A model generated the notes under the pieces. The model was given only the letters and a program-made list of their open reading frames with translations, was not told where the DNA came from and did not search any database. From contig JANCIK010000011.1 in assembly GCA_028532985.1 (NCBI GenBank), positions 372,001 through 436,000 of the forward strand: a stretch of 64,000 bases of DNA. Reading direction: 5' to 3'. The position numbers and the translations under genes were made by a program. This DNA is from Stropharia rugosoannulata. Taxonomy: Eukaryota > Basidiomycota > Agaricomycetes > Agaricales > Strophariaceae. Of this stretch, positions 1-64,000 are shown piece by piece. The number at the start of each line of letters is the position of its first letter. Positions within the stretch are counted from its first letter, which is position 1.

Positions 1-111
1 CAACTATTCCGCGCAGTGTGCGTAAACTTTCGCGCACATGACGAGTTTGTCCGCGGGCACAAAATGGCCCAAAATATTCGCGCGGAATATTTCCTCACAT
101 GGACCGCCATA
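1..111. mobile_element. Right end of a fold-back (inverted-repeat) element, cut by window edge
   Basis: The last ~80 bases match the right end of the complete element at 12,546-13,571, including the terminal CACATGGACCGCCATA. The copy differs by a short insertion around 42-65. It contains the same TTTCGCGCA and TTCCGCGC motif words. The left part lies outside the window, so the target duplication cannot be checked; the flank after the end is CTGCCG. Confidence 0.75.
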
Positions 112-599
112 CTGCCGCGCCTGTGTCAGCAAAATTACACGAACTGAATTTCCCAGCCGCATCCATTCAATACCTAGTTCCATCCACACCGCCATGCGTT
201 CAGCTCATCCTGTACAGTACACCATGAGACCCACAGTGATCAGTAGGCTTCACCACCTCATAACAATGCTCGACAAGTAGTTTCATTATATTCCAACTGC
301 GTTAAGCCATCACTTGTTGGCCAACCGGCGCCAAGTCTTGACGCTGTTGCTTTCTTCATCTACGCAGGTGTGGAGGACGGCAAGGGCTGAAAGTAAAGAG
401 AACGACGAGGATAGAAGGCGCGTTCCCTTGGCCTGCAGATGGAGTGACAGTTAGCAAGGTGACGAAGGGGCTATAAGCAAGGGACCGGCAAACGGATGTT
501 GGTGGATCAGCTGGTGTATGTGCTGGTTGTTAGAGATGGGTTTTGGTTTGGCCTTCGGAGATGGGATGGTCCTTGGTATCCTCGGGTGTCATGCATGTG
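112..599. other. No gene recognised
   Basis: No open frame with recognisable protein content and no repeat structure was seen here. The stretch lies between the fold-back end and a dispersed repeat. Confidence 0.5.
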
Positions 600-945
600 T
601 TGTAAGATTGTGTATGTGTGTGTGTGCGAGCGGCGACTGGTGGGGTCGTCTTGAGGGTGTTGCTCAAGAAAAGGGTGAGAAAATGAAAGAATGACTGTGC
701 TGGATGAACTGGATCTTATGGGTAGCTATACTGAGCTTCTTGGATCGTAAATGAAGGTGGGTGGTAAATTAACTGCCTATCTACGTGTACACCATGTCCT
801 TAAATACTAAATAATATGTAGAATTATCGCCTGACTCCGAAGCACCAAGCAAATTAGTTTTAAGGAAATCATACCACTGGAAAATCATGCCACAAATTGG
901 CCGGATCTAAGCGCAAGCAAATAGCGCTCCTTACAGTGTGTTGTC
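600..945. repeat. Dispersed repeat R2, copy a
   Basis: This is similar in the same orientation to about 30,080-30,470. Shared landmarks are GCGACTGGTGGGGTCGTCTT, the run GTAAATTAACTGCCTA with its TACACC/TACACG continuation, and AATAGCGC[TA]CCTTACA near the end. Many substitutions and small indels separate the copies, so the duplication is old. No coding content is evident. Confidence 0.6.
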
Positions 946-2061
946 TTACTGGAAGCTTATCCCGTGACACCCTGTTCGTCCATTTAGCCTTGCCGAAGCT
1001 CACCCTAATGATATCGCTCTTCTCCTTTTTCTGCTCGGAGTGCGCTACCTACCATGTTCTCCAAAGTCTGCGTCGTGAGGCATACACCCTTCCGCGCGTG
1101 ACCACACACATGACACACAACTCACAACTCACAACTTACGCTCCACAACCTTCACCCACCAACCGTGTCTGTCGCGGCCTGATCACCCCGTGTCTCTGAA
1201 GTGCCCGAGCACCACAAAGAACTCAGGCACGTCGGAACACGAGAAGAAGACAAATGATGTATTGGATATAAAGCAACCATATATTGATTAGTCCAGGAAT
1301 CGAGGGGGAGATACACTGCCTTCAACAATATAGAAGCAATGAGCATTCTCGACGTGTATATAACTAGGATTCAGATGAATGTGAAATACACATCATCCAC
1401 TGCGCTTCAGCCACATACATATCGTTCGTCGATATACAAAATGTTTAAATCTACTGTACTCACTGCACCTATCACTAAATTTTCCTCCATTGCAGTTTCC
1501 AAGCCTATGCTAAACGACAGAACATTGGTGCGTGCGTCTTACATGACCAAGTACAACATTACTGAAATACTCCCGTGATCTAGGAGCTTGCTCCGCAGCT
1601 TCGCCATACTCAGGGAGGTCAACGGTCAACGGAGAGACCGGCCCACCCACAAGAGCGATTATGACCAAGGCAACCTTTCCTGACCGATTTACACCTCTTG
1701 CTGGGGCAGCTGTAACGCGCTTCTGGATGATAAAGCAAAGATGGATGGTGTTTTAGCCTTACTATTGCTGCAGAACACAACAAAAACACTGTAAATTGGT
1801 AAAATATCTAATCCAGGGATTCATAAAAGATTGGGTCCAAGAGGATTGCGCCGTTTCAATGGATATAAGAGGGATATCGTACTTCCTTATGCAGCGGGGT
1901 GTTGTAAAATTCAATTCGAAGCTTTGTTGACAGACTTCACTCGTATTTCAAGCACATTTATTTACATGTCGGTAAAAGACATATCATTCAAAGATATCAG
2001 CTAACGACATCTCTTCAGGCCTGCTCGAGGCTTGAAGGACAGGCTTCACATTCAAACTGGC
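946..2061. other. No gene recognised
   Basis: Only short open frames without family resemblance are present. The last part is the downstream flank of the minus-strand gene that ends at 2,062. Confidence 0.45.
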
Positions 2062-2711
2062 TTAGTGTTCCAATACAGGAATGAGTGCCCATGCTTTCTC
2101 TACCTCGACCGAGTCATAGTCGAGCACAACCTGACAATTCAACAACATCCACATCAGCGCTCTATCGAATACATAACCAGCTGAACACGTACTTGAGGGG
2201 GGTGAACGGCCAACGGCGAGACGACCATCATCAGATCATGTTCAGGAACTTGTATGCTATGAGAGTCCGACGTAAATACAAGTTAGACATATGTGTTCAA
2301 AATTGTGACTGACAAGTATGCGTGCAAAAACGCCTTCTGCGGTGCGGGCTTGATGCGCCACTCGCATACCGGGTCAAGAACGAGGAAAATCCTCTCTCCA
2401 ACCTCGGGGTTCCTGTAGGAGAGCGAGTTGGTGGGGAACAAATCCGGCGGGTTCCTAATGACAAATGTCTCGTTTGATCCCGAAGACACAGACCACTGTG
2501 AGAACAACATCAGATATGTGTAGGTGCTCTTCGGACTGCATCCGGTCACGGATTAGCTGACCTGTTGGGCGAGTGCCTGCTCGGGGATCTCTGGAGCCAC
2601 GGTAACTTTATTTCCCTCTAAGGCAGTCAGGAAAAGTGTTTCGGGGCCCACTTTGGGGGTCCACACTGCGATCTTGTAGGTTCCAGATGTGATTTCGATA
2701 TTTTCAGACAT
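2062..2711 (-). CDS. Small cytosolic protein, possibly beta-trefoil protease-inhibitor-like; family copy a
   Basis: Four exons on the minus strand (2711-2562, 2495-2314, 2256-2193, 2130-2062) give an intact protein of about 154 residues. All introns are GT-AG. The exon lengths 150/182/64/69 closely match the paralogue at 15,285 (150/191/64/69), which supports the model. It opens MSENIEITSGTYKIAVW and has no signal peptide or membrane segment. Exon 2 starts with Trp after the first intron. The pattern (G-x-Y-K-I near the N-terminus, W-x-V at one third, W-x-x-I-P-V at the C-terminus) resembles the ~150-residue fungal I66/mycocypin-type protease inhibitors. I only recall that family's look and could not align it, so the function is tentative. 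It belongs to a local family of four copies. Confidence 0.7.
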
Positions 2712-3289
2712 GTTGTATGCAGTATCAAATGGGAGCTTGCTTCGGTTTATGGGAAAGAGGGCTGGAGAAAGTGCAGTCACCATGTACTCCTTTTTATACC
2801 TTTCAGTGCTACTTTCACTCGGCATACTCTGTTCAGATTATCGTAACATTACGCATCACTCTCTATTCGGAAGCACCCTCAATGTATTTTTGGGCAGGAA
2901 CACAGATTAAGTTTAATCATATGCTGTCTGTTCGCCTTGAATAAATTGTACTTTGGCAGACGTTTAAGGGTTGCAGATGCTTCTTGATTCTTGCGGTGTT
3001 CCATTCAAGCACGACGCCCGCCACGTACATATAGCACATGTGCCCAAAATAATTTCCGAATAATCAATAATGGACCTGGACCAGTAGTGTCGTTAATAGC
3101 CTAAATCAAGTTGCTGCTCGTGAACAATGCTCTCAGTCATTACTGGTGCGTGTTGGGCTTGCGAAATAGATGCCACATTATTTTTTATAGCTTAGCCTCC
3201 ATATTCCTTCCTCCCCTTTGCAATTTAAATATTCTCAAAGTCCTGGTCGTTGGACGTAATCCCGACGATTTTGTACGTAGACTCAACTG
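2712..3289. other. Intergenic; no gene recognised
   Basis: This is the upstream flank of the minus-strand gene at 2,062-2,711. No convincing coding frame, repeat or RNA gene was seen. Confidence 0.4.
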
Positions 3290-3613
3290 AGCCCAGGTCG
3301 TTTATTGACAGGAGGTTCCATATCACCTGTGAATTGATATAACTGATCACCGATTCGGACATTATTCTGGAGCGTACATAGGCGGCGTGCATCTTGGCCG
3401 AATAGAAGTCTTACATAAAGAAACCCATCGCATTCCAAACACCTGAGGTTAAACGATTATGTACAACAACCAATGTCTATTATGTACGTACTACTCGCTA
3501 ATAGATAACATCTCGTGATACTGTGAAATTTTAGAAACAAGAACTTTAACAATGAGCTGGGTGGTAATAGTAGTTTCTGCAGTCTTCATGCTCAGTAAAT
3601 ATTACAACAAACC
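3290..3613 (+). promoter_or_regulatory. Upstream region duplicated together with family copy b
   Basis: The ~300 bases before the broken gene at 3,614 align with the ~280 bases before the intact copy at 15,285. Shared words include CCGAATAGAAG[TA]CTTACAT, TATGTACGTACT and AACATCTYGTGATAC[TC]GTGA. The duplication therefore carried the promoter region and not just the coding sequence. The TATAAAAA box clear in the 15.2 kb copy is not preserved here. Confidence 0.55.
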
Positions 3614-4276
3614 ATGTAAACCGAAGGCATCGTCCGAAAGCCCGGTGTCTACCGAATCGCTCTGTGGAGCAGCGGAACGGGCCCTGAAACACATTTGTTG
3701 ACCGTCACCATCCTTCCAGCCAATGCTGAGCGCTGAGCCTGCACGCTAGCAGGAGGTAAGTACAAGTACAATTCCATTCTCGTCTTCATGCAAAGTGGCA
3801 TAGCCCCTGAGTTTTTATTTATCTGATGTAACAAAGCAAACAGTGGCCCGATGTGTTCACCGACCCAGATGGGACCGTTGGGATCCAGGTCCCCGCAAAT
3901 ATTAGGCAGTCGAAGTCGCTTTCTTATGAGAGTTCCGAGAAAGGAAAGATTATTTCCCTAGGTCCACGCACAGATTTCCCTTCGCGCTTCTGGCGCATAT
4001 AATCTGCTCCCGAGCGACCACTGTCACACCCTTATATGTATTTCTTAAATCTCAACACCTCCTGCAGACTGAAACCAACTTTGGAGCTTGTTTGTATCCG
4101 CGTCCCTGATGACATGGACCTCATTTTGGTTGTCTCGCCCTCGAGGATTTACCCTCCCCAAGTACGTATTTGATTAATTACATATCTGGCAAATGAAGAC
4201 TGACATATATATGTGTTATACAACGCCCATCACCCTGGACTATGAATGGATATTCTTACCTGTGAACGCCAGCTGA
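3614..4276 (+). pseudogene. Broken copy b of the small beta-trefoil-like family
   Basis: All four exons of the family can be traced in order. Exon 1 runs from ATG 3,614 to a GTAAGT near 3,756, exon 2 starts with Trp at 3,844, exon 3 carries an IRVPD-type block near 4,097-4,160, and exon 4 ends WIFLPVNAS-stop at 4,276. It is disabled in several places. Codon 2 is TAA where the intact copy has TCA (Ser). A TGA lies near the end of exon 1. Exon 2 runs into TAA after the FW block, where the intact copy reads through. Nearest relative in the window is the intact gene at 15,285, to judge from the shared LPAN, GIQVPA and LGPR words. Confidence 0.75.
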
Positions 4277-4904
4277 GTCAATTTGAATGTTCAGTCCCAC
4301 CCGTCGTGACGCATCAATTGTCAAATAGGTCTCGAGTAGGCCCAAAGCGAGAGAGAAGAGAGATATCCGGGGAGGCAAAAGGTCTGCATCGAATGATGGA
4401 TCTGCGCCAAGGAAGGGAGAGACAGATGACGAAACTGGTAAACACTACATAGGTTTGTGGGGTTGCGGTTGCGGAGGGCGCTGGCGGAGGGCGTACTAAT
4501 GCGTGTCAGGAAATTCAAACAGCACGCGGCAGCTGGATCGGGTGGATCGAGCGCGCAGCCGCAAGTGACGGACGCGTCTGGAAGCCGATGGCGGGCGGAC
4601 CGACACCAGAAGTCAAGGGCATGGAGACCAGGTGGACGTGTGTGCACACACTGAAAGAAAAGATAAGGAGAGGGTGGGCCGCGGGCGGGTGAACAAGACG
4701 AGGCGCGCACCCGCATAAGGGAACTTGTAAGTGGACTTGACACTCGTAGTGGGAACGAGGTGAGGTGAGATTTCTCGTTCTACTGCGAGAGAAAGCGCCG
4801 GCGGACTCCCTGAGTCAACCTCCCCACCTGCTCGGCCCGAAACCTGCCAACATGAACAGCCCGGCCCCCTGGAATCCATCCATCCGGCTCCCACACGCAC
4901 ATTA
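4277..4904. other. No gene recognised
   Basis: The stretch is GC-richer than its left neighbour and has open frames on both strands, but none with recognisable protein content. It leads into repeat R1. Confidence 0.4.
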
Positions 4905-5390
4905 CCTACCCTCACCGCATATCTGTACATCCCACCTGGCCCCCCTGCGGAACGTTCAGCTGGGAGGACTTGTGGAAGGCAAGGTGAGATGTAAGATGTA
5001 TGACCAGCACGATAGCCCGGAGGTGGACAACACACTTGGAGGAACGGGCCCGTGCGTGCGTGCGTGGGGATGCTGCGTCTGGGTCTCTGTAGGTCAGTAC
5101 TTTCCCCATCTTCCCTGTCGCCCTTCCATCTCGGACATCCCGTCCATCCACCCGCCCACTCGCGCGGCAGAGGGACATCAGGCTATTCCCCTTCCCCTAC
5201 CTCGCATCGACTCTGCCCTTCTGGCTGTTTCTTGCCCTGCTCTTCCTATATGCCCCGCTCCGCCCGTACGCCCCGCCGGCTGTTCCTCATATGCCCTGCA
5301 GAGGTACGATCTTCGCCCCCGCCTCCGCCTCCGCGTTATCGAGATCCCTTCACACCTCCGTGCCTTCGCACATCCACACTTCCCGTCTGT
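4905..5390. repeat. Dispersed repeat R1, copy a
   Basis: This aligns with 11,280-11,712 over its whole length. Shared landmarks are ACCGCATATCTGTACAT, ACTTGTGGAAGG, TCCATCCACCCGCCCACTCG, GCGGCAGAGGGACATCAGGC and a C/T-rich ladder of GCCC-TGC-TCTTCC units ending in a GGTACGA/GAGGTCCC block. A third, weaker copy seems to lie at 17,130-17,960. R1 copies sit next to the decayed PPR genes at ~5.6 and ~18 kb, and R1 copy b cuts family copy c. The element type is unknown. Confidence 0.65.
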
Positions 5391-5639
5391 GCCTGACTCC
5401 GTCTCCGCTCATCTTCTGTGTCCTGCACCGCACCGCACCGCACCCAGATCTTGCACTCATCATGGCAACATGCTCCCCCTCGCGCAGCGCGCTCCAGCCC
5501 CGTTTCCCGACCTATGCCCGTGGGCCGTCATTCCGTTCCCCGTCCTAGTCCGGTCACGGACACACAGTCAACGGGTTGCCATGGCATATCACGGTAGATG
5601 TCTGTTATGTGCATCATTAGTGGAAGAACCTGCACGGCG
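5391..5639. other. Intergenic; no gene recognised
   Basis: C-rich sequence between R1 and the decayed PPR copy. Nothing recognisable was seen. Confidence 0.4.
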
Positions 5640-7000
5640 CATATGGAATGGGAGCACAGCGGCTCAGTACGGGATGCTGGGATCAATGGGGAGCAACGCT
5701 GTGCTCCCCGGGGCCATGGCGCACAGGTGGTGCAACGCCCGTGCCATTAAGGCACTCCCTCTCCAGCCTCGACCAGAAGAACGCCGCGCGTGCCCATGCC
5801 TTGCAGAAGAGCAAGCCACAGACGAGGACGGTGTATGTCACGACAATAGGTCGTGCGGGCAGCCGGACGAATGCCTGGATGAGCTTGTACGCGGGCGTGC
5901 GTAGGTCACGCGCCGCGACGTGCGGCGCAGCCGTCTGATCGTAGGTATTATCAGACGGGCGCGCAACGAACTGAATCGCTGGAGGCTTGAAATGGTTTGA
6001 CGTGTACTGTGAGATAGGATGGGAAACTTGGGAGGAGAGGGAGGAGAGCTGTGCGAGCCTGCGGAGAAAAGCGAATGCAGACACCTTGTCCTCGTGCGCA
6101 GAGAGCATGAGGGTGTTCGCTGCATGGCGCGGGTCGTGCGAGCCGTGTGCGGGCGGCGGGTCCGTCGTGATGGCGTGGATCGCGGTATAGTATTTACGTG
6201 CATCGTGGATCGCGCCCTCGCGTGCGAAGACACGCAGGAAGCCCTCAAGGTGTTCTGCAGTGAGCGGGTAAGGCTCGCGCGCCATACGGGTCATAAGGTG
6301 CTTCGTGAGCTGCAGAGTAACAAAGAGGTCCGCGAGCAGCAGGTGCTACGTCACCGGGCGCAAAGCAACCCGGCGTGCGTCCATGGCCGCTAGCATACGA
6401 ACAGCGAGGGCGCCGAGGACCGCAGTGCGCAGTGGGGCGCGCGATAGAGCGTCGAGGAAGAGGTTGAAAGCGGTCTCCTGCGCCGCCGTGGGGATGGGCG
6501 AGGTAAGGAAGGTATCGGTGAGGGCTTGGAGCGGGACCCCGGACGACGAGGTTGTGCCACGCAAGCTAGTATGCAGAAAGTACGAGCAGGGGGGCGTGCA
6601 GTGCCTCCGGCACGGAGGAGAGATGTGCATGAAGGAGGGCGGGGAGGGCATTGCTGGCGCGGTCGGCAGTGCGGACTTCGTAGAGGACGAGGAAGAGGAC
6701 GACCCAGGGCGGCATACGCATGCTCCTCGGCCTGGGCGATTGCCCGTTGGATGTCGTGCTGGGTGAGGGTGGGCCGCCAGCGGATGTACTCGTCGAGGGG
6801 GACGCCGGCCTCGGCGAGGGCAGCGTTGAGGTGAAGCCGGCCGGCAGGGGACTTGAGGGTGTCGAGGAGGCGCCACACGGGGGCCTTGGAGTCGCGGTAG
6901 AGGACATCTAGGTAGTGCGGCGCGGCGAGCAGGCGACTGCGCGCGCTGGTCGCGAACGAGCGGGCGACATGGCGGATGCGGTACATCAGGCACTCGGTCC
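5640..7000 (-). pseudogene. Decayed PPR-like gene, copy 1
   Basis: Minus-strand reading gives a mosaic of frames that together resemble a mitochondrial pentatricopeptide-type protein. The first block, near 6,990, is rich in Arg/Ser/Ala (RHVARSFATSARSRLLAAPH). A block on helical repeats and LSAYQLAWHN follows. Then a ~200-residue intact piece (6,294-5,683) contains a PPR-like TYTVLVCGLLF...RAAFFWSRLE. The frame changes near 6,730 and again near 6,560, so no single protein can be made. Copies 2 and 3 of the same gene lie at ~18.0-19.9 and ~26.1-28.7 kb. PPR assignment rests on motif appearance only. Confidence 0.5.
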
Positions 7001-9296
7001 CGGCGACCCGCGACAAACCCAGCCACAAGGCAAGCAAGGCCAAATAAGGTCTACTTTCCCACAATTTACTGGAAACGACAATTGCGCGAAGTGTTGAGTT
7101 TGCATAATCCTCTTCTGGTCCAACAAGTGCATAGGCACTTACAGAACTCTCTATCGTCGGCCTCGCGCTCGTGTTGGTCATCCTGGGAAAGCACGTAGAC
7201 ACCGCGCCTCAATCTGCCGGTAGCAGTGACTCCAAAGTGCCTCCGACCTTTATGCAGTAGTTGGAACCCAACGCAGTAGTCGCTACGCATTGTGATCGCG
7301 AGATATAGCCCAAGCGGAACGTACACATGACGGGGATAATGCCCGTAGAAAGCCGCTTCCGGAATACACTAGAGAAGAGAGATCTGAGGAAACATGGATG
7401 TTGAAGACTCACAAGTCAGATAAGTCTCTGGACATGCATATACGGCGGAATTGAATCGATAGGAACATTGCAAATTAAAAGAGTGAGAGGAGGTAAGAGG
7501 GAAGAGGGAAAGAGAAAAAGTGGGGATCGGTCAGGAGAGGGATGCGTCTGATAAGCCTGGTCACATGACAGGAGAATCCACAAAAAAAGGACGAGTTTCT
7601 CACCTATATTTGATCTAATACTCGACTTGGAAAGCTGAAATAAAATTTGTATAGTCCCTCACTTTGACGGAACCACCACCCACCACCTAGCCGCATGATG
7701 CGGCCCTTCCGTTAGCTAGCACGCTTCCTGAACATCCACATGTTTTCGAGAACGAGTGACTCTTGGCCGTCCAGCAAACGTTTCTCTAACTATGTTATGT
7801 AGCCATCTTCAGTTTAGCCCGTGCATTAACAGAGCCATTATGCGCTTGGGTCTGGTGAAGTACTGTTCATGCACAGAAGTACTCACAATCACGACGGGGC
7901 CACTTACCTACAGGCAGTACTTTCTAAGCATTCCGTAGAAGTGAATTTCATATAACATCATATGCCAAAAAGTATTTTACTATCAAAACTTTCCAAGGTT
8001 CTGGACGGTGGTACCTACTTTTAGACCAACCTTTGGTTAATATTCGCTGGTGTTTACATATATGAGTAATCGGGAGTTACATAATGCCATTGAGACCTTC
8101 AGAAAACAAGAAGGGCATTGAGGACATGCTCCAGGAAATCACGACCCACATTGATTTTCATGATCGGAAAGTTTAGTGGTGTCTGTTACTACAGTTGAGT
8201 AACTTACGTATTAGTACGGAACACTGTTACTGGTGAACTACCTAGTGCACACATCTGTTACGCTAAGGCAAGGAACAGTTCTCCAAGTTCAAAATAAATT
8301 CATCACAATTTATTCCTTCCAATCCATTTCACCACTTGCTTATATTTCGTGCTTTCATGCTTTAACCGACTTTAACTTTGGCGCGCAGCATGCTAGTAGT
8401 TGCGCAGATTACCTTCAAGCGTTGTATCGACTCGTCGCTTGCATATTTGATCACGGAGCTTTAACTGACCGGTGGAAAATACTCCCACAAGCTTAAATAT
8501 AAATAAATAACACGTTTTCGGAAGGGCAGTGGGTACATGACATGTTACCAATGGGGTTTCTATTGACAGCGGACCCATAACACGGCCGACCATCCACATT
8601 CTGTCCGCATTTTAAGCGTGTCTAAATATATATTTGGCTTTAATGAAGTCAATGTAAGTGGTAACGTATGGTAAAGAAACCTGTATGAGCTGTTCGCACG
8701 CTAACAACCTCTGTATAGAGCCGACATCTTACGAGCTCACCCCTCTGTGACTATCCGTGCGTGAGAATGAGTACAGGGCGACAGCATTGCACAAAGTCAA
8801 AGCGTAGGCAGATAGCAAAACTTGCAGTGAGATGTACGTGAAGAGCATGCAACACACCCTCAAATAACTTCAAGCATCTCATGCAACTCGATGCAACCAC
8901 ATGTAAACCCATCTCAAATATAATTCCTCCTCATTTGTTCCCCTGCTACGCTGAAGGACTAGCCAGTGGTACTTGCATTAAATAGTCGGAATGAGGCACG
9001 TATTTCTACTCATCACAGATGGATATCAAACACCACTTGACTTTCCGATCAAAAAGAATAATGTCGATCACCCATGAGGCAGGACATATCATCAATCAGG
9101 TCCATTTAACATAAACAAATATGCAAGCCAGCGAGCATAAAAGGCGAGCATGAAAGGCGAGGAGAACATAAGAATCAGTATTCGCAGACTCATATCCCCA
9201 CTTCATCTATCACCTTATCAAAAAGTCTGGGTTTCGCCTCTTTCATACCACTGACTCCATGTTAACTGGTGTTTCTTCAATACAGTGTCTACTTCC
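7001..9296. other. Long gene-poor stretch
   Basis: About 2.3 kb of AT-richer DNA without any frame I could tie to a protein. Small features only: CT/AG-rich tracts near 7,480-7,530 and a short direct repeat of GCGAGCATAAAAGGCGAGCATGAAAGG near 9,135. The last ~100 bases are the upstream region of the gene at 9,297. Confidence 0.45.
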
Positions 9297-10897
9297 ATGG
9301 GCGACGACAAGCTTCACCAGTGTAAGTTGGACTATTTCGATATTTGGAGTGTCCTAACAAGGATGTATGGCAGATTATGGCGACTGGCTCAAAGATGCTA
9401 CTTTCAACAAGCCGGTGCGATACATGGACGGCCCACCAGTAATCACCTCCGTCACCACGGTAAACCCCGACAGCGCCAATGGAGATCAGGACCTGCGTGT
9501 CTTCCACAGCGCGTTTGACATGTTCGAGGTCTGTCCCATTTCACAATGTAACACACCCAAGTTAATATCAGAGCGACACAGCTCGAAGGCGCGATATCAA
9601 AGGAACAGTTCACCTACCTCAAGAACGGATCTCTATTCATCACTGTCCCTGGATATCACCGCTTCAAGGTTCTAGGAAACATGAATGGGATCCTGAAAGA
9701 TCAACCATTTGATTTTCAGGTCAAGTGCGGCAAGCTTGCCAACGGACTCGTCGAGCTGCTAGTGGAAGCCGATGGGAAGACGGTCAGCATGTCTTGGGAC
9801 ATCAATGTGCAATTTGCAGGGAACATCAAGGGAAAAACTAGCTTTTTCAGTCTCGAGTAAGTATACTTGATATTTGTTTAACACGACGTCGTTTCATATA
9901 TCCCGTCCAATAGAGAAGATATGTTGAAAAAGGTACGTCTTGTAATACTGCAGAGAATGACGAGCTGACGGGATATATGTAGATGTCTGAGAATTCGGCC
10001 AAGTATGTGAACCACGGGGATGATCACAAGGAGATGTTGTATAAGTATTACTGTAAGCAGACCCTTTTCTGAAGGATATTTTATCTCACAGGCATCTAGC
10101 TTCGGGAGAAGACGTGATCTGGTTCAAAAACGTGGCAGAAGGTACGCCTTTGAATGTTATGTTATTGGCCAATTGTTTAATAGTGATTTATAGTTCTTCA
10201 AACCGGTCCCCAGTACTACGAGCTTAAAAAGAGCGAGCTGGGAGTAGCACTCGGTATGTGGGTCTCGGTAGTATGTAGTAGCAATCATAATAACCACTTG
10301 GGGCAGAATCCGGGCTACAGGCCTATCAGCACGCACAGTCATGTAAGTTTCAACTATTACAGTCTCAAAGTTATATGCTAACTACAGTGTAGTGGTGGAG
10401 GGATACATCAAAGACCACTATGACCCGGAGACTGGTCACTTTAAGATAGAAACCTATCGTAATAGAGGCAGGGATCAAAAAGGCGACGCTCCCGAAGGTT
10501 CTGATTCAGACTCAAAGTCGAAGACGTACACTTGCGATGTTACCTTCCTCGAGGTATTCAATGTAAGAAAGCTTAGCCTGCACAGACACTCCTAATCCAC
10601 TGACATGGGTTGAAACCACAGATACAAGGCGCGATACAGCCCACAGGGGACAAGAGCATTGGCGCCAAACTGAATATCAAACTCCCGGTCGTCGGCCGCA
10701 TTAAAATCGCGGCTCTGACGGGATCACTGGCTGCAGGAGAACAGCTCACGTTCCCTGTGAAGGTCGGTCTGGCGAATGGCGATGTGGGTTTGATTCTGGA
10801 GTCCAAAGTTCTGTCTTTCTTCTACAACCTGGACGTCCGTTTCCTCGGCAAACTTGGCGGCCCGGGCAAGAAAGTCAAGCTCTTCACTCTTCCGTAA
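9297..10897 (+). CDS. Intact ten-exon gene of unknown function
   Basis: Start ATG 9,297 (MGDDKLHQ). Exon 1 is very short, exon 2 begins after the AG at about 9,375, and exon 3 starts at 9,582. Further small exons follow, then a larger one (about 10,391-10,562), and the last exon runs from IQGAIQPTG to the stop at 10,897. Every junction is GT-AG and phase-consistent, and no internal stop is left, so the gene appears functional. The protein is about 340 residues, acidic and basic by turns, with no signal peptide or clear membrane span. It ends with a hydrophobic strand-rich block and a lysine-rich tail (GGPGKKVKLFTLP). I do not recognise the family. It sits between copies b and c of the small-protein family but shares no sequence with it. 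Confidence 0.7.
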
Positions 10898-11279
10898 GTC
10901 GCGCTCTATAGTATAAGGTGTATCATCCGAGCTGAAGGGAATGAACAGGTTCTGAGTAGGATATGTCTAGATATTGCACTGCGAATTTAGATAGGGAACG
11001 CTGTAAATGTGCATATAATTTTTTTTCACTATACAATGTGATGTGCACCCTCATAATTCATTCCTTCTGGCAAATTTCCCATTATATTTTTAATGAATGT
11101 GGTAATTCATCGCTACTCACTCGACCCGTGGTTTAATGGTCTTTTTTTTTTCAATCGTGAGGAGTACTCAGACGTCTCCCCAATGCTCGTACATATCTAC
11201 AAGTTGGCACTGTAAGTGCCCTACGAGGATTTAAACGAGATATGGGCGCTTGTTGAACAATGCACATCCCCACGGTGAA
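10898..11279. other. Intergenic; no gene recognised
   Basis: The 3' flank of the gene ending at 10,897, with AT-rich runs. It leads into repeat R1 copy b. Confidence 0.45.
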
Positions 11280-11712
11280 GCCCTACCTACACCGCATATC
11301 TGTACATTGCACCAGGCTTTGCCACGGAACGTTCGGCAGGGACCACTTGTGGAAGGTAAGGTTTTATGCATGACCAGCAGTGCAAGATAGGCTGGGGGTG
11401 GACAATGTGCTTGAAGGAACGGGCCAGTGAGTACGTGGTGGGGTCTCTGTAGGTCAGTACTTTCCCTCTCAGGCATCCCGTCCATCCACCCGCCCACTCG
11501 CGCGGCAGAGGGACATCAGGCTATTGCTCTTCCCCTATCTCGCCTCGACTCCCTCGCCACACAACTGTCCTTCCGGCTGCTCCTTGCCCTCCTCTTCCCA
11601 TATGCCCTGCTACGCCCGTACGCCCTGCTGGCCGTTCCTCGAATGCCCTGCGCTCCGCTCCCGCCCCTACCTCGGCGCTATCGAGGTCCCTTCTACAGAC
11701 ATCCTGCCACAC
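11280..11712. repeat. Dispersed repeat R1, copy b
   Basis: Homologous to 4,905-5,390. Its right edge coincides with the point where the minus-strand gene copy c loses its last exon. The insertion or a linked rearrangement therefore explains that truncation. Confidence 0.65.
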
Positions 11713-11714
11713 AC

Positions 11715-12237
11715 TTGAAGTGGGAAGATAGTCAATTTCGGGACGACCACAATGAGGTCCGTGTCCGGGACGCGGATGCTATAAGACCCAGACGTAAATA
11801 CGAGTCAGTATATCTCACATCGTTTCAAATGTGTGACTAACAAGAACGGCACTGGGAGGGGCTTCTGCAGCGCGGCATCTATGCACCACTCGCGCGTCGG
11901 GAAATCGGAGACGGGACCGAGGATGATCTTCTCTCCGAGCTCGGGTTCCCTATAGCAAAGCGAACGAGAGTGGAACAGATGCGCCGGAATCTGGATTACA
12001 AGGCCTTCATTTGGCGCAGGGTGAGCCGACCACTGTAAGAGTATCATTAATACAAATAAGTGCGCTGACGGGCACGGATTAACTTACCTTTTGATCGCGT
12101 GCCTGTTCGGGGTTTTCTTCGGTCACGGTAACCACGCCGCCCTCCAAGGCAGTCAAGAGAAGAGTTTCGGGGCCCAGGTCCGTGCGATACACTGCGATCT
12201 TGTAAGTTCCAGGCCTGACGATGCTTTGTACAAACAT
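11715..12237 (-). pseudogene. Copy c of the small beta-trefoil-like family, last exon missing
   Basis: Exons 12237-12088 (150 bases), 12032-11842 (191) and 11778-11715 (64) match the family exon lengths exactly and stay open. The protein starts MFVQSIVRPGTYKIAVY. After the exon-3 donor the sequence turns into repeat R1, and the 69-base fourth exon with its W-x-x-I-P-V ending is absent. Either the gene is a 3'-truncated remnant or it ends by readthrough into the repeat. No other lesion was seen, so the truncation may be recent. Confidence 0.7.
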
Positions 12238-12539
12238 GTTGTGTAGTAGTAGCTTCTTTGCTTTTCTTTGGACAAGAAGGCTGGAGAAAGTACCGTCATC
12301 ACCTGGCCCGCCTCATACGTTTGGGCGTTGCTTCACGTCAGCATACTCCGCTCAGATCATCATGCTCAGATCATCATGGTATCACATATCGCTCTCTAAT
12401 CGCGAGGACGAACGTGGGGTCAAAGTTTGAGTTTAATGATGCGTGGAAGAACGTCGATCACATGCCGCTGGTTCTATTGCAACTGTTCGACTTAAATAGA
12501 TTGTACATAAGCTCATTCTCAGGTTTTGGAATCGTAGCA

Positions 12540-12545
12540 CGCCAA
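12540..12545. repeat. Target-site duplication CGCCAA of fold-back element 1
   Basis: CGCCAA lies directly before TATGGCGG at 12,546 and again directly after CCGCCATA at 13,572-13,577. Taking the element ends as ATGG...CCAT would give an 8-base duplication here, but that does not hold for element 2, so 6 bases is the consistent reading. Confidence 0.7.
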
Positions 12546-13571
12546 TATGGCGGTCCATGTGAGGAAATATTCCGCGCGAATATTTTGGGACTTTTCATGT
12601 GCGCGAAAGTTTACACACGCTGCGCGGAATAGTTGAAGCATGCGCGAAAGTTTTCGAGTCTGCGCGGAAAAGCTTAGCATGCGCGAAAAGCAGTTCAAGG
12701 TCAAATCTGACCTGCGCGGATTTTCTACATCCATTTCTGTGTGCGCGGAAATACTGGTACGGTGCGCGGAAAAGTTTGCAAACATGCGCGAAAGTTTTGA
12801 GAATTAAGGTTTACTAGTGTGCCGTGCTGCCGTGCTTAGATAATTGATGTGAACGGCAGAAAACCGGCATGCTGAATGAGAGAATTCACACGGGTTTTCT
12901 TCCATGAAATATCGCCTGCTGTCTGGCTTACTACTGAAGTAGAACACTCTGAAACCGCATATAGATGTTAAGGACGTCAATTATATTGTTGGGAATACAT
13001 TTGATTGCTTGGGTAGAACTGGTAAGACCTGGGTATTGCTTGAATGCCCAAATTCAGATGTAACCACCCCATATCTAAGTATTATTGGGCAAGTACACAA
13101 CATCCCAGTACCAGAATACCTGTGGAAAATCATTATTTGTATTTTAAATTGTATAAATAACACAATACAGCTGGTTTTCATGCATAGTGAAGGAAGTGCA
13201 GGCGGAAGTTCATGGTAGGAAAACCGTGTGAATTCTCTCATTCAGCATGCCGGTTTTCTGCCGTTCACATCAATTATCTAAGCACGGCAGCACGGCACAC
13301 TAGTAAACCTTAATTCTCAAAACTTTCGCGCATGTTTGCAAACTTTTCCGCGCACCGTACCAGTATTTCCGCGCACACAGAAATGGATGTAGAAAATCCG
13401 CGCAGGTCAGATTTGACCTTGAACTGCTTTTCGCGCATGCTAAGCTTTTCCGCGCAGACTCGAAAACTTTCGCGCATGCTTCAACTATTCCGCGCAGCGT
13501 GTGTAAACTTTCGCGCACATGAAAAGTCCCAAAATATTCGCGCGGAATATTTCCTCACATGGACCGCCATA
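12546..13571. mobile_element. Fold-back element FB-1 with ~375-base inverted arms
   Basis: The left arm (12,546 to ~12,925) and right arm (~13,195-13,571) are reverse complements with few mismatches, and both end TATGGCGGTCCATGTG. The arms carry about nine copies of TGCGCGRAA spaced 20-30 bases apart (from 12,600 to 12,785), mirrored in the other arm. The ~270-base centre has no recognisable gene. A 6-base duplication CGCCAA flanks it. This is a non-autonomous DNA element; the long arms with repeated subterminal motifs look like multiple transposase-binding sites. The superfamily is uncertain. Confidence 0.85.
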
Positions 13572-13705
13572 CGCCAATGCTTCCTTTCGTGGTTCATATT
13601 AACTTTTAGGGTCCCCTGCGGTGTTCCATTGAAACAAGACGCACGCCATCTGTATACACCCCAAAATTATTAACGTCCAGGTCCCAGAAGTTTGATGCTC
13701 TGTAC

Positions 13706-14870
13706 TATGGCGGTCCATGTGTACTTTTATTCCGCGCAATTTTTTGAGCAATCTTGTGCCCCGCAGAAAAGTTGAATGCCCCGCGGAAATTATAAACACC
13801 CCGCAGAAAGTTGATGTGCCCCGCAGAAGTTGAAATTCCGCGCGCGCAGAAATTCGGTGTCCGAAATCTGCGCGGGGTGAGTTTTTTGAGTCAAATACAT
13901 GTTTTTTGTCCAAAAGCATGCATAGAAATGCCCGCGCGGAATTTTTACACTGCGCGCAGAAATTTAATGCAAGGTGTGTGTTGCGCGCGCAGAAATTGAG
14001 AAATTGACTTGTATTCACATTTTTGACGTGCCGACGTGCCGGAGCTGGGATTTGATGATGTAAGTGATACGGTCGGCATCACGGAGCTCACACATCGGAC
14101 TCTGAAAATGCGTGTGAAATTGGCCTCCTGGCAGCGAGTGGAGAGCCTACTATACAATTGTCATCCCCTCCTTATAGCTTACAGCAAGCTAATGTATATG
14201 ATTAATAAATCCCTATGTACTTTCTCTGCAAAATGTCCTTTTTACCTTGGTTTAGTAATAGTAAAGATTGGCATCCTAGGGTGCATTTGAATATAACCCA
14301 ACTACAACCACTCAACCAGATGTTATACCTGACTTAGGTAGATAATTCACACATTAAAGGGTCTGGTATATCTTTGAAGTAAGCAAAACGATTACAAGAT
14401 TTTCAATGGCAAGTAGATGGGCGCCATTAATGTCAACCTTACCCTTGCTTTCAAATTTCCACGGTGTTTTTAAAGTCCGAAATGCCAAGCTCCGTGATGC
14501 CGACCGTATCACTTACATCATCAAATCCCAGCTCCGGCACGTCGGCACGTCAAAAATGTGAATACAAGTCAATTTCTCAATTTCTGCGCGAGCAACACAC
14601 ACCTTGCATTAAATTTCTGCGCGCAGTGTAAAAATTCCGCGCGGGCATTTCTATGCATGCTTTTGGACAAAAAACATGTATTTGACTCAAAAAACTCACC
14701 CCGCGCAGATTTCGGACACCGAATTTCTGCGCGCGCGGAATTTCAACTTCTGCGGGGCACATCAACTTTCTGCGGGGTGTTTATAATTTCCGCGGGGCAT
14801 TCAACTTTTCTGCGGGGCACAAGATTGCTCAAAAAATTGCGCGGAATAAAAGTACACATGGACCGCCATA
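13706..14870. mobile_element. Fold-back element FB-2 with ~385-base inverted arms
   Basis: It has the same TATGGCGGTCCATGTG ends as FB-1, but a different arm body. The arms (13,706 to ~14,087 and ~14,490-14,870) are near-perfect reverse complements and carry repeated CCCCGCAGAAA, CCGCGGAAA and GCGCGCAGAAATT words. The duplication CTGTAC is at 13,700-13,705 and 14,871-14,876. The ~400-base centre is AT-rich without a gene. FB-1 and FB-2 share ends, and so presumably a transposase, but not internal sequence. Confidence 0.85.
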
Positions 14871-14989
14871 CTGTACCAGAGTCAAAAATAAGAATTCAGG
14901 CAATGTTTTATTGTGTGTTAATGTATATCTCAGCTACCACTAAAATCCCTGAAGGCAGACAACCCTTGCGTGACTACGCGGTGCCGACA

Positions 14990-15284
14990 AAGTTGTTATA
15001 TAATTTTCCGTCATTGATACGGAAGCCATCCTGGCGTGCACATAGGTGGCGCTCGTCTTCTCCGAATAGAAGACTTACATGAAAGCATGAATCTTTGCAT
15101 CGTGCACCTGAGGTGGACATAATGTACTATCTAAAAAAAGGCTATGTACGTACTCGTGATAAGACAACATCTTGTGATACCGTGATAATTTGCGCTTACG
15201 AACTATAAAAACAGGCTAGTTATCAACATCAGGTTCTGCAGGCTTTCGTTCTACACTAAACTACTACTACCACTGCAACATATC
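14990..15284 (+). promoter_or_regulatory. Promoter region of the small-protein gene, with TATA box
   Basis: A clear CTATAAAAAC lies at about 15,204, roughly 80 bases before the ATG, a normal distance for a fungal TATA promoter. The same region is duplicated before copy b at 3,290-3,613, where the box has decayed. Confidence 0.6.
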
Positions 15285-15967
15285 ATGTCAACCGAGAACA
15301 TAATCAATCCCGGAGTCTACAAAATCGCCGTGTGGCGCGGCGCTGAAGGCGCTGGCGCACAGTTTTTGACTGTCACAGACGACAATGCCGTCAGTGTGCT
15401 CCCGGCCAACTCTCCAATTGCGAAATACCAGGAGGTAAGTGCAAGCCCGTTGTTACCCCGCCCAGAACCAACCTCGCCTTGAGTATTCATGTGTCTGATC
15501 TAATCTATCAAACAGTGGTCTGTGGAGCGCGGACCAGATGGGAACCTTGGGATCCAGGTCCCTGCGCTTTTGTGGCCGTCGAGTTCGCTTTCCTACAAGG
15601 AACCCGAGGAAGGAGAGAGGATTATCCTGGGTCCACGCATAGACTTCCCTACAACCTTCTGGTGCATCGAGCTCACTCCCGAGAAGCCTTTCCCTAACCC
15701 ATTTATGTATGTCACAACAAATATCAACACATATTGTAGACTCACACTAACGTTCATGCACATGCCGTGTAGTATACGCGTCCCAGACAAAGATCTCATC
15801 ATGGTTGTCTCGCCCATACATATTTTCCCTCCCCAAGTACGTATTGTGGATGTGAAAAAGCAAGCCTGACAGAGACTTATCTGATATGTGTTATACAGCT
15901 CAGACTCGACGCTGCGCCTTTCACCCTCGATAACGCTTGGGCATTTATACCTGTGCGCCGCGACTGA
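15285..15967 (+). CDS. Small cytosolic protein, possibly beta-trefoil protease-inhibitor-like; family copy d
   Basis: Exons 15285-15434, 15516-15706, 15773-15836 and 15899-15967 give an intact protein of 157 residues. It starts MSTENIINPGVYKIAVW and ends NAWAFIPVRRD. There is no signal peptide, membrane span or cysteine-rich region. Repeated hydrophobic strands separated by loops, the early G-V-Y-K-I and the late W-x-F-x-P-V, suggest a beta-trefoil fold as in fungal I66 or mycocypin inhibitors; this is a resemblance, not an alignment. It has the best preserved promoter of the four copies. Alternatives are a lectin-like or unrelated trefoil protein. Confidence 0.75.
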
Positions 15968-17129
15968 GCCAATTTTAATATTGGGCTCACGCGTCAAATT
16001 TCAAGCCAACCAGAAACTTAGGCAGCCCCAACGATTGTGTCAGTTGATTTTTTCGATTTGTCATCGCCCGACATGTACATAAATGGGCTTTAAAATACCA
16101 GTAAATAGTGTCAATCAAATTCTTCAGAAGAGTGGATACCGTAGCCATGACACATCGAGGCTCGAGCGCACCCACCAGAGTGACGGCCCCCCGGGTGCTT
16201 TGCGTACAACAAGGATCATCCATGTACTATTCGCTGCATTTTGTATGTGCGGTCCAGGCCTGAGCTCTGTGTGATTCGATGGGACGGACGTGCACCGGTT
16301 TCTGTGCATTGTGATTCATGCACATGATTCATCTTGCATGCCGAGGCCCGATCCGGATAGTGATCCACACGGGTGGGCGGGCGGCAGGGCGTTGGGAAAG
16401 CAGGAGGCGGGGAGAAACAGGGACTCGTCTCTACCTGCTGGATACGAGACGGTGTATGCAAGTGATATATGGTATTTTTGGTAGCGGGGCATGATCGAGG
16501 GGGTTATTGGGTGCGTGCTCGGGACACAGGGTACAGGAAGGCGAGGAGGGCTCCTATCGACTGTGTACTGGTGCTGGTGAGAAGTTATTCTGACGCAGGC
16601 AAATGGCGGACGTGTGTGTCCAGTGGGCAGATGCACTTGTATTGTGAATATTTGGATCGAAATATGCGTCTCCTCGTCGACCATGACCACGGCGTCCCCC
16701 TTACACAAACCCCATGGCATCATGCTGTCCACGCTTCACCGGTCACCCCCCGCGTGCGCTACGTTCCACAATCTTCTTCAGTGCCCGTGCACACACATCC
16801 CACTAATTCCCACTACTGCCCCTCGCCTCACCACACACCCCACCCATCCTAACCGTCCCCTAATATACCCAACCCTAACTTTCCTGTCACCCAGTATCCG
16901 GCTGGCAGCACCTACCTCCCTCCCATTTCGGACGTCCCGCGCGCCACAGGTCAAGATAAGCAATGGCATGTGCCGTCGCATTCTTGGTGCCCCCCATGCC
17001 CTGCGCACGGGTGGTCTCACGCCGTGCCCCGCCATCGCCCAACGAGTCCCGGCGCGGCGCACGCCATCGCGCTGTCCGTCCGCTGGAACAGTCTGGACTC
17101 GGAAGGGGGTGACGACCTCATGAGACTAG
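15968..17129. other. No gene recognised
   Basis: GC-rich in its second half, with several overlapping open frames of low-complexity Pro/Ser/Arg content on both strands. None resembles a protein family. Confidence 0.4.
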
Positions 17130-17960
17130 TACTTCTTCGCACGGCACGTCCCTCTGTTCTCACGTATCCCTCCGTGTTTCATTCTCGCATATCCCACTCC
17201 TCTCCCTGTCCCTCAGCCGCTCCTCCCGTATCCTCTGCTCTTCCCGTAAGACCTGCTGGCCACTCCCATATTCCATGCTGGCCGCTTCTCCCATCCCCGG
17301 TACTCTAGCCGCCGAGGTACCACCTCCGCCCACGGCCCCCTGCGATATGCGATATGCGATATGCGACGCCTCCGACGCCTCCGCCTTCCCGCTCACAAGT
17401 CTCTGCCCACGTCCTACATCCTGTGTCCTGCACGGCACGGGACTGCACTCCACTGTCCTGCCGTGCACCCTCGCATCAACACTCGCCTGCCCCACTCCCC
17501 ACTCCCCATATAATATATATACACTCCCGACATGGTTCTCATATCTCCCTCGACACGCCCATCTTCTCCCATGTCACCAGACACCGGTCACAATACCTTC
17601 AAGTTACAAGTCAGATTACCCTGTCACTTATGTATAATATCAGAATACGCTGCGCCCAACCCAGACGCCGCACGCACAGGCCACGGCGTCGTGCACGCCA
17701 CCCGCACCCCGTCTGCCTCCGTGTATCACCCACACGCCACACACCGGCTCCAGTCTCGTAGTATAAGCCACATACTACCACCTACTAATGTCAGTCGCTC
17801 TATACAGCAAACAACGAACATACGCACCGCCACACATCCCCTCGCTCTCGCATATCAGCGCATATCCCGCCCAACATTATTGCATAATTCCCTACCCTTC
17901 CCTCCCCCGTGGCTGTCCCCTCTGGCTGCTTCTGCCCTATCCCCTGCGCTCTACGCTCGA
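17130..17960. repeat. Degenerate relative of repeat R1
   Basis: The C/T-rich ladder (CTCTTCCCGTAAGACCTGCTGG, CCATGCTGGCCGCTTCTCC, GCCGAGGTACCACC) follows the same order as R1 at 5,220-5,330 and 11,590-11,690, but with many changes. A simple GCGATATGCGATATGCGATATGCGA run lies at ~17,342. It precedes decayed PPR copy 2, as R1 copy a precedes copy 1. Confidence 0.4.
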
Positions 17961-18029
17961 GAAGTACGACCTCGATAGGGTGGATGATCCAGTGAGAAAA
18001 TACTGCGTCTGAGAGGATTGCGTTTCAAG

Positions 18030-19915
18030 GGATGTGAGAGGATTAACCCGCATCTTGCTCCCCATCCCACGGCACCGGTTCTCCTCAGTCCGCTCCTTGC
18101 TAGTTTCACCACAACCCCCCTTAGCAGCGCACGCATACAGCATCTCCACAACCGGTGCCTGCATACTGCATACCCACCTCTGGCTACAGCACCAGCACCA
18201 GCGTCATGCCCGAGACACTATTACTCAGCTGCACCCCCGAGCAGCGCATAAGCATCGACGCGAGGAAGAGCAGGATATCGGGGACACGGGCGGTGGAAGA
18301 GAGGGCGTTGTATGCGAGGCAGGTCCGGGAGGTGGGGCGAGGGTCGGATAGAACGTCTGTGGGGAGGTTGGAGGTCCCGAGGAAGTAAGCGATGCCGGAG
18401 ATACGCCCGGGCTGAGATCAGTGGGTTCCCCAGAGCTGCCACTTGGGGGAGGTGAAGGGGCGAGTGGAACGGAAGGGGACGCAGTGGGACGTAACAAGAC
18501 ACCATCCTGCGGAGTGAACACGTACGGCCGGGGGGAGCGGAAGACGCTGCGCGCTTCGGCATCCCATGCATCGCGCACAGCAGCGGCGGGGGAGACGATC
18601 ATTCCTTCCTTCTTTCCCCAATACCCCTTTCTCCGCGCGCGAACTGCTTGAATGATACGAGGAGCTCATGATATGGGACCGTGGTAAGCTGGATGCGCGG
18701 TAGGGAATGCGGGGAGAGGGGAAAGCGGGGAGATTGGGCGGGGGGAGTCCATCAGCAAGTTTGGGGAAAAGAATGAAGTACAGGAAGAGGGAGAGGCGCA
18801 TGCTGACAACGATGACGGGGAGAACGCTGAGGAGGCGGGTGAGAGCTGGGGTAAATGTGGCGAGGGGGAACGTGAAGTCGGAAGAGGAGAAGAGAGGGGG
18901 AGGGTCCCCACACTCGCGTCGTCTCGTAAATCGGGCCGCCACGCCCAGAAGTCCAGCGTCCAGAGTGTATCGAGGGAGCGTCCAGAGCGCATAAGGGCTT
19001 GTAGCCCTGGAGTCAGCGCGGCGCTGTCCACAACCATGCGCCTTCCTGGAGCACGGGCCCACGCGGGCGGCATGCTGAGGAAGTCCTCTGAGCTTCCGCT
19101 GGTCGCCGACTTTCGAGGTCGAGTTCGTACGCGCTTCCTAGATCGCACCGTTGCGTGCGAAGACACGATGGGATCCCTTGGGCCTCAAGGTGTTCTGCGG
19201 CGGGCGGGTAAGGCTCGCGAGCCATACATGTCAGAAGGTGCCTCCGGTGACAAAACGGCCCGCGAGCAGAGCGCAGTACGTCGCCAAGCGAAAAGTAACC
19301 TGGCGTGTGTCCATGGCCGCGAGTATACGGACAACGAGAGTGCCAATGACCACAGTACGCAGTGAGGCGCGCGAGCGGACTTCGAGGAAAAGGTAGAAAG
19401 CGGTTTCCTGCGATGCCGTGAGAATGGGCGAGATAACGAAGGTATCGGTGGACCCGACGAGGTTGTGCCGCGCAAGCTGATACGCAGAAAGTACGAGCAG
19501 GGGCGCGTACAGTGCCTCCGGCACGGAGAGATGCGCATGAAGGAGAGAGGGGAGGACATTGCTGGCGCGGTCAGCAGTGCAGACTTTGTAGGGGACGATG
19601 AAGAGGAGTACCCAGGGCGGCATACGCGTGCCGTCCTCGGCCTGGGCGACTGTTTGCTGGATGATGTGTTGGGCGAGGCTGGGCTGCCAGCAGATGTACC
19701 CGTCGAGGGGAACTGCCGGCCTCGGCGAGGGCAGCGTTGAGGTTCAGCCGGTCGGCAGGGGACTTGAGGGTGTTAAGCAGGAGCGACACGGGGGCCTTGA
19801 AGTCACGGTAGAGAACATCTAGGTGGTGCGGTGCGGCGAGCGGGCGACTGCGGGCACTGGTCGCGAACGAGCGGGCGACGTGACAGATGCGATGCATCAG
19901 CCGCAACGACCCGCG
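18030..19915 (-). pseudogene. Decayed PPR-like gene, copy 2
   Basis: On the minus strand this is closely similar to copy 3 (26,100-28,715) and less so to copy 1. The 5' block (LMHRICHVARSFATSARSRP) starts near 19,900 and several frame changes follow. Relative to copy 3 it lacks about 490 bases: in copy 3 this extra segment spans ~26,985-27,475, while here the flanks join at ~18,633. The missing part encodes a PPR-like helical block in copy 3. It cannot make a full protein. Confidence 0.5.
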
Positions 19916-20640
19916 ACAAATCCAGCCACAGCCAATACACGGACAAACAGACCTCGGACTTTGGCTCATCTTGGCATAAAAGGCCCGTGCGCAGAGAAGG
20001 TGTGCTAAAGGTATGTCCATGACACTTCGTAGAGGTATTTTAATACAGTGTTAGGAGCGCGAATCGTCTGTCCATTGTTGAAACAGGCCTTCTCGCAAAT
20101 CAAGGCGTGGAGCGCAACAGGCAGGATGTCCGACGGACCGACAAAGACAAGTATTAGGTGATTGCTTGTTCAACACGCTGCAAGCAATCACAGTCAAACA
20201 TTGCAGCCAAACAACGTAATTCAATTCCCCACATCCCTCCAGCTCAGCATAACCATCTCTCATGTACCCACCTGACAGCCAATCGCCGGTCCCGCAAATA
20301 CACGGCACACACAATCTACCTTCTCGTCAGGCGGCGCACAGCAGCGCTGCTTCGCTCCCAGCACCCACTCCTGCGTTGATTACCATACACGGGTAGTAGC
20401 GCCGTGCTCTCGTGCTCACAGCCTGAGCGTTGATACGCTGAAGCTCTCTATGAGTTTGTATGCGTGCCAGGCTGTTCCACACGGCTTCCAACCAACTCAA
20501 AACAACGAGGGAATACATATATATGTCATTTTTTTCCAAGTCATAATTCATAGGGCTCAGTAGCTGTTGAATTTAAGTCCAATTTGTTTAATCTGAACGA
20601 GACACATTCACTATTGACAACTAAGGACTGATTCACGGAT
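19916..20640. other. No gene recognised
   Basis: Intergenic sequence without recognisable coding content. Confidence 0.4.
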
Positions 20641-20649
20641 GATTATAAA

Positions 20650-20790
20650 CTTGCACAGATGCATCACATGCAGATCATTACTACTTTGCACCAACCTCGT
20701 CACAGTTTGCACGGACGCATGCCCAATTTGCACGGACGTTTACACAACTTGCACGGACGTTGCACAGACGCACAGACGTGCCACGCACAT
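20650..20790. repeat. Short tandem array of TTGCACGGACG
   Basis: TTTGCACGGACGCATGCCCAA, TTTGCACGGACGTTTACACAA and TTGCACGGACGTTGCACAGACG follow one another with a ~21-base period. A diverged TTGCACAGATGC lies before and ACAGACGTGCC after. The layout recalls the motif arrays in the arms of the fold-back elements, but no inverted partner was found. Confidence 0.55.
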
Positions 20791-21341
20791 GCCACGGACT
20801 TTTAATGGTGCCCCAACATATGTACTGTACATAATAGCTCACGGTGACTGATGGAACATCCGGCCTACTTATAAATATCCATCAGTCTGCCACGTTGTTT
20901 ACCTTATTATAATCCCATACCTGCCCCACCTTCCGTGACCCGTGGATACCGGTTGCGAGTGGAGTAACACGGGGCCGTGCAGACACTGCCGAGGACGGAG
21001 ATTCCCATCGTCACAAGTCTTAGATACAGCGTACGATTTGGTATTTTGTACAAAGGTAGAGGAGAAAGACGTTTAGCCAAACTAGGTTAACATTGTAGCG
21101 TCCCGAGACAGTTTGTATTATTACTAACAAATCAATAGTTGAATTTGAAACATGATGAGAACTTCATTGTTCGTGATAGCTGTTAAGGGAAAGTCAATGG
21201 AGATGAAATTATCAAGCTTCGAATCCACTTGGTCACAGAACCCGGTGATGTTTTCTATAAAAGTTGCATATGATGCAATTTATATGCCTTCTCAATCTAT
21301 ATAACTGTACCATATGCTTGCAGTATCCAACCGACCAAGCG
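20791..21341. other. Upstream region; no gene recognised
   Basis: AT-rich sequence before the membrane-protein gene. No strong TATA box could be fixed. Confidence 0.35.
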
Positions 21342-22611
21342 ATGTCTTCTTCAAGCAATCCTGGATCTCCCCCACCTTCTTTGGACGATAGCGTGGTGGC
21401 CTCGGCTTTTAATTCCTCTTTGATGGATATAATGTTATTCGGTGTGTCCTATTAACACGCAAGTGTCGATCTTGTATTGTGCGAGATAACTAAAATATTT
21501 CAATTGGATATTCAGGGATGTATTCCATGATTTACATATATACCATGCATTTATACGGTGAGACTTTAAGTTTCCTTGCACAATCAGTATCTAAGGGGTA
21601 GTTAGTAAATAGAAAAGGTATATCTAAGGGAAACATAGCCGTACTCGCAGTAGTCACCGCATTATTTCTTATCAACATGGCAGTAACTATTATTGTTTGG
21701 ATAACGACCCGGGAGGCATCGGAGGGACGAAATCCTCAACCTATTGGTGTTTTTTTATCCTTGTATGGTGTTGCAACCAACTGGGATATGCTACTATCCA
21801 TGTGTTGTAACCTGGTGCTTATATCACTTGCAGACGGACTCTTGGTACGAGGTTTATGATTTCCGAAGTAGTCCCTGCTCATAAATACAGATATGGCGCT
21901 GTTACCATGTTTGGGGAGAGTCCATTTACACTATTTTGTTGCCTATTGCATTTCTCCTTGCGGAAATTGGTAAGTATTTTTTTTATCCGTGACAAGCCTT
22001 CTGATAACACTAGGCACAGTACTCTACCTTTGCTCCATAATCATCTCGTATACTCAAAATTATAATCCCCCGATGCCCTTGTTGTTTATACTTAACCGTA
22101 TTACGTCTGCGGTTATACTTTTATCGCTTGGGTCCACCCTGCTTACTACCTCGTTGATTGGATATCGCATTTACTCCGTGGCGCGAAGCAGTAACTCAAA
22201 CATGCGGACACGTCATTTTTCCGTCATTATCGATGCTATTTTTCAGTCAGCCGCGGCATACACTGTCATTTCATTGGTTCTAGCAACTGAGGGATTGTCT
22301 CCTTTCCATACTCCTGAACCGAATCTTTTTAATGTGCAGCAATATACATCCGGTCTGTTCATGAAAATTGCAGTATGTGTTTTTTTTAATATATTACAAA
22401 ATTAGTGGATATGAGTATTGATTAGTAATCTTAGGGAGCTGCACCAACAGTAATGGTCGCCCGAGTAGCACTTGCCGCTAAGCAATCAGAAGTATCGGCC
22501 ATAGCACACATCAGCGAATTGGAGTTCAATCAGAGACGCTCAGAACTGACGTCTCAGCTGAATTACGGTGATGTGATCGAGCACAGAGACGTAGAGAAAT
22601 GTTACGATTAG
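21342..22611 (+). CDS. Multi-pass membrane protein of unknown function
   Basis: Exons 21342-21441, 21516-21557, 21651-21844, 21891-21969, 22014-22372 and 22435-22611 are phase-consistent and give about 316 residues. The start MSSSSNPGSPPPSLDDSVV is a hydrophilic tail. About seven hydrophobic stretches follow, with a D-G-L-L-I-W-R-C-Y block at the end of the third helix and G-E-S-I-Y-T starting the fourth. A ~60-residue cytosolic tail ends EHRDVEKCYD. This order (short N-tail, 7 helices, D-x-x-L-I-x-R-C, Ser/Thr tail) is common in an abundant family of uncharacterised seven-helix proteins of mushroom fungi. The intact frame suggests a working gene. Role and ligand are unknown. Confidence 0.8.
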
Positions 22612-23229
22612 CTGTGCATTCATTTGAGATTGCTTTATAATACAAAAATAAGCAGGGTTGTACTATCATGTTTATCGTGTTCTCTCCACCTACCGGTGCC
22701 TCAATGGGCGATAGTTCAGATCTCTGACCCCACAATAACATGAAACGGGAGTGCATTGACCCATGTTCGCAAAGGCCATTGATGATTTATGAACGGAGTG
22801 GAGAGGCGATCTGCGGAGTGCTGATATTTATATATATACCGCTCCCGCGCGACACAAACTGAGGGAACATTTCTTCTTCACCATCTCCTGGGAATTTCTA
22901 TTTTGTTTAGATCGAGAGTACATTGTTTTGGGCATGGTTACAATACATCCGCACTTTCTTCTCACTAAAAATAACATAATACATCGTCATTAATGTTATG
23001 TAAAAGTGTATAAGCAATGTTTTTGCTTCCTATTTTGTTGTTATGATCACATTAAAACAGCTAAAATCACTTGTACTTAGAACAGCATGCATTGAAGCTA
23101 TATATCTGTCTCTTAAAATTAAATAGATTGTAGTCCCCTCCTGGTACATTGAAAGGGTATTAACAATGATTCATCGTGTTGCTTCTATCGATAATATGTG
23201 TTTAAACACCGGATTTGATCTCTCTAGAC
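22612..23229. other. No gene recognised
   Basis: AT-rich 3' flank of the membrane-protein gene. No coding or repeat structure was seen. Confidence 0.45.
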
Positions 23230-23500
23230 TTTATTCAGATTCTATATATGCCGAATGGAGTGAATCAAGAAATGTCCTACAAGTTTGAGACGCGCGCGCA
23301 GCCCCATCAAAGTGTGGCGCGCGTGGGAATACTTGTGCAAAAACCGCATCATAGATGGTGTTGCAGTGCAGCCGGCTGGCAGGGGTCTTAAGAAGGTGCC
23401 AAAAGGGTACCTGATACGCCCAACTTCTCCACTTTCCCACCATGCCTGATGTACTTGACCACGGCAATCCACCCCAATATCTCTTATAAAGACGTAGATG
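23230..23500 (-). pseudogene. Short relic of the PPR-like gene
   Basis: In the minus frame, VPFWHLLKTPASRLHCN matches the PPR copies' APVWRLLDTLKSPAGRLHLN. The DNA shares GCCGGCTGGCAGGGGTCTT with GCCGGCCGGCAGGGGACTT of copy 1. The surrounding 145-residue frame has no other match. This looks like a fourth, much older fragment of the same gene. Confidence 0.4.
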
Positions 23501-24433
23501 GCCACGTATTCTTCCATTTACATTCAAGCTTTCTATGGAAACATCACCAGAACTACGGAGAAAGAATTGACGAATAAAAAGAAAGGGAGTATGTAATGGC
23601 CGTGGAGAGTGAAATGCAGCCATCAGAGCGGTGTGGCGTCGGTCGCGAGGCCTTGTGTTGGAGGACATACTGCCGATAAATTAATTTTAATGAGACGGAA
23701 TGCCGGTTTCAGGAAGAGTGTCTATTCCTGTAGATCAAATGTATCAAACGACCTCTGGAAATGATGAACATACATTAATATGCATCCGAACTACTATATG
23801 TCTTTCTACGGGATTGCCAAAACCATCCACCGATTAATACAGAAAGACAGAGTAAGAAATGACAATTAACGCTATATACTATTACATTAGTGTGTACTGC
23901 ACATGAGCATTTCGCAATAGCAACTCAGTACAGATGTGTGTAGTCCACGGGTTGTTTGTTTGACATGGAGTCTTTCTCGAAGAATTTTGGTACCCTGTTT
24001 CCCGTCCGCTGTCGATCGTTATCACTCTAAGCATAACATGGATCTTTATTCGTAGTGGAGATTCTACAGTAAACATCCACCATCTGACCATGGCATTTAA
24101 AGACTTTATGAATGAATGAAACTATGCTTCTCAAGGAGACTCCATTCTTAGCACCACTCCACAATGCTTATAAATAGCTCAACATTCAGTTGTCCAGCGA
24201 CATCACTCGCGCACCCAAATATAGTGCTACGGCTACTATAATCATACAAGATGTGTACCAGGAGTATCACCGCAAGTCTGTCCCATGACTATACTCTTTA
24301 CTCATACCTCTGTGGGGAAATGCTTGTTTTAAAAGCCATATAAAGGGGATCATAACCTATAGTTTATGGGTCAGTTCCAGCAAACCGGCCACTGTGTGAA
24401 CTAACATTTCAACCTCAGTAGTGCATACATAGA
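23501..24433. other. No gene recognised; end holds promoter of the secreted-protein gene
   Basis: No coding frame was supported. The last ~100 bases are the likely leader of the gene at 24,434. Confidence 0.4.
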
Positions 24434-25396
24434 ACCATGTTGTCAAGACCATACTCTCCCTTATCCTCTCCACCGCTATCCTCAGCGTCAGCGCCAAGAC
24501 CCACACCGTGCACTTTACCAACAAGTTGCGTGTTTTACATACTTTCTATAACGACGGTGCATAATAACCGGGCGCCTGTTTTCTCTAGCTGTCCATTCGG
24601 CGGCACTGTAGGCAAAATGTCTTATTGACGAACCATCTTTGCTCACCATTCCGACTCTAATATCTATGCCATTTCTATTTATAGCCCACGCTAATCCAGG
24701 GCCCTAACGTACTTTCGACTGGAGGGGACTTTACAAGCAACAGACCGCTGCGCTCTGCAATAGCGTAAGCCTTGTCTCGAATATGTTATTACTCACCGCC
24801 ACCTGCTAATCCCATACAAAATTCCTCAGATACCTCCAAACAGGAAAGTGTGGGTTCAACGGCGAAGGCTGCACACTTATCGAGCTCTCACTCATCAATC
24901 CCACTTCTCCCGGGGGCGGGTCGAGCGCCTACATCTCCCTGATTCCACCGTACGCATTACATTTCCCGTCCTTACTAGTGCAGCGCACTGTGACTGTAAT
25001 AAACAATGTGACTCTGTTGCGGTTGTTTGTATCTAGTCACGCATTCTCCGTGACGTCTGGGTTTGGGTATTACAATCTTACCACGATCGTGGTTGTATCT
25101 GCTATACTGACTCTGGACGTGCGTTGCCATAGGTATTTCAACGGATGTGATGGGGCCAGTGCTGACTGTAAGATGTTTGAGAGAAATTTTGAGTAGAATT
25201 ACCTACCAAAAGTCTATATCGTCTAGGTACCAGTGCTAAGTGCACAACCGCATTCACCAATTCAGGGCAGACCGGCAAGCAGGTCGCGTGCCAGGCAGAT
25301 AATGTGAGTGATGTCCTGTTGCATACGTATAGTAACTACTCAGGAACTGACTCATCCGCAATGAAGGTAAACCTGGCTATTACGTTCTGCGACTAA
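24434..25396 (+). CDS. Small secreted Cys-rich protein; start codon out of frame
   Basis: Eight exons (to 24524; 24589-24607; 24685-24764; 24830-24949; 25037-25066; 25133-25167; 25227-25303; 25367-25396) join in phase. They give a mature protein of about 145 residues with eight or more cysteines, ending VNLAITFCD. A hydrophobic leader (KTILSLILSTAILSVSA) precedes THTVHFTN. The pattern (VHFTN-N-C, GGTPTLI, LSTGGDFTSN, YLQTG-C, SLIPPHAFSVTSGFGY-F-NGCDG) matches an abundant uncharacterised secreted family of basidiomycetes, sometimes labelled glycopeptide. Exon 2 is only 19 bases. The only ATG (24,437) is one base out of frame with the leader and an in-frame TAG lies just upstream, so translation start is broken, or lies in an unseen exon, or the sequence has a one-base error. 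Confidence 0.7.
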
Positions 25397-25740
25397 TAGT
25401 ATGATCAACATCGGTTTGTTCCTTTCTTTGTTGGGCACAGCAGTTATATAAGAACAGATGGTACAAAGGGTGCAACATGTAATTTACGAGCACTATATTA
25501 AGCATGAACTCGAACATATTAACATACACACTTTCTTAGTTTTGAGACTAGATGCTGGCCTCAGTGAGGGTAGTTGACACTAGCAGTATATCTGTAATAG
25601 TACCAACTCAGGAAATGATTCACTCACAACGAAGGTAAACCTTGCCCACACATAGTCGCAGTTTGTTCGTCTACTGTACACGAAACAGTGGCAGAAGAAC
25701 AGATGGTACAGAGGGCGTAAGGCATAACATGTAGTCTCTG
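25320..25740 (+). repeat. Partial tandem duplication of the secreted gene's 3' end
   Basis: The block from ACTCAGGAACTGACTCA through AAGGTAAACCT to AGAACAGATGGTACAAAGGG (25,335-25,480) recurs with changes at 25,605-25,730. The second copy keeps AAGGTAAACCTTGCC but not the rest of the final exon. It would not encode the ITFCD ending. Confidence 0.6.
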
Positions 25741-26099
25741 AGCGTTGTTTTTGAAATCAAAGATAATCCACCTGGAACGTGATCATAATCTAAGCAAATG
25801 AATGGGCATAGTCAGATTCGCTCTACGAGATCCATGAGCTGCTTTATCAATTAGCTGCTTCAATGGAAGAATACACATGGGAGAAAAGAGAAGTGCTGCA
25901 AAACGATATGATGTTAACGAAAAAATATGAACCAACTAGTAAACAGCAAGTAAAGACGTGCAACAAGAAAGCATACCGAAATTAGCGCTCCACGTCAACC
26001 ACCCGTATGCGCAAGCGCACGTTCGCACACCAGCCAGTCTCGGCGCCTCTCCTCCATTACTGGGCGCTCATGACCGGCCGGTATTTTAGCTCCCACACA
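25741..26099. other. Intergenic; no gene recognised
   Basis: No supported coding frame. Confidence 0.4.
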
Positions 26100-28715
26100 G
26101 TTCTGCATCGGCAAGCCCCGCACCTGCATCTCTGCATGCTCGACCCAGCCAAAAACTATACCAACTCCGCCCTAGCGTTCCTACAACCCACCCCCGCCCG
26201 CACCCGCACGGCGCATAGCGAGCACGATCCCGCGCCACTTGGCGAGCGTGCGCGGGCCCGGGACACGACGCGGGCCGACCCAATCGCGCACGAAGCGCAC
26301 CAGACGGGCGTACTCGCTCGGGTCCGTGTCGATATCGACGTTGCATGGCTCCGGCCTGCTTTGGTCTTCCATGTCCCCAGCAATAGCCACATCTCCTTCA
26401 TCCCCCGTTCCGCGGCCCCCCTTCTCCGCTCCCTTCTCCCCACACGCTCCTTGTTTGTTTCCCTACCACCCCCCGGGCAACGCGCGCTTGCAGCATCTCC
26501 ACAACCGGCGCCTGCACGATCACCTGTGCCCACAGCACCAGCACCATGCTCGGGACACTATTGCTTGGCTGCATCCCCGCGCGGGCGGCGGCGCATCTAC
26601 GCGAGGAAGGGTGAGGTCTTGGGGGGCATTGGCAGTGGAAGAAAGGAAGGAGATGTACGCGAGGCAGGTCCGGGAAGTGGGGGCGAGGATCGCATAGAAC
26701 GTCCGCGGGGAGGTTGGAGGTCCTGAGGAAGTAAGCGATGTCGAAGATGTGCGCGGGCCGAGATCGGTGGGTTTCTCAGATCTGGTTGAGGGAGGTGAAG
26801 GGGTGAGTGGATCGGAGGGAGACGCAGGGGGATGTAACAAGACACGATCCTGCGGAGTGAACACGTACGGCCGGGGGGAGCGGAAGACGCTGCGCGCTTC
26901 GGCGTCCTATGCATTGCGTACCGCAGCGGCGGGGGCGACGATCATTTCTTCCATATTTTCCCCATACCCCTTTTCACCACCGCCAAAGCGGTGAACACCC
27001 AAATCAACTCCATGACCATCCCCCAGCGCATCACACATTCCATACAGAGCCTGCAGAAACACCGCATGCAGCGTCCGCGGGTGGCCTACCGCGCCATTGC
27101 GTACCTGGCACGTATGGCTTCGCGAGGCACGCGCGCTGGTACGCGTGGGCGTTTAGGAGCAAGGGGAGTGTAGGGCTGATGAGTCCGTCAAAGCCTGCCC
27201 CAGGATGTTTGTGGGTTAACCAATTCCCTCCCCCCGTAGCCCCCGCCTTGCCTGCGGTACTTGACCCGGCATCAGTGTCAGATGATGCCCGCCTCAACCT
27301 CAACCTCATCCATGGCCTTCCCCATGCCCCATGGCACGCACCACTGCGCCCCGCATATTATTATCCATCCCCAGCGTCATACGTGCCGCCTGGAGCAGTA
27401 TACAGAGCGAGTTCGCATCGGCAACAACGCCGTACAATGGGATGAGGTCCCACAGGAGGAACACCACATCCGAGCGCGCGAACTGCTTAAATGATACGAG
27501 GAATTCGTGATACGAGATCGTGGTTAGCTGAATGCGCGGTGGGGAACGCGGGGAGAGATGAACGCGGGGAGATTGGGCGGGGGGAGTCCATGAGCGAGGT
27601 TGGGGAAAAGAATGAAGTAGAGGAAGAGGGAGAGGCGGATGATGACAACAATGACCAGGAGGAGGGTGAGCGCTGGGGAGAATTTCGCGAGGGGAGGTGT
27701 GAGGTGGGAAAAGGAGAAGAGAGGGGGAGGGTCCCCACACTCGCGTCGTCTGGTAAATCGGCCCGCCACGCCCAGAAGTCCAGCGTCGAGAGTGCATCGA
27801 GGGGCGTCCAGAGCACACAAGGGCTTGTAGCCCTGCAGTCAGCACGGCGTTGTCCATAACCATGCGCCTTCCCGGAGCACGGGCCCACGCGGGCGGCATG
27901 CTAAGGAGGTCCTCTGAGCTTCCGCTGGTCGCCGACTTTCGAGGTCGAGTTCGTGAGCGCTTCGTAAATCGCACTGTCGCGTGCGGAGACACGATGGAAT
28001 CCCTCGGGCCTCAAGGTGTTCTGCGGCGGGCGGGTAAGGCTCGCGAGCCCTACAGAAGGTGCTTCAGGTGATAAAACGGCCCGCGAGCAGAGCGCAGTAC
28101 GTCGCCAAGCAAAGATTAACCTGGCATGTGTCCATGGCCACAAGTATACGGACAACGAGAGTGCCGAGGATGACAGTACGCAGTGGGGCGCGCGAGAGGG
28201 CGTCGAGGGAGCGGTTGAAAGTGATTTCCTGCGATGCCGTGGGGATGGGCGAGGTAACGAAGGTATCGGTGGGCCTGACGAGGTTATGCCGAACAAGCTG
28301 ATACGCAGAAAGTACGAGAAGGGGGGCGTGCAGTGCCTCCGGCACGGAGGAGAGATGCGCATGAAGGAGGGCGGAGAGGGCATTGCTGGCGTGGTCGGCA
28401 GTGCAGACTTTGCACAGGACGTGGAAGAGGAGTACCCAGGGCGGCATACGCGTGCCGTCCTCGGCCTGGGCGACTGTTTGCTGGATGTTGTGTTGGGCGA
28501 GGGTGGGCTGCCAGCGGATGTACCCGTCGAGGGGAACTGCCGGCCTCGGCGAGGGCCGCGTTGAGGTTCAGCCGGTCGGCAGGGGTATGAGACGGGGGCC
28601 TTGGAGTCGCGGTTTAATGTAGTGCGGCGCGGCGAGCGGGCGACTGCGGGCACTGGTCGCGAACGAGCGGGCGACATGGCGGATGCGATGCATCAGGAAC
28701 ACAGCCACACCGACC
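26100..28715 (-). pseudogene. Decayed PPR-like gene, copy 3 (longest)
   Basis: The longest of the three copies. Minus-strand frames contain, in order, a 5' block LMHRIRHVARSFATSARSRP near 28,690; a GTRMPPWVLLFHVLCKVCTA block; LSAYQLVRHNLV; and AMDTCQVNL. A PPR-like ANSLCILLQAARMTLGMDNN follows at about 27,400. Near the 3' end is CNVDIDTDPSEYARLVRFVRDWVG with GPRTLAKWRGIVLAMRRAG. Frame changes break it at several points. The family resemblance (helix-turn-helix repeats, mitochondrial-type Arg/Ser-rich start) is to fungal PPR proteins involved in organelle RNA handling. No intact parent gene is in the window. Confidence 0.5.
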
Positions 28716-29555
28716 CGCGACAAATCCAGCCACAGCCAACACACGGACAAACAGACCTCGGACCCATCAAGTTTCTACTCTACTGCTCGCTACCTCGGTT
28801 GTATCACCTTGTCTGCGAGCGTCACTCTTCGCAGGACGCTCGCTCGAGCCCCGGGAGCTCCGTGCAGCCAAATCCTGGCACCACTGTGCCATATGAAGAC
28901 ATCAAGTCCGTATCGGACCGCGATGCACCTTTATCCAACCTCAGCGTCATGTACGCGTACAGGCAGGGTGCGGCAACGCCAACTCGGTGCGCTGAGTACT
29001 CATAGAGGTAAGTACTTCCCGCCGTACCGTACCCATCGAAGACTTGCGTCCCTGCCAGGCAGCCAAGTCAGTTCGTGTTTTCAGTATAATTTGGCTCAGA
29101 TTCGTTTACTTGGCAGTATATCTTGAGTGCCCTGTGTCAGCCACTACAGCAACAAGTCCTCGACATACATATATTGTCAGCCATGTTCCAAGTCTGTGTG
29201 AACAACATACGTGACTGTCAACAATCAACCGACCGCGCCTCGTAAATCACTCATCTTATGGCCCCCCTGTTCGGTTCGGAGCCCTCGTATTTAAAGGGGT
29301 GATAGGGAACGCATGGCTGCTCCAGCGAGCTGCGCCATCCGCCGCTCCAGTAATTCTTCGCCGCACCTTATGTCATTGTTAGCCGTGTTGCATGTCTGCA
29401 TGAACAACCTACGTGCCTGTGAATCGTGACCCCTGCCGCAAACTCATGCAATTAACTGTGACGCGCTAGTTCAGGTTAGTGCGCACTGACTCGAAGTAAA
29501 ATAATGTGCTCACCATGAAACCGATCGATCTTTTATTCGTTCACGGTCAACGTCC
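28716..29555. other. No gene; one direct repeat pair
   Basis: GCCATGTTCCAAGTCTGTGTGAACAACATACGTGACTGTCAA-type sequence near 29,180 recurs as GCCGTGTTGCATGTCTGCATGAACAACCTACGTGCCTGTGAA near 29,387, with the same spacing of matching words. No coding content is supported. Confidence 0.4.
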
Positions 29556-29559
29556 AGTG

Positions 29560-29925
29560 TAGTGTCCAACACGCTTTACACAGTGAACTCGGCCCTTAGT
29601 CGACTGCGTGTGTCGTTCCAGGTACCAAGTCAGCGCATACGCAGTGGTGAGCTTGCTAGTGGGACGTCTAAGCTCACCTTTATCATCATAATACAGCGGG
29701 CAGGGTGATGCGTCCGTGTCATGGGGCTCGAAAACGATGGGATGTATCCGGCCCTTTGTCGACTGCCTGCGACGGTCTGGCCTGTAAGTGGTACTGAGTT
29801 CGTCTTTGGGATCAATTAACTCACCTGCGCAGGACGAAAACGTCAGCATGTATCTTTGGGAGAAAGTACAAGACGGCTCGGTTCGTGTTGGCGAGCTATT
29901 CACATAAATAACTGGGCCCTACTCA
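29560..29925 (-). pseudogene. Small exon cluster of an unrecognised gene
   Basis: On the minus strand, a possible exon reading NRAVLYFLPKIHADVFVLR (about 29,890-29,830) ends at a GTGAGT. It rejoins in phase after a CAG at about 29,783 to PDRRRQSTKGRIHPIVFEPH, which ends at another GTGAGC near 29,670. A partly repeated third block has ERHTQSTKGRVH. No family is recognised and no full gene could be built. It abuts repeat R2 copy b. Confidence 0.3.
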
Positions 29926-30079
29926 CTGGGCTGTCCGTGTTAACAAACACCTGCATGATCCTCATGCGTGTTGAACCATCCGTCGTCGTCGTCCAAGGAG
30001 GTGGGAAAAGGCCCTGGGAGTTGGCTCGCAGCCAACAGCGCTTCAATGGTCCATCACACTACATTCTAGCCCATTGTAA

Positions 30080-30470
30080 GATTTGTAATGTGTTTGTGTA
30101 AGAGGAGCGACGACTGGTGGGGTCGTCTTGAGGGTAGTTCAAGGCAGAGAAATAAGAGAATAAATGATCGACTAATGTAGAGTGAATTTGACGAGGTAAG
30201 GCTCTATAGACTTATTGCAACTGAGCTGTGGATGGTAAAACGAAGGTGGGTCGTAAATTAACTGCCTAGCTACATGTACACGGAGTCCTTTTATACTGTA
30301 AAAGCATGTATATATAAATAAAATATAGAACTTCTCCTAACTCCTGAGGACCAACCGAGTTCTCTACAGAATATTCTTGCTATTATGCCCGAGACCTAAA
30401 GATATTCCGTGGACCTATACCAAATGGATCTTTTCTGCGCACACGCAAATAGCGCACCTTACACCATGTC
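30080..30470. repeat. Dispersed repeat R2, copy b
   Basis: Similar to 600-945 in the same orientation. It shares GCGACGACTGGTGGGGTCGTCTTGAGGG, GTAAATTAACTGCCTAGCTACATGTACAC and CGCAAATAGCGCACCTTACA. Confidence 0.6.
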
Positions 30471-33400
30471 ATTAGTACAACATCGCGCTGAGCAGCGTAC
30501 AGCTCACCATGGTCGTCACAGCAGGTAACGTGGGCACTGCGAACCGAGTTGTCTGATTGGCGTATGTAGGGTGAGATCAGAGGAGAAGGGAAGACTAGAC
30601 GAGCAGAACAGGGAACTGGAGAATCAGCTGGTCAGTTGCACGGATTAAATATCTTTTCAGATTGGAAATGCTTACCGCCACGTATGAACATAGTAGTGTG
30701 AGGGAAAGACGTAGTGTGTTCACACTACCAAGCGAGAGCCGAATCTGTGGTCCTCCTCCCCGCATCAACCCGCGATCGCGGTCATCTATATATGCACTAT
30801 CCTATCCTACCTCTATCACAATACTCATACTGTTATATTTATGTATGTATACAAGGCACTTAATGGATCTTCCAACTACTACGGTGAACTCCGTACGACA
30901 TATGCTTGTTCAACGAGCATCCTCAGTTTAGTATACTGAGTACTACAAAGGGGTAAGACATGTTCTCGGTCCGCCAAGGTGTATAGATCAATGAATGTCT
31001 CACAAGTATTTATTTACTAGTAACTTGCGCACGTACGATGCTTTCGGCATGTTCGCATGCATCCCGGGTCTGTGCTGCATGCAATGTTCGTGAGTCCAAA
31101 AGCGATTTTACATATTCACCGGTATTTGATGGTCGGCGGGTTTATTCAGTACACAGAACAATGAGATTACAATGGTATATCGCGCAGAAGATTCGGAATG
31201 GCCCACAGGGATGCGGGTATGATACATGTCTTTCAGTTGTCTTTTCCGCATCCTAGGTATTAATGTTTACACTATAGACGCTACATATGCTTCAAGTATC
31301 ACTTGAATAAACATATTAGGAATGTTTACAACAACATACACATTCTCAAACATAATGAATGTCCGTGGGGAAACATCCGACCCGCGTTTTGCATCTGAAC
31401 TTCCAACATATCGCTTTAATTGCCATAGCCTTAACCATCTTGACAAGTTGTCGTAAAGGACGACAGGGAGCTGCTAGCTGCTTCAAAACACGGTGTTTTT
31501 CGAAGCGGAACAAAAAGAGAGAAAGGGAGCACCTGCACATAACTCGGTACATTCCGAACATCTGCACTAGAATACTTGACGGGGCTGCATACACTGTAGA
31601 CCATATGGACAAGTAAAACACCCTCATTCAATAGAAACGGGGAAATACGTGCGGAAAATGAAGGAGCGCTCACCATGCGCTGCCTGCGCACTAATCTTCC
31701 AAGTTTTGGATACTGATTGCGCTAGAGGCCAGTCTGCTGTGCATTATTTGGTATCAGAATATCATGTTATTCTCTAATGTAAGCGATAATTCCACGGACC
31801 TTTTTTTTTTTTTGAAATAAGACGAGAATTCGGACAGGAGGAGGGGGTGTACGTGTCCCAGTACGTTCTGGGATGCGATGTCTACGCAACCGCAGGAAGC
31901 CACTTGGGACCCTCTGACTGGACATGGGTAGCTTATATCTAACTGATAATTACAGTGAGCCATGCCCATTTTGCTGTATGTATGTAGAACGAGTATATCC
32001 ATCTCCTTGTGCTCATGGTCAAATTACCAACTACTTTCACTCATCTCTGAGATGTTTTTTGTACACAAAGGTCACTTATGGCCACTATAGATGACCTATA
32101 CAGTGGAATTTTTAATACATATCGATTTAAACGTGAGCGGCGCAGTGCGCGTTTTACCACAGAAAGCGCGTTCGAGCCGTGTGCACATAAGCGCACTCGA
32201 CGCTGCTGCTTCTAGAGTATACCCTTAAGTACATTGTGGGTGAGGTAAATGTAGCTTGTATGAGCCCCCAAAACCAGCTGGAATCCGGTTTAATTGTATA
32301 TAACGCGGAAATCGTTGTATGGAGCGCTACGCGCAGATAGCTTCCAAGGGCGCAGGGTAAACGAGAAGCTCCGAGCAGGATCCGACGCTTCTTCACCTAA
32401 TGCACAGCCCCAGGTACGCGGGAACTACGGGTTTAATCTGGGTGAATTGTACGAGAAAAGAGGGGGGAGGAGCGGAGCAGTCACCCGCGCTGTGATCCTG
32501 CCGTGGCTTATGTCCGGGTGTACAGATCAACCATGTGTGAGCTCCAACTGGATTACAAATGTAGAGTACATAGAAATACGTTCCTGTGACACTATAATAT
32601 TTCAATTTAAGTGCGCATATCCTATGTAAGTACGTCTGTGCAAGAGGTTCCCCCAACGCAAGGTAAACACCCTTACATATCTCGAATACAGGACTCATAC
32701 TTCAGCTTCATGCGTAGATATTGATGTCTAATGTATTGAGCATCAGAATATTGCGCTCCCCCAATATCTCATATGTACAACGGCGCGCACGCTCAATGTT
32801 TTCGCGTGATACGCGCCCTACGAGCACGGCTGCAGAAAAGCAGGGGACGTAGCAGACCTGGTACGTAGCACATGCCTGATGGCTGCAGCGACACCGAGTT
32901 ATTGGCACGTCCCGCACATGCCAGCGACTCAGTCCGGACATATCAACGCCCCCGAGCTCCTATACACACAATCCTGCCTGGGAGCCTAAGGCAAGCACAG
33001 CTGAGCATTGAGTCCTGAAGGCTCTTCCCCGCGGCGAGAAACACTCGAAATTGATGTTTTGCTACCCATATACGTTCCATACTTACTCACAACGTAGTTT
33101 ACACCGACAATAGAGCGTTTGGGTACACAATACAGCAGACACGATGGATTCTGGCCCCAAGACGAAGTATGAACTTCCCGCAAACGCCCTCTGGCTGCGC
33201 AACTCATAGAACACATTTCTGGGAAGTTTCAACCGCCCTACTGCCGGGGCCGATGTCCCGCGCCGAGCGGCACCCCGCTTGGAGGATATGCATTGTATTC
33301 ACGGGGAGGCGCAGGGCCGACCCAGGTAGGTCGCATACTTACTCTACTTTTTTCCCTCTCCTAATCCTTTGTACAGAGCACTTACGGCTTCATCGCAGAG

Positions 33401-33500
33401 GCGTCCGTGGAACATCTTTCACAGCACACAACACCCCCACTTTGACGGGTATATGTCGATTTTGCGGGGGAAGACCGAAAATGGTGCATAAGGGTAAGAC
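30471..33500. other. Long gene-poor stretch
   Basis: About 3 kb without any frame I could link to a family. A 13-base T run lies at 31,801. This is the side on which the ATG4 copy should continue; no DPH-type block or other ATG4 C-terminal sequence was found in it. Confidence 0.45.
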
Positions 33501-33529
33501 ACTCACCTTGATAGTTCACCTTGATAGTC

Positions 33530-35353
33530 TCGTAATAGATGGGAATCACGCCCTCAATACCCAGTCTAATCCCGAGCAAGATGAGAACGGGCCGCTCGCC
33601 CCAGGATGCGGTATGCTGGCGGCGGAGCACGCGGGAAGCGTCGCCATGACTGGCAGCAAAGACAGGATTGATACAGTGTACCATCGACAGCGAGGGCGAC
33701 CGATAAACCACTTTCGGAAAACGAGCTGACCAGTGTCCTGTACATCAAAAAAAGCAACGTTAGCAACGGTAGAATCAAGCAGGTAGACAGAAATAAACAA
33801 TTAAATCAGTCCACAATAACATGAAATTAAGAAGGAAGAAAATAAAATGATATCAATGAATGAGAAGAGAAGGAGCGGGGTAAATGAAATATGACGCAGG
33901 GAGAACTAAAAATATGATACAAGACACTCACTTGATAGCGCCAGCAGCCACACTGGGCCCGAACCACTGCCCAACGTCTGTGCCCAGCTCCTTGCCAGCG
34001 AGAGCCATTCTGTGTACGCTGAAAGGGGCGTGGGGTGACGGCGTGTCGAGAAATCATGTCAGAATGCGAACATGTGTTGCATATTCCGGAGTTGCCACGG
34101 GATGCGGGGGACGGCGCCAGTCTGAAAAAAAGTGAGTCAACATTCATAAGGGAAGAGGTGCACGTACCACGGCCCAGGTGAACGCCGACAAGGGCGTTGG
34201 CGAGGAGACTTTGTCCCGTACGCAACATGCACCCCCACCCCGTATCAGCGCTCCATGTCTTCTCCCCAGCCCAGGGCCAGACCTTCCTACCCACTGTCGG
34301 GCTTTGATTCTCGTCCAGTGTCGTCGAGCTCACCGAAAATGGCGGAGAGCACGGCGGTAGCTCAACGAGACGGCCATCGCGGATAGGAGTGGGGAGGTGA
34401 GAGCGGTAATTGAGCCATACGCGAGATGTGAAATCAGAGTAGAAAGCAGGTGGCCAAGCAGCACCGGGGTCGGGAGGCGGACGTGGGCCCTTGTTGGTCG
34501 CAGTACCCGTCGTACCGGAAGTGGCACTGCCGTGTCCAGCACTGCTGGTAGGAGACGAATGACCATCAGCAGAGGAGGAGGCAGCGGAGCTGGAAGAGCT
34601 GCGCCAGCTCCCTCTGCGACCTTTGATCTTGCGCTGCGGGGTGGGTGGAGTCGGCGCATGTGGGTCAACTGGTGGACCCTCCCAGCCGGGGTGTTGCACG
34701 CCCAGAAGCCAGATGGGGGCGCCGCAGCGGTCAGGGACTGCGTCCGAGTCGAGGAGATAGAGCATAGCCTTGTCCTTGCCATGCTTCGCGGCGGCGAGGA
34801 GAGCCGCAGGTCCGCTGAATAGCTTGCGGGCAGGGCTAGCATGACTGGAGCTGGAATCATATCCGGAAGGCGATGTTCCACGGGAATGCTGAGCGAGGAT
34901 GGCAGGGAGAGAGAGGTCGGTGGAAGAGGACGAGAAGGTGTGCGCGAACCAACCCGAGAGGCGAGTGGGTAGGTCGCCGATGCGCGCCGAGCCCGACGGG
35001 GCGCCAGTACTTGAGGTGCTGGCATACAGGTTTATGTGCTGCGTCTCAGGCGCAGAGGCGACTGGGCGCTCGGAGCGCGTACGGGGGCGCGGGGACGGGA
35101 TGTTGACGGGGCCAGGGCTGTTGGGCGCTGGTGGTTCGACGATGATCGGGGGTTCATCGACGCCAAAATCGGTTGGGAGGTCGGCCGAGGGCTTACGGTC
35201 GCGGTTTATGGAGAGAAACTTGGAGCCCTTGCGCTGTTTCTGGTCCGGGGAGGCGACAGTGACTGACTCAGACTTGGATCGGTCGCGCTGCGTCTGTTTC
35301 TGGAGAAACCGGGGAAGCTTGGAGGGCGGCGTGCCGGGCGGAGACGAGGCCAT
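33530..35353 (-). pseudogene. ATG4: ATG4-like autophagy cysteine protease, disabled and 3'-truncated
   Basis: Exon 1 (35353-34168) is open for about 395 residues: a Ser/Pro-rich N-terminal region typical of basidiomycete ATG4, then the catalytic block DTGWGCMLRTGQSLLANAL with the active-site Cys. Exon 2 (34121-33932) carries [18 protein letters not shown] and [16 protein letters not shown], but has TGA at 34,056-34,054 where homologues have Trp (ILTWF). Exon 3 (33737-33530) carries GLSVALAVDGTLYQS, then a frame change near 33,660-33,670, then SWGERPVLILLGIRLGIEG and YYETIK. The segment after that, which in the family includes the catalytic Asp-Pro-His, is absent. ATG4 normally processes ATG8. 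This copy cannot, and a functional copy presumably lies elsewhere. Confidence 0.8.
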
Positions 35354-36484
35354 GGTCTGCAGAGAATTAGGGAGGAGCAGATGAAAACGGCATGGACTGA
35401 CGGTTCCTAATCTGCTGCTTCCTGCGTGTCTGTCGCCCGATCTCGGGTCGTGGCAGGCACCTCGCTCGCTCGTCGTCAGATAGTCGTGATGGTCGTCCGA
35501 TGGCGAGTGATCTCGTCGCTGCTGACGCCGGTGAGCTCGTCGTGGTGGTGGAATGGAGTGAGACGGAGATGGGCTCCAGAACCACCCGCCATCCTTCCTA
35601 TTTGGTCTTTGTTTGCCATCGTCCTCAGCCCTTCCCACCCCTCTACCATAAACATACCGTTTCTGACTTCACATCTATCACAGAGAGTTCCATGTTTCTA
35701 TCTCCTGCCAGACTTCTCGTTCAGAGAAGACCTTCAGTTTCAACTTTGAAAAGCCACATGCGTGATTACCAAATGAATAGAGTTGGAATCAAGTTGGAAT
35801 ACACAAGAACTATGGGCTAAGAACCGCTAGAAAGCGAATATATGCCCTTCTAGGTAAATTATTTCCAGATATATGCGCTAGGAAAGACCCACGCAATATC
35901 AAGCCGAAATCCAGAGCTCCCGTATTCAACAGGGCTTCCTTGGTTATCCCTAACTATTAAGTCGCTCGCTATAAACGATATGAACTCAGACATGGGCAGC
36001 AGTGCAATTCCGAGGCCAGGCCATGATATCCGTACATAGCTTCCAGATAAAACGAGAGAGACAATGGAAGTGTATTAGATTGGTATTAGAAGGAGATGAA
36101 AGATGAAAGTAAATCAAACCGCTAACGCCAGATGCAAGCCGATGCGGAGCTTGAATACTGCCGATAGTACGGTATAACTTGAGTCAAACTTGAGCTTGAG
36201 TATTTGTTGGCTCGCTCAAGGCTTGCTACCAGCCGGTTTTTTTTACACAGCTTCATTCCAGTTCAGAGAAACATGGACACTTCCAAAGCTGTACAGCATT
36301 ATTTTACATGACCCGTTCAACACGCGTCGACTTTTATTGCCCCAATTCCCGAAATTTGACAACATAGTTGCAACAAAGTCCGTTAGGTTTTCAAAATGAA
36401 TTATGCAAATATAGTACAGTGCAGTTCTGCCATAGGCAATGAGAGTCTACGGTGGCGTGATATGTCATGGAAATGAGGCGTAAA
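35354..36484. other. Intergenic; no gene recognised
   Basis: The first ~280 bases are the former leader of the ATG4 copy (the frame stays open upstream, without ATG4 similarity). The remainder has no supported feature. Confidence 0.4.
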
Positions 36485-37715
36485 TTAGTAGGTCGGCAGA
36501 GGAGCTAAAGACTGGAAATCTTTCTCGTCTTTTGAGGTCTTTTTCATGACGCTTCGTATAAGTATACCGATACTGCATAGCGATACGATCACCATTTGCA
36601 AGACCAGTCCGAGCGAGTCTACATGCATTGGTCAGTTACCGCGAAACGGTCACAGTAAGTCAAATGAAACGCATACCGAGTAATATACCTACAAATCACC
36701 GAGCCGACAAGGTTAGCACGGGGTCCCACGAGAGACGCGCAACAATTTAACTCACCGAACGGTGGGTTCTGAACGAACAAACCCCTGATCTGGGGAAGCG
36801 TAAGTATGATAGTGAGCGGGAGCACAACAATGCCCTCGCCAAAGTCCTCGCCGAGGTGCGACAAAAGGGTGATATAAGCAACAAGCAATGTCAACAACCA
36901 ATTCACCGCGAAAAGTGAGATTGCGAAGAGCTTCGTCTGAGTCGTGCGCGTGAGCCCGAGCTCCGTCGTGCGGCTCTGCACCAGCGTGCCATTGAACACC
37001 GTCTGCGTCGCGCTCTCGAAAGACAGCGGAGTGAAGTTGTCCACCTCGTCCGTGAATGCGAGCCGCACTATGGGGAGCAACGTGTTGGTGCGCGCGTCGA
37101 GAACGAAGAAAGACGTTGTGGCATGGTAGTAATCGAACGGGTACCAGAACGCCTGGTCAAACACGTTGTGGATGCTCGGCAGAACCGCGACCTGGATGTC
37201 CAGCTGGTGCGTCTTGGTGAACTGGACCTGGTTCTGTACGCTGCAATAACCATTCAGTACTGTAGTGGATGATGTGCGATTAGGGTATATTTACAATACG
37301 GTAACATTTCCGGGGAGGAGGGGGTGCAGGTCGACGGGGTCGTAACTCGATTCCAGGACCCTACAAGTAGGAAGATTTTATACGTTGAGGGCTGTGATGC
37401 AAATAACGGGGAATGACTTCACAAACATACCCATCAACATAGATACTAAGCGGTATACTTGGCACGCCGCACGGCGGATTACCTTGATACGGGCCCTGGT
37501 TCTCCAACCGCAGCGCGCCGCACCCCCCAACGAGCCACGAGACGGTCACTGCGCGGCCAGGAATATCCACCTGGAACATGCGGCCTATTACAAAGAGCTA
37601 AAAGACAAGGAGGTTTCTCGCTCAGCAAGGTCAGTGAAGGTCTGCTACTACTTCCACGCACTGTATCCACCGAGTTATCAAGGAACCGTTCAATCGTCAC
37701 ATAGGACAGTGGCTG
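36485..37715 (-). pseudogene. Membrane protein gene, 5' end cut at the KDZ element boundary
   Basis: Minus-strand exons: one ending near 37,4xx in SIPLSIYVDG; one with YDPVDLHPLLPGNVTV; 37240-36756 with YPFDYYHATTSFF and three hydrophobic helices; a 12-base exon 36688-36677; and 36618-36485, ending QSLAPLPTY. The C-terminal order (NWLLTLLVAYITLL, PLTIILTLPQIRGLFVQNPPFG, ILLDSLGLVLQM) matches an uncharacterised fungal membrane family, possibly DUF4436-like. The readable part stays in phase. Going upstream it can be read to about 37,713 (PLSYVTIERFLDNS), where repeat sequence of the KDZ element begins. No start codon or N-terminal anchor helix is present, so the gene is probably truncated. Confidence 0.6.
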
Positions 37716-38115
37716 GGTACCGTAGTATACGGGACCTCAGTAAACTATTAGTATACCGTAGATCACGGGCCCATTTTCAACAAATGGCAACCTAGTATAA
37801 TACCGTGATCTACGGGGCTAATGGCAACCTATCTTAGTACCGTGTTTCACGGGGCCATTTTCAACAAATGGCATCCGCATAAATAGGTAGGTAAATCCGG
37901 CGGAACCAGAAAGTTAAATAATTAAAAAGCAGTAAAATTGGCGGCAATGTGCGTAAAAAGAGGTAAATTTGGCGGCATTATAATTTCCACAAAATGAATT
38001 CCGGCGGTTGTACTGAAAACACCATTTCTATCCGGCGGATATAGTCACATGATTTTCTCAAATTTCACGGGGCTAGTGGGAAATATTTTAATACCGTGTG
38101 CTATAGACTCATTTT
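37716..38115. repeat. Subterminal repeats of the KDZ element
   Basis: Repeats of the form TACCGT-N3-6-ACGGG(GCC), each a short near-palindrome, occur at about 37,717, 37,756, 37,803, 37,840 and in weaker form at 38,091. They are paired with CATTTTCAACAAATGGCA units at 37,771, 37,857 and 38,110. CCGGCGG and GGCGGC words are interspersed. This arrangement is typical of transposase-binding ends, although the exact terminal base is not fixed. Confidence 0.5.
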
Positions 38116-38402
38116 CAACAAATGGACTTGTGAGAGTTTCGATGAGCTGGCTGGAAAAAATCCGGCGGCGAGCTGATGGTGGATGAGAATGACCTGCTGC
38201 TCTTCCATTACTTATCCAAAGCTGATGGAATGTACCCAAACTGCCCAAAATACTTCCATCCAGCTATCCTTTACGGAGTGGACCAATTGGGTTACCAGGG
38301 GCATGTATTCCTTGCCTGGAACAGGGAATCATTTTAGCAGGTGAAGCTAAGTGGTCTGCCAATCCAGCAAACTGGCTTTGTCCGCCGGTGAATGCGATAT
38401 TC

Positions 38403-39075
38403 CCGGCGAGAACCTGGCGCAATTCAGCGTCAGAGGAGCGAAGAGAGTCGGTCACCAGCATCATAAGGGTTTTTGGAAGATTTGGATTTGATGCCTACAA
38501 CAGAGACATAACTCCAAATGTTACCCCATGATGGGTGTTTGTTCATTGCAAAACACCCCCAGCGACCAGGTGGAGCCGCCAGCCAAACAGCGCAAGTAGG
38601 CGGGGGCGGGGGCTCAAGGGGACCAAAAGGCGCAAAGCGGCGGGGTTGGGGGCGCGAAGAGGACCAAAAAGCCCAACGGGGCGGGTGCGGGGACCAAAAG
38701 GCGCAAAGGGGCGGGGGCAGGGGCCCAAGGGGGGCCAAAAGGCCCAAAGGGGCGGAGGCCCCCGCCCCTTTGCGCCTTTTGGTCCCCGCACCCGCCCCTT
38801 TGGGCTTTTTGGTCCTCTTCGCGCCCCCAACCCCGCCGCTTTGCGCCTTTTGGTCCCCTTGAGCCCCCGCCCCCGCCTACTTGCGCTGTTTGGCTGGCGG
38901 CTCCACCTGGTCGCTGGGGGTGTTTTGCAATGAACAAACACCCATCATGGGGTAACATTTGGAGTTATGTCTCTGTTGTAGGCATCAAATCCAAATCTTC
39001 CAAAAACCCTTATGATGCTGGTGACCGACTCTCTTCGCTCCTCTGACGCTGAATTGTGCCAGGTTCTTGCCAGAA
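38403..39075. repeat. Near-perfect ~0.68 kb palindrome
   Basis: The left arm (about 38,409-38,713) and right arm (about 38,761-39,065) are reverse complements with few mismatches. A weaker match continues outward for a few tens of bases. The ~45-base centre is an extra unit of a G/C-rich repeat (GGACCAAAAGGCGCAAAGGGGCGGG-type), present about three times per arm. Both strands show matching long open frames, an artefact of symmetry. It lies 0.5 kb upstream of K1. Its arms lack the CCGGCGG motif, whereas both flanks have it, so it may be a separate fold-back element nested inside the KDZ element. Confidence 0.8.
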
Positions 39076-39606
39076 ATATTCTACTGACACACGGAGATAG
39101 ATGGCCCTGCTGTGTCAATGGGTGCACATGCATGCAACACATCCGGCGGCAAAACCGCCGGATCCATCGCACCTTGACCCTTCCCTGATGTGAAACAATT
39201 CTGCAAATGCTTTTACTACTTCTGTCCTTTCCTACCTCAGCATCCTTTCCATACACCCTTGCATTATTTACTTAGGTCAAGAAAACCACTTTCAATGTTA
39301 CCTCAAGATGCAGCTATTATCAGTAATAATCGAGCTTTGTTAACACCTTATTGGTGGGGCTGATATAATGTAGGCCGGCGCATTATATAACACTAGGATG
39401 TGGCGCTGAGATCACGTAAGGCCGGCGGAAAGTGAACTTTAAATGTTCGAGCTATGTTGATTGGTGCCGTGGGAATGTTTGCTATTCTTTGTACAATGTT
39501 GAACTTTATAATAGCTCTAGGCGATCACCGGTTGTTTTCTTCTCTCCCACACCTTCATACTCTAAAAAAATCCCTCTCCTCCTCATTTTTCAAGTCTCGT
39601 CATCAA

Positions 39607-42066
39607 ATGGCCACCACATACAGCAACATGGAGCTCCGAGAGGCAATTCTTGCCTTCCACTTCGATTGCATCAAGGTTTGGGAGGGTGGGGAGCAGGTAT
39701 ACCTGCAAGAGAGGAAGAGGTTATGGAAGGCATTTGTGAGTATTGATTTCATTTATTATTGGATACTTACATTCTGTGAATAGATTGAACTTCGAGAACG
39801 CAAGAAGACCGCTGCCGGCCCTCGAATCGGGTGGACGCTGTACAGCTATATGCTGAAGCTTGTGTCGTCGGACTCGCCGGCGGATGGAAAGGAGGCGGAA
39901 GGTGTGAAGTGGGAACAGTGGAGAGGAATGGTCGAGGGAGGGCTGTATGTCCTGAGGCGAGAGGACCAGGCCAAGGTTGAGGTTGAACAGTCAAGCCTCC
40001 CTGTCATTAGTAAGTCCTGTTTCATTCATTAATACATTATACTAATTATTCCGTAGAAAAACGGCCAGATATTGTGAAGGCCAGGGCACCAGTTCCGGCG
40101 GCTCAGCCGGCGGTGCAACCGACTGCGTTTCCCGCGCCAGTCCCCATCCCAACCCGTGCGCCAGTCCCAATCCCTGCCACTGTCCCTACACCTGCGCCCG
40201 TGCCAACGCCCGCGCCCACTCTGCCTGCAGCGCCCGTGCCAACCCCTGCCCCTATCACGGCCCCAGCGCCTGTGCCAATGCCTGCCCCTATCCTGGCCCC
40301 AGAGCCCGTGCCAATGCCCGCTCCCATCCTGCCCCCAGCGCCCGCTCCCATCCCGCCCCCAGTCCCCGTGCCAACGCCCGCTGGGCCTATCCCGTCCCCG
40401 GCCCCCGCGTCTATCCCGCCTCCAGCGCCCGTGCAAATGCCCGTGCAAATCCCGGCCCCCGCGCCCGTGCCAATGTCCGCACCGGAGCAACCCTCAGGTG
40501 CAGCGCATGTCTCCCCCTCTCCGCCGGCCAAGAAACAAGAAACTGGCGGAGAGGGAGAAGACCCCATCCCCAACCGGTGCACATCCGGCAGCATTCCAAG
40601 ATGTTGTCCAGCCGCAGAGGAAGGTCGTGGTCGAGGTGCCCAAGGGCAAGAAGACGCAGGGGAAGAATGCAAAGGGACCCGCAACGCAGCCGGCAGTTGC
40701 GGGTCCCTCCAGACTTCCGCCGGTTCGAGCAAGCGAAACCTTAAGTGATGACGACGAAGACCTGCCCCTGGCTCGTACTGTGAAAGTCAAGGGAAAGGGA
40801 AAAGGAAAGGCAAGGGCAATGGAGGTGGATGAACCCAGCCCGCGGGCGGCAGCGACCCCAGCCAGGAGAAGCAGGAGCAGGAAGACCGAAGACGAAGACA
40901 GCGACGTTCCGCCGGCCGCCGGCAAGGGGAAAGCAAAGGGCAAGGGCTCGCGTTTGAAGGGGTTGCCCATCCCTGAGGGCTGTTATGCAAGCCAGACTCC
41001 CTGCTGGTCTTGCATCAACCGCGGGACGACCTGTCACGTCGAGTCGCCGGAACACGAGGCCGCTATGCTCGAGGACCCCATCAAGCCCTGCACGACATGC
41101 CAGCTATACAAGAAGCCTTGCTTGAAGACAGCCGGTGCGATCACCCTCGACGACAAGGTCAAGCTGTGGGTAAAGCACCTCACGCGATTCATCACCCCAG
41201 ATGGGGCACGGGCGTTCCCCACACCGACAACTGTGGGAGATACCCTCCTACTGACTCTTGACGCGGTGCAGAAGGCAGTGTCAGGCCTCGAGAATGGCGT
41301 CGACGAAATCAGCACCGAAGTTCAGGCAGTGCAGAAGCAGCACAAGGCGCTATCGAAGAAGTTTGAAGATGGCGTCATCGCGATCGAAAACGCCGAGGAC
41401 AAGGTCGAGACGGTGGAGAAGAAGGTGGAGACGATGCAGGCGGCGATAACAGAGCATGGTGAGATGCTCCTCCACATTGTGGAGGGGCAGGCAGCCTTTG
41501 TGACGCTGTTGAGGGCTTTGGGGCGAAAGGTGGGCGGAACCGATCCCGAGTTCCGCCGGGAAGACAATGGCGCATCGAGACAGGACAACTTGCAAAAGTT
41601 GTTCCCAATCTCGATGGCAATATTCAAGCGTCAAGATGCTCATGCCGCCGCCGGACGTACACCGGCGGATGCAGGCACCATTCCCCCACCACCACCCATT
41701 GCTGCCCCGACACCACCCGCCCCCACAACAAAGGCAAGGTCAAGTTCACCACCAGCACCATCTGCTCACGAGGACATGGAGGATGACAATGAGGAGCATG
41801 AGCTGGAACAGGATGGCGAGGATGACGACGACGATGACACCGCCGGCGAGGACGACAGACAAGCAGAGGAGTCAATTTCGCGGGCTGGCAAGAAGGCCCT
41901 GCAAGGGAGTCCGAAGCACACCCGTAGTAAGACAAAGGCAAAGGTGAAGGCAGCAGCAGTACGTGTGCCCAAGGCGAAGGACACTGCCGGGAACAAACGT
42001 GCGCATGAGGAAGGTGACGCTGATCCGCCGGCGAAGAGGGTGCGAGGTCGTCGCGCGAACAAGTGA
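39607..42066 (+). CDS. K1: KDZ-linked protein with Zn2Cys6-like cluster and coiled coil
   Basis: Exons 39607-39735 and 39784-40009, then from 40057. The N-terminal ~120 residues (MATTYSNMELREAILAFHFD) look helical. A long Pro/Ala/Val repeat follows, then a Lys/Gly-rich basic stretch. A six-cysteine cluster has codons at 41002, 41011, 41032, 41089, 41098 and 41119, that is C-x2-C-x6-C-x18-C-x2-C-x6-C. A heptad-rich coiled coil covers about 41,260-41,520, then an acidic block, and the tail AKRVRGRRANK. The cysteine spacing fits the fungal Zn2Cys6 cluster except for a long middle loop and few basic residues. The reading frame moves by one base between ~40,490 and ~40,600. A 94-base intron 40498-40591 would repair it in phase, but its splice sites are weak, so a frameshift is also possible. 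Probably nuclear and DNA-binding (inferred). Confidence 0.65.
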
Positions 42067-42270
42067 TAGATTGCTTGTTCCCTGTCTGGTATCTTGTGGG
42101 CATTTGGCCCTTTTTTTTATATTACATTTTGTTCCCGTAGTCAGTTGAGCTCTTGACCCAGAGTCAAGGGCAAATTCATATTTTTGTGTTTGGCAGAGAA
42201 TATAAGTCTATTAAGTAAATTAAGAACAAGCAACATTAATGTCTAGCAGACTTCTTGTTGCTCGACTTGG

Positions 42271-44499
42271 TCATACTTTGTGTGTGCAATCCGTCCGCGG
42301 AATTTTCGTGTTTGAACGTGTTGAACGGCGGAAAGTCTTACCAACTACAATCTCTCGCCTATGTCGCTTCCCCCTGCCTTTGTTCTCCTTGTCATCATTC
42401 TCTTCACCACCTGCTACTTTCTTCGCCTTCAATTTGCTTTTCCCTCCGATATTGGATACATCACGAAGTCCAGGTGGTCTACCCCTTCCCCAGTGGCGGG
42501 CCGGCGGAATATCAATGTTCTTGACAGCTATTGCGGACTTGGGTGGCTCAGGTGATTGTGCATTCTCGTCAGCAGTGCTGTCTTGCCCACTTGAATTGGT
42601 CTGCTGGTGAGTACCCATGGATACATCGCTATCTGCATTAGACTCTGTGGTAGCAGCTTTCTCTTTTCCCTTATCTTTCTTTGGCTTCAAAATGAAGTTG
42701 GTCGCCACAAAACGCTTATGGACCTTCTTGACCTTCTGCCGCCGGATCGATTCCGTCCCTGAAGAATCGCTCTCATGAGTTTTCACCTCATCTTTCCGTC
42801 GCAGTCGACGCCTGGGTGAGGGTGCAATGTCATCATCTGGCTGATGATCATCACAAACAGGATCGGCCGGCGGAATTTCTTCCAATGATGATGATGATGA
42901 ATATAATGATGAGTTTTCTGCATAGTCTGCCTGACGCTCCAGCTCGGAAAGTCCAATATCCTCTTCTACCGGCCTACCCATGTCCGGCGGAGGAATTGAG
43001 AATGTTGTAAATATATCTGCGGGATAGACTGCAGGGATACAAGTCATCTTCTCACCGATAACAGCTTTGAATTTAAATGGAATTTGATTAGCAGACTGTC
43101 GCCGGCGGATGAGATCGAGAATTGCAAATGCCGTTTCCCTTGTGTACTTGGACGGATCTTTGAATGTCACCCCACGAGGCATATAGAGTGGGTCTACTAA
43201 CTCTTGCCAAGCATCAGCCTTTGCCAGATGTGTATAGGGTGGTCCCCTCGACGACTGTGTTGCTAGACCTGTGACAGGTTAGACTATCGTCTCCCCAACA
43301 AATAAATATGTGCTTACAGTAATGTAAACCATAATATTTTCGTATCATTCCTTGCATGACCCTGACACTTTCCTTTCGTACCTTCGGATTGTATGACGGC
43401 ACCCAAGGGAGACCAGATGGATGTGTATTACTCCTACCCCCTGCATGGTTAGGGTCGCCGGCGGAGCTATGTTTGAGTTCAGTGATGTGTTCAATATATT
43501 TGATATAACTGGCCCGGATGCCATCATATGCAGCCGGATCAAATTCTTGGAAGCTTGGGAAATGCATTGGCGCATTGGGCTGCACAACCTGTGTGTCATA
43601 ACTCGAAGGCAGTCAGGGCCTAGTGCATATATGTAGTCATAATTATTACATACTACACTGTGAATGTCGCATTCCCGTCAGGTTTGGTGAATGTTGTGAT
43701 CCAGAAGGAGCGTACACCCATGCTATCGAACATCTTCTTGTCAACCTCACGACAAATGTCTGCACAATGTTTTACAGCCTGTCTAAAAACATATCAGAAT
43801 GAAGCCGCTGCTCAGACAATTCACATACTTGGCTTGGACATCCGGCGGAACACCCTTTGCTTTCCACTCCGAGACCTCATTTTGATACTCGGCTCGCTCC
43901 TCTTCCGTAAGCATTTCCTTGATATATTTCTTCGCCCCTGCATAGTACCTGATCCAGGATCGGCTGCTATAGCCAGCACCAAGGGAGGCGGTCTTGGCGT
44001 CATCATCGCCAGATTCCGCCGGATCGTCCGCCGGATCGGGAATGAGATCTTCATCAGAATCGGCAGCTGCCTCTCGCGCTCGACGCTTTGCTTCTTCCTC
44101 AATCTCCTTGCTTTTGTGCGCTATCAGTACTGAATCGAAAGTGACTTCCATATTAAAGCCTTTGATTTTCATACGTCTGGAGGTCTTTCCATTGTTCTTA
44201 AACCAATTAAATATTGACTGAAAGTATCGACATTGAGTAATGTGCACATAATATAATATTGTACTTGCCTTTTTCTTCTTCTTCCACTCTTCCTGGACCT
44301 TATCGTTGAAATCTGGATTGTTTCTCTGGTACCTTGTGCCCCACAGTGCCTTGATCATTTTGATAACCTTCTCAGCAACAAATGTTCCCTTTCTCTCCTT
44401 CACCTGTGCACGATAACCCTCAACATTGCTTCGTAGAATTTTCAATTCTTGTGCAGTCCAGATGTATGTCGATGCAGCAGTTTCTACAGGTAGTGTCAT
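42271..44499 (-). CDS. K2: KDZ-linked nuclear-type protein with AT-hook-like motif
   Basis: Exons 44499-43825, 43778-43659, 43588-43318 and 43268-42271 join in phase to about 687 residues. Inside exon 1, GCAAGT...CAG (51 bases, about 44,270-44,220) could be a GC-AG intron; it is in frame and stop-free, so both forms are readable. The first ~220 residues are charged and helical (MTLPVETAASTYIWTAQELK). The middle is conserved-looking and rich in aromatics. The C-terminal third is acidic/basic low complexity with RRRLRRKDE, KPKKDKGKEK and an AT-hook-like GRGRPPG. It is convergent with K1 (205 bases apart) and divergent from the transposase (172 bases between starts), which implies a shared promoter with K3. 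No enzyme motif was seen. Confidence 0.6.
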
Positions 44500-44671
44500 T
44501 GGAGGAGGGGTATAAATTGGTTCGATGAATGGATGTCACAATGGTATACGCAGTATATATATACATACAGACATGTGTATCGATATCGATTATTATGAAG
44601 CAGTACACATGTGGCATTGGTTTCTTAATATAAGGTCGAACACCAAATGCACATGCAACTGTCTACTCCCA

Positions 44672-46297
44672 ATGTGCCGTGTCCGTATAACCCAGCACAA
44701 TGTTCCCAATCAAGCTGGTGGCATCCAGATAGAAGAGCGGGACCATAGAGGAAAGGTCATCACAAAGAAGCGTAAACGTGGTGGTGAACCTGTCGCAGAG
44801 AATGTAGCACCGACTATTCCTGCTATTCCTGCTATTCCAGACGTTCCACCAGGCTTTGAACCACAGGAAGTACCTGACCGTCTTGACTATGCTGGAGATA
44901 TAACTGAGGATCAGGTTATCGAAAACCTACAAAACTTGGATCTACCAGTATATAGAGGCAAGGTATGTTATATCACCCACATGTAATGCACACTGCATAT
45001 ATTAAATCGTGCAGTCGCAAAACGATTTTCTTAGAGAATGGCTGGTCAGAAGGGATACCCACTTGAAGATTGTTATGGCATCCCATGCACCTGCCAGAGG
45101 GATCGATACATGCAATGCCTGCAATGCACCTGCTGCCAAATGGAAGTGTAGGGCATGTTTTGGAGGACGACTCTTATGCACGACATGTTGCCGGCGGACT
45201 CATGATTTCATGCCATTTCATCGTATTCTTCGTTGGGATGGTAGTGCTTTCACACCGGCGGCGCTATGGCAAGTCGGTGTAAAGCTTCATCTTGGCCATC
45301 AAGGAAATAGATGTCCTAATACAATGGTCGACTACAATGATATACAAGAAATGCAAGAGGCACAGTATGGAGATGAACATGAAGGCGATATCTGCCGGGC
45401 TTACAATGCTGGTCTGCAACCTGAAGCTGAGGAAGGTGCCAATGAATATATTGATGAAGACACAATTGTGTTTGATATTGATGTTACTTACCCTCGAGTC
45501 TTACCGAGGCCAGCCCAACATGATACCCATGGTAATCCATTTGTTACAATTGTCGAAGTAAATGGAATCCATCACCTGCCGGCTGCCAAATGTCACTGCA
45601 ACAATCAGCCGCCGGAGGATAACCAATACATGCAGCTGGCACTATTCCCAACCTCTTTCGATGTGGTCAAGACTGTCTTCACATTTGCTGTTCTTCGAGA
45701 CTTCAGGCTGTCTAACCTGGAGTGCAAGACATCTGCATATCAGTATTACACGAAGCTCCGCTGGTTGACCTGCCCAGCCTTCCCACAAGCAGTATTGGAT
45801 CGATACCGTGAGCTCCGCCGGCTGAGTAGACAATTTCGCAACATAAAGATGTGGACCATGCATGGCCGAGCTCATGGACTATGGCGCCCAAACCCTGACC
45901 CACCAGCTATCCCGGAAGTGCGGATTCTTGCTGATAATGAAATACCAAATGAGGATATTATGCCTCCACCAGTTGCAGAACAGTCTGAATCAGACAGTGA
46001 AGATGAGGCACCAGAAAACGCTGCCGGTAACACCACCGGAGGGATTAAAATGACACCATCGATGTACGGCGATATACTGGCTCTATTTTGCCCTGCTTGT
46101 CCTCAACCAGAAATCAACCTCCCTGAAGACTGGAAAGAGAATGACAAGAAGTTTCTTTTTATTCGCAAGTACTGTGCTGATGGGAACTTCAAGGCTGACC
46201 ATTTAAATCAAAAGAATGCCCATGATGATATTGATCTGACAGCCGGCCAGGCATTCATGACAGCCGCCGGTCCATACCAGGAGCATTTGAAGGACGC
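44672..46297 (+). CDS. K3: KDZ transposase, N-terminal part with CxC2-type cysteine cluster; interrupted
   Basis: Exons 44672-44962 and 45015 onward. Residues ~100-150 carry C-x2-C ... C-x2-C ... LLCTTCCRR, then HDFMPFHRILRWDG and LHLGHQGNRCPN, the typical CxC2-type cluster of KDZ transposases. A second set, HCNN...LFPTSFDVVKTVFTFAVL...YYTKLRWLT, follows. Later, LFCPACPQPEINLPEDW and YCADGNFKADH are the approach to the catalytic region. The frame then runs into the LTR at 46,298 and stops at 46,316. The catalytic core itself is missing here and is expected after the right LTR outside the window. The protein would cut and move the element. It is inactive as it stands. Confidence 0.85.
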
Positions 46298-47511
46298 TGA
46301 GAGGTCTACTGCGTAGCTAGACTCGAAATCGCGAAACACAACACACACACACACCCAGTGGAGCGAGATCCTATCCCTTAGATCGAGCGAACGCCCTCAA
46401 CTAAATGGTAGTATAATCTATGCTCTGCTCTGGTTCCCGTTCTGGGCGTGCGATGCGCACACCTCATGTCCTCTAGTCTTTGTAATAGCAAGTAGTGCCT
46501 GCAAGTTCGTTTGTAAGGAGGGGTTTAATTCTAGTAAATCTCAGATAGAGCCCGGTTGCTAGTGGCGTGCGCAAAGCAAAATGATAAATGAAATAAGTTG
46601 TTTTTAGCGAACGGCTTCGCTGCGCGCACTTCCGGGTCCGGTGACCTCGTACGATGCGCGGACTCTCCAAAGTCCAATAATCCAAGACTCTCCAAAGTCT
46701 TTCACCCGGCGGTGCAGTCTCACAGTCTAAACACTACAGTGCGAGTTTCCGTACACAGTTGTACTGACTCCTCACTGAGCTCTCCAAATGACCCGGTGGT
46801 CAGAAGCTATCCAAAACTCCTATGATTCACAAACACTTCACAGTTAAAACCCTAACAAAAGCTAAACACAGCCCGCTGACGGCCTGGGACAGAACCCAGC
46901 ACACAGATCTAGTGGGTAGACAATTGCTTAAATTACTATAGACAAGGATACAGGTTTATATGTGATGCGCGCATGTGTACTAATAATAAGGTAAAGTAAA
47001 TACTAGCAACGCGCGGCCAAAGGTCCGTGCATCGCATCTGGGCTTCCCTTCGAGTGTCCTGATCCCTTGGCATTCGCTGCGCGCATGTCGTTCATTCCCT
47101 CGGGCTTTTGCGCGTCTTTTGATGCGCGCCGCCACGGTCACATGATGTGTGGACTTAGACAAATTCTGCCTTTGCGATGCGCGCATATGAGATACGCGCA
47201 CAGCCCTTCACACCGCCTTTGGTATCCGCTCAGCTGTACTCACACCGCTCTTTGCTGGTGCTTAACCGTTCTACGCTTTCCTGATCGCTCGCACAGACGG
47301 CCAAACTATGCACTCTAGACTGTGCAGCTCGCTGACCAATCCTTCTCGCGATACAGTGCGCGCAGGCGCTTGCAGTCATGATGCTCGCGCGCTGATAGCT
47401 ATAGACTATGAGGCAGGCTCAACTCTAGTCTCTCTGTGTTTCCCGCGCGCAGCTATCCCACTAACGGACCTTCTAACTGTTTACACCCGTAGCCAAAAAG
47501 CAGCCCTGTCA
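46298..47511 (-). repeat. 3' LTR of the gypsy element (complete, 1,214 bases)
   Basis: It begins TGAGAGGTCTACTGCG and ends CCCTGTCA on the plus strand, so TG...CA on either strand. The same sequence starts again at 63,461. Over the 540 bases visible in both copies I count roughly twenty substitutions and two small indels, concentrated near 46,560-46,590. The LTR carries TGCGCGCA at 46621, 46966, 47079, 47178 and 47357. Its left edge cuts the KDZ transposase. The flanking five bases are GACGC; the matching duplication would lie beyond the window. Confidence 0.9.
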
Positions 47512-47525
47512 TCTCCCCCCCACTA
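47512..47525 (-). other. Polypurine tract for plus-strand priming
   Basis: Plus strand TCTCCCCCCCACTA, i.e. minus-strand AGTGGGGGGGAGA, directly adjoins the LTR start TGACAGGG on the minus strand. The position and G/A-run composition are as expected for a retroelement PPT. Confidence 0.8.
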
Positions 47526-48059
47526 AAATCTTGACTGTCCTCAGTCAATTTCGGGTGCGCGCATCTCATCTTTGATAGCAATTCCCCATTACCCTATTTT
47601 CCTGCCTACGGCCCCGCTACTGCCTTACGCGGTTACTACAGCCCCTCCGCCTGAGTCACTATCTCTATCCATCCTCTTCACTTCCTTTTCAGGTATCCCC
47701 TCCCGACTTTTCTTGACTAGCTTATTTTAGGCAACCGCCACCGCACGCATACGCGCACCGTACTTCCCGCTGACTTCCTTCTTGGGTCTTTTTCCTAGTC
47801 AGGTCTTTTCTTTTCCTTTTCTGAACCTTGCTGGACCTTCTTTTGGCGCTACGCTGTTCTAGCATATTGCCGGTAAGTTTACTCGACATGCGCTCATCGC
47901 CGTCCGCTTCCCTCATACTCCAGAATTTTCCGCCGCCCTTTTCTCCAAACTTATATACACCTCCCTGAATTCTTTTCAGCCCATCTCTCCTCTTTTCACC
48001 CTGCCCTTCCTGCTGCTTCCCTTCTCCTCCAACTTACCCTGGCATCTCGTCGCGATTTC
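47526..48059 (+). promoter_or_regulatory. Upstream region of antisense gene A
   Basis: The ~540 bases hold TTATATACAC at 47,951, about 105 bases before the ATG at 48,060, a likely TATA box. Long C/T-rich stretches (47,960-48,040) precede the start, a common feature of basidiomycete promoters. One TGCGCGCA lies at 47,556. Transcription here runs against the retroelement RNA. Confidence 0.5.
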
Positions 48060-50052
48060 ATGGCCTTCAACCAGCGCAGCTCCCTTCGCAAGCAGAAGAC
48101 CGCCGCCCGCGAGCGCGAACAATCCGATCATTTCCATCTCCTTCGCCCTGCCCTCGCCCACTATGATACGCTGGAGGATCTGAGCGCGCGCACCGAGCTG
48201 TCTCCAGATGACACTGCTCGATTCCACTCCGTGCGCGAACAGTTCGGGTTCGCGCTTGAACAACACCTTCTTGCCTTCCCTGCCGACGCCTTTCACCATG
48301 CGGGTACGCGCGAGCTCATCCTCCTACTCTCGTTGCTCGCGTTCGAAGATGACGACCCCGTGTACAGCTGGTCTTCCTCAGACCCAACTCAGCGCACCGT
48401 ATGGTATACGGAGTCCGATCTCGAGCCCGTAAGTAATTATTCCTTCTTGTTTTGCTGCGCTACGCTCATGCTCTCTTAGCTGCCATCTTATAAGCGCGCG
48501 TTTCTCACCGCGTTTCCTTCCTCCTGGTCCCCTGGGTCTCTACCCGAGCCCCGCATTCCATACATCCCTTTCGAGACAAACGACCGTGACGTGGAGATGA
48601 CTGGCCCAGAGGGGGAGGCGGTGGTTCCTCCCACAACTGTACCCGCGCCCCCTCCAGTGCCCTCGCGTGCTTCGTCCACACCCCCGCCTCCTTCTCCTTC
48701 GCCGGAGCCTCCTGCGCGCACCTCCCCGGTCCCACCTGTTCCTGCTCCCGCAGCGCCTGCCAAACACAAGCGCGCATCGCTTGTGCCAATCTCCTCCTTG
48801 CCGGTTCCCCCAGTCCCTAAGGCGAAGCGTCCGCGCACCGTAGTCGCCACCCCTGGGAACGTTCCTCTTCTCATTGGCCTTCGTCTTATACTTGACGCTT
48901 TTCTAGTGGCACAGGAGGCAGTGGCGGGTCCTTCCCGTACGCGCACTTCCGCGCCGGCGTCCTCTTCTCGTACGCGCACCCAGGTCGCGCCTTTGTTGCC
49001 CTCCTCGAGTGGGGTGACAGAGCTCTCGCGCCTCGAGGGCGTGGACTCTTCTAAAGTGGCTTACGAGTCCACTTACCCCGTCTACAACCTTCTCCCCGGC
49101 GTATATTCTGCTTCGCTCGCGGTGGCCGGCAAGCCCCTCCCCACTGCTATTACTATGGCGCAACTCCCTTCTGAGGGGCAGTTAGATGCTGCCGTAGTGG
49201 TACGTTCTTTTCTTACTTTCCTTTTCCTTCTTTGACTTATTCATTTTGCACACTCAGCCCGGTTTCGCTTGTTCCTTGTGCGACCACTCTTCTGGCACTT
49301 CCAAATCGGCCCCTCACCGTCTCTTTTGTCTCCTGCGCGGCCCAGGCAGGAAATGCGCCAGCTGTCGCTTGGGCAATCAGGGCCCTTGCCTGCAGGCTAT
49401 GCCTGGGCCTGAGTTGGATCGCGCTCTTGAGGGGTCATCTGGCTGGCATCGGACTTCTCCCCGCGGTGCGCGCATTCCTACTAGTTGTTTTCTTTTGACT
49501 TATCCTTTTTCTTTTCTAGAACTTCGTGCTGCCTTCGATCGTCTCGAGGCTTTCAGTCAACAAGCGCGTGCTCTAGAGGAATCGCGTCGCGGCTTACAAC
49601 GCCTCTACTTTGCGGAGCTGATTCTGCTGGTTCAGCTCGCCCAGGCCATGGCTGCCACCATGCCCACCAACGTCATTATCGGTTCTCGTTTCGCCGACTG
49701 CGAAACCTTCGACGCGCTTCGCGCTATGAACCTTGACACCCTCTGCGCCGCGTACGATGCGCTCTGCCAGCCTCTTGACTCCAACGAGCCCATCGCATTC
49801 ACTCCTCTATCCTCTTTCTTTGACCCTGAACATCCTCGACACGATCCTGCTACCTTCGTGCCCGTTCCCCAACCGTCCACTGCTACCAAAGCCCACGCAC
49901 CGGCTCCTTCCAAGGCCAAGTCATCCAAGGGCAAAGGAAAAGGGAAAGGTAAAGCTCCTGCCCGTCCTTACAAGTCCTCTTCTGTGGTCGCCGAAGAGTC
50001 GAATCCCGAGGCTTCTGCTGAGGAAGAAGATGGCGATAATATGGAGGCGTAA
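48060..50052 (+). CDS. Antisense gene A: six-cysteine basic protein carried by the retroelement
   Basis: Exons 48060-48428, 48480-49199, 49258-49465 and 49520-50052 give 609 residues with no internal stop. The order is: a charged helical N-terminus (MAFNQRSSLRKQKTAARERE); a Pro-rich linker with basic KRPR-type patches; a six-cysteine block starting at 49,270, spaced C-x2-C-x15-C-x8-C-x2-C-x7-C; a helical segment (LRAAFDRLEAFSQQARALEE); and a basic Gly/Lys tail with an acidic end. The layout parallels KDZ gene K1. The third intron (54 bases) has donor GT inside a TGCGCGCA and is in frame and stop-free, so it may be retained. No retroviral protein resemblance was seen. A nuclear DNA- or chromatin-binding role is inferred from composition. 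Confidence 0.7.
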
Positions 50053-50536
50053 GCCTTGCTGCGGGGCGCGCATTTTGGCGCTTGTTTTCTCCTTTTTTAC
50101 TTCTTGTTTCCTTCCTACTGTTCTATCTAGCATATGTAGAATAGCTGTGTTTTACTATTATATGCTTTCTAATGATTTTCTTGTCTCCTTCTTGTGTGAT
50201 CTTTAAGTTCTCTCTAAAACATCTAATAGCCTGGTTTCTTTTGAGCAGTTACAAGTGCCATGCGCGCATATGACCAATGTCCACTTGCTTGTATGTGCCC
50301 ACTAACTTCTGCTCCTGTCTTTCTACTGTGGGCGAGTATAAGTGCGATGCGCGCATATGAAAGATGTGCCCATGCGTATACGCTAGCCAACTGCTACTTC
50401 TGTCCTGCCCTTTCGACCTTTTGTATTATCTCCTTATCTCCTTAAGCTCCTAGATTTATCTCTGCTTGGCTGGGCCATCTCTCCCCCCCACTATAAATTC
50501 AACTGTCCCCAGTTGACAGTTTCTTTACTGCCTTAC
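50053..50536 (+). promoter_or_regulatory. Spacer with PPT-like tract and TATA box before antisense gene B
   Basis: Two GATGCGCGCATATGA-type words (50,259 and 50,346) resemble the LTR word at 47,176. At 50,477-50,515, ATCTCTCCCCCCCACTATAAAT and CAACTGTCCCCAGTTGA match the LTR/PPT junction at 47,511-47,548 (~80% by eye). TATAAAT at 50,492 lies about 40 bases before the ATG of gene B. So this spacer is a duplicated relative of the LTR-PPT region, now placed as a promoter. Confidence 0.55.
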
Positions 50537-51017
50537 ATGTCTCTCCGATATCAGCGCACTGCTGTCGCTCGCCAATTCACTGTTTTACTGAGACAACTCG
50601 CCATTCATGCGGAGCTCGCAGAGGACTGCAACAACGGCCCTTTTCACTTTCCTCTACAGTCTGCTCAGTCCCTCGTGCGCGCACTGGTAAAGTCCTTATG
50701 CTCATGCAAGCGCTTCCTCTACTGATGTTTTCCTCCAGGATCGCATTACACTGCCTTTGCGCTTTATCGACTTCAACCGCCAATTCCTGTCTTTAGTCAT
50801 GACGATCGTGTTTTACGAAGGCCGCGCTCAGCGCAGATTCAGCGATGATCATTTCGATGCGCGCATGCTCAGCAACGCCGCTCTTCACATTCTCGATCGG
50901 TACAGCCATCTTGGCATGCCTTTTCACAATCTCCCACCCTCGGAACCAACAGGGACCGCCCTTCTAGACGTAGATCCCGACGCTGCCCTTGTAGTAGATG
51001 ATATTAGCTACGATTGA
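50537..51017 (+). CDS. Antisense gene B: small helical protein of unknown function
   Basis: Exons 50537-50686 and 50739-51017 give 142 residues, starting MSLRYQRTAVARQF. The content is mostly helical, with an acidic C-terminus (DVDPDAALVVDDISYD). The 52-base intron has a GTAAAG donor 3 bases after a TGCGCGCA. No family is recognised. Only 17 bases separate its stop from the start of gene C, so B and C may be one transcription unit or a mis-split single gene. No splice pair that fuses them in phase was found. Confidence 0.55.
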
Positions 51018-51034
51018 GCCCGTGCGCGGCTCTG

Positions 51035-51637
51035 ATGGATCGTTTAGTGATATATATGATCCCTCAAATGAACATGTCTTTTATCATCATGCCCTCCTTC
51101 AATACCGAAAGTAATCTCCTTCAACGCGCAAGGTCCGATCCTTCCTTCTTGCGCTTGGCTGCTCTACCCAAGCGGGCGCTAGCTGATATTCCGCTCGATG
51201 ACCATGAGCGCGTCTGCCGCATCTACATAGGCGCCCTTCATTTTATTCTTGAGGCTGCGACTGAACCGCTGCTCCCCATGACCATCTGCCTAGACATGAT
51301 GCGTCACGTTCAAGACCATGCGGTGCGCGCATGTCCCCATTCTTCAGCCTTTTCGTGCACAGCTCTGACATCTTTGTAGCGGGCTCTGGCGCTGACCGAA
51401 GCTACCTGCCACTCGCCCCGCATCTCGCACTTGTGCGCTCAACTTCACTATAGCGAGCTCGTCCTCCGCTTGTGCGGCACTACCGATGCTGAGCGCTACG
51501 GCACCCTCCCTCACTCTGAACACTTCCAACAACTTCATTATGCCGCCCAGGTCTTTTATCAGGAAGAATTCTTTCCTGTAAGCCTCTTCTTCCCATGCGC
51601 TGCGCTGACCCTGACAATCACTTCTTAGGATGTCTAA
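51035..51637 (+). CDS. Antisense gene C: small helical protein of unknown function
   Basis: Exons 51035-51322, 51380-51577 and 51629-51637 give 164 residues. The donor of intron 1 (GTGCGCGCA) is itself the TGCGCGCA motif. The last exon encodes only Asp-Val-stop. Leu/Arg/Asp-rich helices (SFLRLAALPKRALADIPLDD; LHYSELVLRLCG) dominate. An upstream ATG at 51,035 is used because the frame is closed before it, but MSFIIMPSF at 51,071 is an alternative start. Function unknown. Confidence 0.5.
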
Positions 51638-52131
51638 TTCCCGAACTGACATTTTGCTGTCTCTTCATTGATAACTATCTATAGTCATAGCTAGCATCTA
51701 TTTCTTGGTACATGTGTCATGACCCTGTATTTGAAATAAGACTGTCGGGTAACATTGTTATGCATTTTCGGCTTCAATCTCAAAGCGGACATCAATTTGC
51801 CAAACGGGGAAAGACCTGCATCTCTTTTGATGCGCGCACCCTTTTTGCTGCGATGCGCGCACGATCCTCCCACCTCTTGTCGCTATATGGGCTCTTGTAT
51901 TCAGGTCCCCTCCATCCCACTCAATCTCCGTGAATGTAACGTCAGACAGGTGTAGCCCTGTGCTATGACCCATCTGGACCTTTTGTTGAGTCCCTCTTTT
52001 CTTAACTCCTTGGGCCTGCTGCTCAGTCACCAGCTGCGCGCAGCGCTGATCATCCCAGTGAATGCTATATAAGCGCTCGCCGTCTCTGTATGAGTGCATC
52101 GCATCTTATTCCTACTTTCTCAACCACCACT
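51638..52131 (+). promoter_or_regulatory. Spacer and promoter of antisense gene D
   Basis: It carries TGCGCGCA at 51,831, 51,854 and 52,035 and a TATATAAG at 52,066, about 65 bases before the ATG. No coding frame is supported in the spacer. Confidence 0.5.
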
Positions 52132-53448
52132 ATGGCTACTACTCATGCTCCTCTTTTCAACTTCACCAATGTCAAGCATCAGCTCTCGCTGATCCAGGAC
52201 ATTCGTGGGTTGGCCTCTGCCACTCCTGCGAATTACACCGGCAGCCTGGAGCTGCTTGCTGTCGATTTGGTGCGCGCATCGCGCGGTTCCCTTGTTGTAT
52301 GTTACTGACTTCGTCTGGCACGATTGCAGAACCGCTGGCGCGACGCGCACGGCGGTATCACTCGCGTTATAAACAACAATGAGGCTATCGAGATACTCAA
52401 TGAGACTCGAGCCATATATATGTCGCTCGAGGCTGACCACCACATTCGCTCCTTCTCCCCTGCCGCCAACGCATTTATCAACTTGCATGAACAAGTCCTC
52501 AAGGCTAAGGCTGCCGCTTCTCGTCAGCGCACCCATACCCCTACTGGACCGGTATGTTCATCTTCCTTCCCTAACCCTTTCTAGACTTAATCTCCCTTTT
52601 GATGCGCGCAGCGCAATGTTCGCGTTCTTACGCGTTCCGCAACTGCGGACCTTGAGACCGCCTCCGCGCCTGGAGGTACTACATCTCCTGACTCTGACGA
52701 TGACAAGGTGTGGCTAACCTTAGTTTCTTTACCAGACATCACTAACATGCAACTTTACATGCTCCTCAAAAAGATGGCCCTTGACGATAAAGTTGAAGCC
52801 GTAACTGAGGGAGGTCCTCCCAGCAGGCAGCATACACCCGAGCCGAGCCCTAACAAGAAGCGCACCGCGCCACCTGATACTCCCAAGCAGGTGTGTGTTT
52901 GACTTGTCTCTGCTGCGCGCACTTAGATTCTTATAGAAATACCAGCGCGAGCGTGGAGACACTCCCGGTTACCGCTCTCGTCCCCTTGGTCGAGGCATGA
53001 CTTATCGTCAGACCGAGCTTCGTCGCTCATTCCGTGACGCCGCCGCAGGTGAAGCCTCTCCTAAGAAAGCCAGACTGGGCTCAGAGGGCGTTCCTATGTT
53101 CCCCGATTCTCCTTTTATTATGCAAGGTGTGCGCACCGCACCACTCTCTTACTAATCTTTTCTAACCCTTCTCCCTCAGGCACTTCTCTCGTTTTGGACA
53201 ATGACAAGGTCAATGCTTGTCTTGATGCCGCCGCTAACCTCCTTAAGGAGCCCCTTAATACGGGTAACCCTTCCGAGTTGGTGACGCGCCGCCTCATTGG
53301 TGATTTACAAGCAGAGATCATTTGTGATCTCCACAAGGTCGACTTCATCCTCAAGCGCCGCGCGCTCCTCGTCAAGCAGCTTGTCATCTTGCAGCGCAGC
53401 CTCGACGTTACTGGCGTTACTGCCACCGAGGACAAACCGGCCCAGTAG
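52132..53448 (+). CDS. Antisense gene D: helical/basic protein of unknown function
   Basis: Exons 52132-52269, 52330-52551, 52612-52707, then from 52708 or ~52774 to ~52890, ~52938-53126 and ~53181-53448. GTGTGG...AAG at 52708-52773 is 66 bases, in frame and stop-free, so its splicing is uncertain. The start is MATTHAPLFNFTNVKHQLS. The middle is Ser/Pro/acidic (TSPDSDDDK, SPNKKRTAPPDTPK), then an Arg-rich stretch (YRSRPLGRGMTYRQTELRRS), ending in a helical domain to the stop. Donor of intron 1 and acceptor of intron 2 both overlap TGCGCGCA. It converges on integrase, with 127 bases between stop codons. No family is recognised. Confidence 0.6.
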
Positions 53449-53575
53449 ATAGCCTGGCTCAATGTGCGCTGCGCGCCTTAAAGGGGCGTCTGTAGCTAGC
53501 TCTCTTTGTATTCCCCATCTTCTTTACCCAATATATTATATTGTGGTCACTTTTCTTCCTACGGAGCTCGCACAT

Positions 53576-54613
53576 CTAAGTGTCTTCTTCGCCCCAGTCA
53601 TCATCGTCTTCTTCATCTTCTTCCACTGTAAGCGCACCGCTACCCGAGGGTACACCGGGCTCATCAAAGATATAATCTTTGGGAATAGCTGGCTCATAGT
53701 CCGGTGCCTCTAACATCTTAGCGAGGTTCTCCTTGGTCTGATCAATTATATCATCCAGACCGTCCGGTAAGCGCAGCTGCCTTCGTGCAAAGTAGGGAAT
53801 GAGGCGGAATGCCGCCACCTTATCCTTCAACACAGAGCCATCCATCTCTGCCACTAAGTACGCTCCACCATCTTTTCGTGCGATAATGATGTAAGGCCCG
53901 TTCCATCGTGCGAGCATCTTACGGTTCAGACTGGATTCTATGCCCGAGTTCCTCATTAACACCACATCTCCTGGCTTAAACACATAGTCACGGATTTTAG
54001 CCGAGTGCTTCTTTTCAAATGCTCTGATCGCATCTCTTTTTGTTTTTGATACTCGTGCGCGCATCTCCTCTACTGTGTCGCAATGCTTGGCTAGTGCGCG
54101 TGCGCGATACCCTACTAACTCCTCCGTAGTCAGTACGCGATCTGGTAGTTTCACCAGCCAAGTCGCTTCTGCTATGTCGAATGGTAGTATGGGGTGCGCG
54201 CCCGTTACCATGAAGAATGGGGAACACCCGAATCCTCGTCGCACAGTGATACGATCCGCCCACAACACATGGTAAAAGAATCTACTCCAACGCTTATGCG
54301 CGCCTTCTGTCCCTCCACACGCTTTCCACAACATCTGTCTTATGTCCCAATGAGGACGCTCTATTTTTCCATTCGCTTGCGAGTTGTACGCGGAGATAGT
54401 AATCCCTGTAATCCCATACTTCTTTTCTAAATACTTGAGCGCTGCGCGGAACGGTCCACCGTTATCTGTGATGATTTCTTGTAGACAGCCCCAACGGCAG
54501 ATAATGTCCTCGAATATCCACTGCGCTATCGCACGGGCATTCTCTTTCTTTAACGGCCGCCCTTCTGCCCATGAGCTCAGCGCACATCTTCCGTGCACTA
54601 TGTAATTATACCC
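53576..54613 (-). CDS. pol: Integrase, C-terminal two thirds (part of pol, separated by insertion)
   Basis: It resumes at GYNYIVHGRCALSSW after the insertion. It contains the retroviral-type integrase core with TDNGGPF (second Asp) and YNSQANGKIERPH, whose Glu is the third catalytic residue. A C-terminal domain follows (KPGDVVLMRNSG, WNGPYIII) and an acidic tail. The first catalytic Asp lies in the other part at ~57,180. Without the insertion the two parts would read in one frame. As it stands, integrase is split and this copy is unlikely to integrate by itself. Confidence 0.85.
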   Translation of the reverse strand, partial: GYNYIVHGRCALSSWAEGRPLKKENARAIAQWIFEDIICRWGCLQEIITDNGGPFRAALKYLEKKYGITGITISAYNSQANGKIERPHWDIRQMLWKACGGTEGAHKRWSRFFYHVLWADRITVRRGFGCSPFFMVTGAHPILPFDIAEATWLVKLPDRVLTTEELVGYRARALAKHCDTVEEMRARVSKTKRDAIRAFEKKHSAKIRDYVFKPGDVVLMRNSGIESSLNRKMLARWNGPYIIIARKDGGAYLVAEMDGSVLKDKVAAFRLIPYFARRQLRLPDGLDDIIDQTKENLAKMLEAPDYEPAIPKDYIFDEPGVPSGSGALTVEEDEEDDDDWGEEDT

Positions 54614-57151
54614 CATCAGCAAATCTGGACCTTACTATACACTGTTATGTAGTATTATATAGCACCATAGCACCATAGTAAGGGTTCTTGTCTATTTAAT
54701 ACTCCATAGAATAGGCCCATCACTATATAGTATCCAGGCTACTCTACATAGTATTGTATAACACTCTGTAGTACTACATACATTAGGCTATATTCTATAT
54801 AATGCAAGCATAATAGGAGTACTTGCCATGGCTGATTAGAGCAAGTAGTCCTCATTTGTTTTCATATCAGAGAACATAATGTATATGACATACTACCAAA
54901 CTAATACAGGATACATACTAGTTGAGTAATCAAGAAAGTACTTAATGATAGGACGCTTAGGAAGATGGAAAATCTGCTCGGAATGACGCGTTTAAGGGCT
55001 TGTTAGAAAGCTTGAATTGACGCGAAGACACTCCAAAAAACCGCGAGGCAATTGCAGGAGTCGTTCCGGACTTAGAGCCAAATTAGTCCAAGACAAAGAG
55101 ATGGAGGAGGACATGACTACTCACAGGCATCCAGAAATCCCAAAATTTGTGTGAGGGATGCGTTCAAAGACCAATTGAAGGGTGCATAAGCATGCAAAGT
55201 TACAAAAGTTTCTGTTGAAAACTGAAGGGGGGAGATGATATTCAAGTCTTCAACAGCAGTTATATGGTCATCAGGGAGGTCGGATATTGAGGGCGTATCA
55301 GACCCCGCAAACTGGACTATTAGTTTATTACTATCTGTAGTAGAAGACTCCAAAAAAAATCAGGCAAAAATACGAACAGGAACCCAAGATATGAAGTACT
55401 TTACCTAGAGGGGGAAGGGGGAGGAGGACCACATGGAGGTTTTTTGGATTTCAAGCAGCAATATGGAGCGTTTGAGGGCTCATTGGAAAGCTACAATCAA
55501 GGTGAATTCAGCATTCCAAGAATTGAAAAGATGCGAGACAAACCTATGTCAGAATCACTGAAATACATCAGAACTCCGAAGTTGACCAATAACTTGAGAT
55601 GGAGGACGCTTCGTTGCTCCATAAATCAAGCCGTTGCCGGGGCAGGTAGCTAATAACGTTAAGTAGGATTTCCCAAAGTTTGAAGTGCTCAGGACAACTA
55701 GAACCGCACCTATGAATTAATTTGTCACACCTAGGGGAAGGAGAACACCCAGATTAAGATCACCCTTAAACTCGTCAAATCGCGCAATGAATGGTACTGT
55801 TGGATAGGTATTAATAAGAAGAATTAGGAAATGTAAAAATCATACTGTTTGGCCGAGTATTGACAAATATATGAGGGAAAATGCGTCCTAGGGGCACTTG
55901 ATATCTATAAGATGGTACATAACAAGTACAGGATGAATTACAGTGATCTTGCAGACGGTTAGCAGAGGAATAAATAGGTCTTAAAGGTTCAAAAGGAATT
56001 GAGGATAGAGGTGGCCAGTGTCCGGAGTTATGGCACTTTCAAGCAGAGGCAGTCCAGGGGCAGGAGGAGCACATCACGGTTGGACAGCTTCCAGGCGTCA
56101 GAGTCGAACGTTTAAGGGCTCGATGGAATCTCCTAATGCCCAGGAGCTCATATGTGAAAAGAACGACACAATAAACCCAACACATACCTTTAGAATTGAT
56201 AAAACATCGGAAATTGGGGAAGGAGGGCAACATAGCCGGTTCTCGCCTTCCAGCCGACCAAATCCATTGGTCTTGAGCTCGTTAGAACCGCATAATTGCC
56301 CACAATATGAATATGCGGTGACCGAGGGCTCGGAGGAAACAGACAAGATAGAAAGTGGTGAAATGTTCCAATAGGGGTCGCAAAATGATGATCAGTTTGC
56401 GGATTGAATACAGGTCTATTTGGGACGTTGTTGGGTGCGTTAGAAACGTATAAATGAGCTGAAGACGTACAAAGAAACCGTTTGATAATGCGGTAAATAG
56501 TTTCAATGATATGAAGCGATCTCTATAGGAGTATACACTCATTCTATCCACATTTGCCCTCCTGACATAAAGCCAAGCCCTATTCATGATCTAACAAGGT
56601 AGCATCCACAAAGTAATGCCTGAGTAGAGTGGAGCCTAAGCATACAAGTAAAGCTGAGGGAGGGGGTTGGGGAACATGAGAGTGAAGTGCAAGTGAAGTC
56701 CGAAGGGGACTTAGGATTTGCGAGCTTTGACAAGTCACGTGATAATTCCGGAGCAGTCGACTCTAAGTCAATTCACCACTAAGGTACAATGACAGTATTT
56801 TCCCTGTATCTCAGTCAATTTTCAACCAATAATCTAGAAATTTTGGCATTGTAATGCTTAATTATATGGATACTGAATTGCACAACTTTCAAAGCTCAGA
56901 TAAACACCCTTCCACCTGTATCAGATTGACTCTATTGTTGCTCTACTGGTATACTAAATTCAATAGTGCTAAGCCTAAGGGTTTTTATGAATTATGAAGT
57001 AATATAACATACTATATAACTAGTATACTTTACTATATAGTGTTATGATACTATGAGCTATTATGAGCTTAGCCTAAGTATTATGTGACACTATGACATC
57101 AAGTGCTATTATTATGACACGCTATGAGAAAATGATCAGATTTGCTGATGC
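54614..57151. mobile_element. 2.5 kb DNA element inserted in integrase, 14-base inverted ends
   Basis: The ends are exact inverted repeats, CATCAGCAAATCTG...CAGATTTGCTGATG. The flanks share only CC (GG on the minus strand), consistent with a 2-base duplication: removing the insert and one GG rejoins integrase in frame. Both ends carry ~150 bases of AT-rich words such as ACTATATAG and TATGATACTATGAG. The interior (about 55,010-56,700) holds diverged ~550-base-spaced units with GTTTAAGGGCT...GGAAAGCT and GGAGGAGGAC...CAT. No transposase frame is present, so the element is non-autonomous. It has no TGCGCGCA, unlike the surrounding retroelement. Confidence 0.75.
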
Positions 57152-60050
57152 CATTGGAGGCCGGGGACATGTGCATAGTGTCCGCGTGTAGTTGCTGGAA
57201 GATAGACGGCGTGTGTGTCTCGGTGCGCGGGATCTGGATGATCGTCTTCTGCCTTAACTGACAGACATGACATGTTTTTACATACCAGTAGACATCCCTT
57301 TCCAACTCAGGCCACCAGAAGCGCTCCGCTAGCAATTTGCGCGTAGCGTACGCTCCTCTGTGCCCCAAGCTGTTATGCGCTGAGCGCAGCATGCGTGTCC
57401 GCTGCGCCTGATCTATCACCAACTTATGCACGTCATCTATGGATCTCCGGTACATTCGTCCGTCCTTGTCTAGGAAGAAGTTGCGAGCGTTCCTCGTAAA
57501 GTTCTGATATTCTCGCTCCGTCATGCCTTTAGGCCTAGTGGTTGGATTCTGCAGCCAGTAGCGTATCATCGGCAATTTCTCATCCATATCTTTTCCTGCA
57601 GACGTCCTGTTGTGCTCATCGTACTCCTCATCCTCCAGATCCTCTATTCTGGAGTTGGGTATTGCGTGCGCTAGTATGAATTTCTCTAAGTACTCGCGCT
57701 GCGCGAGCGGCACACTCTCTTTCTGTATGAAGTCCCGCACGGCCCGCTTTTCCGCTTCCGTCTCTTTCCGTGCGCGCTCGACCTCCTGCTGGAAACAGCC
57801 TATAGAGCGCGCTTCTGGTAACTTGCGCGCCGTGGGACCTTCAAACAACTCGTTGAGGAGTCCTGTATATAGATACCCTCCGCGATCATCAATCTGTTCC
57901 TTGAATTCTTCAAAGTCCAGGGGATCTGGGTCATCTTCATAGACTTTCTCATATTCGAGCGGTCCCACCTCCTGATCATCATCTTCTTCGGAGTGCGCGT
58001 ACACCTCATCTCCAGGTTGCCCTTCCCTACGCGATAAACCATCCGCACCAAAGGTTTTGCCTGCGACATGTTTCAACTGGAAGTGATACATAAGTATTTT
58101 ATCTATCCAGCGATTAATAGTCGCATTAGGGCCCATGCCCGGGTTATCCAACATGCCCTTCAAGTATTTGGCATCCGTTTCCACCACCAGCTTGCGCGCA
58201 CCGATGAGCCAGTAATAACAGGCTTGCAGCGCATGCAAGAGTCCATACAACTCCCGCTTGGGCTGTGAGAAGCGCTGCTCGCGTTCTGTTAACAGTATTG
58301 ATCCGAAGCGCGCATATACCCTCTTCTTCGAATCTTGTGGGTCCTGCTGGTAAATATAGAATCCTACTGCTCGCCAGGATGTGTCTACAGCCAAAGTAAT
58401 CGGCCCTGGCAATGTGTATTCCAGTGGTTTCACGCAATGTGCGTTGCGCGCACCGTCTTTCAGCGAGTCCATGCTAGCTTGCTGAGCGGGCCCCCACTCA
58501 AAGGGCTCTTTCCCACGCAATAGCCGCTGTATGTGCTCTGCACGCTTCGCATAGTCTGAGATGTAAATACGGAGCAGACCCATTGTACCCATGAATGCGC
58601 GCACATCGCTGATGTTCTTGCATGGCCCCCAATTGAGGATCGCATGCACTTTATCAGGTGCTGGCTTTCGCCCTTCGTATGTGCACAAGTGCCCCACCAC
58701 TACTATCTCAGCCGCGCACAGTATGGACTTCTTTCCACTAAATGTTCCTCCTGAATACTTCATGCGCTGCACGATTCTGTTGACATTCAACATGTGCTCC
58801 CATATGAATCTCCTTATTCCCTTATTCTCTGGTATCGTCTCGTATCCTCCTCCTTCTAACTCATAGCGCGTTTTAGGTCCCCTAATAGGTACATCGTCTA
58901 TATAGGGCTCTGTAACTTCAGGTATTTCATTGCGTAATATATATGCGACATCCTTGTGAAAGATGGGCACGGAGTTCGTCCATCCCATAGGTAGGGTTAC
59001 TAAGCGCAGCGCACCGAACGGTGTCTGGAATGTAGTCAGGTCTCTAGAGGATTCAGCTAACAGCCGCTCATCGTACCCAACATACAAGTCCAGGATGCCG
59101 CCACATGCGCGCCCCGCAAAGTGTTCCGCTAGACTCTCCGCTGCTGGAGGTAGTCCTGAATGTGCAATGGTTACCGCATTTAACGGTTCCAGACTGTGCA
59201 CAATTCTGAACGAGACCCCGTCTTTCTTAGTTACTGTAAACCAGCGCGACCGGTACGATGAGCTCGAGGGTTCATACGTGCCTGCGCGAATCTTGGTGGC
59301 AATGAATTCACATACGCACTCATACATCCCAGGTGGTATCGGAATGTTCTTCAATACCCAAGGCGTGTGCTCTACAGTGGGAATGTCTACTGGAGGGAAG
59401 AAGTCCGTACGGAATCTACCCTTCTCTGTGTCATCCCACGCGAACGCCTCGTTCTGCTGCATGAAAACTTGATGCACCAACTTGCGCTCCTCGGACCACA
59501 GGAAATCCCCTTCATGCGCCTTGTCAATCCCTTCCATGCGCTCAGCGGTGTACCGACCTGTAGGTACGAAGTCTGGCGGATGTGGTGACAATTGCGGCAT
59601 GTCCTTTAGTGGGTCTCCTTTTATCTCCCTCACTATTCTAAACTTCTCTGGTAAATCTTGATAGACGGGCCTGACTTTCTCAGCCACTGGCTTATACTTC
59701 TTTCCTGCGAGCACCATAACGGTGGTGGCATTCTTGCCAGTCAAGCGCTTATGCGTTACTCCTTGTCTTTTACTAGGGACCTGTTCCTTGTGCGATGCGC
59801 GGAACTGCCCTCTAGGCTCTCCTTTGAATACTTCTTCCTTGTGCCATTCGCGCTGCTGAAAATACTTGTATATTCTTTCTTTCTCATCATCCTCCATCTT
59901 TGCCTCGTGTACTGCTTGAGCCATGTATACATCCCTGAGCTCCGCGCTCCCAAACCGCTTCTTATTCTTTGGTAGCGCGTACCCCGCTATTTCTATTTTC
60001 CCCGTGCGATCATCTCTGTCAAACATCAACGCGACCTCTCCTTGACGCAT
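57099..60050 (-). CDS. pol: Pol: reverse transcriptase, RNase H, integrase N-terminus
   Basis: About 980 residues. The ATG at 60,050-60,048 overlaps the protease stop (TGATG). An N-terminal linker is followed by RT starting near VDIPTVEHTPW, with the catalytic YIDD (PYIDDVPIRGP) intact. RNase H blocks are LAVDTSWRAVGFYIY, QPKRELYGLLHAL and VVETDAKYLKGML. After an acidic spacer comes the integrase zinc domain (H-x-H...CHVCQLRQK) and the first catalytic Asp in QLHADTMHM. At 57,151 it runs into the inserted DNA element and stops at 57,099 after 18 unrelated residues. It replicates the element RNA into DNA inside virus-like particles. The frame is otherwise unbroken. Confidence 0.9.
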   Translation of the reverse strand: MRQGEVALMFDRDDRTGKIEIAGYALPKNKKRFGSAELRDVYMAQAVHEAKMEDDEKERIYKYFQQREWHKEEVFKGEPRGQFRASHKEQVPSKRQGVTHKRLTGKNATTVMVLAGKKYKPVAEKVRPVYQDLPEKFRIVREIKGDPLKDMPQLSPHPPDFVPTGRYTAERMEGIDKAHEGDFLWSEERKLVHQVFMQQNEAFAWDDTEKGRFRTDFFPPVDIPTVEHTPWVLKNIPIPPGMYECVCEFIATKIRAGTYEPSSSSYRSRWFTVTKKDGVSFRIVHSLEPLNAVTIAHSGLPPAAESLAEHFAGRACGGILDLYVGYDERLLAESSRDLTTFQTPFGALRLVTLPMGWTNSVPIFHKDVAYILRNEIPEVTEPYIDDVPIRGPKTRYELEGGGYETIPENKGIRRFIWEHMLNVNRIVQRMKYSGGTFSGKKSILCAAEIVVVGHLCTYEGRKPAPDKVHAILNWGPCKNISDVRAFMGTMGLLRIYISDYAKRAEHIQRLLRGKEPFEWGPAQQASMDSLKDGARNAHCVKPLEYTLPGPITLAVDTSWRAVGFYIYQQDPQDSKKRVYARFGSILLTEREQRFSQPKRELYGLLHALQACYYWLIGARKLVVETDAKYLKGMLDNPGMGPNATINRWIDKILMYHFQLKHVAGKTFGADGLSRREGQPGDEVYAHSEEDDDQEVGPLEYEKVYEDDPDPLDFEEFKEQIDDRGGYLYTGLLNELFEGPTARKLPEARSIGCFQQEVERARKETEAEKRAVRDFIQKESVPLAQREYLEKFILAHAIPNSRIEDLEDEEYDEHNRTSAGKDMDEKLPMIRYWLQNPTTRPKGMTEREYQNFTRNARNFFLDKDGRMYRRSIDDVHKLVIDQAQRTRMLRSAHNSLGHRGAYATRKLLAERFWWPELERDVYWYVKTCHVCQLRQKTIIQIPRTETHTPSIFQQLHADTMHMSPASNGISKSDHFLIACHNNST

Positions 60051-61318
60051 CAAATCATCGAGGATTGAAAATCCTGATCTGCGTTAGGGTTTTCCGTTGT
60101 GCCAGGGTCCTGCAACTTAGGTTCGCGCTGCACAATCTTGGGACCGCACCCTCGGTTATAGGTGGGTACTACCAGCTTGCGCTGTGTGTTGGGATCGGTG
60201 AGCGTAAGCTCAACCGTTCCATCGCCGCGCGTCTTCACATTGCTCTCCGTGAGGATCTCGAACGGCCGGCCCAAGAGCACCTCGTAAGCCGCTGCGCTGA
60301 TGACATGCACTTGTAAGTACACCGTCAGTCCGTTGAACACAAATGGTACGTTGCGCGCTAAGCCCTTGGTGGATTCCACCTGCTTATTCGCGCTCTGCAT
60401 CCGTATAGTGAAATCCGGGTCCCAACTAAGTCCTAAGCGCTCAGCGGTGTCCTGTGCCATTGACACAATCTGCGACCCACTGTCGAGCAACGTCTCTGCG
60501 TGTCCCTTGCCGTTGATGAGAGGAAACACCGCCTTCAGATGGTGCGATTCGCGCGCCACAATAAGTCCCTTAGGCTTTTCGCCTGGCTGCAGAGTTGAGA
60601 CGTACTGCTCATACGGGTCTTCCATGATGATGGTCCCCGGTTGCAGTCCGCTGCGCTCATCTGAGCAAGTAAGGAAAGTGGCCACTGGTAGCTCATCCAT
60701 CTGCATAAACTCCTCTTCCTCTTCTTCTTCTGCTAACCGCGCGATAGCTTCATCTACCTCGCGCTCTTCTTCATCGTAGTCTAATTGTAGTACGCGCATC
60801 GTATTCAAATCCAATGGTACCTTTCTTGGTACTATGCGCTCAACGAATTTTCTTCTGAAACCTGCAGTCGATATGCCTAACAACTGGCCCTGCGTGATCT
60901 CAACCTTCTGATTTTCTAAATGTTTGAGGACTGCGTCAGCCTGCGCTTCATCTTCGATAGGTGCGCGCAGCTTATAAGCAGGTTTCCTCTTCTCTACTAC
61001 AGGTATGGGTTCTTCCCTTACTTTAGGCTTTACTTTCTCCGGAACGCGCAGCGGAGGTACCATTACATATGGCACTGCTGCTGGTCGTGCACTAGGCCCA
61101 GCCTTTGCAGGAACCTCGAACACTACTTTCTTCTTTACTGGTGCGCTGCGCGCACCTTGCTCCTCCACTACTTCTCGCAACTCATCTTCCTCATTCTCAC
61201 TCACGTCCTCAACTGATGCTCTGGGTATATTTCTGATTGGTAACTTCTTATTTGCGCCCTCCGGGTTCTTGGGTTTATCAGAGCCGCTACGCATAACTCT
61301 GCCCGTGTTTCCCTTCAT
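60050..61318 (-). CDS. pro: Retropepsin-like protease ORF
   Basis: About 422 residues. The first half is a charged linker (KKKVVFEVPAKAGPS, EEEEEEEF). The second half has a retropepsin fold with active-site LLDSGSQIVSM and a later LLGRPFE, the counterpart of the second conserved ILG/LLG block. Its ATG (61,318) lies six bases after the gag stop, in the -1 frame. Its stop TGA shares bases with the ATG of pol. So protease is a separate cistron between gag and RT. It would cleave the gag and pol products. Confidence 0.85.
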   Translation of the reverse strand: MKGNTGRVMRSGSDKPKNPEGANKKLPIRNIPRASVEDVSENEEDELREVVEEQGARSAPVKKKVVFEVPAKAGPSARPAAVPYVMVPPLRVPEKVKPKVREEPIPVVEKRKPAYKLRAPIEDEAQADAVLKHLENQKVEITQGQLLGISTAGFRRKFVERIVPRKVPLDLNTMRVLQLDYDEEEREVDEAIARLAEEEEEEEFMQMDELPVATFLTCSDERSGLQPGTIIMEDPYEQYVSTLQPGEKPKGLIVARESHHLKAVFPLINGKGHAETLLDSGSQIVSMAQDTAERLGLSWDPDFTIRMQSANKQVESTKGLARNVPFVFNGLTVYLQVHVISAAAYEVLLGRPFEILTESNVKTRGDGTVELTLTDPNTQRKLVVPTYNRGCGPKIVQREPKLQDPGTTENPNADQDFQSSMI

Positions 61319-61323
61319 CAGAC

Positions 61324-63372
61324 TCAATCGAAACCCTGACTAAGCGCAGCATCGCGTTCGGCTTTCATAGTTGCTATTAGCTGACGCTGTTCTTCTATCA
61401 CCTCCTCAGGCGTCTTCGCCGATGCGCGCTCCTTCAGAAACGCCTTCTTACTCTCCAGCTCTTGCTGAAGTGCGCGTATCTGCTCCTCATAGGTCTCGTC
61501 CAAGGAACTGGCCGGTTGGTACATCTGCGAGTATACCATGCTAGGAGGTATACCCATGTACGAGGGATGGACGGGTGCCATATATGCTTGCTGCGCAGGC
61601 TGTCCGTTCTTCTTATGCCATTCATCGACGCGCTCTTTAATCGCGCGCGAAGGGTCCCAAGGTATCGATGACCCGTCAGGTAGCTGTAAGCGCCCCGCCT
61701 CTGTGATGACAATCCTCCCCGCTGACAAGTCTTGCTGCCGTACGATGCACTCAGCCACCACATGTCCCGTCTGCTTGCAGTAGAAGCAACGGGGCTCCGG
61801 GTGTTGTTGGTATTGGAAAGGCCTAGGCGGCGGTCCACCGAAACCCGGTGCGCTCATGGGCATCATGGGGGCTACTGGTTGCACAGGCACCGACATCGGT
61901 GCGGCGCGCGCAGCCATGACATTGCGAATAATGTCCTCCAACTCCTTCTTACTCGACTCCTTCGACTTCGCCACTGTCTTCTCCACTAACGACAAGGTAT
62001 CTTTAAAAGAGGCGACGAACCCTTTCAGGTCCTCAATCTCTCCGCGCAGCGAACCAACATCCACGGCCTCAGTCTTGATGGCGGGCACCGGCATAAGTCC
62101 ATCAGTGCTATTGCGCCCTAGGCTCAGCGTAGTGCTTGGGTTCTTAGTACGGGCCATTTGTTCCGCCATCTCGGCTACTTGTTTGAGCGGATACATGTCC
62201 TTGGTGCGCACTTCTACCGTCACCCCAGTAGGTGCAGTGAACTGTATATTGCGCTCAGTCAAGAACTTGTCGAACGATGCGCGCGTCGTGTAATCAATGT
62301 CCAGTTTATTAAACAGACGATCCCTGAACCCCGCAGTGAGACTATTGGTGAAGTAAGTCACCAAGGTATGATTCGCGAGCAGGGTAGGCGCTTTCGTGAG
62401 CTTAGCGGCCTCGGCCAGGAACGCGCGCTTGAAGTCCAGCAACACCTGGAGGTCTTCCTCCGAGATGCGCTGATTCTCCTTGCAGAGCTTCTTGAGCCGC
62501 GCGATGGACCCTGTCTGAATGCTGATCACCTCCGGGTACTCGTTGAGAATCATTTTCTTGAGCTCCGCGTACCCCTTGGTATCATAACCTGGTAGATTCT
62601 TCCATTCCTCCGCCGTCTGCATGGGTACATATTTTATTACATATCCCCTCTTCTCATCATCCTCCGTCACCTCCGCGCGCTTAAACCAATCCTCCAGGTC
62701 CTCGAAGTACCGCGGCAGCTCATCGCGCTCTGCAGCAGGATCGAAGCTCGGCGTGCCGCGCGCACCGCGTACTGGCATGGACATATCCTTAGGCATAGTT
62801 TCTGGTTCTCGTGGGGGTGAATTTCGTTCGCTTTCTGAAAGATCTGACAAGTCTCCTTCAAATATATCTCTCGCTACGCACTCTGCTTCACTTTCGCTAT
62901 TTTCCGCCGTGCGCTGCGCGGATGTCTTAGCAGTTCCAAATACTTCCGAGAATGGAGGAGGGGTGTCTTGGGTAGCTTGGCTATCAGAAGTACCGAATGG
63001 TGCGGTTTCAAGTGTAATATCACCGTCCACTAATTGGTCTTCTGATTGAATGCCAGATGGTGGTCCCCAAAATCCACTAGTCCCTACTCTTAATTCCGAG
63101 TCGCTTTCGGTGAGCGCACCTGGGATGCGCTGCGCTAATCCCTGAGTCTCGATCTGCAACTGCGCTTCCTCCCTCGCTCTTTTCTTTGCTTTTCTGTCTC
63201 GCGTCGGTGTAATTACCAACGGCTCTACCAGCTCAGCGTCTTTCTTGCTCCTCGTGGTTCTCTCGCGTGAAGGCACCGTTCCAAAGGATGGTCTGGCTTC
63301 TTCTGGCTCGGCGAGCGATGAAGGCGCAGGAAATTTGCCTCGCTTGTTACTCGTCCCCGTTTTAGTTGAAAT
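61324..63372 (-). CDS. gag: Gag: capsid and nucleocapsid
   Basis: The frame is open from 63,381 to the stop at 61,324. It contains a retrotransposon-type capsid region (YFEDLEDWFKRAEV, WKNLPGYDTKGYAELKKMI, FTNSLTAGFRDRLF), a coiled coil, and a CCHC zinc knuckle CFYCKQTGHVVAEC. A Gln/Glu-rich coiled C-terminus follows. No in-frame ATG exists before the middle of the protein. The codon ATT at 63,372-63,370, preceded by CAAAA, sits where an ATG would be expected, so a start mutation is plausible. GTG at 63,276 is the next near-cognate codon. It forms the particle and binds element RNA. Confidence 0.8.
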   Translation of the reverse strand: MSTKTGTSNKRGKFPAPSSLAEPEEARPSFGTVPSRERTTRSKKDAELVEPLVITPTRDRKAKKRAREEAQLQIETQGLAQRIPGALTESDSELRVGTSGFWGPPSGIQSEDQLVDGDITLETAPFGTSDSQATQDTPPPFSEVFGTAKTSAQRTAENSESEAECVARDIFEGDLSDLSESERNSPPREPETMPKDMSMPVRGARGTPSFDPAAERDELPRYFEDLEDWFKRAEVTEDDEKRGYVIKYVPMQTAEEWKNLPGYDTKGYAELKKMILNEYPEVISIQTGSIARLKKLCKENQRISEEDLQVLLDFKRAFLAEAAKLTKAPTLLANHTLVTYFTNSLTAGFRDRLFNKLDIDYTTRASFDKFLTERNIQFTAPTGVTVEVRTKDMYPLKQVAEMAEQMARTKNPSTTLSLGRNSTDGLMPVPAIKTEAVDVGSLRGEIEDLKGFVASFKDTLSLVEKTVAKSKESSKKELEDIIRNVMAARAAPMSVPVQPVAPMMPMSAPGFGGPPPRPFQYQQHPEPRCFYCKQTGHVVAECIVRQQDLSAGRIVITEAGRLQLPDGSSIPWDPSRAIKERVDEWHKKNGQPAQQAYMAPVHPSYMGIPPSMVYSQMYQPASSLDETYEEQIRALQQELESKKAFLKERASAKTPEEVIEEQRQLIATMKAERDAALSQGFD

Positions 63373-63439
63373 TTTTGTAATTTATTGTAATAGGCGCAAG
63401 CCGTAGTTCCCGAAACACTAATTGAGATTTCTGAACCTT

Positions 63440-63458
63440 CCCCTCGCGGTGGGCTCCA
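63440..63458 (-). other. Primer-binding site
   Basis: Two bases inside the 5' LTR the minus strand reads TGGAGCCCACCGCGAGGGG. The plus strand therefore ends ...GGGCTCCA, as the CCA end of a tRNA. The position and TGG start are as expected for a PBS. The matching tRNA was not identified. Confidence 0.7.
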
Positions 63459-63460
63459 GA

Positions 63461-64000
63461 TGAGAGGTCTACTGCGTAGCTAGACTCGAAATCGCGAAAC
63501 ACAACACACACACACACCCAGCGGAGCGAGATCCTATCCCTTAGATCGAGCGAACGCCCTCAACTAAATGGCAGTATAATCTATGCTCTGCTCTGGTTCC
63601 CGTTCTGGGCGTGCGATGCGCGCACCTCGTGTCCTCTAGTCTTTGTAATAGCAAGTAGTGCCTGCAAGTTCGTTTGTAAGGAGGGGTTTAATTCTAGTAA
63701 ATCTCGGATAGAGTCCGGTTGCCAGAGGCGCACACTAGGCAAATGATATATGAAATAAGTTGTTTTAGCGAACGGCTTCGCTGCGCGCACTTCAGGGTCC
63801 GGTGACCTCGTTCGATGCGCGGACTCTCCAAAGTCCAGAAATCCAAGACTCTCCAAAGTCTTTCACCCGGCAGTGCAGTCTCACAGTCTAAACACTACAG
63901 TGCGAGTTTCCGTACACGGTTGTACTGACTCCTCACTGAGCTCTCCAAATGACCCGGTGGTCAGAAGCTATCCAAAACTCCTATGATTCACAAACACTTC
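63461..64000 (-). repeat. 5' LTR of the gypsy element, first 540 bases (cut by window edge)
   Basis: Matches 46,298-46,839. Here the word GATGCGCGCACC (63,616) keeps TGCGCGCA where the left LTR has a G-to-A change. The other LTR has CCGGCGG at ~46,706 where this one has CCGGCAG. The rest of the LTR (about 675 bases) and the remaining part of the KDZ element should follow outside the window. Confidence 0.9.

What the first reader, a model, noticed from the sequence alone, without database searches (positions are those of the whole stretch)
46298..64000. A gypsy retrotransposon of unusual size carrying four antisense, intron-bearing genes
Seen: LTR, PBS, gag, protease, pol and PPT all lie on the minus strand. 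Between pol and the 3' LTR are four spliced frames (A 48,060-50,052; B 50,537-51,017; C 51,035-51,637; D 52,132-53,448) on the plus strand, each frame-consistent and two or three with their own TATA box. Known: some plant gypsy elements carry extra antisense ORFs at this position, but fungal gypsy elements are normally 5-8 kb. I recall no fungal family with a multi-gene antisense cassette. Inference: the element has acquired accessory proteins that help it, as giant elements and retroviruses do.
Basis: partly seen in the sequence, partly recalled or inferred. Interest (0 to 1): 0.88.

Follow-up and report, generated by a model that had tools for sequence, protein, structure and literature searches.

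The report
Retrotransposon with antisense self-marking genes
A fungal jumping gene carries four extra backward-facing genes and is studded with a short DNA word that its sister family has replaced by another, which suggests that one of those genes lets it recognise its own copies, perhaps to keep the host from silencing them.

Summary
It is a Ty3/gypsy element of about 15.85 kb; this copy is longer because a 2.5-kb insertion splits its integrase. Genes A-D lie antisense between pol and the 3' LTR. They are no one-off: 76 of 95 B-exon matches in the genome have A, C and D collinear, and D lies opposite pol at 43 of 46 scored pol matches. All four are under purifying selection; A is hypervariable.

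New: the element is studded with a word, TGCGCGCA. A sister family with the same cassette has none inside the three copies read and uses TCCGCTGAGC instead. A distant gypsy family with another antisense cassette uses TCGGAAA; a neighbouring region with a KDZ-type domain uses CCGGCGGA. Noncoding CpGs in the word decay less than others.

This resembles the VANC anti-silencing system of plant VANDAL transposons. Best reading: a cassette protein, most likely six-cysteine protein A, binds the word and shields the element from silencing. Binding and effect are inferred. Single antisense genes are known (Retand, Grande, fungal Boty); a multi-gene intron-bearing cassette with a private word was not found in print.

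The parts
46298..47511 (-). 3' LTR (about 1214 bp, TG...CA)
47512..47524 (-). polypurine tract AGTGGGGGGGAGA beside the 3' LTR
48060..50052 (+). gene A, antisense, 4-5 exons, about 590-609 aa, six-cysteine module CxxC-x15-C-x8-CxxC-x7-C at residue 368, Lys/Gly-rich tail; hypervariable between copies
50537..51017 (+). gene B, antisense, 2 exons, 142 aa
52132..53448 (+). gene D, antisense, 6 exons, 352 aa in the model
53576..54613 (-). C-terminal part of integrase/pol
54614..57150 (.). nested insertion of 2537 bp, 40.8% GC, splitting the integrase of this copy
57151..60083 (-). pol: reverse transcriptase, RNase H, first part of integrase
60050..61339 (-). protease frame (gag-asp_proteas)
61324..63381 (-). 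gag frame, 685 aa, weak zinc-knuckle match below its cut-off
63442..63458 (-). primer binding site TGGAGCCCACCGCGAGG (read by eye; tRNA not identified)
63461..64000 (-). 5' LTR, runs out of the window; its far end was not found
46298..64000 (.). 27 dispersed TGCGCGCA sites, e.g. 46621, 46966, 47178, 49467, 50261, 51324, 52271, 52603, 54056, 58193, 60962, 63617

Best explanation
The family carries its own nuclear accessory genes and an address code. The genes are probably transcribed from their own TATA promoters on the strand opposite gag-pol; in that orientation their introns are not introns of the genomic RNA and survive retrotransposition. A cassette protein, most likely A through its six-cysteine module, binds the short family-private word scattered through LTRs, introns, spacers and, less densely, coding DNA. 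Bound protein keeps the host's silencing (CpG methylation, heterochromatin) off the element in trans, so that the family protects only its own copies, as VANC proteins do for VANDAL transposons. Shown: anatomy, reality and conservation of the genes; density, privacy and partial maintenance of the word; a CpG-decay footprint. Inferred: that a cassette protein binds the word, that it is A, and that the outcome is anti-silencing.
For: Same cassette antisense at the same place in the family and its sister. Purifying selection on A-D. Word density highest in introns (5.64/kb) and LTRs (4.32/kb), lower in coding (1.00-1.17/kb), 0 in 8.9 kb of flank; enriched in coding DNA over synonymous shuffles (31 against mean 3.5). 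Sister family: 0 sites in 28 kb, another word at 2.6-7.5/kb, sites not at the same places (1 of 22, 1.10 expected). Genome-wide 12-mers 31 against 1 and 260 against 6 for reversed controls; 27 of 31 lie within 13 kb of scored family-1 matches, 5.2% of the genome. Noncoding CpGs in the word: 8.0% read TpG/CpA against 17.6% outside it. DNA-methylase domains in the genome. A six-cysteine protein in each of the word-bearing elements looked at.
Against: No binding, methylation or expression data. A also varies within family 1 (cysteine module 48% identical at the lowest) where the word is constant. In 6 of 17 copies (L015, L018, L024, L025, L028, L032) the word's CpGs are decayed as much as or more than the others, and in accessory coding DNA there is no difference, 11.1% against 9.8%. 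A-D match no Pfam family and the module no solved structure convincingly. The family-3 protein is not shown to be related to A. In the KDZ-type neighbour the word is denser in long ORFs than elsewhere (2.98 against 1.56 per kb), unlike the noncoding bias of VANC targets. The family-2 word is not absent from family-1 coding DNA (0.55-0.97/kb).
Confidence: 0.5

Rival explanations
1. The word is the binding site of a cassette-encoded transcription activator or insulator (Tat-like) that drives the LTR and the four antisense promoters; silencing is not involved.
For: Density is highest in LTRs and introns; each gene has a TATA word; accessory regulators encoded antisense are known in retroviruses (PMC7264820 passages).
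Against: Sites also lie throughout pol, gag and protease, above synonymous shuffles, where a promoter factor is not needed; total replacement of the word between sister families.
Confidence: 0.23
2. The cassette and the word are unrelated: A-D serve in particle assembly or nuclear import, and the word is read by integrase, gag or a host factor.
For: No direct link between A-D and the word; A varies while the word stays. Gag and pol also differ between families.
Against: A region with a KDZ-type domain, not a retrotransposon, also has such a word, so a retro-specific role of the word is unlikely to be general; a host factor would not explain private words.
Confidence: 0.17
3. Antisense transcription itself regulates the element (double-stranded RNA), and the frames are incidental.
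For: Antisense transcripts with such roles are discussed for other elements (PMC7264820 passages).
Against: dN/dS 0.05-0.28 for all four frames, conserved introns in frame.
Confidence: 0.05
4. The word is a by-product of base composition, codon use or repeats.
For: The words are GC-rich; one control bin (9.2-18.4 kb) also has an enriched word, which traces to inverted repeats.
Against: 100 shuffles: mean 1.41, largest 6, against 29; synonymous shuffles; three other control bins have nothing above -log10 p 4.9; lower decay in noncoding DNA.
Confidence: 0.05

Closest known systems
VANC anti-silencing proteins of VANDAL transposons, Arabidopsis (PMC5735166: abstract and Results read; PMC10398659: abstract)
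   Same: Extra element-encoded gene; short word dense in the family and rare elsewhere; bias to introns and other noncoding DNA; related families use different words; variable protein; several genes in the element
   Different: Retrotransposon in a fungus, antisense cassette; no Pfam similarity; the word is also in coding DNA; tandem arrangement of sites not tested with TRF; binding and demethylation not shown
Retand, Grande, RIRE2 antisense aORFs, plants (PMC11963269: abstract and passages; PMC7264820: passages)
   Same: [quoted passage not shown] suspected nuclear or DNA-binding role; own promoter reported for Grande
   Different: Four spliced genes here; no TRP28 domain; a private dispersed word is not mentioned in the passages seen
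Boty/BcGypsy1 with brtn, Botrytis (PMC7264820 and PMC8365987 passages; Zhao 2011 not seen)
   Same: Fungal gypsy element with an antisense extra gene
   Different: One gene is described; sequence not compared here
TET/JBP-carrying fungal DNA transposons, including KDZ (PMC12730594: passages)
   Same: Fungal transposons thought to counter DNA methylation with a protein of their own
   Different: An enzyme; [quoted passage not shown]

Membership tests
Ty3/gypsy LTR retrotransposon | gag, protease, RT, RNase H, integrase in this order between LTRs with PBS and PPT | tested here: met
   order and Pfam matches; integrase split in this copy
Ty3/gypsy LTR retrotransposon | short target-site duplication | tested here: inconclusive
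   4-bp GCGG at the C7 copy; none readable for the window copy; the C8 pair does not match
VANC protein family | DUF1985/DUF287 domains | tested here: not met
   no Pfam family at E <= 5 for A-D
VANC-like system (works like) | word enriched in the family, other word in related families | tested here: met
VANC-like system (works like) | element-encoded protein binds the word | not testable with these tools
   needs EMSA, DAP-seq or ChIP
VANC-like system (works like) | loss of DNA methylation over the element | not testable with these tools
   only the CpG-decay footprint was measured
Retand lineage | antisense gene between pol and 3' LTR | tested here: met
Retand lineage | TRP28 (PF04195) domain in the antisense gene | tested here: not met
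   RT phylogeny not tested
Fungal Zn2Cys6 DNA-binding domain | recognised by its Pfam model; CxxC-x6-C-x5-12-CxxC-x6-8-C (spacing recalled) | tested here: not met
   no match for A or for the module; second half fits, first loop of A is longer

The most novel reading that the evidence does not exclude
Large fungal transposons of both classes (gypsy retrotransposons and KDZ-type DNA transposons) share a self-marking strategy: each family carries a six-cysteine, zinc-type protein of its own and has spread a private short word, in three of the four seen here with a CGG core, through its whole body. Protein and word change together when families split, giving mutually blind, sequence-specific anti-silencing systems that arose independently of VANC.
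Probability: 0.35. Interest if true: 0.93.

Novelty: new variant of a known kind. Interest (0 to 1): 0.82.

Why it matters
The function of antisense genes between pol and the 3' LTR is called unknown in the passages seen (PMC7264820, PMC11963269). Here the genes come with a visible candidate target, so the question becomes testable by binding and methylation assays. If true, it extends sequence-specific anti-silencing from plant DNA transposons to retrotransposons and fungi, suggests how several related gypsy families stay active in one genome, and offers small proteins with new DNA specificities as epigenome tools.

Tried and rejected
Relatives of A and D in the large protein set: none at E <= 1. 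Not informative: hits are limited by length and spliced genes would appear as exon pieces. The pol control found 1636 relatives at E <= 1e-10 among 7043 candidates, best 77%, so related elements exist elsewhere but their DNA could not be read. Genome contigs and viral contigs: no relative confirmed. A, B, C, D are not similar to each other, and the family-3 cassette is not similar to A-D, by profile comparison. The six-cysteine likeness of the family-3 protein F3c to A failed a shuffle test with cysteines kept in place (5.8 bits; best of 2000 shuffles 13.9) and is reported as a pattern only. That pattern was written after seeing the proteins, so its rarity (2 of 484 window ORFs) is partly circular. 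PDB search with the module: weak zinc-finger matches, best E 0.069. TGCACGCA in L025 and L028 as an allele-specific word: rejected, these are the two most CpG-decayed copies. Rows dropped: L022, L023, L029, L033 from the family-1 motif, decay and divergence counts; L017, L025, L028 also from the dN/dS means. In one search L028 was treated as having an LTR at its start although none was found there (1 of 17 pieces). In one search only the 20 longest family-3 pol matches were used. Families at 44-55% identity were seen by coordinates only. Structure prediction was not run: the tool takes contiguous translations of the window, and these genes are spliced.
Full report
What is there. The window lies in a 47.97-Mb genome held as 20 contigs (G000:C11:372001-436000), fungal by its content. 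The minus strand of 46298-64000 holds a Ty3/gypsy element: gag 63381-61324, protease 61339-60050, pol from 60083. The LTR is about 1214 bp (46298-47511), shown by another copy (C7) whose two LTRs are identical over 1213 bp. A polypurine tract and a PBS, TGGAGCCCACCGCGAGG, lie where expected. The 5' LTR runs out of the window; where its end should lie the sequence is, by eye, not LTR, so this copy shows no TSD. The C7 copy has the 4-bp repeat GCGG; the C8 pair does not match.

Size. A 2537-bp insertion (54614-57150) splits the integrase; 19 of 20 fetched copies have the two sides adjacent. LTR-start spacings of 14,633, 14,666 and 14,639 at three other sites plus one LTR give about 15.85 kb. Most of the excess over an ordinary gypsy element is the region between pol and the 3' LTR.

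The four genes. A spliced-alignment script gave B at 141-142 aa in 20 of 20 pieces tried, C in 20 of 20 (7 models start upstream through doubtful introns and 2 lack the last intron, so its start is uncertain), D in 21 of 21 (L020 odd), and A at 549-624 aa in 20 of 20 (17 family 1, window included, and 3 family 2; several with doubtful introns, and L032 has a stop in the last exon). In the whole genome the last exon of A gives 101 matches, B 95, C 92 and D 97; every first-look candidate was scored, but the tool calls such counts lower bounds. Of 95 B matches 86 have A upstream, 90 C and 81 D downstream on the same strand, and 76 all three. Of 46 scored pol matches (411 candidates) 43 have D on the opposite strand within 7.5 kb and none on the same strand. 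Eleven D and twelve A matches have no B within 6 kb; I did not read them.

Selection. Mean dN/dS within family 1 (14 pieces, 91 pairs) is A 0.15, B 0.17, C 0.11, D 0.12, pol part 0.14; between families (42 pairs) 0.28, 0.08, 0.09, 0.05, 0.03. Synonymous distances above 1 are saturated, so ratios there are rough. The frames are real proteins. A stands out: mean dS within family 1 is 1.61 against 0.15-0.19 for its neighbours, so old A alleles sit on otherwise young backbones (exchange by recombination is my inference). Each gene has a TATA word within 170 bp upstream in 17 of 17 family-1 pieces, at closely similar distances; in family 2 B, C and D 3 of 3 and A 1 of 3; background 86 of 595 bins.

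The private word. TGCGCGCA occurs 27 times in the element outside the nested insertion and twice in the rest of the window; 100 shuffles gave a mean of 1.41 and at most 6 against 29. In 17 family-1 pieces its density is LTR 4.32, introns 5.64, spacers 2.80, accessory coding 1.00, pol 1.17 and flank 0 (of 8.9 kb) per kb. Introns of A and C begin in it and one of D ends in it (sites 49467, 51324, 52603). In coding DNA of five copies it occurs 31 times against a mean of 3.5 and a maximum of 8 in 300 synonymous-codon shuffles. GATGCGCGCATC occurs at 31 places in the genome against 1 for the reversed control; 27 of the 31 lie within 13 kb of a scored family-1 LTR, pol or A match, 5.2% of the genome.

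Sister family. Copies with pol 87-89% identical carry the same four genes at the same places (A 43%, B 70%, C 70%, D 77% identical on average). The three read (L034-L036) have no TGCGCGCA in 28 kb of element, and CGCTGAG, the core of TCCGCTGAGC, at 2.6-7.5 per kb; family 1 has CGCTGAG at 0.03-0.10 per kb in noncoding and 0.55-0.97 in coding DNA. Comparing one copy of each (L027, L035) from B to pol, 1 of 22 family-2 sites lies near a family-1 site, 1.10 expected. TCCGCTGAGCGC occurs 260 times in the genome against 6 for the control; of the first 100 listed 66 lie within 13 kb of a family-2-type D match, 1.8% of the genome. Family-2 sites in LTRs are all in one orientation, those in pol 12 and 13 in each, which speaks for a DNA rather than an RNA signal.

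A third family. L022 holds a more distant gypsy element nested in family-1 pol, with antisense spliced frames between pol and a 972-bp LTR. Its word is TCGGAAA, 26 sites in 8.9 kb against 1.6 expected. Only this one 3' side was read. An exon of its cysteine-module gene lies opposite pol at 18 of the 20 longest family-3 pol matches; pol is 96-100% identical there while the exon ranges from 57 to 100%, so a variable antisense gene beside a conserved backbone recurs. Homology of its proteins to A-D was not found.

A neighbour of another class. Left of the element, 37.4-46.3 kb holds an ORF with the KDZ-associated CxC2 domain, cut by the gypsy LTR, and a 662-aa ORF with a six-cysteine pattern. CCGGCGGA occurs 21 times there and once in the rest of the window, in both orientations. 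That the stretch is one KDZ transposon is my inference. Of 484 window ORFs of 60 aa or more only this one and A's exon have the pattern (the pattern was defined after seeing them). Its last 362 residues match 25 places in the genome, 6 of them (itself included) at 95-100%.

Is the word maintained? From B to pol, comparing family-1 copies pairwise, noncoding CpGs outside the word read TpG or CpA in 17.6% and changed otherwise in 5.6%; inside it 8.0% and 0.9%. In pol 10.5% outside and 5.4% inside; in accessory coding DNA no difference (9.8%, 11.1%). By copy, six of 17 have no decay in the word; six (L015, L018, L024, L025, L028, L032) have as much as or more than outside it, most of all the two most decayed (L025 26% against 18%, L028 30% against 17%). 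This fits selection on the word while an element is active and loss afterwards, but copies share history, so the counts are not independent. CpG transitions outside the word run at three to five times the non-CpG rate of 3.3%, a footprint of cytosine methylation (all); the genome has DNA-methylase domain matches.

How it most likely works. Each family addresses itself by a private word; the simplest reader is a protein of its own. A is the best candidate: it has a six-cysteine module, as have proteins of the other word-bearing elements, and it differs most between families 1 and 2. Against this, A also varies within family 1 where the word is constant. Zn2Cys6 proteins of fungi typically bind CGG triplets (recalled), and three of the four words contain CGG on one strand; the family-1 word does not. 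The set of features resembles that reported for VANC21 and VANC6 (PMC5735166, Results): a short word dense in the family's noncoding DNA, different words in related families, a protein that binds it and removes methylation from the element. I favour anti-silencing over plain activation, at about one in two.

What is known and what is new. Antisense genes between pol and the 3' LTR are known in Retand, Grande and RIRE2 (PMC7264820 passages; PMC11963269 abstract and passages), and one, brtn, in the fungal Boty element (cited there; original not seen). My searches found no fungal or retrotransposon anti-silencing system with a private word and no multi-gene antisense cassette; these saw listings of an open-access library that lacks most subscription journals. 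New here are the four-gene intron-bearing cassette, the private word in a retrotransposon, its replacement in a sister family, and a like word in a KDZ-type neighbour.

Noticed in passing
37400-46297: Region with a KDZ-associated CxC2 ORF (45006-46297, cut by the gypsy LTR) and a 662-aa six-cysteine ORF (40078-42063) has its own dispersed word CCGGCGGA, 21 sites against 1 in the rest of the window.
   Followed up: partly
54614-57150: AT-rich 2537-bp insertion in the integrase; CATCAGCAAATCTG at one joint appears inverted at the other. Its class was not determined.
   Followed up: no
L022, L023, L029, L034, L036: Elements of families 2 and 3 lie inside or directly against family-1 sequence, several times within the accessory genes or pol: possible preference for nested insertion.
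   Followed up: no
48060-50052: Gene A has about ten times the synonymous divergence of its neighbours within one young family (dS 1.61 against 0.15-0.19), suggesting exchange of old alleles between elements; the family-3 accessory exon shows a similar contrast with pol.
   Followed up: partly
57099-63381: gag, protease and pol are in three frames with overlaps of 16 and 34 nt, so two frameshifts would be needed.
   Followed up: no
6243-7027, 18091-19959, 26445-28763: GC-rich direct repeats about 80-87% alike in the left half of the window.
   Followed up: no
12546-13571, 13698-14881: Two inverted repeats of 374 and 429 bp, 98% and 97% alike; they explain the enriched word GCGCGGA there.
   Followed up: partly
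33830-35668: Peptidase_C54 (ATG4-like) match on the minus strand, E 2.6e-15; probably a host gene.
   Followed up: no
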